In this document: positions 1-35,792 of the stretch, piece after piece
Layout: each line of letters starts with the position of its first letter
Position numbering within the stretch: position 1 is the stretch's first letter
From: Clostridiales bacterium
Lineage (GTDB): Bacteria > Bacillota > Clostridia > Caldicoprobacterales > DTU083
Direction of reading: 5' to 3'
DNA length: 35,792 nucleotides
Assembly (NCBI GenBank): GCA_012839095.1
Contig: DUOA01000076.1
Coordinates: forward strand, 1 to 35,792
Translations under genes and position numbers: made by a program
Notes under the pieces: model-generated
The model's database searches: none
Told to the model about the DNA's origin: nothing
What the model saw: the letters and a program-made list of their open reading frames with translations, nothing else

Positions 1-24
1 TAGTGTAATATTGAACTGAGCCAT
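1..24 (-). CDS. Transposase, IS256-like, N-terminal fragment
   Basis: Only eight codons are inside the window, reading MAQFNITL on the minus strand. That opening is typical of IS256-family (mutator-type DDE) transposases, which begin M-x-Q-F-N-x-T-L. A strong ribosome site, GAGGAGGAAAG, lies at about 31-41 just ahead of the ATG at 24-22. The product would cut and join DNA ends to move the element. The call rests on the start motif and the ribosome site only, so the family is tentative. It is transcribed away from the sugar cluster and probably has no role in it. Confidence 0.5.
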
Positions 25-122
25 GGGTTCTTTCCTCCTCGGTTTTGTATTTGTTCACACCTATATTATAACCGAGGAAATGAGTCTGTGGCTCACTATC
101 CTTTTACACAATTATACGGACT
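1..122 (-). mobile_element. Right-hand end of an IS256-family-like insertion sequence, cut by the window edge
   Basis: The first 24 bases, read on the minus strand, encode the start of a transposase. The next roughly 100 bases look like its untranslated lead-in and terminal repeat. A natural end is near 119-122, where the minus strand reads GTCCGTATAATTGTGTAAAA, the kind of terminus seen in this IS group. The other end and the target duplication lie outside the window, so the exact boundary is an estimate. Confidence 0.5.
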
Positions 123-185
123 TAATCGTTGTCATGGAACCTGTTTCAATAAAGCTTATTTAAAATTTGCAAATATTCTTTAGTT

Positions 186-214
186 TTTACATGGATGCAA
201 TGTAAGTATAAATA
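186..214 (+). promoter_or_regulatory. Possible promoter with an internal inverted repeat upstream of the binding-protein gene
   Basis: TTTACA at 186-191 and TATAAA at 207-212 or TAAATA at 209-214 give a weak -35/-10 pair with a spacer of 15 or 17. A perfect 6-bp inverted repeat, TTACAT (187-192) and ATGTAA (200-205), fills the spacer and could be an operator, for example for the AraC or ROK regulator downstream. The placement is inferred from sequence only. Confidence 0.35.
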
Positions 215-268
215 TATGATTTAAACCAAGGACATTTGTCTGCATAACAATATAAGGGAGGAAGTATT

Positions 269-2053
269 GTGAGTACACAGAGTATTCTGAAAAAAGCTTC
301 TCTGCTTCTGTTGATTCTTGCTGTACTGACATCAGCGCTCATAGGCTGCGCAAAACAGACAACGCCGCCGGCGGACCCTGATCAGAATGGTGAAAAACCG
401 ACTGCTTCACCATCTGAGCAGGAACCTGATCCTGAAGATGATGAAGAACCTGTGGAAATAACCATCTGGGCACCTGCCGGCCGGTATACCCTGGACGATC
501 GTCGTGATGTTGTACCCGTAGAAAATGACGTAGGGCTGTTGGAAGAGAAGTTCAATGTAAAACTCAATTTCACAACAGTTCCATCTGAAGAGGTTCGTGA
601 CCAGGTAGGAATCTTGCTGGCTACAAACTCCATGACGGACATCATGCTGCTGCCGGGATCTTATGACACCTTCCTTGTTCGGCCGGATCAGATGTTTGCA
701 GACGGGCAGATAATCGATTTGAAGAGCATCGAAGCCAACATCCCGGATTATATGCGGATTATCAATGAAAATCCTGTTATGCTTAAAAATGTTATGAATG
801 ATGCAGGCAATATCATGTACTTCGGAGAGCCCTTGTTTGAACAGGAAATCGGTATGTCAGGCGGTCTCATGATACGTAAGGACTGGCTTGATAAATTTGA
901 TTTGCCTCTGCCCCAATCTTTGGATGATTTCATCAATGCTCTCAGGACTTTCCGGGACAATGATCCCAATGGAAACGGTGAAAAGGATGAAGTCCCCTTC
1001 TGTGGAAATGAAGGCTCACTGCAGGTTATAGGCAACCTGACCGGCATTCAGGAGACCTTCTCCATGGTCGGCGGTCCTGCAGGAGAAGTAGTATTCGGCC
1101 CGGCCGAGGTTGAGGCATATAAGAAACGATTGAGACTGATTGCCCTGTTTGCACAGGAAAAACTGATCAATGAAAATTACTACAACTTTGATTTCCAGAT
1201 GCGTGATACCTGGATTGTGGAGGACAGGATCGGTGCAGCCCTTACCGGACTTGGGAACCTGGATAAGTGGAACGGCATGATGAAAGACCATGAAACCTTC
1301 CTCATGTGGCCTATTGACAATCCCGCCATGGAAGACGGAAAGCGCTACTTTGACCGGACCGACATGACAAAGGGCATGAAAGACACAATTACCGTTATCT
1401 CTACAAACGCCGAGCGTCCGGACAAATGCGGAGAACTGATAAATTACTTCTACACTGAAGAAGGTCATATGCTTAATACCTTTGGTGTAGAGGGTATAAC
1501 CTATGTTATGGATGGCACCCTGCCCAAATATACAGAGCTGATTGTAAATAACCCCGACGGATTGACGGTAGGGGACGCACAGGCCAAGTACATCGGCATT
1601 CCGGGAATGCTTACATACAACGATATGCGTGTATGGGCACAACTCTCACTTACCAGTCCTGCCGCCCGTCAGGCCAATATCCATACCTGGACGGATACCT
1701 TTACTATTGAAACAAATACGCCCATACCTCCGGCAATGATGGATCCGGATGATGCTGATGAATATGCTGATATCATGGCAGACCTGCATACCTATATTCT
1801 TGAAAGCGTTGCTAAGTTTACAACCGGTGAATGGGATATTGACGAGAAGTATGATGAATTCCTCAATACCTGCATAAATGAACTGAATGCAGAACGAGCT
1901 CTCGAACTGCTGCGGAAATCTGTTAAGGCATGGCAGGAAAGAGGCGGTGTGCCCTACAAGTATACCTTGAAGAGGGCGGAAATAGACTACTGGGATAAGA
2001 TTCCTTTGGTTACTGAAAAGGGAGTAGAACTTATGGATCCAAACCTCAGGTAA
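269..2053 (+). CDS. Extracellular solute-binding lipoprotein of a carbohydrate ABC importer (LplA/YtcQ type)
   Basis: This 594-residue protein would capture an oligosaccharide outside the membrane and hand it to the two permeases encoded next. A signal peptide (hydrophobic stretch about residues 10-25) ends in the lipobox LIGC, with Cys27 as the predicted lipid-anchored residue. An acidic, proline-rich linker covers about residues 33-62. The rest resembles the long family-1 solute-binding proteins of the LplA/YtcQ group. The start is GTG at 269, preceded by AAGGGAGGAAG at 254-264; the lipobox spacing supports it. It heads the transporter unit and is separated from the permeases by a 15-bp-stem hairpin. 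Proteins of this type often bind plant or host polysaccharide fragments. The neighbouring alpha-mannosidase suggests a mannoside or related sugar, which is inference. Confidence 0.9.
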   Translation: MSTQSILKKASLLLLILAVLTSALIGCAKQTTPPADPDQNGEKPTASPSEQEPDPEDDEEPVEITIWAPAGRYTLDDRRDVVPVENDVGLLEEKFNVKLNFTTVPSEEVRDQVGILLATNSMTDIMLLPGSYDTFLVRPDQMFADGQIIDLKSIEANIPDYMRIINENPVMLKNVMNDAGNIMYFGEPLFEQEIGMSGGLMIRKDWLDKFDLPLPQSLDDFINALRTFRDNDPNGNGEKDEVPFCGNEGSLQVIGNLTGIQETFSMVGGPAGEVVFGPAEVEAYKKRLRLIALFAQEKLINENYYNFDFQMRDTWIVEDRIGAALTGLGNLDKWNGMMKDHETFLMWPIDNPAMEDGKRYFDRTDMTKGMKDTITVISTNAERPDKCGELINYFYTEEGHMLNTFGVEGITYVMDGTLPKYTELIVNNPDGLTVGDAQAKYIGIPGMLTYNDMRVWAQLSLTSPAARQANIHTWTDTFTIETNTPIPPAMMDPDDADEYADIMADLHTYILESVAKFTTGEWDIDEKYDEFLNTCINELNAERALELLRKSVKAWQERGGVPYKYTLKRAEIDYWDKIPLVTEKGVELMDPNLR

Positions 2054-2083
2054 TGCAAACAGCTGATTGCGGTGTGTTGTAAG

Positions 2084-2122
2084 GCTTTCTGCCTGCTGCA
2101 TGATTAACAGCAGGCAGAAAGC
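2084..2122 (+). other. Strong intercistronic stem-loop between binding protein and permease genes
   Basis: A perfect 15-bp inverted repeat lies between the two genes: GCTTTCTGCCTGCTG at 2084-2098 and its complement at 2108-2122, with a 9-nt loop. No U-tract follows, so it is not a classic terminator. In ABC importer operons such hairpins commonly protect the 3' end of the binding-protein message or lower downstream expression, giving excess binding protein over permease. That role is inferred here. Confidence 0.75.
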
Positions 2123-2155
2123 ATATTTCTCCTGATATGGAAGGATGCGTTTTTT

Positions 2156-3121
2156 ATGGCTCTCTCTAAGCAGACGAAAAAGAACATACAGACAAGAACC
2201 GGAAGCGGGTTCAGCCGGGGCAGTTATCTTAAGCAATACTGGTTTATTTACGGAATTTTTATTCTTGTTATGTCCTACTATGTAATTTTCAAATACATTC
2301 CTATGTACGGAGTAATTATTGCTTTCAAGAAGTACACTCCGACTTTGGGAATATGGGGAAGTAAGTGGATTGGTATTAGGAATTTTGAAAAATTCTTTGG
2401 CAGTATGTTTTTCATGAGAACCTTTCGAAATACTTTGATCATAAGTTTCTTAAACTTGATCTTCGCATTTCCCGCACCTATTATTTTTGCCTTGATGCTG
2501 AATGAACTGCGAAATGAAGCTTTCAAAAGGTCGGTACAAACAATCAGCTACCTGCCGCACTTCATATCCATTGTGGTTGTGGCAGGCATAGCACATGACT
2601 TTCTTAACAAAAATGGCACTATCAGCACTTTACTTAACTCTTTGTTTGGTATGGAGCAGAAAGTTTGGCTGAATGATTCTTCTGCTTACAGGACAATTTA
2701 TATTTTGCTGGACATCTGGAAGGATATGGGCTGGAATGCAATAATATATCTTGCTGCATTATCAGGAATCGATGTTGAATTGTACGATGCGGCTGAAATC
2801 GACGGCTGTGGCACGATACGCAAGATGCTAAATGTCACCATCCCCGGGATAATGCCTACCATTATAGTTTTGCTGATTTTGCGCGTTGGTTCCATTCTCA
2901 GCGTAGGGTCGGAGAAAACTTTGCTGCTTTATAATCCCAACACATATGAGGTCTCTGATATAATTTCAAGCTTTGTATATCGCAGAGGTTTTGGCATAGA
3001 TTCCAGGGCAGATTATTCATTCAGTACCGCTGTTGATCTTTTCAACTCGGTGATAAATCTGATTTTACTGACTTTAGCTAATTTCTTAGCCAGAAGATAC
3101 AGCGAAACCAGCCTATGGTGA
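2156..3121 (+). CDS. Carbohydrate ABC transporter permease (LplB/YteP type)
   Basis: This is one of two membrane subunits forming the sugar channel. The 321-residue protein has a basic N-terminus, a first membrane segment at about residues 26-50 and further hydrophobic segments consistent with six helices. The cytoplasmic coupling loop reads DAAEIDGCG followed by R and, later, IPGIMPT. This is the EAA motif that contacts the ATPase. The ATG at 2156 follows GGAAGGATG at about 2139-2147. It ends 15 bases before the start chosen for the second permease. No ATPase gene is nearby, so a shared MsmX-like ATPase encoded elsewhere probably powers it, as known for the related B. subtilis systems. Substrate is not readable from sequence. 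Confidence 0.92.
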   Translation: MALSKQTKKNIQTRTGSGFSRGSYLKQYWFIYGIFILVMSYYVIFKYIPMYGVIIAFKKYTPTLGIWGSKWIGIRNFEKFFGSMFFMRTFRNTLIISFLNLIFAFPAPIIFALMLNELRNEAFKRSVQTISYLPHFISIVVVAGIAHDFLNKNGTISTLLNSLFGMEQKVWLNDSSAYRTIYILLDIWKDMGWNAIIYLAALSGIDVELYDAAEIDGCGTIRKMLNVTIPGIMPTIIVLLILRVGSILSVGSEKTLLLYNPNTYEVSDIISSFVYRRGFGIDSRADYSFSTAVDLFNSVINLILLTLANFLARRYSETSLW

Positions 3122-3135
3122 CGGGGGGTAAGACA

Positions 3136-4011
3136 ATGAGCAGATATTACAGATCGTCCGGTGAAGTATTGATAAGAATAATAATTGTCCTTGTTATGCT
3201 GTTTGTTTGCGTAACGACCTTGTATCCCTTCTGGTACATTCTGGTGGCATCCTTCAGTGAACCCCTGGAGGTGGTAAGAGCCGGCGGCATGATGCTGTGG
3301 TTAAGAGGATTTAGCTTGTATGCCTACAAGGAAGTATTTGTTCACAGGCTGTTTTTGCGGTCTTATTATAATACCCTGGTATATCTGACCTTCGGTGTGG
3401 CAACCAATATGTTTATGACCACACTTGCTGCATATGCACTGTCCGTCAAGGGGATTAAAGGTGCAGGAGCTGTAATGAAAGTTATTGTTTTCACTATGTT
3501 TTTTGGCGGAGGATTGATACCAACTTATATAGTTGTTGATAGTCTGAATATGGTGGATACCATGTGGTCACAGTTTGTGCCATATGCCATTAACACTTAT
3601 AATATGATTATCCTGAGAACAGCCTTCCGGGGCATACCGGACAGCATAGAGGAAGCTGCCACCATAGACGGGGCTACTCCATTTAAAATTATGACTATGA
3701 TAGTTCTTCCCTTATCCCTGCCGAGCATAATGGTTATAGGACTGTACTATGCCGTTGAGATATGGAATTCATATTTCCGCGCGCTGATATACATTCGTTC
3801 AGACACCAAGTATCCCCTTCAGCTCATATTGCGTCAGGTCCTTCTGTCCAATGCCATGTCTCAGCAGGATATGGCTTTTGTGGATACCAACATTGGACTT
3901 ACGGTAAAATATGCGACAATTATAGTTTCCACAGTACCTATTCTGATGGTCTATCCTTTCATTCAAAAGTATTTTGTAAAAGGCGTAATGATAGGCTCGA
4001 TAAAGGGTTAA
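3136..4011 (+). CDS. Carbohydrate ABC transporter permease (LplC/YtcP type)
   Basis: This is the second membrane subunit of the importer (291 residues), partner of the permease just upstream. It has six predicted hydrophobic segments and a clear EAA coupling motif, EEAATIDGATPFKI, followed by the conserved LPLSLPSI. The C-terminus KGVMIGSIKG is the usual YtcP/LplC ending. The start was set at ATG 3136 because GGGGGG at 3122-3127 lies a good distance upstream. An in-frame ATG at 3115 overlaps the previous gene and lacks a ribosome site. A terminator follows at 4062-4090, so binding protein and both permeases form a three-gene unit without an ATPase. Confidence 0.92.
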   Translation: MSRYYRSSGEVLIRIIIVLVMLFVCVTTLYPFWYILVASFSEPLEVVRAGGMMLWLRGFSLYAYKEVFVHRLFLRSYYNTLVYLTFGVATNMFMTTLAAYALSVKGIKGAGAVMKVIVFTMFFGGGLIPTYIVVDSLNMVDTMWSQFVPYAINTYNMIILRTAFRGIPDSIEEAATIDGATPFKIMTMIVLPLSLPSIMVIGLYYAVEIWNSYFRALIYIRSDTKYPLQLILRQVLLSNAMSQQDMAFVDTNIGLTVKYATIIVSTVPILMVYPFIQKYFVKGVMIGSIKG

Positions 4012-4061
4012 AAAGAACAAGAGCGTCATATTCCTGCATAGAAATATGCAAGCTGCATCTG

Positions 4062-4090
4062 AAAGGACTCCTTCTACAGGAGTCTTTTTT
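4062..4090 (+). terminator. Rho-independent terminator of the ABC importer operon
   Basis: A stem formed by GGACTCC at 4065-4071 and GGAGTCT at 4079-4085, extended by A-T pairs, has a 7-nt loop and is followed by a run of T to 4090. Confidence 0.85.
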
Positions 4091-4171
4091 CTGTTTAGCT
4101 TCCCAATCTTAATCATTCCATAATTACCTTCAAATTGTGAAAATGCTATCAAAAATTCTTAGAAAAATTTA

Positions 4172-4200
4172 TTGACTATTAGTAGAATTGCATATATAAT
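4172..4200 (+). promoter_or_regulatory. Consensus sigma-A promoter of the AraC-family gene
   Basis: TTGACT at 4172-4177 and TATAAT at 4195-4200 are separated by exactly 17 bases. Transcription should begin near 4207, leaving about a 57-base leader before the ATG at 4264. This gives the regulator its own transcript after the terminator of the importer. Confidence 0.85.
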
Positions 4201-4263
4201 AAGAACATCTAACAAAGTCATATCTGTTACTTGTCAAATGTATTCCGGGAAAAGGGGGATACT

Positions 4264-5076
4264 ATGGATAATAACAGCCTTTCAGTTCTGAATGACAATC
4301 AATACTGCGAAGATCTTGACATCAGGGTGTTAAACTTTGAAAAGAAAACTTTGCCGCCTGACTGGTCTCTGGACAGGACCGCCGGCAAAACCTGCATGCT
4401 GACCTATATTCTTGAAGGAAGGGCTGCCTGCTATGTTGAAGGAAAGCCCTATCTTGCAAGCAAGGGCGATTTTGTATTTGTTCCCGACTGCACAGCCTAT
4501 TCAGCCCATGGAGACAGAAAGAAAGAGCTCGCCTGCTATTTGATGGAATTTGAGTATTCCTACAAATCAGGAAGCGGCAGTGAATTACCCCTGCCAACCG
4601 TATTTAATGCAGAATCTGATATTGTACTGAATGATTTATACAAAGAAATGGAGAGGACATGGGAATTTAAAGCAAGAGGTTACCGTTTGATGTCCAGAGC
4701 CATTGCGCTGCAAATCTTTCACGAACTTCTTTTCCGTACATACCGTGCACAAAACACATGCAAACAGAGCAACCGTATCGAAATTATAAAGGAATATGTA
4801 CACAAGCACTACCGTAACAACATACAATTGGAAGATGTGGCTGAAATTCTAAATCTGAATCCCGTATACACCGGCTCTTACTTTAAGAAAAGGACTGGAT
4901 ATTCGATCAAGCAGTATATCAATCATGTTCGAATCAATCAGGCCAAGAATCTCCTGGCTTCGGGAGATTATACCGTTACCGAAGTTGCCCAGATGTGCGG
5001 ATATCATGACATATTTTACTTCAGCAAGGTATTCAAGCAGATTGAAGGAGTCTCACCTTCCTATTTTCAGCAATAA
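4264..5076 (+). CDS. AraC-family transcriptional regulator with N-terminal cupin sensor
   Basis: This 270-residue protein probably senses a sugar and controls the importer and mannosidase genes around it. The N-terminal 130 or so residues look like an AraC-type cupin pocket (YILEGRAACYVEGKPY, KGDFVFVPD). The C-terminal 100 residues hold the two helix-turn-helix units: QLEDVAEILNLNPVYTGSYF and TVTEVAQMCGYHDIFYFSKV, ending VSPSYF. The start is ATG 4264, after AAAGGGGGA at 4250-4258; an in-frame TTG at 4231 lacks a ribosome site. It has its own promoter upstream, and a second promoter drives the downstream mannosidase. The target sites and inducer are unknown. Confidence 0.92.
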   Translation: MDNNSLSVLNDNQYCEDLDIRVLNFEKKTLPPDWSLDRTAGKTCMLTYILEGRAACYVEGKPYLASKGDFVFVPDCTAYSAHGDRKKELACYLMEFEYSYKSGSGSELPLPTVFNAESDIVLNDLYKEMERTWEFKARGYRLMSRAIALQIFHELLFRTYRAQNTCKQSNRIEIIKEYVHKHYRNNIQLEDVAEILNLNPVYTGSYFKKRTGYSIKQYINHVRINQAKNLLASGDYTVTEVAQMCGYHDIFYFSKVFKQIEGVSPSYFQQ

Positions 5077-5121
5077 ATGTCAAATGAATGGTAGAAAATT
5101 GACGAACTACCTAAAAAAATG

Positions 5122-5149
5122 TTGAAATATACAAAATTATGTATATAAT
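5122..5149 (+). promoter_or_regulatory. Sigma-A promoter of the alpha-mannosidase gene
   Basis: TTGAAA at 5122-5127 and TATAAT at 5144-5149 have a 16-base spacer. A second possible -35, TTGACG at 5099-5104, is too far upstream to use this -10. Transcription would start near 5156, which rules out an in-frame ATG at 5139 as the start and supports ATG 5205. Confidence 0.75.
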
Positions 5150-5204
5150 TAGAGTTAATAACAAAATCAAAGTATTTGTTATGTGCTCTGGAAAGGGGAA
5201 CAAT

Positions 5205-8200
5205 ATGGAATTTACATCGGAAAGAGTATTGGAGCGCAAACTGAAGGCCGTAGAGAATGCCATTTACGATGATGTACATGTACTTTCCAAATGGCAGACA
5301 AGGCAGGGCTTTTATGCGTCACCCGGTAAATATACAAGCTTAGGACCATGGGAGGAAATCTCTTTGGGTGATCGATGGACCTGCAGGGACGGCACAACCC
5401 GCTGGTTTAGAACCACAGTAGAAATACCGGAAGCTTTTGCTGGCAAAAATGTTGTGCTGGAACTGGAATTCGGAGGTGAAGCCCTGGTCCGAATCAATGG
5501 CGTAATCATATCAGCCCTGACTTCCTATCTGGACGAAAACGAAGCAACCAGAACCCGGGTTGTGCTTCCCCGCTTTCCATCAGCAGGAGAAAGCTTTGAT
5601 ATTGAAGTGGAAGCCGGTATGAATTATATGGAGTTTGCAAGATTTCGACGTGAAGGCCGCACTTCCATAGACTATCAATTCCGACGAGCCTTGCTTGCTG
5701 TAGTGGATAACGAGATAGAGCAATATTATTTCGATGTAAAAACTGCATATGACGCCATGATGGCTTTGAAGAGCCCTATCGATAAGCTGACTGCCGCCAA
5801 TGTCAGGCTTCCTTTTGAAATTACAAGAATTCTTGAAAGTTTTACGAAGGATACCTATATATATCAGAGGATTCTGGACGCTGTACTGCACTCTCTTACC
5901 AGAGTGGATGCGGATATGGGAAGGGAAGCTTTGGTAGAATCCATTCCTGCTGCGGCAGAAATCCTGAGAAAAAAACTGGCCCAAATACCCCACAATCCTC
6001 ATGCTTTGATCAAATTTGTAGGTCAGGCTCATATAGACACTGCCTGGCTCTGGCCGATTAAGGAAACGGTTCGTAAATGCGGAAAGACAATGGCCAATGT
6101 ATTGGATCTGATGGACAGATATGAGGACTTCATTTTTGCCTTCAGTCAACCTCAGTTGTTTGAATATACAAAGGAGCACTACCCTGAGCTCTATAAAAGA
6201 ATTAAAGAGAAGGTGAAAACGGGTCAGTTTGAGTTGGTCGGCAATACATGGGTGGAGATGGATACAAATGTTCCGTCCGGCGAAAGCCTGGTCCGCCAGT
6301 TGCTATACGGAAGAGCATTTTTCCAGGAAGAGTTCGGAAAGACTTCCCGGGTATTCTGGATGCCTGATGTATTTGGATACAGCTGGGCTCTGCCTCAGAT
6401 TATCAAGCGTTCCGGCATGGATTATTTTTTCACCTCCAAGCTTATAAACAATGATACCAATAACTTCCCTTACTCATTGTTTATGTGGCAGGGGATCGAC
6501 GGAACCCAGATCTTATCCTATGTACAACGCCTGAATTACAATGGCTGGTACAATCCGGAAACCGTTGAGACAATCTATAATCGCTTTGATCAGAAGCATC
6601 TGACTGACGATCTGTTGATGACTTTCGGGTTCGGAGACGGCGGCGGGGGTCCAAACTACCAGATGCTTGAAACAGGCCGCAGGCTGAAGTCCTTTCCGGG
6701 GCTTCAGAGAACGGAGATGAACACTGCTGTTTCCTTCTTCGATGCTGTAAACACATTAAAAGATCAGCTTCCTGTTTGGAATAATGAGATGTACTATGAG
6801 TTCCACAGGGGCACATACACATCCCAGGCCGGTACGAAAAAGAACAACAGAAAGGCAGAACTGAGCATGAGGCAGGCGGAAATGCTGGCGGCTGCCGCCA
6901 GGGACATGTACGGTGCTGATTACCCTTATGAGGATATTCTGGAAGCCTATAAGCTTATTCTGACAAACCAGTTCCATGATATTATACCGGGCTCATCCAT
7001 AAAGGATGTCTATGTAGACTGTGAGAAGGACTACAAGCGTGTTTTTGACATTATCAAAAAGGTTGAAGAAACTGCTGTTAAGCATCTGACCAAACCGGCT
7101 GAAGCGGACAGGGTAATCGTATTTAACAGCCTTTCTTGGGACAGGACCGGTTATGTCAGGGTACCCCTGCCGGAGGGCTGTACCCAGGCGGCAGTTATAA
7201 ATGATCAGGGAGATCCAGTAGCTGCTGTAAGCCGGGACGGGGAAGTGGAATTTGAGGCCTGGGCTCCTGCCTTGGGTGCAGCTTCCTATCGCATAGAAGC
7301 AAAACCTGTGTCTGCTGAAACTAACATTATTGTCGATAGAGACAAAATGGAAAATGATTTTTATAAGATCAGGCTGGATGAAAACGGGAACCTGACCGGC
7401 ATATATGATAAGCGTAATAAATGCGAGGTATTGGAACAGGGGAAAAAATCCAATCTGCTGCAGATATTTGAAGACAAACCTTACTGCGAAACAGCCTGGA
7501 ATATAGACCTTGAATATCAGAACAAATGCTGGGATCTTATAGAGGGAACGGTCGAGGTAATGGAACAATCGGCCATAAAGGGTGTGGTCCGGGTAACGAA
7601 GAAATTCAACCTTTCTACCATCGTACAGGATATTACCATTTACCGTTCCGTACCCAGGATTGATTTCTGCACAAGGGTGGACTGGAAAGAAACAGAAAAG
7701 ATGCTGAAGGCAGGGTTTCATGTCAATGTATTGTCCAGCAAGGCCGTTTACGAAATACAATTCGGTTCCATTGAGCGTCCCACTCATTGGAACACTTCCT
7801 ATGACAAGGCAAAGTTCGAGGTGTGCGGGCACAAATGGGCGGACCTGTCAGAAGGTGGTTATGGTGTCAGCCTATTGAACGACTGCAAGTATGGGTACGA
7901 TATCAAGGATAACTGTATGCGTATCACGCTGCTGCGCTCTCCCGTGGATCCGGATCCGGATGCAGACAAGGGCATTCATGAAATGTGCTATTCCCTATTG
8001 CCTCATGCAGGGGATTTCCGGCAGGGCAGAACGGTACAGGCCGGTTATGAGCTGAATGTTCCGCTTAAGGCGGCTGTAGGCCGAAGCATAGCTGAGGGTG
8101 GTTCTTATGCCAGAATTTCCCGAGATAATGTTATAATCGATACAATTAAATGTGCAGAGGACGGAAGAGGCATTATCATGCGGGTGTATGAATCTGAAGG

Positions 8201-8363
8201 TGTCAGGGGTAAAACCGGCATAAGCCTGGCAACACAGGCCGAAGAAGTGTTTGAGTGCAATCTAATGGAAGAGGACGAGCAGCTTATAAGCCGTAATGCC
8301 AGTTCCTTTGAGTTTTTTATCAGGCCCTACGAGATAAAAACTTTCAGAATCTGCAGATCCTGA
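5205..8363 (+). CDS. Alpha-mannosidase, glycoside hydrolase family 38
   Basis: This 1052-residue protein should hydrolyse terminal alpha-mannosyl (or closely related) linkages. It has no signal peptide, so it acts in the cytoplasm on imported oligosaccharides. An N-terminal accessory region (about 1-265) precedes the GH38 catalytic domain. The metal site GQAHIDTAWLWP has His276 and Asp278, the presumed nucleophile is Asp388 in WMPDVFGYS, and a third metal ligand is His591 in NQFHDIIPGSS. The C-terminal half is the usual GH38 middle and beta-sandwich region. Length is normal for bacterial members. The start is ATG 5205 after GAAAGGGGA at 5191-5199. It follows the AraC gene with its own promoter. 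A heptose or other mannose analogue as substrate is possible given the downstream genes, but that is inference. Confidence 0.95.
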   Translation: MEFTSERVLERKLKAVENAIYDDVHVLSKWQTRQGFYASPGKYTSLGPWEEISLGDRWTCRDGTTRWFRTTVEIPEAFAGKNVVLELEFGGEALVRINGVIISALTSYLDENEATRTRVVLPRFPSAGESFDIEVEAGMNYMEFARFRREGRTSIDYQFRRALLAVVDNEIEQYYFDVKTAYDAMMALKSPIDKLTAANVRLPFEITRILESFTKDTYIYQRILDAVLHSLTRVDADMGREALVESIPAAAEILRKKLAQIPHNPHALIKFVGQAHIDTAWLWPIKETVRKCGKTMANVLDLMDRYEDFIFAFSQPQLFEYTKEHYPELYKRIKEKVKTGQFELVGNTWVEMDTNVPSGESLVRQLLYGRAFFQEEFGKTSRVFWMPDVFGYSWALPQIIKRSGMDYFFTSKLINNDTNNFPYSLFMWQGIDGTQILSYVQRLNYNGWYNPETVETIYNRFDQKHLTDDLLMTFGFGDGGGGPNYQMLETGRRLKSFPGLQRTEMNTAVSFFDAVNTLKDQLPVWNNEMYYEFHRGTYTSQAGTKKNNRKAELSMRQAEMLAAAARDMYGADYPYEDILEAYKLILTNQFHDIIPGSSIKDVYVDCEKDYKRVFDIIKKVEETAVKHLTKPAEADRVIVFNSLSWDRTGYVRVPLPEGCTQAAVINDQGDPVAAVSRDGEVEFEAWAPALGAASYRIEAKPVSAETNIIVDRDKMENDFYKIRLDENGNLTGIYDKRNKCEVLEQGKKSNLLQIFEDKPYCETAWNIDLEYQNKCWDLIEGTVEVMEQSAIKGVVRVTKKFNLSTIVQDITIYRSVPRIDFCTRVDWKETEKMLKAGFHVNVLSSKAVYEIQFGSIERPTHWNTSYDKAKFEVCGHKWADLSEGGYGVSLLNDCKYGYDIKDNCMRITLLRSPVDPDPDADKGIHEMCYSLLPHAGDFRQGRTVQAGYELNVPLKAAVGRSIAEGGSYARISRDNVIIDTIKCAEDGRGIIMRVYESEGVRGKTGISLATQAEEVFECNLMEEDEQLISRNASSFEFFIRPYEIKTFRICRS

Positions 8364-8372
8364 TGCAGATTC
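8347..8372 (+). terminator. Stem-loop at the end of the mannosidase gene, weak terminator candidate
   Basis: GAATCTGC at 8347-8354 pairs with GCAGATTC at 8365-8372 across a 10-nt loop that contains the stop codon. A T-rich stretch begins only about 9 bases later (8381-8391), so termination is likely partial. Confidence 0.35.
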
Positions 8373-8414
8373 AGCAAGATCTTTGTTTTTTACAAATTTT
8401 CTAAAATTCGTATA

Positions 8415-8443
8415 TGGACTGCACTATGGTTATCCTCTATACT
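8415..8443 (+). promoter_or_regulatory. Candidate promoter for the kinase-to-isomerase gene run
   Basis: TGGACT at 8415-8420 and TATACT at 8438-8443 are 17 bases apart. An alternative pair, TTTACA at 8389-8394 with TATATG at 8411-8416, has a 16-base spacer. Either would allow the sugar-phosphate genes to be expressed apart from the mannosidase. Confidence 0.4.
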
Positions 8444-8464
8444 CAAGCCCGGAGGACACTTACT

Positions 8465-8509
8465 ATGTTTAATTCAATATGGAGGGCTCTATGCAGCATA
8501 CTGACATAA
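8465..8509 (+). CDS. Possible 14-codon leader peptide overlapping the kinase start
   Basis: The ATG at 8465 is preceded by GGAGGA at 8451-8456 and opens a short frame, MFNSIWRALCSILT, that stops at 8507-8509. It is in a different frame from the kinase and overlaps its start codon at 8491. It may couple translation or may simply be chance. No function is recognised. Confidence 0.2.
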   Translation: MFNSIWRALCSILT

Positions 8510-9546
8510 TTAAATCCGTCATAAACAGGGAACTGGTACTGGATATTCTGGAAAAAATAAAAACCACCCGCATAGGCATTATAGGGGATGGCTGTCTGGA
8601 CATATACTGGGATGCAGATATGCGCTTAAGTGTGCTGTCCAGGGAAACACCTCACTTTCCCCTGCCGGTGGTCAGGGAGCGGATCTATCCCGGCGCAGGA
8701 GGCAATGTTGCTGCAAACGTCAGAAGCCTGCAGGCCGGCAGCACCTATATTCTTTCCTGTATCGGGAAGGATTGGCGGGGTGAAAGCCTGCTGTCAGTCC
8801 TTGCTGAACTGGGTATTGATACCAGGTTTATGCTGACGGACGACAACTGGATTACTCCGGCTTATTGCAAACCTGTAAGACAAGGATATTCAGATGTAAA
8901 ATACGAGGATCCCAGAATAGATTTTGAAAACCGTACAGCTCTGAGTCTTGACAGGGAGACTGAACTTATTGACAACCTTACCGCCTTGTCCAAAGAGGTG
9001 GATGTGCTGATCGTTTGTGATCAGTTCAATTACGGCGTAATCGGGGAACGGGTACGTACAGCATTGGCGGAACTGGCCGGTCAGGGCAGAATAGTTGTGG
9101 CGGACAGTCGGACCAGAATTGGCTTGTTTCGGAATGTAATTATCAAACCCAATGAATTGGAAGCCCGTATGGCTGTGAACCAGGGAGAAGTTTCTGCCGA
9201 CATGAATTTTGAGGATCTGGCAGAAGCGGCAGTCAGACTGTATGAACGAAACAGTGCTCCTGTTGTCATAACAATGGGCAGCGGAGGCTCTTTGTGGTAT
9301 TCAGGGGAGAAGCTGCACCGGGCGGAAAGCATTCCGGTTGAACCTCCCATTGATATTGTAGGAGCCGGCGATACATTCCTGGCAGCATTTTCATGTGCAT
9401 ACGGAGCAGGATTTTCCGGTCCTGCCTGCATTGCCTTTGCCAATCTGGCTTCTTCAGTAGTGATTCAAAAAATAGGAATGACCGGAACCGCATCCCCGGA
9501 TGAAATAATTGAGGCATCAAATAAATTGCTGTCTGGCAAAGGATGA
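8491..9546 (+). CDS. PfkB-family sugar kinase resembling the heptose-phosphate kinase domain of HldE
   Basis: This 351-residue kinase is closest in pattern to the N-terminal kinase domain of HldE/RfaE, which puts a phosphate on C1 of D-glycero-D-manno-heptose 7-phosphate. Visible features are GDGCLDIYWDAD near the N-terminus, the sugar-binding GAGGNVAANVRSL, KPNELEA before the ATP site, and the PfkB signature IVGAGDTFLAAF with catalytic Asp294. The nucleotidyltransferase half of HldE is absent. The start is ATG 8491 after GGAGGG at 8481-8486; an in-frame ATG at 8479 would overlap that site. It opens a tight gene run, with the next gene 7 bases away. The true substrate could be another sugar or sugar phosphate; only the PfkB fold is certain. 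Confidence 0.8.
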   Translation: MQHTDIIKSVINRELVLDILEKIKTTRIGIIGDGCLDIYWDADMRLSVLSRETPHFPLPVVRERIYPGAGGNVAANVRSLQAGSTYILSCIGKDWRGESLLSVLAELGIDTRFMLTDDNWITPAYCKPVRQGYSDVKYEDPRIDFENRTALSLDRETELIDNLTALSKEVDVLIVCDQFNYGVIGERVRTALAELAGQGRIVVADSRTRIGLFRNVIIKPNELEARMAVNQGEVSADMNFEDLAEAAVRLYERNSAPVVITMGSGGSLWYSGEKLHRAESIPVEPPIDIVGAGDTFLAAFSCAYGAGFSGPACIAFANLASSVVIQKIGMTGTASPDEIIEASNKLLSGKG

Positions 9547-9553
9547 TAGTTAA

Positions 9554-10516
9554 ATGAAACGTTTGGATTTGACACTTACCCGTACTTACTCAGTCAGGGA
9601 GAGACACAATCTGGTAACCATAGAAAACATGGCAAGGCCGGGAGTGGATGATGCAAGGGATTGGCCCGGTCCGGAAATGGATGAGCTGGTGGAGCGAATT
9701 ATTGAAGCCAGGAAAGCTAATAGGCCGGTTGTATTCTTTATGGGTGCGCATGTTATAAAATGCGGTTTATCCCGTTATGTGATTGAGCTTGTTGAAAAAG
9801 GAATCCTGACTCATATAGCCAGCAATGGTGCAGGCAGCATTCACGACTTTGAGCTGGCCTACCTGGGCGGGACTTCCGAGTATGTTCCCGCTGCAATCGA
9901 GGACGGTTCCTTCGGAATGTGGGAGGAAACTGGTGCCTGGATGAACGAGGCGATTCAGCAGGGTTATGCTCTGGCTCTGGGGCAGGGTGAAAGTCTAGCG
10001 CGTTACGTAAGCAGGAACCTGAACCGCTTCCCTTACGCTCAGGACTGCATTTTTTACAGAGCCTGCAAAAGAGGTGTACCTGTTACCTATCATATCACCA
10101 TTGGAACGGATATTATTCATCAGCATCCGTCGGTTAACTTTGCTGCCCTGGGAGCAACCAGCGGGACGGATTTTGCTATTTTTTGCGGCACCATATCAGA
10201 GCTGGAAGGCGGTGTGTTTCTGAATGTCGGTTCCGCTGTGACCGGTGCTGAAGTTTTTCTCAAGGCATTATCCATAGGACGGAACCAGGGCCATACCATC
10301 GAAAAGATTACAACCGCCAATTTTGACATTATACCCCTGGGCGATTACCGGACCAATGTCTCCGACGATCATTTTCATTATTACTACCGCCCGCGCAAGA
10401 ATGTTATTAACAGGCCTACCAGCTTAGGAGGGAAGGGATTTTACATACAGGGAAATCATAAGGATACGATACCCAGCCTGTATCACAAAATAGTAAGTCG
10501 AATGGAGAAAAAATAA
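9554..10516 (+). CDS. Conserved protein of unknown function, faintly deoxyhypusine-synthase-like
   Basis: This 320-residue soluble protein is not confidently recognised. The central part looks like a Rossmann-type sheet: RPVVFFMGAHVIKCGLSRYV, then GILTHIASNGAGSIHDFELA, whose S/T-x-GA-x4-HD pattern recalls the NAD-binding segment of deoxyhypusine synthase. A later segment, GVPVTYHITIGTDIIHQHP, leads into a glycine-rich stretch, GGVFLNVGSAVTGAEVFLKA. The lysine that forms the enzyme intermediate in deoxyhypusine synthase could not be located, so a different reaction is likely. Its stop codon overlaps the start of the HAD gene by one base (TAATG), and it lies between a sugar kinase and a phosphatase. 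That placement suggests an NAD-dependent or binding step on the same sugar phosphate. Function should be treated as unknown. Confidence 0.75.
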   Translation: MKRLDLTLTRTYSVRERHNLVTIENMARPGVDDARDWPGPEMDELVERIIEARKANRPVVFFMGAHVIKCGLSRYVIELVEKGILTHIASNGAGSIHDFELAYLGGTSEYVPAAIEDGSFGMWEETGAWMNEAIQQGYALALGQGESLARYVSRNLNRFPYAQDCIFYRACKRGVPVTYHITIGTDIIHQHPSVNFAALGATSGTDFAIFCGTISELEGGVFLNVGSAVTGAEVFLKALSIGRNQGHTIEKITTANFDIIPLGDYRTNVSDDHFHYYYRPRKNVINRPTSLGGKGFYIQGNHKDTIPSLYHKIVSRMEKK

Positions 10517-11370
10517 TGGCTGACAATAATAGTATAAATGACAGGCAAGAAACAGGCAGGACCCTGCCGGCAGTTGAGATACTAAAAGATATTTCAGATA
10601 AGAGGTCTGCTGTTAAGGCTGTCATTTTTGATTTTGACGGAACAATATCCACTCTGCGTCAGGGGTGGGAAGAGATCATGGAGCCCCTCATGGTAGAAAT
10701 GATTGCAGGGGAAGAAGTGCCGAATCAAAAGCTGGTGGATGAGGTCAGGGAATATATAGATGAATCCACCGGCATTCAAACCATATTTCAGATGCAGTGG
10801 CTGGAAAAGGAAGTAAGGAGACGCGGTTTGAATCCCCGGGTGCACGATGCCTGGTGGTACAAGGATGAGTACAACAGAAGACTGCTTGAGATGGTAAAAG
10901 TCAGGGTTGAAAAGTTGGAGCAGGGGATTAAAGCACCCGAGGATTTTATGATAGCGGGAGCAGAGGCATTCATTGAATGCCTCTGCAGCAAAGGTTTGGA
11001 CTTGTATATAGCCAGCGGGACAGATCATCAGGATGTTGTCCGTGAGGCAGCAGCCTTGGGTCTCAGTAAATACTTCACTCAGATTCAGGGGGCTCCTGAA
11101 CGAAGGGCTGATTGTTCCAAAGAAGCAGTTATCAGACTGCTTATGGAAACCAAGGGGCTGTCGGGAAAAGAACTGCTGGTTATAGGAGACGGAAAGGTGG
11201 AAATCGCTCTGGGCCTTGAGGTAGGTGCTGTTACTCTGGGAGTGGCAGCGGACGAAATCAGGAGACGGGGCTTAGATCCGGTTAAAAGAAATCGGTTGAT
11301 TAAGGCAGGCGCTCATATGATTATCCAGGACTTTTCCGGCAGTGAGGAAGTCCTGAATCTATTGTTTTAA
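10516..11370 (+). CDS. HAD-superfamily phosphatase (type I, capped)
   Basis: This 284-residue hydrolase probably removes phosphate from a small sugar phosphate. Motif I is VIFDFDGTIS with Asp39 as nucleophile and Asp41 as acid/base. A helical cap domain follows motif I. Motif II is the Ser or Thr in YIASGTDHQD. Motif IV is VIGDGKVEIALG, where Glu stands in place of the usual second Asp. It is much longer than GmhB, the heptose-bisphosphate phosphatase, and belongs to a different HAD subgroup, so it is at most a functional analogue. It starts on ATG 10516, overlapping the previous stop, with GGAG at 10504-10507, so the two genes are translationally coupled. About 80 bases separate it from the ROK gene. 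Confidence 0.85.
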   Translation: MADNNSINDRQETGRTLPAVEILKDISDKRSAVKAVIFDFDGTISTLRQGWEEIMEPLMVEMIAGEEVPNQKLVDEVREYIDESTGIQTIFQMQWLEKEVRRRGLNPRVHDAWWYKDEYNRRLLEMVKVRVEKLEQGIKAPEDFMIAGAEAFIECLCSKGLDLYIASGTDHQDVVREAAALGLSKYFTQIQGAPERRADCSKEAVIRLLMETKGLSGKELLVIGDGKVEIALGLEVGAVTLGVAADEIRRRGLDPVKRNRLIKAGAHMIIQDFSGSEEVLNLLF

Positions 11371-11449
11371 TCCCTTGCAAAAAAAGCAAATCAGTTAGAA
11401 TTAAATTAGTAGTCATCAAGCAGAATATGAAAGAATATAGGTGTCTTGA

Positions 11450-12670
11450 ATGCAAAGATTTTTAGGCAACAACTCCAATATTATGAAGCAAAGAAACCGG
11501 GCTCTGATACTTAACATGATTAAGGAGGAAGGCGGCATTTCCCGTGCTGAGCTGTCCAAACGGACGGGCCTCAGCAGGGGAGGCATTACACCGATTATAA
11601 ATGAGCTGCTGGGTATGGAACTCATTGCAGAAACAGGAGTATCCGTAACTGACAGCGGAAGGAGGCCTATTATTCTGGAACTCAATGCCTCAGGCTGTCA
11701 TGCAATTGCGGTAGACTTGACCAGAAAGAAGTTTACGGCGGCCGTTGTGGATTTTACAGGCCGTATTGTTACTCAGGAACAATACTGGTTTGTAGAAAAC
11801 GACACCCTGGATCATATTTTGAAACGTTTGAAGGAGACCATAAATAGCCTGCTGTCTCAATCAAGAGCTAAGAGAATTGCCGGAATCGGGGTGGTTGCTC
11901 CCGGTCCGCTGGATATATACACTGGGGTCATACTTTCACCTCCCAATTTCTGGGGCTGGCTGAATATTCCCATCAAACAGATTCTGGAGGATGAATTCAG
12001 GCTGCCTGTATTCCTGGACAACAATGCTAATGCCTATGCAATGGCAGAGAAGAATTATGGCAGAGGCAGGGAATATCATAACTTTATCTATACAGTAGTG
12101 GACGAAGGCATTGGTGCCGGTATCATTATAGACGATCGGCTTTACAGGGGAAAAGGGGGATTCGGAAGCGAAATCGGGCATATTTCCATCAACATGGAGG
12201 GGCCCAAGTGCGAATGTGGGAATAACGGCTGTGTTGAGGTGTATGCCACAATACCGCAGATTATGCGTCAGGTAAACAATTATGCAGAACTGGGAATACC
12301 CTCTTCTTATTTGACAGAGATACGAAGCCGGCGGCTGCTGAACTGGAATGATATCCTGCACGGCCTTGAGATAGAGGATCCGGTTTGTCTTAATCTTATA
12401 CGTAAAGTAGCAGTTTATCTGGGCAATATCCTTGTTACCCTGATCAATGTTCTGGAACCGGAAGCAGTTTTCATAGGCAGTGACATAGCCGGTGCCGGTG
12501 ATCATATACTTGAGCCGGTTAAGGAATATCTGTACGGCCGTACAGTCACCAAGGATATTCATAAGACTGATTTGTTTTTGTCCAATCTGAAGCATGCTTC
12601 TTTAGTCGGAGGAGCCATGCTGGCCATACAGCACTTTATAGACTCAGGCAGCTATGAATTGTACGAGTAA
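11450..12670 (+). CDS. ROK-family transcriptional regulator (NagC/XylR type)
   Basis: This 406-residue protein combines an N-terminal winged helix with a sugar-kinase-like ROK domain. It probably represses these genes until a sugar or sugar phosphate binds. The DNA-binding part reads GGISRAELSKRTGLSRGGIT (about residues 28-47). In the ROK domain, EIGHISI carries the zinc-ligand His, and CECGNNGCVE gives Cys254, Cys256 and Cys261. The sugar-binding GAGIIIDDRLYRGKGGFGSE is intact. An active ROK kinase is unlikely given the DNA-binding domain. The start is ATG 11450 with a modest AGGTG site at 11439-11443. It lies between the HAD and SIS genes in the same orientation. With the AraC protein it makes two regulators for one sugar region. 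Confidence 0.9.
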   Translation: MQRFLGNNSNIMKQRNRALILNMIKEEGGISRAELSKRTGLSRGGITPIINELLGMELIAETGVSVTDSGRRPIILELNASGCHAIAVDLTRKKFTAAVVDFTGRIVTQEQYWFVENDTLDHILKRLKETINSLLSQSRAKRIAGIGVVAPGPLDIYTGVILSPPNFWGWLNIPIKQILEDEFRLPVFLDNNANAYAMAEKNYGRGREYHNFIYTVVDEGIGAGIIIDDRLYRGKGGFGSEIGHISINMEGPKCECGNNGCVEVYATIPQIMRQVNNYAELGIPSSYLTEIRSRRLLNWNDILHGLEIEDPVCLNLIRKVAVYLGNILVTLINVLEPEAVFIGSDIAGAGDHILEPVKEYLYGRTVTKDIHKTDLFLSNLKHASLVGGAMLAIQHFIDSGSYELYE

Positions 12671-12715
12671 GAAGAAAAAGCTGCCAAATATGACATCTGC
12701 AGGAGGAACAAATAA

Positions 12716-13357
12716 ATGGAAGATATGCTTAAAGAACTTATGGAACGTTACCCGGAACTTGGCAGCACTAAGTCCGAGATTATAAATGCCCGCAATATGG
12801 TTATCAATACGCTGGAAAAGGGCGGAAAGGTATTGCTCTGCGGAAACGGTGGAAGCGCCGCCGACTGCGATCATATTTCAGGTGAACTGCTGAAGGGTTT
12901 TCTCAACAAGCGCCCCCTGACACAGGATGATCTGAATCGTTTCTCTACCATAGAAGGTGGATATGATCTGGCCTGCAAACTGCAATATGGGCTGCCCGCC
13001 ATCCCGCTGCCTGCTTTCAATGCGCTCATATCGGCTTTCAGCAATGACGTGGACGCATCAGCTGTTTATGCTCAATTGGTTATGGCACTGGGCACTCCGG
13101 GAGATCTGCTCGTTTGCTTAACCACATCCGGAAATTCAGTCAACATAATAAATGCTGCCATGACGGCGAAGAACCGTGGTCTTTCAACAATCGGCATGAC
13201 AGGAAGCCATGGCGGGAAGCTTTTATCTCTGGTTGATTGCTGCATCAGGGTTCCCGAAGAAGAAACCTACAAGGTACAGGAACTACATCTTCCAGTCTAT
13301 CATTATATTTGCGCAGCAGTAGAGGCTCATTTTTTCCCACAGGAGCGTACTGACTGA
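12716..13357 (+). CDS. SIS-domain phosphosugar isomerase, GmhA-like
   Basis: This 213-residue protein resembles GmhA, which interconverts sedoheptulose 7-phosphate and D-glycero-D-manno-heptose 7-phosphate. It keeps the phosphate loop LCGNGGSAADCDHISGELLK, including the Glu expected for catalysis, the second phosphate loop LTTSGNSVNIINA, and the C-terminal QELHLPVYHYICAAVE with the catalytic-type His. An unusual insertion between the first helix and the middle strand (about residues 62-95) sets it apart from typical GmhA. The start is ATG 12716 after AGGAGG at 12701-12706. It ends the gene run and is followed by a strong terminator. DiaA-type SIS proteins are an alternative family, but the sugar context and conserved Glu and His favour an isomerase. 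Confidence 0.82.
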   Translation: MEDMLKELMERYPELGSTKSEIINARNMVINTLEKGGKVLLCGNGGSAADCDHISGELLKGFLNKRPLTQDDLNRFSTIEGGYDLACKLQYGLPAIPLPAFNALISAFSNDVDASAVYAQLVMALGTPGDLLVCLTTSGNSVNIINAAMTAKNRGLSTIGMTGSHGGKLLSLVDCCIRVPEEETYKVQELHLPVYHYICAAVEAHFFPQERTD

Positions 13358-13388
13358 GTAAATTTCAGTAATTTCAGGACAGCACTTC

Positions 13389-13429
13389 AAAAAACTGACA
13401 ATTATGCTGCAGTACATTGTCAGTTTTTT
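13389..13429 (+). terminator. Strong rho-independent terminator ending the sugar cluster
   Basis: A perfect 14-bp stem is formed by AAAAAACTGACAAT at 13389-13402 and ATTGTCAGTTTTTT at 13416-13429, with a 13-nt loop. A-runs and T-runs flank both arms, so it could work in both directions. It separates the sugar genes from the housekeeping block. Confidence 0.92.
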
Positions 13430-13430
13430 C

Positions 13431-13459
13431 TTATCATTAATTGCATGGTATGATACAAT
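13431..13459 (+). promoter_or_regulatory. Candidate promoter for cdd-era-yqzL-recO
   Basis: TTATCA at 13431-13436 and TACAAT at 13454-13459 have a 17-base spacer. TGA just before the -10 makes an extended -10. It lies right after the terminator and about 65 bases before the cdd start. Confidence 0.5.
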
Positions 13460-13523
13460 ATACAATACGAGATTCTCTTTTTAATATTGAAATTGGTTTT
13501 TGACTGCCGGGAAGTGAAGCAGC

Positions 13524-13925
13524 ATGAATGACAAAAGAACTCAAATGGATTACAAACAGTTGGTAGATTTGGCGGGAAAAGCAAGGAAGTTCGCCTATGT
13601 ACCCTATTCCGGACTGCATGTGGGGGCTGCTCTTTTATGCAGTGATGGCAGTGTTTATACAGGGGTCAATGTGGAGAATGTCAGCTATGGTGCAACAAAC
13701 TGTGCAGAACGGACCGCTGTATTCAAAGCAGTCTCTGATGGAAAACGGGATTTTTCCGCTATTGCTGTTGTGTCGGATATGGATGACCTTATCTACCCCT
13801 GCGGTATCTGCAGACAGGTTATTGCAGAGTTTAAAATACCGGAAATTGTAGTGGGAGACAGGAAGGGCAGCTACAGGGTGCATAAGCTCAAAGAACTGCT
13901 GCCTCATGCATTTACAGAATTTTGA
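13524..13925 (+). CDS. cdd: Cytidine deaminase
   Basis: This 133-residue enzyme deaminates cytidine and deoxycytidine to uridine and deoxyuridine in pyrimidine salvage. It is the short tetrameric type. Zinc ligands and catalytic residues are Cys60 and Glu62 in TNCAERTAVFKA, and Cys93 and Cys96 in YPCGICRQVI. The substrate-binding NVENVSYG is also intact. The start is ATG 13524, with GGGAAGTGA upstream at 13509-13517; ATG 13545 is a possible alternative. Only 15 bases separate it from era, the common cdd-era order in Firmicutes. Confidence 0.95.
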   Translation: MNDKRTQMDYKQLVDLAGKARKFAYVPYSGLHVGAALLCSDGSVYTGVNVENVSYGATNCAERTAVFKAVSDGKRDFSAIAVVSDMDDLIYPCGICRQVIAEFKIPEIVVGDRKGSYRVHKLKELLPHAFTEF

Positions 13926-13940
13926 TGAGGATGTGATATT

Positions 13941-14843
13941 TTGCCGAAGTTTCGTTCGGGTTTTACAGCCATAATAGGAAGGCCCAATGTTGGTAAGTCC
14001 ACTCTGATGAATACCTTAATCGGAGAGAAAATAGCCATTGTATCCGATAAACCCCAGACCACCCGCAATCGGATTCAAAGCGTACTGACCAGGGAAGAGT
14101 ATCAGATTGTTTTTGTGGATACCCCCGGTATCCATAAGCCAAAGAATAAATTAGGCGAATACATGGTGAAAGCAGCCCGTAATTCCTTGGAGGAAATGGA
14201 AGCTATTCTGTTTGTAGTGGATGCTGCAGACGGCATCGGGCACGGTGACAGAATGATTGCCGAAATGCTAAGGGAAGTGTCATCTCCGGTCATTCTGGCT
14301 GCCAACAAGATGGACATAGCCGATAAGGAAAAAGCCCGCCTGCAGATTCAGGAGCTTGAGGCTGCGTCTAAATTTGATGATGTATTTGAGATATCGGCAC
14401 TTACCGGCACCAATATCCAGGCATTGGAAAGCAGGCTTGCGAGTTATATGCCGGAAGGCCCGAAATACTATCCTGATGATATGATAACCGATCAGCCGGA
14501 AAGGGTAATTTTAGCTGAAATCGTCCGGGAAAAAGCACTGCAGCTTTTAAAGGAAGAGGTTCCCCATGGCATTGGAGTGGACATAGAGGAAATCCGGGAT
14601 CGGACAGACAAAAATCTGACCGAGGTGTCTGCATCAATTATTTGTGAGAAAGCATCCCACAAGGGTATAATTATCGGGAAGGGCGGACGAATGCTGAAAT
14701 CCATTGGAAGCCTGGCAAGGGCGGATATGGAACGTTTCCTGGGCATTCAGGTATATTTGGAGCTTTTTGTAAAAGTACGGAATGACTGGAGAAACAACCC
14801 CATTACCATGAGAAGTCTGGGCTATGACATTCGCGAGTACTAA
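13941..14843 (+). CDS. era: GTPase Era
   Basis: This 300-residue GTPase binds 16S rRNA and aids maturation of the small ribosomal subunit. The GTPase domain shows G1 GRPNVGKST near residue 12, the switch region with QTTRNRIQ, G3 VDTPGIHKP and G4 NKMD. The C-terminal KH domain carries the RNA-binding loop GIIIGKGGRMLKSIG. The start is a TTG at 13941 preceded by GAGGATGTGAT; the resulting N-terminus MPKFRSGFTAIIGRPN fits the family. It sits between cdd and yqzL in what looks like one operon with recO. Nothing unusual is seen. Confidence 0.97.
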   Translation: MPKFRSGFTAIIGRPNVGKSTLMNTLIGEKIAIVSDKPQTTRNRIQSVLTREEYQIVFVDTPGIHKPKNKLGEYMVKAARNSLEEMEAILFVVDAADGIGHGDRMIAEMLREVSSPVILAANKMDIADKEKARLQIQELEAASKFDDVFEISALTGTNIQALESRLASYMPEGPKYYPDDMITDQPERVILAEIVREKALQLLKEEVPHGIGVDIEEIRDRTDKNLTEVSASIICEKASHKGIIIGKGGRMLKSIGSLARADMERFLGIQVYLELFVKVRNDWRNNPITMRSLGYDIREY

Positions 14844-14948
14844 CTGGAAAGCAGCTGCCAAACCGGATGATTTTACATGGAATAGCCCATTTAAGCCCGG
14901 GCAGGCTATAAAAAGAACGCAAAATCCACATTAGAGGAGGCATTTTAA

Positions 14949-15116
14949 TTGTTGCAGTTATTGTGGAATATGTTCAGTAAAACAGGCCAGATAAACACCT
15001 ATGTTTTATATAAAGAGATGGAAAATGTAAAACGGGAGAATGACGTCAGGCTTGCTTCCGGTGAACTCTCAAAGGAGGGACTCCAGGATTCGCCGTCACT
15101 TGATAAGGAGCTATAG
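14949..15116 (+). CDS. yqzL: YqzL-family small protein
   Basis: A 55-residue reading frame begins at TTG 14949, with GAGGAGG at 14934-14940, and ends at TAG 15114-15116. Its N-terminus, LLWNMFSKTGQINTYVLYKE, closely follows B. subtilis YqzL, which begins with a W-N-x-F-S-x-T-G-x-x-x-T-Y pattern. The position between era and recO is also that of YqzL in Bacillus. The C-terminal half is charged and poorly conserved. The family's function is not known to me. A second in-frame TTG at 14952 is possible but less well spaced from the ribosome site. Confidence 0.85.
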   Translation: MLQLLWNMFSKTGQINTYVLYKEMENVKRENDVRLASGELSKEGLQDSPSLDKEL

Positions 15117-15214
15117 TCATAGCGAAGAGAGGCATCATGCTTAACCGGCAGTCCGCTTATCTGATAAATCAATGTTTGCAAACAGAGAGATGAACTTGAA
15201 AAGAAGGTAACAAA

Positions 15215-15877
15215 ATGAGTTTGGTGCGCCTACAGGGGGTTGTGCTGAGGTACAGAAACCGCGGCGAGGCAGATCGTCTCCTGACAATACTGACCCCTGA
15301 TCTTGGAAAAATACTGGTACTGGCCAGAGGCTGCAGAAGGCAGAAAAGCAGGTTTCTGGCTTTTTGTCAGTTGTTCTGCTATGGTGAGCTTATCCTGCAG
15401 CCATACAGAGACATCTTTATCCTGAATCAGGCAGAGGTTAAGAATTCCTACTTTGACATACGTAACGATATGGACAAGCTGTCCTGTGCAACCTATATAG
15501 CAAACCTGACAGAGGCTGTTGCAACAACGGGTGAGAACAATGCCCGTCTTTTTAAGTTAATTCTGCACAGCCTGTCCTATATTTCCTACAGCGATCGGCA
15601 TCCGCTGGAGCTGGCCCTGATCTATGAACTGAAACTGCTTGAGCAAATTGGCTATAAGCCCTTTCTTGCGAATGGCCGGTTCAACGGCGAAATTCCCGTC
15701 AGCTCCGATGCAGCCGAAACAATACATACGATACTGAATTCCTCAACGGAACAGGCTCAGAGAACCCCTATAACTCCAGGGGCCAGGCAGGAGCTGAACA
15801 GGTTGCTGTCCCGGTATATTAAGCAGAAATTGGATCTCCAAATCAAATCCCGTATGTTTCTTGATATGATACCTTGA
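15215..15877 (+). CDS. recO: DNA repair protein RecO, shortened form lacking the zinc module
   Basis: RecO loads RecA onto single-stranded DNA together with RecR in the RecFOR pathway. This version has 220 residues, against about 240-255 usual. The N-terminal OB-fold is recognisable: LQGVVLRYRNRGEADRLLTI and ARGCRRQKSRFLAF, then QPYRDIFILNQAEV. The helical domain follows (NLTEAVATTGENN, ALIYELKLLEQIGYKPFL). After GYKP most RecO proteins have a four-cysteine zinc module. Here that stretch is replaced by a short segment, LANGRFNGEIPVSSDAAETI, with no cysteines. The start is ATG 15215 after AAGAAGG. It ends the era operon. Confidence 0.9.
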   Translation: MSLVRLQGVVLRYRNRGEADRLLTILTPDLGKILVLARGCRRQKSRFLAFCQLFCYGELILQPYRDIFILNQAEVKNSYFDIRNDMDKLSCATYIANLTEAVATTGENNARLFKLILHSLSYISYSDRHPLELALIYELKLLEQIGYKPFLANGRFNGEIPVSSDAAETIHTILNSSTEQAQRTPITPGARQELNRLLSRYIKQKLDLQIKSRMFLDMIP

Positions 15878-15912
15878 CCTGTATTTGAAAATTCTATATT
15901 ATATAGGGTGGA

Positions 15913-15939
15913 CTGACAAAATAACAAATATTTCATAAT
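15913..15939 (+). promoter_or_regulatory. Weak promoter candidate upstream of ppdK
   Basis: CTGACA at 15913-15918 and CATAAT at 15934-15939 have a 15-base spacer within the 153-base gap between recO and ppdK. No clear recO terminator was seen, so read-through is also possible. Confidence 0.3.
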
Positions 15940-16030
15940 GATCTTGTCATTGGAAAAGCTACTGAAAGAGTATATCTTTTTAGTCTGCATATTACAACAG
16001 AAAACATAGTAAAAACAAGGAGGAAAACTT

Positions 16031-18682
16031 ATGGCAAAGAAATATGTATACCTTTTTAGCGAGGGTAATGCAGATATGCGTAACCTTTTAGGCGGAAAGG
16101 GTGCCAATCTGTCAGAAATGACAAACCTGGGCCTTCCCGTGCCACCGGGATTTACCGTTACAACTGAGGCTTGCACCCGCTATTATGATGACGGTGAGGT
16201 TATCGCCGATGAAATTGTAGATCAGATTCACAACGCCATGGCTGAACTTGAGAAAGTTGCAGGTAAAAAGTTCGGCGACATGGAAAATCCTTTCCTGGTA
16301 TCAGTTCGTTCCGGTGCACGTGCTTCCATGCCGGGCATGATGGATACAATTCTGAATCTTGGACTGAACGACGTTGCAGTACAGGGAATGGCCCGTCTTA
16401 CCGGCAATGAACGGTTTGCCTATGACAGCTACCGCAGGTTCATCCAGATGTTCTCCGATGTGGTAATGGAAGTGGAAAAGGCTAAGTTTGACGCCTTATT
16501 CAATGCCGTAAAGAAAGAGAGCAATGTAGAAGCGGATACTGACCTGACTGCTGAAAATCTAAAGGAAATTGTACGGAGATACAAGGAGTTATACAGAAAG
16601 GAAAAGGGAGAAGACTTCCCTCAGGATCCCAAAACACAGCTCCTCGAATCCATAAAGGCTGTTTTCCGTTCCTGGAACAATCCCCGTGCTGTCGTTTACA
16701 GAAGGATGAATGACATACCAGGCAGCTGGGGCACAGCCGTAAATGTGCAGGCAATGGTATTTGGAAATATGGGCGAGGATTCTGGTACCGGTGTTGCCTT
16801 TACCAGAGATCCTTCCACCGGTGAGAACAAGCTTTATGGTGAATACCTGATGAATGCCCAGGGGGAGGATGTTGTTGCCGGCATACGCACCCCCAACCAT
16901 ATTTCACATTTGCAGGAAACCAATCCGGAAGTATATCAGCAGTTTGTTGAGATAGCAGAAAAGCTGGAAAAGCATTACCGTGATATGCAGGATATGGAGT
17001 TTACCATAGAAAAGGGCAAGCTCTATATGCTGCAGACCCGAAATGGAAAAAGGACTGCCGCAGCTGCTGTCAAAATTGCGGTTGATTTGGTGGATGAAGG
17101 CCTTCTCACCAAGGAAGAAGCGATTCTAAAGGTAGATCCCAAACAGCTGGATGCCTTGCTGCATCCCACCTTCCAGCCTGATGCGCTGAAAGCGGCCAAG
17201 CCTGTGGCAAAAGGCCTGCCGGCATCTCCTGGTGCTGCTGCCGGCGCGGTATACTTTACAGCTGAAGCTGCCAAGGCTGCTGCAGAGCAGGGAAGCAAGG
17301 TTATACTGGTTCGGGAGGAAACCTCACCGGAAGACATCGAGGGAATGTATGCAGCTGAAGGTATTCTGACCTCCAGGGGCGGCATGACTTCTCACGCTGC
17401 AGTTGTAGCCCGGGGAATCGGAACCTGCTGCGTGGCCGGGTGTTCCGAAATTGCGGTGAATGAAAAAACCAAAACCTTTACCGTAAATGGAATGACATTT
17501 AAGGAAGGAGACAGGATCTCCCTGGATGGCAGCACAGGCTTTGTATACAGCGGCACTATTCCGACACAGGATCCTGCTCTCACCGGAGACTTTGAGACCC
17601 TGATGAACTGGGCTGATGAACTAAGGGTGCTAAAGGTCCGAACCAACGCAGATTCTCCCAAGGATGCAGCCCAGGCAGTTGAATTCGGTGCCGAGGGCAT
17701 TGGTCTCTGCCGAACTGAGCATATGTTCTTTGAGGCTGACAGAATTCCTGCTTTCCGAAAAATGATTGTTGCATCCAATGAAGATGACAGAAGAAAGGCC
17801 CTGGAACAGATTCTGCCCATGCAGAGAGAGGACTTCAAGGGGATTTATGAAGCCATGGAAGGCAGACCGGTAACCATTCGACTGCTGGATCCTCCCCTTC
17901 ATGAATTCCTGCCCCATGAGGACAGGGATATAGAAGCCCTGGCATCAGATCTGGGACTGTCTTTTGATGAACTGAAGAGCATCATTGCAGGCCTTAAGGA
18001 ACTGAATCCCATGCTGGGCCACAGAGGCTGCCGTCTGGCCGTAACCTATCCTGAAATAGCAGAAATGCAGACCAGAGCCATTATTGAGGCTGCCATACAG
18101 GTTAAAAAAGAAAAAGGTTATGACCTGGTTCCTGAAATAATGATTCCCCTTGTTTGTGAAGCAAAGGAACTGAAATATGTCAAGGATATCATTACAGGAA
18201 CAGCTGACCGGATAATAGAGGAATCAGGTATTGAGCTGAAATATCTGGTAGGTACCATGATAGAAATTCCCAGAGCCTGCCTGACAGCTGATGAAATTGC
18301 TGCAGAGGCTGAGTTCTTCTCCTTTGGTACCAACGACCTGACCCAGATGGCTTATGGATTGAGCCGAGACGATGCCGGTAAGATTTTGGAAGATTATTAT
18401 GAGGCACAGATATTCGAGTCCGATCCGACAGCCAGACTGGACCGTACGGGAGTAGGAAAACTCATGAAGATGGCTGTTGAACTGGGCAGGAACAGCAGAC
18501 CCGACATCAAGCTCGGTATCTGCGGAGAACACGGCGGGGATCCAAGCTCTGTTGAATTCTGCCATATCCTCGGTCTGGACTATGTGTCCTGCTCACCTTT
18601 CAGGGTGCCGATAGCCAGGTTGGCTGCTGCCCAGGCCAGGGTGACGGAGCTGCACCAGCATGATAATCTGGGCCAGAAGTAA
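16031..18682 (+). CDS. ppdK: Pyruvate, phosphate dikinase
   Basis: This 883-residue enzyme interconverts pyruvate, ATP and phosphate with phosphoenolpyruvate, AMP and pyrophosphate. In anaerobic Clostridia it links glycolysis and gluconeogenesis. The N-terminal ATP-grasp domain has GGKGANLSEM and SVRSGARASMPGMMDTILNL. The swivelling phosphohistidine domain has TSRGGMTSHAAVVARG with catalytic His455, the same residue number as in the Clostridium symbiosum enzyme. The C-terminal PEP/pyruvate barrel has CRTEHMFF, GTNDLTQM and CGEHGGDP. The start is ATG 16031 after AAGGAGG. It is probably a single-gene unit ending at a good terminator. Length and motifs are normal. Confidence 0.98.
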   Translation: MAKKYVYLFSEGNADMRNLLGGKGANLSEMTNLGLPVPPGFTVTTEACTRYYDDGEVIADEIVDQIHNAMAELEKVAGKKFGDMENPFLVSVRSGARASMPGMMDTILNLGLNDVAVQGMARLTGNERFAYDSYRRFIQMFSDVVMEVEKAKFDALFNAVKKESNVEADTDLTAENLKEIVRRYKELYRKEKGEDFPQDPKTQLLESIKAVFRSWNNPRAVVYRRMNDIPGSWGTAVNVQAMVFGNMGEDSGTGVAFTRDPSTGENKLYGEYLMNAQGEDVVAGIRTPNHISHLQETNPEVYQQFVEIAEKLEKHYRDMQDMEFTIEKGKLYMLQTRNGKRTAAAAVKIAVDLVDEGLLTKEEAILKVDPKQLDALLHPTFQPDALKAAKPVAKGLPASPGAAAGAVYFTAEAAKAAAEQGSKVILVREETSPEDIEGMYAAEGILTSRGGMTSHAAVVARGIGTCCVAGCSEIAVNEKTKTFTVNGMTFKEGDRISLDGSTGFVYSGTIPTQDPALTGDFETLMNWADELRVLKVRTNADSPKDAAQAVEFGAEGIGLCRTEHMFFEADRIPAFRKMIVASNEDDRRKALEQILPMQREDFKGIYEAMEGRPVTIRLLDPPLHEFLPHEDRDIEALASDLGLSFDELKSIIAGLKELNPMLGHRGCRLAVTYPEIAEMQTRAIIEAAIQVKKEKGYDLVPEIMIPLVCEAKELKYVKDIITGTADRIIEESGIELKYLVGTMIEIPRACLTADEIAAEAEFFSFGTNDLTQMAYGLSRDDAGKILEDYYEAQIFESDPTARLDRTGVGKLMKMAVELGRNSRPDIKLGICGEHGGDPSSVEFCHILGLDYVSCSPFRVPIARLAAAQARVTELHQHDNLGQK

Positions 18683-18712
18683 GCGGCATTAAATAAAGAA
18701 TCAGCAGGAAAT

Positions 18713-18758
18713 ATCCGGGGGAAGCATGCCAGTCAGGCCGGCTTCCGCCGGATTTTTT
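18713..18758 (+). terminator. Rho-independent terminator of ppdK
   Basis: ATCCGGGGGAAGC at 18713-18725 pairs with GCTTCCGCCGGAT at 18741-18753, with one G-G mismatch and a 15-nt loop. Six T residues follow. Confidence 0.9.
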
Positions 18759-18824
18759 ACTTAAAGCCGGCAGCAATAAAATGTAAAGAAAGAATTCGTG
18801 GAATTATGAAAAAGCAGGATTAAA

Positions 18825-18857
18825 GACTTCCAGTGTGGTATATATATACTGGAAGTC
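18825..18857 (+). promoter_or_regulatory. Inverted repeat flanking an extended -10, possible operator of dgt-dnaG-rpoD
   Basis: Perfect 10-bp arms, GACTTCCAGT at 18825-18834 and ACTGGAAGTC at 18848-18857, enclose 13 bases. The enclosed bases contain TATATA at 18839-18844, preceded by TGG as an extended -10. No T-run follows, so this is not a terminator. A dimeric repressor site over a promoter is one reading; a leader-RNA hairpin is another. Confidence 0.45.
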
Positions 18858-18930
18858 AGTGCAAGAAACTGCATGTTGGATACAGGAAAAAGGATAACAG
18901 GGAGGGCAGCCGGCAGAGGAGGGAAGGCAA

Positions 18931-19929
18931 TTGATTCGACAGGAACTGGAGAGATTGGAAGAAACCACATTGTCACCTTTGGCAGCAAAGAGCAGCAGAT
19001 GCAGGGGACGCCTGCATGAAACCCAACCCTGCGAGATTCGGACGGAATTCCAGCGGGATCGGGACAAGATTCTTCATTGCAAATCATTCCGGAGATTGAA
19101 GCATAAGACACAGGTCTTTATATCGCCTGAGGGGGATCACTATCGTACTCGCCTTACCCATACCCTTGAAGTATCACAAATTGCCCGTACCATTGCCCGT
19201 GCCCTCAGACTGAATGAAGATTTAACGGAGGCTATGTCCCTGGGACACGATTTGGGCCATACACCCTTTGGACATACCGGAGAGCGCCTGCTGAATGAAA
19301 TATCCTCCACCGGCTTTAAACACAATGTACACAGCCTGCGGGTTGTTGATATTCTTGAGGGCGGGAGGGGCCTCAATCTGACCTGGGAGGTGCGGGATGG
19401 AATCCTGAATCATACCAAATCCGGAAAGCCGGCTACCCTGGAAGGGCAGATTCTATCAATCAGCGATCGAATTGCCTATATCAACCATGATATAGATGAT
19501 GCCATACGGGCCGGCGTATTATCTGAAGGTGAACTGCCCCGGGAATGCACGGAAATTCTTGGAGACTCCCACAAGACCAGGATAGACAGGATGGTTAAGG
19601 ATCTGATTCAAAGCAGTGAAGGCAAAAGTAAAATTTCCATGAGCAGGGAAGTGGGTCAGGCCACAGAGCAGCTGCGGGATTTCATGTTTGAGAGGGTATA
19701 TACCGATTCCAAGGCAAAGGAAGAGGAAAAGAAGGCAATGTACATTTTGGAAGAGCTGTTCCGCCACTTTCTCAGACACCCGTACAGCCTGCCGGAGGAA
19801 TATAAGAAACAGATCCCCGTCTATGGTGAAGAACAGGCAGTCTGTGATTACATTGCCGGCATGACGGATCGATATGCTGTCCGTATCTTTCAGGATTTAT
19901 TCGTGCCTTCCTCCTGGAAACGAATTTAA
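18931..19929 (+). CDS. dgt: Deoxyguanosinetriphosphate triphosphohydrolase-like HD protein
   Basis: This 332-residue HD-domain enzyme hydrolyses dNTPs, typically dGTP, to the nucleoside and triphosphate, helping control precursor pools. Motifs in order: RDKILHCKSFRRLKHKTQVF, then DHYRTRLTHTLEVSQIAR with the first metal His, SLGHDLGHTPFGHTGE with the HD pair, and the later SISDRIAYINHDIDDA with the final Asp. It starts at TTG 18931, with AGAGGAGGG at 18915-18923. It lies 171 bases before dnaG in the same direction, a frequent clostridial arrangement that joins nucleotide control to the primase and sigma-factor genes. Substrate choice within the family cannot be read from sequence. Confidence 0.92.
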   Translation: MIRQELERLEETTLSPLAAKSSRCRGRLHETQPCEIRTEFQRDRDKILHCKSFRRLKHKTQVFISPEGDHYRTRLTHTLEVSQIARTIARALRLNEDLTEAMSLGHDLGHTPFGHTGERLLNEISSTGFKHNVHSLRVVDILEGGRGLNLTWEVRDGILNHTKSGKPATLEGQILSISDRIAYINHDIDDAIRAGVLSEGELPRECTEILGDSHKTRIDRMVKDLIQSSEGKSKISMSREVGQATEQLRDFMFERVYTDSKAKEEEKKAMYILEELFRHFLRHPYSLPEEYKKQIPVYGEEQAVCDYIAGMTDRYAVRIFQDLFVPSSWKRI

Positions 19930-20100
19930 ATTTGCTGCCTTGAAGGAAAAACGCAAAAGATGTCGAATATGTATTGGCTCAGGTTTACGCCCGGATTAGC
20001 TTCATCCGTATATATTGAATTTTTTGATATGTGAAAAAAGAAAAAAAAGAAGGAAATTTTGTGGTTTTGGCGAACATATATAACAGAAAAGGTGAAGCAT

Positions 20101-21918
20101 ATGCCATGGTTTCCGGAAGATTGGATCGATGAAGTAATATCCAGGAGCGATATTGTAGACATAGTCAGTGAATATGTGGCATTAAAGCCCGTCGGGAGAG
20201 GATACTTCGGACTCTGTCCCTTTCATAATGAAAAGACTGCCTCCTTCCATGTGTCTCCTGAGAGACAAATATATCATTGTTTCGGATGCGGTGAAGGAGG
20301 CAATGTTGTTTCCTTTATAATGGGCATGGAACGGATGGAATTTGTGGAATCCATGAAGTTTCTGGCCGAACGGGCAGGAATGGCTTTGCCGGATGAAGCC
20401 AATCAGGAACGCTTTCAGCAGGAGCGAAATGAAAGGCAGCAGCTTTTTGAGATTAACAGGGAATGTGCCCGGTACTACCATCAAATGCTGATGGAGGCTC
20501 CCGGCAAAGATGCACTGGCCTATCTGTTTTCCCGCGGTCTGGATATACGCACCATTCGAAGCTTTGGTCTTGGCTATGCACCCGGCAGCTGGGAAGATAC
20601 CCGGGATTATCTTAGAAAAAAGGGATATACCGACGGTCAGCTTTTAAGTCTGGGCATTGTTTTGGAAAACCCCGATAAAAGAAGAATCTATGATCGGTTC
20701 CGCAATAGAATCATGTTTCCTATAATTGATACCCGTGGCAGGGTTCTGGGGTTTGGCGGCAGAGTAATGGACGATTCCATGCCCAAGTATCTGAATTCAT
20801 CCGACGGCCCTACCTTTAATAAAAGCAGTAATCTTTTCGGCCTGCACCTGGCTGCCAGAGAGAGACCGCTGGAATACCTGATAATGGTGGAAGGCTACAT
20901 GGATGTCATTACACTGCATCAGTACGGATTTCCCCAGGCTGTAGCCTCCCTGGGAACATCTCTGACCCAGGAACAGGCCAGGCTGATGCGGCGGTTTGCC
21001 TCAGAAGTTTACCTTGCCTATGACGGTGACGAAGCCGGGCAGACAGCTGCCATGCGGGCAATGGATATCCTGACGGAGGCAGGGTGCAAGGTACGGGTAA
21101 TGCAGTTTCCGGAAGGTCTTGATCCGGATGATATCCTGAAGCAATACGGGCCGGAATATTTCAGAAAGCTGATGAATAAGAGTCTGTCACCGGTGGAATA
21201 CAAGTTGTCCAAACTGCGGAAAGAACATGATTTAACTGCTACCGAAGGGAAGGTAAGCTTTGCCACAGATGCGGCTAAGGTGCTGGCAAAGGTGGAGAAT
21301 TCCATAGAAAGGGATGCCTATATACAGGAATTGGAATCCCTGCTGGGAATCCGCTCAAGGGCCATATACGACCAGATTGCCAGGATTCAGGCAGCGGACC
21401 GGATGCAAAGCAGACAGAGAGGGAATACTACTGGTAATTATAGGTATACTAAAACCAAATCCCGCTTAACTGTCTTAAAATCCGGAAGTCTTAAGGCTGA
21501 GGTACATCTGGTGAATTTGATGGTTCAAGATAAAGCCATTGCCCGTAAAATTCTGGAGGGGCTGAAGGGGCTGAAACTGCAGGATCCCCTGCACCAGCGG
21601 GTGGCGGATATTGTAAAAGGCCTGCTGGAACGAAATCGGGAGGTAAGTGAAGCCCAGGTCATGAGTCATTTGGAAGACAAAGACAGCATTCGGAAATTAG
21701 TTGATATATTTCAACAGGAAATGGAGTATGATAACATAGACACATTTCTGTCAGACTGTCTTTATCAGGTAGAGAAAGGCATACTGGACAAACAAAGGCA
21801 GGAAATGCTGGATGAAATAGCAGCAATGGAGCAAAAAGGAAAAACTGATTCCGATAAATATAAAACCTTACTGAAGGAATTGCATCAGCTTAATCATAGA
21901 TTGAGCACGGACAGATAG
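20101..21918 (+). CDS. dnaG: DNA primase DnaG
   Basis: This 605-residue primase makes RNA primers at the replication fork and interacts with the replicative helicase. The N-terminal zinc finger has Cys39, His42, Cys60 and Cys63 ([11 protein letters not shown] and [11 protein letters not shown]). The catalytic core follows (about 125-330), with the Toprim motifs MVEGYMDVI and [11 protein letters not shown]. The C-terminal region, about 440-605, is the helicase-binding part. The start is ATG 20101 after AAGGTGA; in-frame codons further upstream lack a ribosome site and extend beyond the family N-terminus [10 protein letters not shown]. It ends 16 bases before rpoD, the classic primase-sigma operon. 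Confidence 0.98.
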
Positions 21919-21934
21919 GAAAGGAGGGTATTGC

Positions 21935-23005
21935 GTGCAAAATGGAGAGTCAAAAATGAGCAGGATAAAAGAGCTCATTGATAAGGGCAAGTCGAAGGGT
22001 GTGCTGACTTATAAAGAGATTATGGACATGCTGGAAGAAATCGACCTTCAGCCTGAACAAATCGAAAAGGTCTATGAAACTCTGGAATCCCTCGGAATTG
22101 ATGTAATGGATGAAGTGACAGAAGAAGAGACCGTAAGTGAAAAGGAAGATGACAGCATCAGTGTTCCGGAGGGAGTCAATATAGATGACCCCGTACGCAT
22201 GTATCTAAAAGAAATTGGGAAGGTTCCCCTGTTAACCGCCGAAGAGGAAATTGATCTCGCTCAGAGAATGGGGCAGGGTGATGAATCAGCCAAACGCAAA
22301 CTGGTGGAAGCCAATCTTCGTCTGGTTGTCAGCATTGCCAAAAGATATGTTGGAAGGGGAATGCTGTTCCTGGATCTGATTCAGGAAGGGAATCTGGGCC
22401 TTATAAAGGCTGTTGAGAAGTTTGACTATCAAAAGGGCTTCAAGTTCAGTACCTATGCCACCTGGTGGATACGTCAGGCCATAACCCGTGCCATAGCGGA
22501 TCAGGCCAGAACCATACGAATACCGGTGCATATGGTGGAAACCATAAACAAACTCATCCGCGTATCAAGACAGCTGCTTCAGGAATACGGCCGGGAGCCC
22601 CTGCCCGAAGAAATTGCAGCGGAAATGGGGATACCGGAAGACAAGGTGCGGGAGATAATGAAAATAGCCCAGGAGCCCGTATCCCTGGAAACACCTATCG
22701 GTGAAGAGGAAGACAGTCATTTGGGAGATTTCATTCCCGATGATGATGCCCCTGCACCAGCCGAGGCCGCTGCCTTTACCCTGCTTAAGGAGCAGCTAAT
22801 GGATGTATTGGATACTCTGACCAGCCGGGAAGAAAAGGTACTCAGACTTCGATTCGGGCTGGATGACGGCAGAGCCCGCACCCTGGAAGAGGTAGGCAAG
22901 GAGTTTAACGTCACCAGAGAGCGGATCCGGCAGATTGAGGCCAAAGCCCTGCGAAAACTGCGTCATCCCAGCAGAAGCAAAAAGCTGAAGGACTATCTGG
23001 ATTAA
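21935..23005 (+). CDS. rpoD: Primary RNA polymerase sigma factor (RpoD/SigA)
   Basis: This 356-residue sigma factor directs most transcription and recognises the TTGACA/TATAAT promoters seen throughout the window. A short region 1.1 (about 1-85) is acidic. Region 1.2 is [17 protein letters not shown]. Region 2 contains [20 protein letters not shown] for -10 recognition and melting. Region 3 follows. Region 4.2 has [20 protein letters not shown] for -35 recognition. The ending KKLKDYLD is typical. The start is GTG 21935 after AAGGAGG at 21921-21927; ATG 21956 would be a shorter choice. It is coupled to dnaG by a 16-base gap. Confidence 0.98.
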
Positions 23006-23036
23006 CAGCGGCGATTGCCAGCTTTTGCCGCTGTTT
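23004..23036 (+). terminator. Probable terminator of the dgt-dnaG-rpoD operon
   Basis: AACAGCGGC at 23004-23012 pairs with GCCGCTGTT at 23027-23035 over a 14-nt loop. The T-run is short, so it may be leaky. It overlaps the rpoD stop codon. Confidence 0.55.
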
Positions 23037-23049
23037 CCTGATATTCTTA

Positions 23050-23078
23050 TTGACGAGGCAGGGCCCATGGGCTATAAT
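23050..23078 (+). promoter_or_regulatory. Consensus promoter of the tRNA gene
   Basis: TTGACG at 23050-23055 and TATAAT at 23073-23078 have a 17-base spacer. Transcription would start about 5 bases before the mature tRNA 5' end, leaving a very short 5' leader for RNase P to remove. Confidence 0.9.
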
Positions 23079-23089
23079 ATAATGAGTCT

Positions 23090-23166
23090 GGGCCTTTAGC
23101 TCAGTTGGTTAGAGCAACCGGCTCATAACCGGTCGGTCCGGGGTTCGAGTCCCTGAAGGCCCACCA
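23090..23166 (+). tRNA. tRNA with CAU anticodon, probably tRNA-Ile2 (lysidine-modified), otherwise tRNA-Met
   Basis: The 77-base gene folds into a full cloverleaf with encoded CCA (23164-23166). The acceptor stem GGGCCTT pairs with AAGGCCC. The D arm is GCTC/GAGC. The anticodon stem ACCGG/CCGGT encloses CTCATAA. The T loop is TTCGAGT. A CAU anticodon can be Met or, after lysidine modification by TilS, Ile for AUA codons. The acceptor has C4-G69 and C5-G68, the pairs E. coli TilS uses to choose tRNA-Ile2 over tRNA-Met. It also lacks the initiator's C1-A72 mismatch and three G-C anticodon pairs. The Ile2 assignment is an inference from those pairs. Confidence 0.93.
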
Positions 23167-23210
23167 GATTTATGGTATATCAAACAAGTTACCTTATGTT
23201 ATTCTTCAGG

Positions 23211-23236
23211 AAGACACCGCCTACTACGGTGTTTTT
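23211..23236 (+). terminator. Rho-independent terminator after the tRNA gene
   Basis: ACACCG at 23214-23219 pairs with CGGTGT at 23227-23232, extended by A-T pairs, with a 7-nt loop and a T-run to 23236. Confidence 0.85.
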
Positions 23237-23345
23237 GCTTTATTTAAAAAGATGCTGCAGGCAGTTTTTGTGTCAGAATTTTTCTTAAGCATACCAGCCT
23301 GATAAGCATAAGAATAAGGTAGAACAAGGAGCTGTATGAAAGGTT

Positions 23346-24047
23346 ATGTTCTTAAGCCCAAGGCTGCAGAAAGTCGCAGACCTGGTGCCGGATTGCCATA
23401 CACTGGCTGATATTGGCACCGACCACGGATATATTCCCCTGTACCTGATTCGGCAAAGCAGGGTAAAGCATGCAATTGCAGCTGACATCAACGCAGGTCC
23501 GCTGGATAAGGCCAGGCGGCTGATTGAACATAATAAACTCAGTCATTGCATAGAAACGCGTCTGGGAAACGGCTTGTCCGTCCTGCTGCCGGGTGAGGCA
23601 GACGTCATCGTGATTGCGGGCATGGGCGGCGTCCTGATCAGCAGAATACTTATGCAGGGCGTGGAGGCAGCCAGCAAGGCATATGCCTTGATTCTCCAGC
23701 CTATGACGGGTCAGCCGGAACTGCGCCGCTGGCTGATTCAGAACGGATATGGCATTACAGATGAGGAACTGGCCAAAGAAGGGCATCGTATTTATGAGAT
23801 CATTGTGGCGGTGCCAAATGAAAGAACACCGGAATATGAGAAAGACATCTTCTGTGATATTGGCTGGAAACTGATTGAAAAGAAGCATCCTCTCCTGAAG
23901 GAGTGGGTGGAAAGCAAAATCATGGGCCTTAAAGAAATACTCAGTCGGCTGGAAAATGGCAAAACAGAGGAAGCGGCAGCCCGTGTTGAAGAACTGAAAG
24001 AAAAGCGCAGGCAATACGAGGAGGTTTATCATTGTCTTATAAAGTAA
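23346..24047 (+). CDS. trmK: tRNA (adenine-22-N1)-methyltransferase TrmK
   Basis: This 233-residue SAM-dependent enzyme methylates A22 in the D loop of certain tRNAs. Family features are the opening LSPRLQKVADLV, the SAM-binding LADIGTDHGYIPLYL, AADINAGPLDKA, and the catalytic-site motif VIVIAGMGGVLISRIL, followed by LQPMTGQPELRRWL. A C-terminal coiled-coil tail is present. The neighbour downstream is a Nif3/YqfO protein, the same pair found near sigA in Bacillus. The ribosome site is awkward: AAGGAG at 23324-23329 is ideally spaced for an out-of-frame ATG at 23336, while the in-frame ATG 23346 has only GAAAGG very close. An in-frame stop at 23337-23339 excludes earlier starts. Confidence 0.93.
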   Translation: MFLSPRLQKVADLVPDCHTLADIGTDHGYIPLYLIRQSRVKHAIAADINAGPLDKARRLIEHNKLSHCIETRLGNGLSVLLPGEADVIVIAGMGGVLISRILMQGVEAASKAYALILQPMTGQPELRRWLIQNGYGITDEELAKEGHRIYEIIVAVPNERTPEYEKDIFCDIGWKLIEKKHPLLKEWVESKIMGLKEILSRLENGKTEEAAARVEELKEKRRQYEEVYHCLIK

Positions 24048-24871
24048 AGGATATTATCAGGCTGATGGAAGAAATTGCCCCTCCTGCCCTGGCGGAGTCC
24101 TGGGACAATACAGGCCTGCTGGTTGGCAGCAAGGAGGCCTCTGTTAACAGAATATTGGTCACCTTGGATGTAACCTCAGCCGTCATTGGGGAAGCAGCCG
24201 GCATGGGAGTGGATTTGATAATATGCCATCATCCGATAATTTTTAATTCCATTAAGGAAGTTAACGACAGTTCCCTCCCAGGCAGCTGGATTTTGGAACT
24301 CCTCCAAGCGGGAATTTCCGTCTATGCTGCTCACACCAACTTTGACAAGGCAGAGGGCGGATCGGATGATGCATTGGCTGAGCAATTGGGATTGGTGGAT
24401 ATCCGGCCCCTGACATGGGAACCTGCGAAGGAAGGTGTTACTGCAAGCCATTGGAATGGCAGGCAGCCTTCTTTTGGACGAATCGGACGGCTGCCTGGGA
24501 AGCTGACCCTGGAAGCTTATTTAAGGCAGATAGAACAGGCTCTGAATGCAGGCAGGATCGATTTTATCGGGGATCCAAAGAAGGATATTCAGATTGTGGC
24601 TTGCTGTGCAGGAGCCGGAGGAGATTTTATCGGAAACGCCCTGGATGCTGGTGCAGACCTTTTTGTCACCGGTGAGGCAAAGTATCATGAGTTGCTGCCG
24701 GTTTCGGAAAGCAGCATGGCTGCAGCAATCCTGGGGCATGATACATCGGAGTATCCGGCTGTGACAGCCTTAAAACAAAGTTTACAAAACAGAATCCATG
24801 CCTTACAATATAAAATAGAGGTTATTCAGTCAGAAGATTGTGGAAATATTTTTAGAAGATTAAGAGAGTAA
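24032..24871 (+). CDS. Nif3-like dinuclear metal-centre protein (YqfO/YbgI family)
   Basis: This 279-residue protein belongs to the Nif3/DUF34 family. Members form toroidal hexamers with two metal ions per subunit; the exact role is unsettled, and GTP cyclohydrolase type I of this fold is one annotation. Metal ligands are visible in LIICHHPIIFNSI, AAHTNFDKAEGG and the C-terminal LGHDTSEYP. SWDNTGLLVG near residue 23 is the family N-terminal signature. It lacks the extra ring-blocking domain found in the about 370-residue Bacillus YqfO, so it is the compact form. It starts at TTG 24032, with GAGGAGG at 24018-24024, and overlaps the end of trmK by 16 bases, showing translational coupling. Confidence 0.92.
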   Translation: MSYKVKDIIRLMEEIAPPALAESWDNTGLLVGSKEASVNRILVTLDVTSAVIGEAAGMGVDLIICHHPIIFNSIKEVNDSSLPGSWILELLQAGISVYAAHTNFDKAEGGSDDALAEQLGLVDIRPLTWEPAKEGVTASHWNGRQPSFGRIGRLPGKLTLEAYLRQIEQALNAGRIDFIGDPKKDIQIVACCAGAGGDFIGNALDAGADLFVTGEAKYHELLPVSESSMAAAILGHDTSEYPAVTALKQSLQNRIHALQYKIEVIQSEDCGNIFRRLRE

Positions 24872-24917
24872 GCTGGGCTTATTCCTTTTTCATTAATATG
24901 GAAGGAGGATGCAGGTT

Positions 24918-25640
24918 ATGGAACGGTTGGGCACCTTATGGAAATATCAGGAGATAGATTTGCTGATGGACCAGCATATCCTAGATAAGAAGAACTCTGA
25001 TTCGCGCAAGAAGCTCCTGAAAATAAGGAATTATCTGGTCAGACAGGAGGAAAATCTGATCAGTATGGACAAGGATGCCAGTCAAAGAAACAATCTGCTG
25101 GGCAAATTGTATGAGGAGTACAATGGAATCAGCGGCAGAATCCATACTCAGATTGAAAAAATGGAATCAGATGAAATTATATCAATGGAGGAACTGGAAC
25201 AGTTGACAAAGGAAGGCTTGATCCTGAAAGATCTGATACGCAGAAAAGAGGAAGAGCTTAAAAGATTGTCAAAGGACCTGGATAATTTTAAGAAAAGGAT
25301 TAATAATATACGGCAAAAGGTTTCTGAAGCCAAAAAGGAATATATAGAAGTTAAAAAAGTATATGATGCCGAAGTGGCTGCAATAAACAAGGAGCTGGCC
25401 ATACTGAAGAAGCAGAGGGATGCTGTTGCGCAGAACATTGACAAGGCTTTGATGGCAAAATATAAGAACATAAAGGCCAGCAGGACACCTGTCATTTCGC
25501 CGCTAACAGGAAATCAATGCGGCGGCTGCTTTATGAGTCTGGCTTCGTTGGTGGTGCAGAGAGTGAAAGACGGCAAGCGGATCGTGGAATGTGAAAACTG
25601 CGGCAGGATCCTGTATGACAAGGAATCCATTCCCAGTTGA
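24918..25640 (+). CDS. Coiled-coil protein with C-terminal C4 zinc ribbon
   Basis: This 240-residue cytoplasmic protein has a long helical coiled coil (about residues 10-180, rich in Lys and Glu with heptad leucines). A zinc ribbon follows near residues 200-235: QCGGCFMSL, then VECENCGRILYD, giving four cysteines in two CxxC pairs. Proteins with this layout (DUF164, CT398-like) are widespread in bacteria, and proposed roles include nucleic-acid or secretion-related functions. The role here is unknown. The start is ATG 24918 after AAGGAGG at 24902-24908; an earlier ATG at 24909 touches the ribosome site. It follows nif3 closely and comes just before rnpB, whose promoter overlaps its stop codon. 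Confidence 0.9.
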   Translation: MERLGTLWKYQEIDLLMDQHILDKKNSDSRKKLLKIRNYLVRQEENLISMDKDASQRNNLLGKLYEEYNGISGRIHTQIEKMESDEIISMEELEQLTKEGLILKDLIRRKEEELKRLSKDLDNFKKRINNIRQKVSEAKKEYIEVKKVYDAEVAAINKELAILKKQRDAVAQNIDKALMAKYKNIKASRTPVISPLTGNQCGGCFMSLASLVVQRVKDGKRIVECENCGRILYDKESIPS

Positions 25641-25665
25641 CGGGAGATAGCAGATATGTTATCCT
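25637..25665 (+). promoter_or_regulatory. Promoter of rnpB
   Basis: TTGACG at 25637-25642 overlaps the upstream stop codon. TATCCT at 25660-25665 lies 17 bases on, with a TGT extended -10. The predicted start, about 25672, is roughly 15 bases before the mature RNA. Confidence 0.7.
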
Positions 25666-25686
25666 GTATTTCCTGAACAAGTGAAT

Positions 25687-26051
25687 AAAGTGAGTAAGAC
25701 AAATGATCGCGGCTGCCTTTGGGCAGACGAGGAAAGTCCGAGCTCCGCAGGGCAGGGTGCTGGGTAACACCCAGTGGAGGCGACTCCAAGGATAGTGCAA
25801 CAGAAATATACAGCGTGCTGATTTGGTTTCCAACCTTCAGTACGCAATGGTGGAAAGGTGAGGTAAGAGCTCACCAGCATCCAGGCGACTGGAATGGCTG
25901 TGTAAACCCCATCCGGAGCAAGACTTAATAGGGGACATGAATAGCGGCTGCCCGCCGCGTCCCGGGAAAAGTCGCTGGAGCCTGCTGGCAACATCAGGCC
26001 TAGACAGATGATCATTCAAGACAGAACTCGGCTTATGGCTTATCTCACTTT
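25687..26051 (+). ncRNA. rnpB: RNase P RNA, bacterial type A
   Basis: This catalytic RNA trims the 5' leaders of pre-tRNAs. Conserved blocks are in order: GAGGAAAGTCCGAGCTCC near 25769, GGGCAGGGTGCTGGGTAAC with its pairing CCAG, AGTGCAACAGAAATA, and the 3' block ACAGAACTCGGCTTATGGC near 26021. Helix P1 closes the molecule: AAAGTGAGTAAG at 25687-25698 pairs with CTTATCTCACTTT at the 3' end, with one bulged base. The peripheral elements fit type A rather than the Bacillus type B fold. Ends are placed from P1 and may be off by a few bases. Confidence 0.95.
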
Positions 26052-26076
26052 ATCTATAAACACTGATTATATACAG

Positions 26077-26113
26077 AAAAAGTATCTCATCCTTATTGTT
26101 TGAGATACTTTTT
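26077..26113 (+). terminator. Bidirectional terminator between rnpB and the HPr-like gene
   Basis: AAAAAGTATCTCA at 26077-26089 and its exact complement at 26101-26113 form a 13-bp stem with an 11-nt loop. T-runs lie on both strands, and the minus-strand gene stops at 26116-26114 next to it, so it can serve both converging transcripts. Confidence 0.92.
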
Positions 26114-26353
26114 TTATTGAGATCGGTACAAAATCTGGTCAAGCTGGCCGGCAAAGTCGCAGGCATCATCTCCTTTGGCGACAACAGTAAGAGGTTGGTG
26201 GGCGGCTAATGAAACAATACCCATCATGCTTTTACCGTCTACAATCTTATTCTTAGTTTTCACCTTGATATCGCACCTGTATTTTCCGGCCATTACGATA
26301 AAATCCTTTATCTCTTCCAGGCTGCTCAGCTGGACCTTCCGCTCCACCAGCAT
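26114..26353 (-). CDS. HPr-like (Crh-type) protein lacking the phosphocarrier histidine
   Basis: This 79-residue protein has the HPr fold pattern but no GLHARPA motif, so it cannot pass phosphate in the sugar PTS. The segment DGKSMMGIVSLAA matches the HPr region around regulatory Ser46, and PLTVVAKGDDACDF matches the C-terminal part. This resembles Crh, the Bacillus HPr paralogue that lacks His15 and works only through Ser46 phosphorylation with CcpA. A regulatory role in carbon catabolite control is therefore a fair inference. The start is at 26353, with AGGAGGTGAGCCC just upstream on the minus strand. It is the only complete gene on the minus strand. Confidence 0.85.
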   Translation of the reverse strand: MLVERKVQLSSLEEIKDFIVMAGKYRCDIKVKTKNKIVDGKSMMGIVSLAAHQPLTVVAKGDDACDFAGQLDQILYRSQ

Positions 26354-26381
26354 GGGCTCACCTCCTTTAGGCTATTATGCC

Positions 26382-26410
26382 ATATTAAAAAAGGGAATGC
26401 AATCTGACAA
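26382..26410 (-). promoter_or_regulatory. Promoter of the HPr-like gene (minus strand)
   Basis: On the minus strand TTGTCA (26410-26405) and TAATAT (26387-26382) are 17 bases apart, about 30 bases before the start codon. Confidence 0.6.
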
Positions 26411-26477
26411 ATAGCAAATTTTTACCATATGGATTCAGTCATTTTAACTATGAGATATTTGGGTATGATTCATAATA

Positions 26478-26486
26478 TGGTATAAT
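26478..26486 (+). promoter_or_regulatory. Extended -10 promoter candidate for the dCMP deaminase gene
   Basis: TGG immediately before TATAAT (26481-26486) makes an extended -10. No good -35 is present. Start would be near 26493. This and the minus-strand promoter form a divergent pair. Confidence 0.5.
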
Positions 26487-26580
26487 TCTACATTATAAGC
26501 TGCACAGGGAATTGAGAGCTTTCATGGCCGGGAACTGTGCAAGAGGATCATATCAGACAAACAACGGGGGGATGAATAAA

Positions 26581-27096
26581 TTGGGCAAACGTAAAGACTA
26601 TATCAACTGGGATGAGTATTTTATGGGCATTGCACTTTTATCGGGGTATCGGAGCAAGGATCCTTCCACTCCGGTAGGAGCCTGCATAGTCGACAGAAAA
26701 ACAAATCGCATACTAAGCGTCGGATACAACGGCTTTCCCATTGGCTGTTCCGATGATGATTTTCCCTGGGGACGGGAGGGGGAAGTTCTGAGTACCAAAT
26801 ACCCTTATGTGGTTCATGCCGAGCTGAATGCTATTTTAAATAATCGCAGCGCCTCATTCGAGGGAAACAAAATCTATACCACCTTGTTTCCCTGCAATGA
26901 ATGTACCAAAGCCATTATACAGGCAGGTATCAGGGAAATTATATACTTAAGCGATAAGTATGCTGATACGGACAGCGTCAAGGCTTCCAAGAAAATGCTG
27001 GGGGCGGCAGGGGTAAAGCTGCGTCAGTTTAAAAGCAGCCTGGAAAAGCTGACCTTATCCTTTATGCCGGAACCGCCCCGGAACAATGAGGAGTGA
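26581..27096 (+). CDS. dCMP deaminase (ComEB-like)
   Basis: This zinc enzyme of about 171 residues deaminates dCMP to dUMP, feeding dTMP synthesis. The opening KRKDYINWDEYFMGIALLSG and RSKDPSTPVGACIVD are typical. Zinc-site residues are His79 and Glu81 in VVHAELNAI, and Cys105 and Cys108 in PCNECTKAI. The start is uncertain: TTG 26581 lies 9 bases from GGGGGG at 26566-26571 and gives MGKRKDYINW. ATG 26572 has that G-run directly against it, and longer forms back to 26512 add residues unlike the family. Its expression is divergent from the HPr-like gene. Confidence 0.93.
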   Translation: MGKRKDYINWDEYFMGIALLSGYRSKDPSTPVGACIVDRKTNRILSVGYNGFPIGCSDDDFPWGREGEVLSTKYPYVVHAELNAILNNRSASFEGNKIYTTLFPCNECTKAIIQAGIREIIYLSDKYADTDSVKASKKMLGAAGVKLRQFKSSLEKLTLSFMPEPPRNNEE

Positions 27097-27136
27097 ACTG
27101 CTCCTGTCCTAAATTTTTTGTTGCTGAAAAATTTGT

Positions 27137-27164
27137 TTGACATATAGGGGGAATGGTTTATAAT
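27137..27164 (+). promoter_or_regulatory. Full consensus sigma-A promoter of csoR-copA
   Basis: TTGACA at 27137-27142 and TATAAT at 27159-27164 are perfect hexamers with a 16-base spacer. A G-run lies in the spacer, and the likely CsoR operator covers the start point just downstream. Confidence 0.88.
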
Positions 27165-27171
27165 AAATACG

Positions 27172-27197
27172 TACCCCTCCCCATCAGGGATAGGGTG
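27172..27197 (+). promoter_or_regulatory. Probable CsoR operator
   Basis: The 26 bases show the layout ACCC-x3-CCC-x4-GGG-x3-GGGT, an imperfect inverted repeat of C and G tracts as in known CsoR sites. It spans the predicted transcription start, so bound CsoR would block initiation. Copper binding would release it. Confidence 0.6.
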
Positions 27198-27264
27198 ACG
27201 AGGAATAAGGCTCAAGCGTACAAGTGAGTTTCAGTAAGAGGTATGAAAAAAGAGGTGTGGTTTT

Positions 27265-27531
27265 ATGCTGCAGGAGGACAAGGTACAGGTTCTGAATCTT
27301 CTAAAGACTGCCCGGGGGCAGGTTGACGGCATAATCAGAATGGTAGAGGACGATCGGTATTGCGTGGATATTTCCAAGCAAATACTGTCGGTACAGGCTC
27401 TGTTAAAAAAGACCAATCTGAAGGTAATCGATCAACATATCAGACATTGTGTCCAGGAAGCCTTTAGCAAAGGAAACGGGGAAGAAAAGATAGACGAAGT
27501 TATTAACCTGATTGACAAATATGCCAAATAG
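27265..27531 (+). CDS. csoR: Copper-sensing transcriptional repressor CsoR
   Basis: This 88-residue all-helical repressor binds Cu(I) and then leaves its operator. Copper ligands Cys33, His58 and Cys62 (RYCVDI and DQHIRHCV) have exactly the 25- and 4-residue spacing of the Cys-His-Cys set in characterised CsoR proteins. The N-terminal [19 protein letters not shown] is the DUF156 signature. The start is ATG 27265 after AGAGGTG at about 27250. It is followed 19 bases later by copA, so repressor and pump share one transcript driven by a consensus promoter with an operator. No CopZ chaperone gene is present. Confidence 0.95.
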
Positions 27532-27550
27532 CAGAGGTGGGAAGTCAGTT

Positions 27551-30001
27551 ATGAAACATACATTGAACATTACCGGAATGTCCTGTGCATCCTGTGCAAG
27601 GGCTGTAGAGAGGCAGGTTGGCAAACTGGACGGGATTCAGTCTGCAAATGTCAACCTTGCTACGGAAAAGCTCTTTCTGGAATTTGATGACAGCCTGCTG
27701 GATCTGGAAACTATAAAAAATGAAATAAGAGCCGCCGGATATGGGGCTGAGGAAGAAGTCATGACCCGGGAGGTCATCATTCCAATTTCCGGAATGACCT
27801 GTGCATCATGTGCCGCTTCGGTTCAAAAAGCCTTGGAAAAGCTGGACGGCGTTCATGAAGCAAACGTCAACATTGCCGCAGAAAAAGCGAAGGTAGTGTA
27901 CAATCCCGCCCAAACCAGGATTTCAGAAATCAAAAACGCCATAGGAAGAGCAGGATACAAGGCATTGGAGATAGATACCGGCGAGCAGACGGATCAGGAT
28001 CAGCTGCGCAGGAAAAAGGAAGCAGAGAGGCTGTGGAAGAAGTTTCTGCTTTCCGTCCTCTTTACCATTCCGCTTATGTATGCAGCCATGGGTCACATGA
28101 TAGGGCTTCCCTTGCCGGCAGTCATATCCCGTGATAGCAATCCGCTGTATTTCAGTCTGACTCAGTTAATACTGGTTATACCGGTTATAGCAGCCGGATA
28201 TCGCTTTTACACGGTAGGATTCAGCCGCCTTTTCCGTCGGGAGCCCAATATGGATTCCCTGATAGCAATCGGTACAGGTGCAGCGGTCCTGTATGGATTA
28301 TATGCCATATATCAGATTCTAAATGGGCATTCTGACTATGCTGACTATCTGTACTTTGAGAGTGCCGGCACCATCATTACCCTGATTCTGCTTGGGAAGT
28401 ATCTGGAGATGGTTGCCAAGGGCAGAACATCGGAGGCTATCAAGAAACTGATGGGTCTGGCACCCAAATATGCCGCCGTAATTCAGAACGGTCAGGAAAC
28501 TGTCATCCCCATTGATGAAGTGGAAACCGGAGACATTATTTTAGTAAGGCCCGGTGAGAGGATTCCTACAGACGGCGTAGTGGTACAGGGCAGAACATCC
28601 GTTGATGAGTCCATGCTGACAGGGGAAAGCATCCCTGTGGAAAAACATGAAGGAAGCCCGGTGGTTGGGGCCAGCATAAACAAGAACGGCACCATCCGGG
28701 TTAAGGCTACCAGAGTAGGCAAGGATACCGTTCTGGCTCAGATAATAAAACTGGTTGAAGATGCACAGAGCTCCAAAGCACCAATTGCCAAAATGGCAGA
28801 TATCATTTCAGGATATTTTGTTCCCATAGTCCTGGTCATTGCGGTTATAGCAGGGCTGGCCTGGTATATATCCGGGGAATCCGTAGTCTTTTCCCTGACA
28901 ATATTTATTTCAGTGCTTGTTATTGCCTGCCCCTGTGCACTGGGTCTGGCAACTCCAACCGCCATCATGGTTGGTACGGGTAAGGGAGCGGAGCATGGTG
29001 TCCTGATAAAGAGCGGGGAAGCACTGGAAACCGCTCATAAGATAGAAACTGTCGTATTGGACAAAACAGGTACTATAACCGAAGGAAATCCTGTTGTTAC
29101 GGATATAATAACAACGGGCCTCTTAAGTGAAACCGAGCTGCTGCGTTTGTCCGCATCTTCAGAAAAAGGATCAGAGCACCCGCTTGGTGAAGCAATAGTG
29201 AAAAAAGCACAGGAAATGAATCTTAACCTGGATGAGGCGCAGAGTTTTGAAGCCATACCTGGCCACGGAATAGAGGTTTTATTGGCCGGGAAACGCATGC
29301 TCCTGGGCAACAGGAAGCTGATGGATGACAAGGGCATCGATATTACCCTGCAGGAAGAGTCTGACAGACTGGCGCGGGAAGGGAAAACGCCAATGTACGT
29401 TGCTGCAGACGGCAGGCTGGCAGGAATCATAGCAGTGGCCGATGTGATCAAACCCAGCAGCAAGGAGGCCGTCGAAGCACTTCACAGGCTGGGTATTGAG
29501 GTTGTAATGATTACCGGCGATAATCTGAGAACAGCAGAATCCATCGCCAGGCAGGCAGGGATTGACCGGGTGCTGGCGGAAGTACTGCCTCAGGACAAGG
29601 CTCATGAAGTGAAAAAGATGCAGGCAGAGGGGAAAAAGGTGGCAATGGTTGGAGATGGGATCAACGATGCTCCCGCTCTGATGCAGGCAGATATCGGGAT
29701 TGCCATTGGCTCGGGAACGGATGTGGCTATGGAGTCTGCTGATATTGTATTGATGAGAAGCGATTTGATGGATGTTTCTTCTGCCATTCAGCTCAGCAGG
29801 CGTACAATGGTGAATATCAAACAGAACCTGTTCTGGGCTTTTGCCTATAACACGGCCGGTATACCTATTGCGGCAGGTTTGCTGCACTTGTTCGGCGGTC
29901 CCTTACTGAGTCCCATGATTGCAGCTGCTGCTATGGCATTCAGCTCCATATCCGTAGTGACGAATGCGCTCAGGCTTAAGAAATTCAAGCCCTCGCACTA
30001 A
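27551..30001 (+). CDS. copA: Copper-exporting P-type ATPase CopA
   Basis: This 816-residue membrane pump exports Cu(I). Two N-terminal metal-binding domains carry GMSCASC (Cys12, Cys15) and GMTCASC (Cys84, Cys87). Transmembrane segments follow, with CPC (Cys460-Cys462) in [15 protein letters not shown]. The phosphorylation site is DKTGTIT (Asp504), the nucleotide domain has [10 protein letters not shown], and the hinge has [10 protein letters not shown]. The last two helices contain AYNTAG and MAFSSISVV, the Asn/Tyr and Met/Ser residues that mark Cu(I) rather than zinc or cadmium pumps. The start is ATG 27551 after GGTGGGAAG; an earlier in-frame ATG at 27512 lies inside csoR. Confidence 0.97.
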
Positions 30002-30080
30002 GAAGCATAGCTGAAACCGGCCTCTGTCTCTCCTGAGTTTTTTCAGTATTTTCCCCGAGAAGTTCCATATAGCCTTTCAT

Positions 30081-30116
30081 GCAGCCTATGGCTGAGCTGC
30101 CGCTGCATCAGGCTGC
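30081..30116 (+). other. Stem-loop downstream of copA
   Basis: GCAGCCT at 30081-30087 pairs with AGGCTGC at 30110-30116 over a 22-nt loop. No proper T-run follows, so a terminator role is doubtful. The rest of the 192-base gap holds no other feature I can support. Confidence 0.3.
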
Positions 30117-30193
30117 TAACACTTTTGCATCTTAGAAATCATAGAATAAAGGGGAATCAGTAAAAGAATAATTATATGAGAGGAGAAGGAGAG

Positions 30194-31318
30194 ATGGACA
30201 TGGCCCGGCAAGGAAAGATAAGAAAAATGTTTCCCGGGGGGAATACGACAAAAGGTTATTACTTTTTGTTTGAATATATGATACAACCGGCAGTAAACCG
30301 GGTATATATAATTAAGGGAGGTCCCGGCACAGGCAAATCCTCGCTGATGAATTTCATAAGCAGGGAAATGACGGGAAGGGGTTACGAAGTGGAGCATCAT
30401 CATTGCGCCACCGATCCCGATTCCCTTGATGGGCTTGTTATACCAGACCTGGGTGTCGCATTGCTGGATGGTACTGCACCACATGCCTTTGACCCCAAAA
30501 ATCCCGGAATAGCAGAGGAAATAGTAAACCTGGCTGAGTATTGGGACGACACCGTAATTATTCCTTACAAGGCAGAGATAATGGAAATCAGCAAAAGGGG
30601 AAACATGCATTTTCAGACTGCCTATAGTTTACTGAAACAGTCCAAAATGGCATATGACCAATGGCAGTGGTATGTGGAGGAAGCCATTGATCCGGCCAAA
30701 TACAATAGGATTTCCAGGCTGCTGGTGGAAAGAATGCTGGAGGGAATTACGCCCAATTATGATACAGCACCGCAGGCCAGGCACCTGCTGGCATCGGCCA
30801 TAACACCCGGGGGAATTGTGGACTTCAGACAGGCGTTAATTGAAAGGGATATGAAGGTGTTCTCCGTCAGGGGAGAGTCCAAGACCCTTGTAAAACAGTT
30901 AATACGACGGGCTGCAAATGCAGCAGAGGAGATGGGGCTTTACACCGAGCAGTATCACTGTCCCTATGAACCGGATAAACTGGATATGCTGATTATTCCG
31001 GCTGTAAGAACGGTAGTCACAAACAGCAGCCAGCCCTATCACCTTGATCCTGAGGGACTGGAAGAAAAGCCTTCTGTTGAGACTGTTGATTTGGACATCT
31101 GCATTAAGAAGGGTTTGCTGGAGCAATATGAGGAGGAAAAAACAGATGCGCTAATCCGCTCCCGTAATCTGCTGGAGAAGGGTATTGAATATCTGGCAAA
31201 AGCCAGGGCAGCCCATAGTGAACGAGAAAAATATTATTCCGCTGCCATGGATTTTGACAGAGTTGATATAAGAAGAAAAGAGATTTTGAATCAAATATTG
31301 CAATATGCTGAGGAATAA
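30194..31318 (+). CDS. Duplicated P-loop ATPase of unknown role (PRK06851-like)
   Basis: This 374-residue protein contains two similar NTPase halves. The first has an intact Walker A, GPGTGKS at residues 43-49 (VYIIKGGPGTGKSSLMNFIS), followed by HHHCATDPDSLDGLVIPDLG. The second half repeats the layout: VFSVRGESKTLVKQLIRRA, then QYHCPYEPDKLDMLIIPAVR, with a decayed Walker A. A charged helical tail ends the protein. Proteins of this type occur in Firmicutes and are annotated only as ATPases. Substrate and pathway are unknown. Start ATG 30194 has AGGAG at 30181-30185; ATG 30200 is nearly as good. It is a single-gene unit closed by a terminator. Confidence 0.88.
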   Translation: MDMARQGKIRKMFPGGNTTKGYYFLFEYMIQPAVNRVYIIKGGPGTGKSSLMNFISREMTGRGYEVEHHHCATDPDSLDGLVIPDLGVALLDGTAPHAFDPKNPGIAEEIVNLAEYWDDTVIIPYKAEIMEISKRGNMHFQTAYSLLKQSKMAYDQWQWYVEEAIDPAKYNRISRLLVERMLEGITPNYDTAPQARHLLASAITPGGIVDFRQALIERDMKVFSVRGESKTLVKQLIRRAANAAEEMGLYTEQYHCPYEPDKLDMLIIPAVRTVVTNSSQPYHLDPEGLEEKPSVETVDLDICIKKGLLEQYEEEKTDALIRSRNLLEKGIEYLAKARAAHSEREKYYSAAMDFDRVDIRRKEILNQILQYAEE

Positions 31319-31372
31319 CCTATTATAGTTTTTATACCTGGTTTTTAATCCACTATATATTTATTTTATTTA

Positions 31373-31400
31373 GGCCTTTCTGTTGAAAGGTCTTTTTTTT
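31373..31400 (+). terminator. Rho-independent terminator of the duplicated ATPase gene
   Basis: GGCCTTTC at 31373-31380 pairs with GAAAGGTC at 31385-31392 with one G-T pair and a 4-nt loop. Eight T residues follow. Confidence 0.9.
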
Positions 31401-31409
31401 AAAAACTTG

Positions 31410-31438
31410 TTGACATACTATTCGTGTGTTATCATAAT
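31410..31438 (+). promoter_or_regulatory. Promoter of typA
   Basis: TTGACA at 31410-31415 and CATAAT at 31433-31438 have a 17-base spacer. A 10-base palindrome, TTAGCGCTAA at 31454-31463, lies in the short leader. Confidence 0.85.
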
Positions 31439-31480
31439 AGTTTGTTAAGCATTTTAGCGCTAAGGAAACGAGGAGTAATT

Positions 31481-33298
31481 ATGTTTGTAAGGGAAGACAT
31501 TCGAAATATAGCCATCATCGCTCATGTTGATCACGGGAAAACAACCCTGGTGGATCAGATGTTGCGTCAGAGCGGAGTTTTTCGGGAAAATCAACAGGTA
31601 CATGACAGGGTTATGGATTCAAATGATCTGGAACGGGAAAGAGGCATAACCATCCTGTCCAAGAATACCGCCATCAGATACAAGGACTTAAAAATAAACA
31701 TTGTGGATACACCCGGACACGCTGATTTCAGCGGGGAAGTGGAACGCGTTTTAAAAATGGTTGACGGAGTTCTGCTCCTGGTTGACGCCTTTGAAGGCCC
31801 CATGCCCCAGACCAGATTTGTCCTGAAAAAGGCCTTGGAGCTTGGGCATGCGGTTATTGTTGTAATTAACAAGATAGACAGGCAGGAAGCCCGGCCGGGA
31901 GAGGTGATTGATGAAATCCTTGATTTGTTCATTGAGCTTGAGGCTGATGAAAGACAATTGGACTGTCCCTTTGTCTTTGCTTCTGCCAGAGAAGGCTTTG
32001 CCACTCTAAGCATCGATGATAAAAGTGACAATATGCAGCCTCTTTTTGATGTCATCAGGCAGTATATACCCGCTCCTGCCGGAGATCCGGAAGGCCCTCT
32101 GCAGATTCTTGTATCTGCCATTGATTATAACGATTATATCGGAAGAATTGCCATCGGCAGGGTGGAACGGGGCAGGATAGAAGCCGGTCAGGACGCTCTG
32201 CTTTGCAATGTAAACGGAGACCGGAAAAGAGTGAAAATAACCAGCCTGTATCAGTTTGAAGGCCTGAGCAGAACAGCAGTGAAGACAGCGCATTTGGGGG
32301 ATATCATAGCGGTTTCCGGTGTGGAAGGCATCAGCATCGGCGAAACCATCTGCCATGTCGAACATCCGGAGCCTCTGCCCTTTGTCAACATTTCCGAGCC
32401 TACCGTATCCATGATCTTTTCGGTCAACGACAGTCCCTTTGCCGGTCAGGAGGGCAGGTATGTCACCTCCCGGAACTTAGGGGACAGGCTGTTTAAAGAG
32501 GCTTATACGGATATCAGCCTGCGTGTGGAGGAAACTGATTCACCTGATGCATTCAAGGTTTCAGGCAGAGGTGAGCTCCATCTGTCCATACTAATCGAAA
32601 ACATGCGCCGTCAGGGCTATGAGTTTCAGGTTTCAAAACCGACCGTGATATATAAGGAAGTGAACGGAAAGCTGCATGAGCCTATGGAGCGGGTTGTTAT
32701 AGATGTACCCGAAAGATTTTCAGGCAGCATTATTGAAAAGCTGAGCTCGAGAAAAGGGGAAATGATAACCATGTTCAGCGGCAAAGGCGGCAATGTGCGA
32801 TTGGAGTTTTCCATCCCTGCCCGCGGCTTGTTTGGATACCGTTCCGAATTTATGACGGATACCAGAGGAGAAGGTATAATCAACGCTGTTTTTGACGGGT
32901 ATCAGCCCTTCAAAGGAGAAATTGCCGTCAGAAGCCGCGGTTCCCTGGTTGCTTTTGAAGGCGGGGAAGCGGCTGCCTATGGCATCTATCATGCCCAGGA
33001 AAGGGGTCAGATGTTCATCAGCCCCGGAGATAAGGTATATGAAGGAATGGTTGTAGGTGAAAACAGCAGACAGGGCGACATTGAAGTGAATGTCTGCAAA
33101 AGGAAGCATGCAACAAATATCAGAGCGGCCGGTTCGGATGAAGCCCTGCGTCTGGTTCCGCCCAAAGTTCTAAGCCTGGAACAGGCCCTGGAATTTATTG
33201 ATGATGACGAGCTGGTTGAAATAACGCCTAAAAGTATGCGCATACGAAAGGCTATTCTGGATTCCGGCCTCAGGAGAAAATCCGGAAGAAAAAAGTAA
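31481..33298 (+). CDS. typA: Ribosome-associated GTPase TypA/BipA
   Basis: This 605-residue translational GTPase binds ribosomes and aids large-subunit assembly and growth under stress. G1 is IAHVDHGKTTLVDQML, switch I contains ERERGITILSKN, G3 is VDTPGHADFSGEVERV and G4 is NKIDR. Domains II, III and V follow, and the typical C-terminal block includes FISPGDKVYEGMVVGE with NPKRKH-like NVCKRKHATNIRAAGSDEA. The start is ATG 31481 after CGAGGAGT; an in-frame codon at 31424 lies inside the promoter region. It has its own promoter and appears monocistronic. Nothing unusual. Confidence 0.97.
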   Translation: MFVREDIRNIAIIAHVDHGKTTLVDQMLRQSGVFRENQQVHDRVMDSNDLERERGITILSKNTAIRYKDLKINIVDTPGHADFSGEVERVLKMVDGVLLLVDAFEGPMPQTRFVLKKALELGHAVIVVINKIDRQEARPGEVIDEILDLFIELEADERQLDCPFVFASAREGFATLSIDDKSDNMQPLFDVIRQYIPAPAGDPEGPLQILVSAIDYNDYIGRIAIGRVERGRIEAGQDALLCNVNGDRKRVKITSLYQFEGLSRTAVKTAHLGDIIAVSGVEGISIGETICHVEHPEPLPFVNISEPTVSMIFSVNDSPFAGQEGRYVTSRNLGDRLFKEAYTDISLRVEETDSPDAFKVSGRGELHLSILIENMRRQGYEFQVSKPTVIYKEVNGKLHEPMERVVIDVPERFSGSIIEKLSSRKGEMITMFSGKGGNVRLEFSIPARGLFGYRSEFMTDTRGEGIINAVFDGYQPFKGEIAVRSRGSLVAFEGGEAAAYGIYHAQERGQMFISPGDKVYEGMVVGENSRQGDIEVNVCKRKHATNIRAAGSDEALRLVPPKVLSLEQALEFIDDDELVEITPKSMRIRKAILDSGLRRKSGRKK

Positions 33299-33456
33299 GT
33301 TCAGGAGAAACCTCTCCAGTATTTGTAATATTTATTATTTAATTGGTAAGGATAAGTATGAAAAAACAGCAAGCTTTCTGCTGCAAATTACATCAATATC
33401 CGACATAAGAGATTTTGCATCACAGCCGTTTTTGTATAGCAGGAAACGGTTACCTA

Positions 33457-33465
33457 TGTTATAAT
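33457..33465 (+). promoter_or_regulatory. Extended -10 promoter candidate for the small P-loop gene
   Basis: TGT followed by TATAAT at 33460-33465 makes an extended -10. No good -35 is seen. A short inverted repeat, CCGTTT at 33426-33431 and AAACGG at 33444-33449, lies just upstream. The rest of the 217-base gap holds only a weak hairpin after typA at 33304-33317. Confidence 0.45.
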
Positions 33466-33515
33466 TAAATCAGGAGAACATTAAAAATATCATAAAGAAC
33501 TGGGAGGCGGTTAAC

Positions 33516-33926
33516 ATGATAAAATTTATCATAGGGCCCAAAGGCACAGGGAAGACCAGAAAGGTGATAGAACTGGCCAACCAGGCCCTGGAGGACAGCA
33601 AAGGTGAAATTGTTTTTGTAAACGGCAGCAATCGCCGCATGATTGATTTGAACCATCGGATTCGATATGTTAATACCAAGGAATTCGGAATTGAGAAAAT
33701 GAATGAGTTTTACGGCTTCTTATCGGGAATGATTGCGCGAAATTACGACACCGACCAAATTTATATCGACAATCTGCTGGAAGTGGGCAGAGGTGATTCG
33801 GACGAGTTGAAACAATTCCTTTTCGATATAAAGAAGTTATCAGATAAATTTAATATCAGGTTTATTATCACCTTAAATGGAAACCCTGACAGTGCGCCTG
33901 CCTTCTTACAGGAATACATTGCTTAA
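33516..33926 (+). CDS. Small P-loop NTPase-like protein, function unknown
   Basis: This 136-residue protein opens directly with a Walker A motif, FIIGPKGTGKTRKV (GPKGTGKT at residues 7-14). A strand-like QIYIDNLLE near residue 81 could be Walker B. FIITLNGNPDSAP near the end resembles a sensor strand. It is much smaller than an ordinary AAA protein. Similar short proteins in Clostridia are sometimes labelled PilT-like without good support, and no pilus genes are nearby. Function is unknown. The start is ATG 33516 after GGGAGG at 33502-33507. It is a single-gene unit with an extended -10 promoter and two terminators in tandem. Confidence 0.85.
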   Translation: MIKFIIGPKGTGKTRKVIELANQALEDSKGEIVFVNGSNRRMIDLNHRIRYVNTKEFGIEKMNEFYGFLSGMIARNYDTDQIYIDNLLEVGRGDSDELKQFLFDIKKLSDKFNIRFIITLNGNPDSAPAFLQEYIA

Positions 33927-33941
33927 GAAATGAAAATACCG

Positions 33942-33972
33942 AAGGCCGAGGAATTTCCTTGGCTTTCTTTTT
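33942..33972 (+). terminator. First of two tandem terminators after the small P-loop gene
   Basis: AAGGCCGAGGA at 33942-33952 pairs with TCCTTGGCTTT at 33956-33966 using two G-T pairs and a 3-nt loop, followed by a T-rich tract. Confidence 0.85.
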
Positions 33973-34004
33973 GAAGGTCTCCCAGTTAAAAATATAAAAT
34001 GCAG

Positions 34005-34037
34005 AGCTTTCCCGTTAACAGCCGGGAAGGCTTTTTT
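34005..34037 (+). terminator. Second tandem terminator
   Basis: AGCTTTCCCG at 34005-34014 pairs with CGGGAAGGCT at 34023-34032 with one G-T pair and an 8-nt loop. Six T residues follow. Two terminators within 100 bases insulate thrC from upstream transcription. Confidence 0.88.
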
Positions 34038-34093
34038 ATTGGCAGGCTCTACTGCTGCAGAATAAGATTTACAAGCTGCTTGATATGCTTTTG

Positions 34094-34122
34094 TTGCAGG
34101 CAGGAAAAGCTTGGGTTATAAT
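34094..34122 (+). promoter_or_regulatory. Promoter candidate for thrC
   Basis: TTGCAG at 34094-34099 and TATAAT at 34117-34122 have a 17-base spacer. The -10 is perfect and the -35 is weak. The start site would be near 34129, 54 bases before the ATG. Confidence 0.6.
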
Positions 34123-34182
34123 GTATGAAAATAATACTGATAACTACTTGTCAAAAATAATAAGGAAAGTTGAGAAGGTATA

Positions 34183-35730
34183 ATGAAATATTACAGTACC
34201 CGGGACAACAGTCTGCAAAAAACTTCCATGGAGGTCATCAAACAAGGTCTTTCAGCAGAAGGGGGCTTGTTTGTCCCTGAATCCATACCTGCAGTCAGCA
34301 TGGAGGAATTGTCCGGGCTCCTTAAGGCTGATTACCGGGAGCGTGCAAAGAAGATTCTGTCCATGTATCTTACGGATTACAGCAGCCGACAGTTGACTGA
34401 TTGTGTGGAAGGTGCCTATTCTGCAGATAACTTCAGTTCACCTGAAACAGCACCGGTTACTGAGCTGGAGAAAGGTCTCCATGTATTGGAGCTGTGGCAT
34501 GGCCCCACCTGTGCCTTTAAGGATATGGCTCTTCAGATTCTGCCCTACCTTATGACAACGGCTGTCCGGGCAACCGGTGATAATAAGGAAATCCTCATTC
34601 TGACTGCTACCTCCGGCGATACGGGTAAGGCGGCAATGGAGGGATTCAGTGATATTCCCGGAACCAGAATTTTGGTCTTTTATCCCCAGCAAGGTGTAAG
34701 CCCAATGCAAAAGCTGCAGATGGTTACCCAGGAGGGCAGCAATGTCATGGCAGCGGCCGTGAAAGGCAATTTTGACGATGCCCAGACAGGAGTTAAACAG
34801 GTATTCCGGGATGAAGAGCTGAGAGACTATCTGGACAAACGGGGGCTTTCCTTTTCGTCTGCCAACTCCATAAACTGGGGAAGACTGGTACCTCAGATTG
34901 TCTACTACTTTTCCTCCTATCTTGATTTGGTAAGGTATAACCGAATCTCATTAGGGGAGCCTGTCAATATAGTAGTGCCCACAGGGAATTTTGGTAACAT
35001 ACTGGCTGCCTGGTATGCCAGGGAAATGGGTCTGCCGGTCAATCGCCTGATCTGTGCCTCCAATGACAACAAGGTACTGGCAGATTTTATCCGCACCGGT
35101 GTTTATGACAAAAGGCGTGAGTTTTACCAGACTATATCTCCTTCTATGGATATTCTGGTGTCCAGCAATCTGGAACGGCTATTATACGAGCTTGCCCAGC
35201 GGGATGATGCACAGGTAAAGGACTGGATGAAGCAATTGTCTTACAGGGGTTTTTATCAAATAAAGGGAGAAGCCCTGAAAAGGCTGCAGTCTGATTTTTG
35301 GGGAGGATCTGCCAGCGTTGAAGAAACCATGGCATCCATTCAGGATACATATCAAAAAACCGGCTATGTAATGGATCCGCATACAGCGGTAGGAAAATGG
35401 GTGTATGATTCATACCGCAGAGAAACAGGAGATACTGATGCAACCATACTTGTTTCCACTGCCAGTCCCTTTAAATTCCCGGCCGATGTGCTTAAGGCCA
35501 TACAGCCGGGCAGCTCCGGTTCCATAGACCCGTCACATGTTCATGCTAAATACACTGAGGCAGTTTATGAAATAAAACTGCTGGAGCAATTGGCGAAGGT
35601 CAGCGGCTGGAATATTCCCAAGCCTCTTCAGGGTCTGCAGGATAAGGAGATCAGGCATAGAGCGGTATGCAGCAGGGAACAGATAAGGGAACAGGTCATT
35701 GCCATGATTGACAGTCAGGAGATGAGATGA
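34183..35730 (+). CDS. thrC: Threonine synthase
   Basis: This 515-residue PLP enzyme converts O-phosphohomoserine to threonine and phosphate. It is the longer, E. coli-like form: the opening MKYYSTRDN, then an N-terminal domain, and the PLP lysine Lys113 in HGPTCAFKDMALQ. The phosphate-binding TATSGDTGKAAMEGF and the substrate segment NSINWGRLVPQIVYYFSSY are present. VPTGNFGNILAAW is the PLP-phosphate loop. The ending VSTASPFKFPADVLKA is typical. The start is ATG 34183 after GAGAAGG. Its stop is one base before the next start codon, so it is coupled to the downstream gene. No leader peptide or T-box was seen. Confidence 0.96.
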   Translation: MKYYSTRDNSLQKTSMEVIKQGLSAEGGLFVPESIPAVSMEELSGLLKADYRERAKKILSMYLTDYSSRQLTDCVEGAYSADNFSSPETAPVTELEKGLHVLELWHGPTCAFKDMALQILPYLMTTAVRATGDNKEILILTATSGDTGKAAMEGFSDIPGTRILVFYPQQGVSPMQKLQMVTQEGSNVMAAAVKGNFDDAQTGVKQVFRDEELRDYLDKRGLSFSSANSINWGRLVPQIVYYFSSYLDLVRYNRISLGEPVNIVVPTGNFGNILAAWYAREMGLPVNRLICASNDNKVLADFIRTGVYDKRREFYQTISPSMDILVSSNLERLLYELAQRDDAQVKDWMKQLSYRGFYQIKGEALKRLQSDFWGGSASVEETMASIQDTYQKTGYVMDPHTAVGKWVYDSYRRETGDTDATILVSTASPFKFPADVLKAIQPGSSGSIDPSHVHAKYTEAVYEIKLLEQLAKVSGWNIPKPLQGLQDKEIRHRAVCSREQIREQVIAMIDSQEMR

Positions 35731-35731
35731 G

Positions 35732-35792
35732 ATGAAAATTGCATTGGCACAGCTTAATTCAACTGTTGGTGACTTTGCAGGCAACGTGGACA
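35732..35792 (+). CDS. Glutamine-dependent NAD synthetase or related nitrilase-fold protein, N-terminal fragment
   Basis: Twenty codons remain before the window ends: MKIALAQLNSTVGDFAGNVD. This is a typical opening of the nitrilase-fold glutaminase domain of NadE, which normally begins M-K-I-A-L-A-Q with V-G-D-x-x-G-N. A stand-alone carbon-nitrogen hydrolase is the alternative. It starts one base after the thrC stop, with GGAG at 35718-35721. Confidence 0.7.
   Translation, partial: MKIALAQLNSTVGDFAGNVD

Follow-up and report, generated by a model that had tools for sequence, protein, structure and literature searches.

A conserved GSU2086-family gene module that probably processes an imported mannose-like sugar in a Clostridiales bacterium

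Why would a Gram-positive genome carry, behind a sugar importer and a GH38 alpha-mannosidase, genes reminiscent of lipopolysaccharide (LPS) heptose synthesis? In the 35,792-nucleotide stretch analyzed here (contig DUOA01000076.1, hereafter the window), a kinase, an isomerase and a HAD phosphatase resemble, as judged from their sequences, part of the LPS-heptose pathway minus its last enzyme. We find that they belong to a conserved four-enzyme module, present in several bacterial phyla, whose center and constant member is a GSU2086-family protein. The cassette probably acts on a mannose-like sugar taken up from outside, along an undescribed route.

Results

Organization of the locus

The five cassette open reading frames are intact, lie on the plus strand at the positions given by the first-pass annotation and match the families it had named (GmhA-like, HldE-like, HAD and ROK, with one unknown gene) in a single run (Table 1). 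Their order is kinase, GSU2086-family protein, HAD phosphatase, ROK regulator and GmhA-like isomerase, spaced by 7 bases, a 1-base overlap, 79 bases and 45 bases, and a GGAGG ribosome site lies directly 5' of the kinase start. The probable terminator hairpin is absent from an automated scan whose loop limit was 8. The importer and the GH38 gene described as preceding the cassette are both upstream, but they do not form one block, as an AraC gene splits them.

Table 1. Features of the importer, GH38 and cassette region (window coordinates)
Feature	Position	Strand	Evidence
Lipoprotein, likely the solute-binding component of an Lpl-type sugar importer	269..2053	+	lipobox LIGC in translation
ABC importer permease 1 (Lpl type)	2156..3121	+	PF00528, 52.8 bits
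ABC importer permease 2 (Lpl type)	3115..4011	+	PF00528 slightly under cut-off; GlcU/MalG-like in NCBIfam
AraC-family regulator with cupin domain	4231..5076	+	HTH_18, 69.9 bits; Cupin_2
GH38 alpha-mannosidase (Ams1-like)	5139..8363	+	four GH38 Pfam domains; Ams1 structures
HldA-like PfkB kinase, own subfamily	8491..9546	+	TIGR02198, 139.9 bits; cassette-specific invariant residues
GSU2086-family enzyme, deoxyhypusine-synthase/ornithine-cyclodeaminase fold	9554..10516	+	NF052581; AF2 model
HAD phosphatase, Gph-like, not GmhB	10516..11370	+	PF00702, 53.4 bits; invariant catalytic motifs
ROK-family transcriptional regulator	11450..12670	+	PF00480, 183.5 bits, plus winged HTH; Mlc/NagC-like
GmhA-like SIS isomerase, insertion beside active site	12716..13357	+	gmhA, about 140 bits in two pieces
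Probable cassette terminator	13397..13434	+	inverted repeat ACTGACAATT..., then T run, by eye

The lipoprotein had no match in Pfam and NCBIfam searches; a 1122-bit profile relative sits beside Lpl permeases in another cassette locus (L066). The GH38 domains (N-terminal, middle and C-terminal) all score over cut-off, the nucleophile and metal motifs are present in the translation (HIDTAW and WMPDVFG), matches to Ams1 structures reach E values of 1e-144 to 1e-152, and the translation has no obvious secretion signal.

Kinase, isomerase and phosphatase

The best profile for the kinase is the HldE kinase domain, well short of its curated cut-off of 345 bits, followed by ribokinase at 77 bits. The window kinase retains the R.D of the HldE motif, but cassette kinases depart from HldE by their YxKP and DSR motifs: HldE K106, R108, P178 and K179 are Y, K, S and R in every one. 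Among 38 relatives, Y129, K131, P132, E143, S210 and R211 (numbered from position 8479) are invariant and cassette specific. The isomerase likewise falls below the GmhA cut-off of 209 bits. Its window type retains the GmhA zinc ligands (H61, E65, Q and H), with Lys for Gly68 and an insertion of 20-odd residues beside the active site; the GmhA Arg69 is absent in 20 of 20 sequences. The HAD enzyme matches phosphoglycolate-phosphatase-like (Gph-type) profiles, and its catalytic motifs are invariant in 28 relatives. With no GmhB (TIGR00213) match in the window genome at E 0.01, the earlier statement that this phosphatase is not of the GmhB type stands.

The genome is a draft assembly, 96% complete. 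The best genome-wide match to a heptose 1-phosphate adenylyltransferase (HldE/HldC type) scored 13.3 bits against a cut-off of 181.5, which extends to the whole genome the earlier remark that the nucleotidyltransferase for an activated sugar is missing from the cassette. Neither a second GmhA nor an inositol-monophosphatase-type enzyme was found there.

The GSU2086-family protein

The 'unknown protein' of the first-pass annotation indeed belongs to a family with no stated function, but it is already named, with a full-length match to NF052581 ('GSU2086 family protein'; 394.2 bits, cut-off 250), and its fold is recognizable. Fold searches covered this protein only. Its AF2 model (pLDDT 93, pTM 0.92) returned the deoxyhypusine synthase/ornithine cyclodeaminase fold in Foldseek (E 4.7e-8, probability 1.00), and VIA gave a Z score of 20.2 to AgrE and Pyrococcus DHS over 220-246 residues (rmsd 3.0-3.4). 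The fold shared with deoxyhypusine synthase and TIGR00300 proteins (AgrE, ArgZ C-terminal domain) spans residues 35-320 at Z of about 20, and the first half has their N...(I/V)HD.E motif; identity, however, is 10-16%, and the sequence match covers just some 65 residues.

Membership of either enzyme family was rejected: the Pfam DS profile scores 13.5 bits (cut-off 27), and TIGR00300 is not among the protein's NCBIfam matches. True TIGR00300 members match GSU2086 at only 34-41 bits over about 70 residues, and those weak NF052581 matches of about 420 amino acids that we checked are TIGR00300 ornithine cyclodeaminases rather than cassette members. Unlike those enzymes, the GSU2086 protein has no spermidine or ornithine context, and its neighbors act on sugar phosphates. 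To judge from the modeled fold, it probably acts on a sugar phosphate by hydride transfer without net redox change. Phage records contained no match, and our literature search for GSU2086 returned one transposon table (PMC5585712).

Conservation and genomic context

Across 54 related GSU2086 loci, a kinase lies within 4 kb in 41, a HAD gene in 38 and an SIS gene in 19; kinase and HAD are both present in 23 of the 29 loci with full flanks. Twelve gene fusions (HAD-GSU2086, GSU2086-HAD, SIS-HAD or GSU2086-SIS) occur in Bacillota, Verrucomicrobiota and Kiritimatiellota.

The proposal that the set always travels with GH38 and Lpl importers fails. GH38 lies near only 9 of the 54 loci, plus the window, and Lpl importers accompany the cassette in the window, L064 and L066, whereas Rbs-type monosaccharide importers adjoin it in five loci (L010, L065, L098, L101 and, on a Chloroflexota plasmid, L127). 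GH38 and Lpl are lineage-specific partners, not constant ones. Nine genomes with GH38 near the cassette compare with about 1.1 expected, an enrichment that comes mostly from one order and, counted by lineage, amounts to about 4 versus 1.1 (P 0.03). In L009 and L016, GH2 beta-mannosidase-like enzymes are immediate neighbors of the cassette. Gfo/Idh/MocA dehydrogenases occur in L065, L101 and L127, an IolE-like protein in L101 and L127, and DeoC in L127. Although L101 and L127 thus share Gfo/Idh/MocA, IolE-like, Rbs-type importer and PfkB kinase genes with myo-inositol iol operons (IolG, IolE, IolC), their IolG/IolE scores fall far below cut-off and they have an HldA-like kinase rather than IolC. 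These iol-like genes are missing from the window.

A search of 41 cassette genomes for HldE-type adenylyltransferases gave no score over cut-off, and 32 of the genomes had none at E 1e-8; in four, a contig other than that of the cassette encodes an HldC-like protein close to the cut-off. The expectation that the cassette travels without heptose transferases holds for importer-linked loci, which have no HldE-type enzyme alongside. In a second flavor, a nucleotidyltransferase-kinase fusion accompanies GSU2086 and SIS in glycan-synthesis loci of Solidesulfovibrio (L126) and a verrucomicrobial genome (L144, which also has a GmhB-like HAD). GSU2086 also lies beside GT2/YfhO genes in L055 and L058, and beside unrelated genes in some genomes.

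In Geobacter, transposon insertions in hldE, GSU2086 and gmhA impair growth on electrodes to similar degrees (log2 -3.1, -3.2 and -3.7; PMC5585712), which suggests that GSU2086 shares a pathway with the kinase and isomerase annotated as hldE and gmhA, although the defects are possibly polar in part.

Discussion

Our best explanation, which we consider evenly poised between right and wrong, is that the importer-linked GSU2086 module catabolizes or salvages an imported manno-configured sugar. The Lpl-type ABC system would bring in an oligosaccharide, GH38 would trim it inside the cell, and four enzymes would convert the released sugar, or its phosphate, for entry into central metabolism. The SIS enzyme would interconvert an aldose phosphate and a ketose (GmhA chemistry), the HldA-like kinase would phosphorylate the sugar or sugar phosphate, GSU2086 would use a nicotinamide-derived cofactor for a redox-neutral hydride transfer (an epimerization, for example), and the HAD enzyme would take off one phosphate, with the AraC and ROK proteins switching the operon according to sugar supply. 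GmhA and HldA, homologues of the cassette enzymes, act on manno-heptose phosphates; from these substrates, the GH38 enrichment and the GH2 neighbors, we infer the manno configuration. That unrelated Bacillota, Chloroflexota and Kiritimatiellae also tie the cassette to importers and glycosidases suggests the catabolic or salvage direction. This part of the earlier proposal fits the genomic context; of the mannose- or heptose-like sugars it named, heptose is only a candidate. Kinase and isomerase have invariant signatures of their own and fall below the HldE and GmhA cut-offs, and the sugar could be a heptose or something else.

Against catabolism, the pairing of kinase and phosphatase is the hallmark of sugar 1-phosphate production and suits synthesis better; SIS is absent from many loci, and the second flavor is plainly in glycan synthesis. 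It is possible, if somewhat unlikely, that the cassette converts sedoheptulose 7-phosphate into manno-heptose 1-phosphate, or a related 1-phosphate, destined for a surface glycan or metabolite, with a GDP- or CDP-type nucleotidyltransferase elsewhere finishing the product and the importer and GH38 as chance or regulatory neighbors. Its enzyme logic would be that of GmhA-HldA-GmhB, the Solidesulfovibrio and L144 loci and the HldC-like proteins of four cassette genomes are in keeping with it, and the Geobacter phenotype falls among surface-sugar genes (PMC5585712). The ADP-heptose route of GmhA, HldE and GmhB (Escherichia coli gmhA and hldE; Geobacter hldE-GSU2086-gmhA) shares an HldA-type PfkB kinase, a GmhA-type SIS and a HAD enzyme with the window cassette, which differs in its missing adenylyltransferase, Gph-like HAD, extra GSU2086 and importer and glycosidase context. 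The lack of HldE-type nucleotidyltransferases in the window genome and most cassette genomes, the window operon's lack of glycosyltransferases and the way the cassette recurs beside importers, dehydrogenases and glycosidases across Bacillota and Chloroflexota argue against synthesis.

A bolder form of the catabolic reading, which we regard as unlikely, would make GSU2086 a new type of enzyme that epimerizes or isomerizes sugar phosphates on a deoxyhypusine-synthase/ornithine-cyclodeaminase fold (using NAD or a nickel-pincer nucleotide) and the cassette an undescribed anaerobe route for uptake and catabolism of a manno-configured rare sugar, possibly manno-heptose from dead Gram-negatives. Salvage of LPS-type manno-heptose, a special case of our best explanation, is quite unlikely as a specific claim. 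Here GH38 would be an alpha-heptosidase on imported heptose oligosaccharides, GSU2086 would correct L-glycero to D-glycero and reversed GmhA chemistry would feed sedoheptulose 7-phosphate into the pentose-phosphate pool. The ring of LPS heptose is alpha-manno configured, which is what GH38 recognizes, the kinase and isomerase are nearest to heptose enzymes and the GSU2086 fold fits hydride-transfer epimerization. Both enzymes, however, score well under the cut-offs of the heptose profiles and deviate at invariant positions, and the kinase-phosphatase pair is left unexplained. We know of no GH38 heptosidase, and a literature search for heptosidases or heptose catabolism returned nothing useful.

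Plain mannoside catabolism, in which the four genes behind GH38 would be passengers with no part in it, is very unlikely. It has a precedent in the Streptococcus pneumoniae N-glycan locus, which also pairs an imported mannoside with a cytoplasmic GH38, a ROK protein and an ABC importer (NgtS-P1-P2; PMC5215778) and lacks the kinase/GSU2086/HAD/SIS cassette. Against this reading, most genomes keep the four genes together with no GH38 nearby, several kinds of fusion join them, and the window genome has its own ManA over cut-off. Given this ManA, the SIS enzyme is not required for plain mannose and is disfavored as a sole mannose-6-phosphate isomerase.

Overall, the GSU2086 family, until now little more than a name, gains a fold and a likely chemistry, along with constant enzyme partners and two biological contexts, and can therefore be assayed directly. 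'hldE/gmhA' labels in Gram-positive genomes, and perhaps in the Geobacter operon, may mark a sugar pathway other than that of LPS heptose, a caution that matters because heptose metabolites are immune signals.

Gene content and conservation of the cassette

The window, contig C12, belongs to a 2.74-Mb genome in 169 contigs (96% complete); among named genomes, those nearest to it are metagenome genomes of Clostridiales/Bacillota. The first-pass annotation described its genes accurately: five intact forward-strand ORFs occupy 8491-13357. Upstream, a lipobox lipoprotein and two importer permeases are accompanied by an AraC regulator and a GH38 (alpha-mannosidase family) enzyme similar to fungal Ams1; a hairpin with a T-run follows the SIS gene, and cdd-, era-, recO- and ppdK-like genes lie beyond it. 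The cdd-era genes also adjoin cassettes of the genome family f42, which belong to the other GSU2086 clade (loci L059, L061, L109); this may reflect a shared location or chance.

Features of the cassette and its downstream flank
Feature	Position	Strand	State
Kinase	8491-9546	+	intact ORF
GSU2086-family protein	9554-10516	+	intact ORF
HAD protein	10516-11370	+	intact ORF
ROK regulator	11450-12670	+	intact ORF
SIS protein	12716-13357	+	intact ORF
Hairpin with T-run	13397-13434		
cdd-era	within 13524-18682		

The protein first listed as unknown belongs to NCBIfam NF052581, the GSU2086 family (394 bits). Genes of this family above the cut-off were found in 17 of 99 near relatives, in 23 of 391 genomes at class level, in 8 of 398 at phylum level and, in a verrucomicrobial sample, in 13 of 145. 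Within 4 kb of GSU2086, a kinase occurs at 41 of 54 loci, HAD at 38, SIS at 19 and ROK at 13, with kinase and HAD together at 23 of the 29 loci having full flanks. Cassette parts also form 12 gene fusions: HAD-GSU2086 in Verrucomicrobiota/Kiritimatiellota (opposite order in L005), SIS-HAD (L064, L065, L101) and GSU2086-SIS (L100). These fusions and co-location counts are strong evidence that the parts work in one pathway.

Diverged verrucomicrobial GSU2086 proteins (L145-L149, L151-L153) have 370-400 residues, one 608, with an insertion, and mostly lack a nearby kinase or SIS. Many Bacillota have weak NF052581 matches (L076-L097); the two examined, L076 and L095, are TIGR00300 ornithine cyclodeaminases.

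Predicted enzymes

The HAD protein is phosphoglycolate-phosphatase-like and, as first proposed, not GmhB-type. HldE-like and GmhA-like fit the kinase and SIS as nearest families only: the kinase matches the HldE kinase domain best (139.9 bits; ribokinase next, 77) and the SIS protein GmhA (~140 bits, split by an insertion), yet both fall well under their curated cut-offs (345 for the kinase, 209 for the SIS protein). Aligned to E. coli K-12 references, the SIS protein retains all four zinc ligands known from the gonococcal enzyme (H61, E65, Q175, H183; PMC5387315). Among 20 cassette SIS proteins, all have Lys in place of Gly68 of E. coli GmhA and none has Arg69, and window-type proteins carry a ~20-residue insertion beside this site; a second subtype has Asp and Glu for the Glu and Gln ligands. 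The 38 cassette kinases retain the HldE R.D motif and GAGD and add invariant residues of their own (Y129, K131, P132, E143, S210, R211), and the HAD catalytic residues D39, D41, S167-T169, K202 and D225 are invariant in 28 relatives. Judged by these retained and cassette-specific residues, the three look like active enzymes of separate subfamilies rather than standard HldE/GmhA.

A GSU2086 structure model built from a 50-sequence alignment (mean pLDDT 93, pTM 0.92) resembles deoxyhypusine synthase, the C-terminal ornithine cyclodeaminase domain of AgrE/ArgZ and the LOR/SDH protein 3c2q (Foldseek, VIA-align; top Z 20.2, rmsd 3.0-3.4 over 220-246 residues, identity 12-14%); sequence profiles support this placement weakly, over the first half of the protein. 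Relatives in this superfamily perform redox-neutral hydride transfers, and NAD-bound structures have been solved for AgrE and DHS, according to the titles of the structure matches. NCBIfam now describes TIGR00300 as dependent on nickel-pincer nucleotide, a cofactor of hydroxyacid racemases and D-gluconate epimerases (PMC7583248). We infer that the GSU2086 protein may be a sugar-phosphate epimerase or similar.

Import or synthesis

GH38 and an Lpl importer proved to be optional companions of the cassette. Lpl importers accompany it in the window, L064 and L066, and Rbs-type importers in L010, L065, L098, L101 and a Chloroflexota plasmid (L127), with Gfo/Idh/MocA dehydrogenases in L065, L101 and L127, an IolE-like protein in L101 and L127, and DeoC in L127. 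GH38 lies near the cassette in the window and nine other loci; by genome, 9 were observed (~4 when counted by lineage) against ~1.1 of 39 expected by chance. The Kiritimatiellae-type cassettes L009 and L016 have as immediate neighbours GH2 enzymes that, among named proteins, are most closely related to beta-mannosidases. Because alpha- and beta-mannosidases thus adjoin relatives of manno-heptose enzymes, a manno-configured substrate is suggested. GH38 is common in cassette genomes generally (34 of 39), with six genes in the window genome.

Other loci point to synthesis. Solidesulfovibrio has a nucleotidyltransferase-kinase fusion, GSU2086 and SIS within a pseudaminate-type glycan cluster, and verrucomicrobial L144 has, in one run, a GmhB-like HAD, SIS, a PMT-like transferase, such a fusion and GSU2086. 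Both fusions (L126:10447-11976, S. carbinolicus plasmid pDCAR1; L144:7785-9308) are HldE-like but, unlike E. coli HldE, carry the adenylyltransferase domain ahead of the kinase domain; the L126 kinase half appears degenerate. In Geobacter, locus tags show hldE, GSU2086 and gmhA to be neighbours, and the three genes have a phenotype in common (PMC5585712). Among 41 cassette genomes, an HldE-type nucleotidyltransferase domain was found above the cut-off in none and was absent from 32 at E 1e-8. Four encode an HldC-like protein (170-177 bits) on a contig other than the cassette's, including G001, which has GH38 at its cassette as well.

In a third setting, in f42, GSU2086 occurs without a kinase beside an AXE1 esterase and a GH42-like protein. 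These second copies (L063, L068, L106, L108, L060, L067) also lack HAD and SIS, and an FAD oxidoreductase often adjoins. Downstream of f42 cassettes, a carbon-nitrogen hydrolase and a GHL10-like protein of ~491 residues both recur (L062:11701-13961, L059, L061, L107, L110).

A quick GSU2086 tree divides with good support into a clade that holds the window together with most Bacillota and the Verrucomicrobiota fusions, and a clade that holds Rbs/Gfo cassettes, f42, Chloroflexota and Solidesulfovibrio. The synthesis-linked Solidesulfovibrio sequence nests among importer-linked ones, which suggests reuse of the module in both roles, although the long Solidesulfovibrio branch makes that position unsure.

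For the window, salvage of an imported mannose- or heptose-like sugar, as first proposed, is the better-supported reading, at a roughly even chance, with GH38 and Lpl reduced to optional partners. The notable point is the GSU2086 module itself, which is conserved yet uncharacterised.
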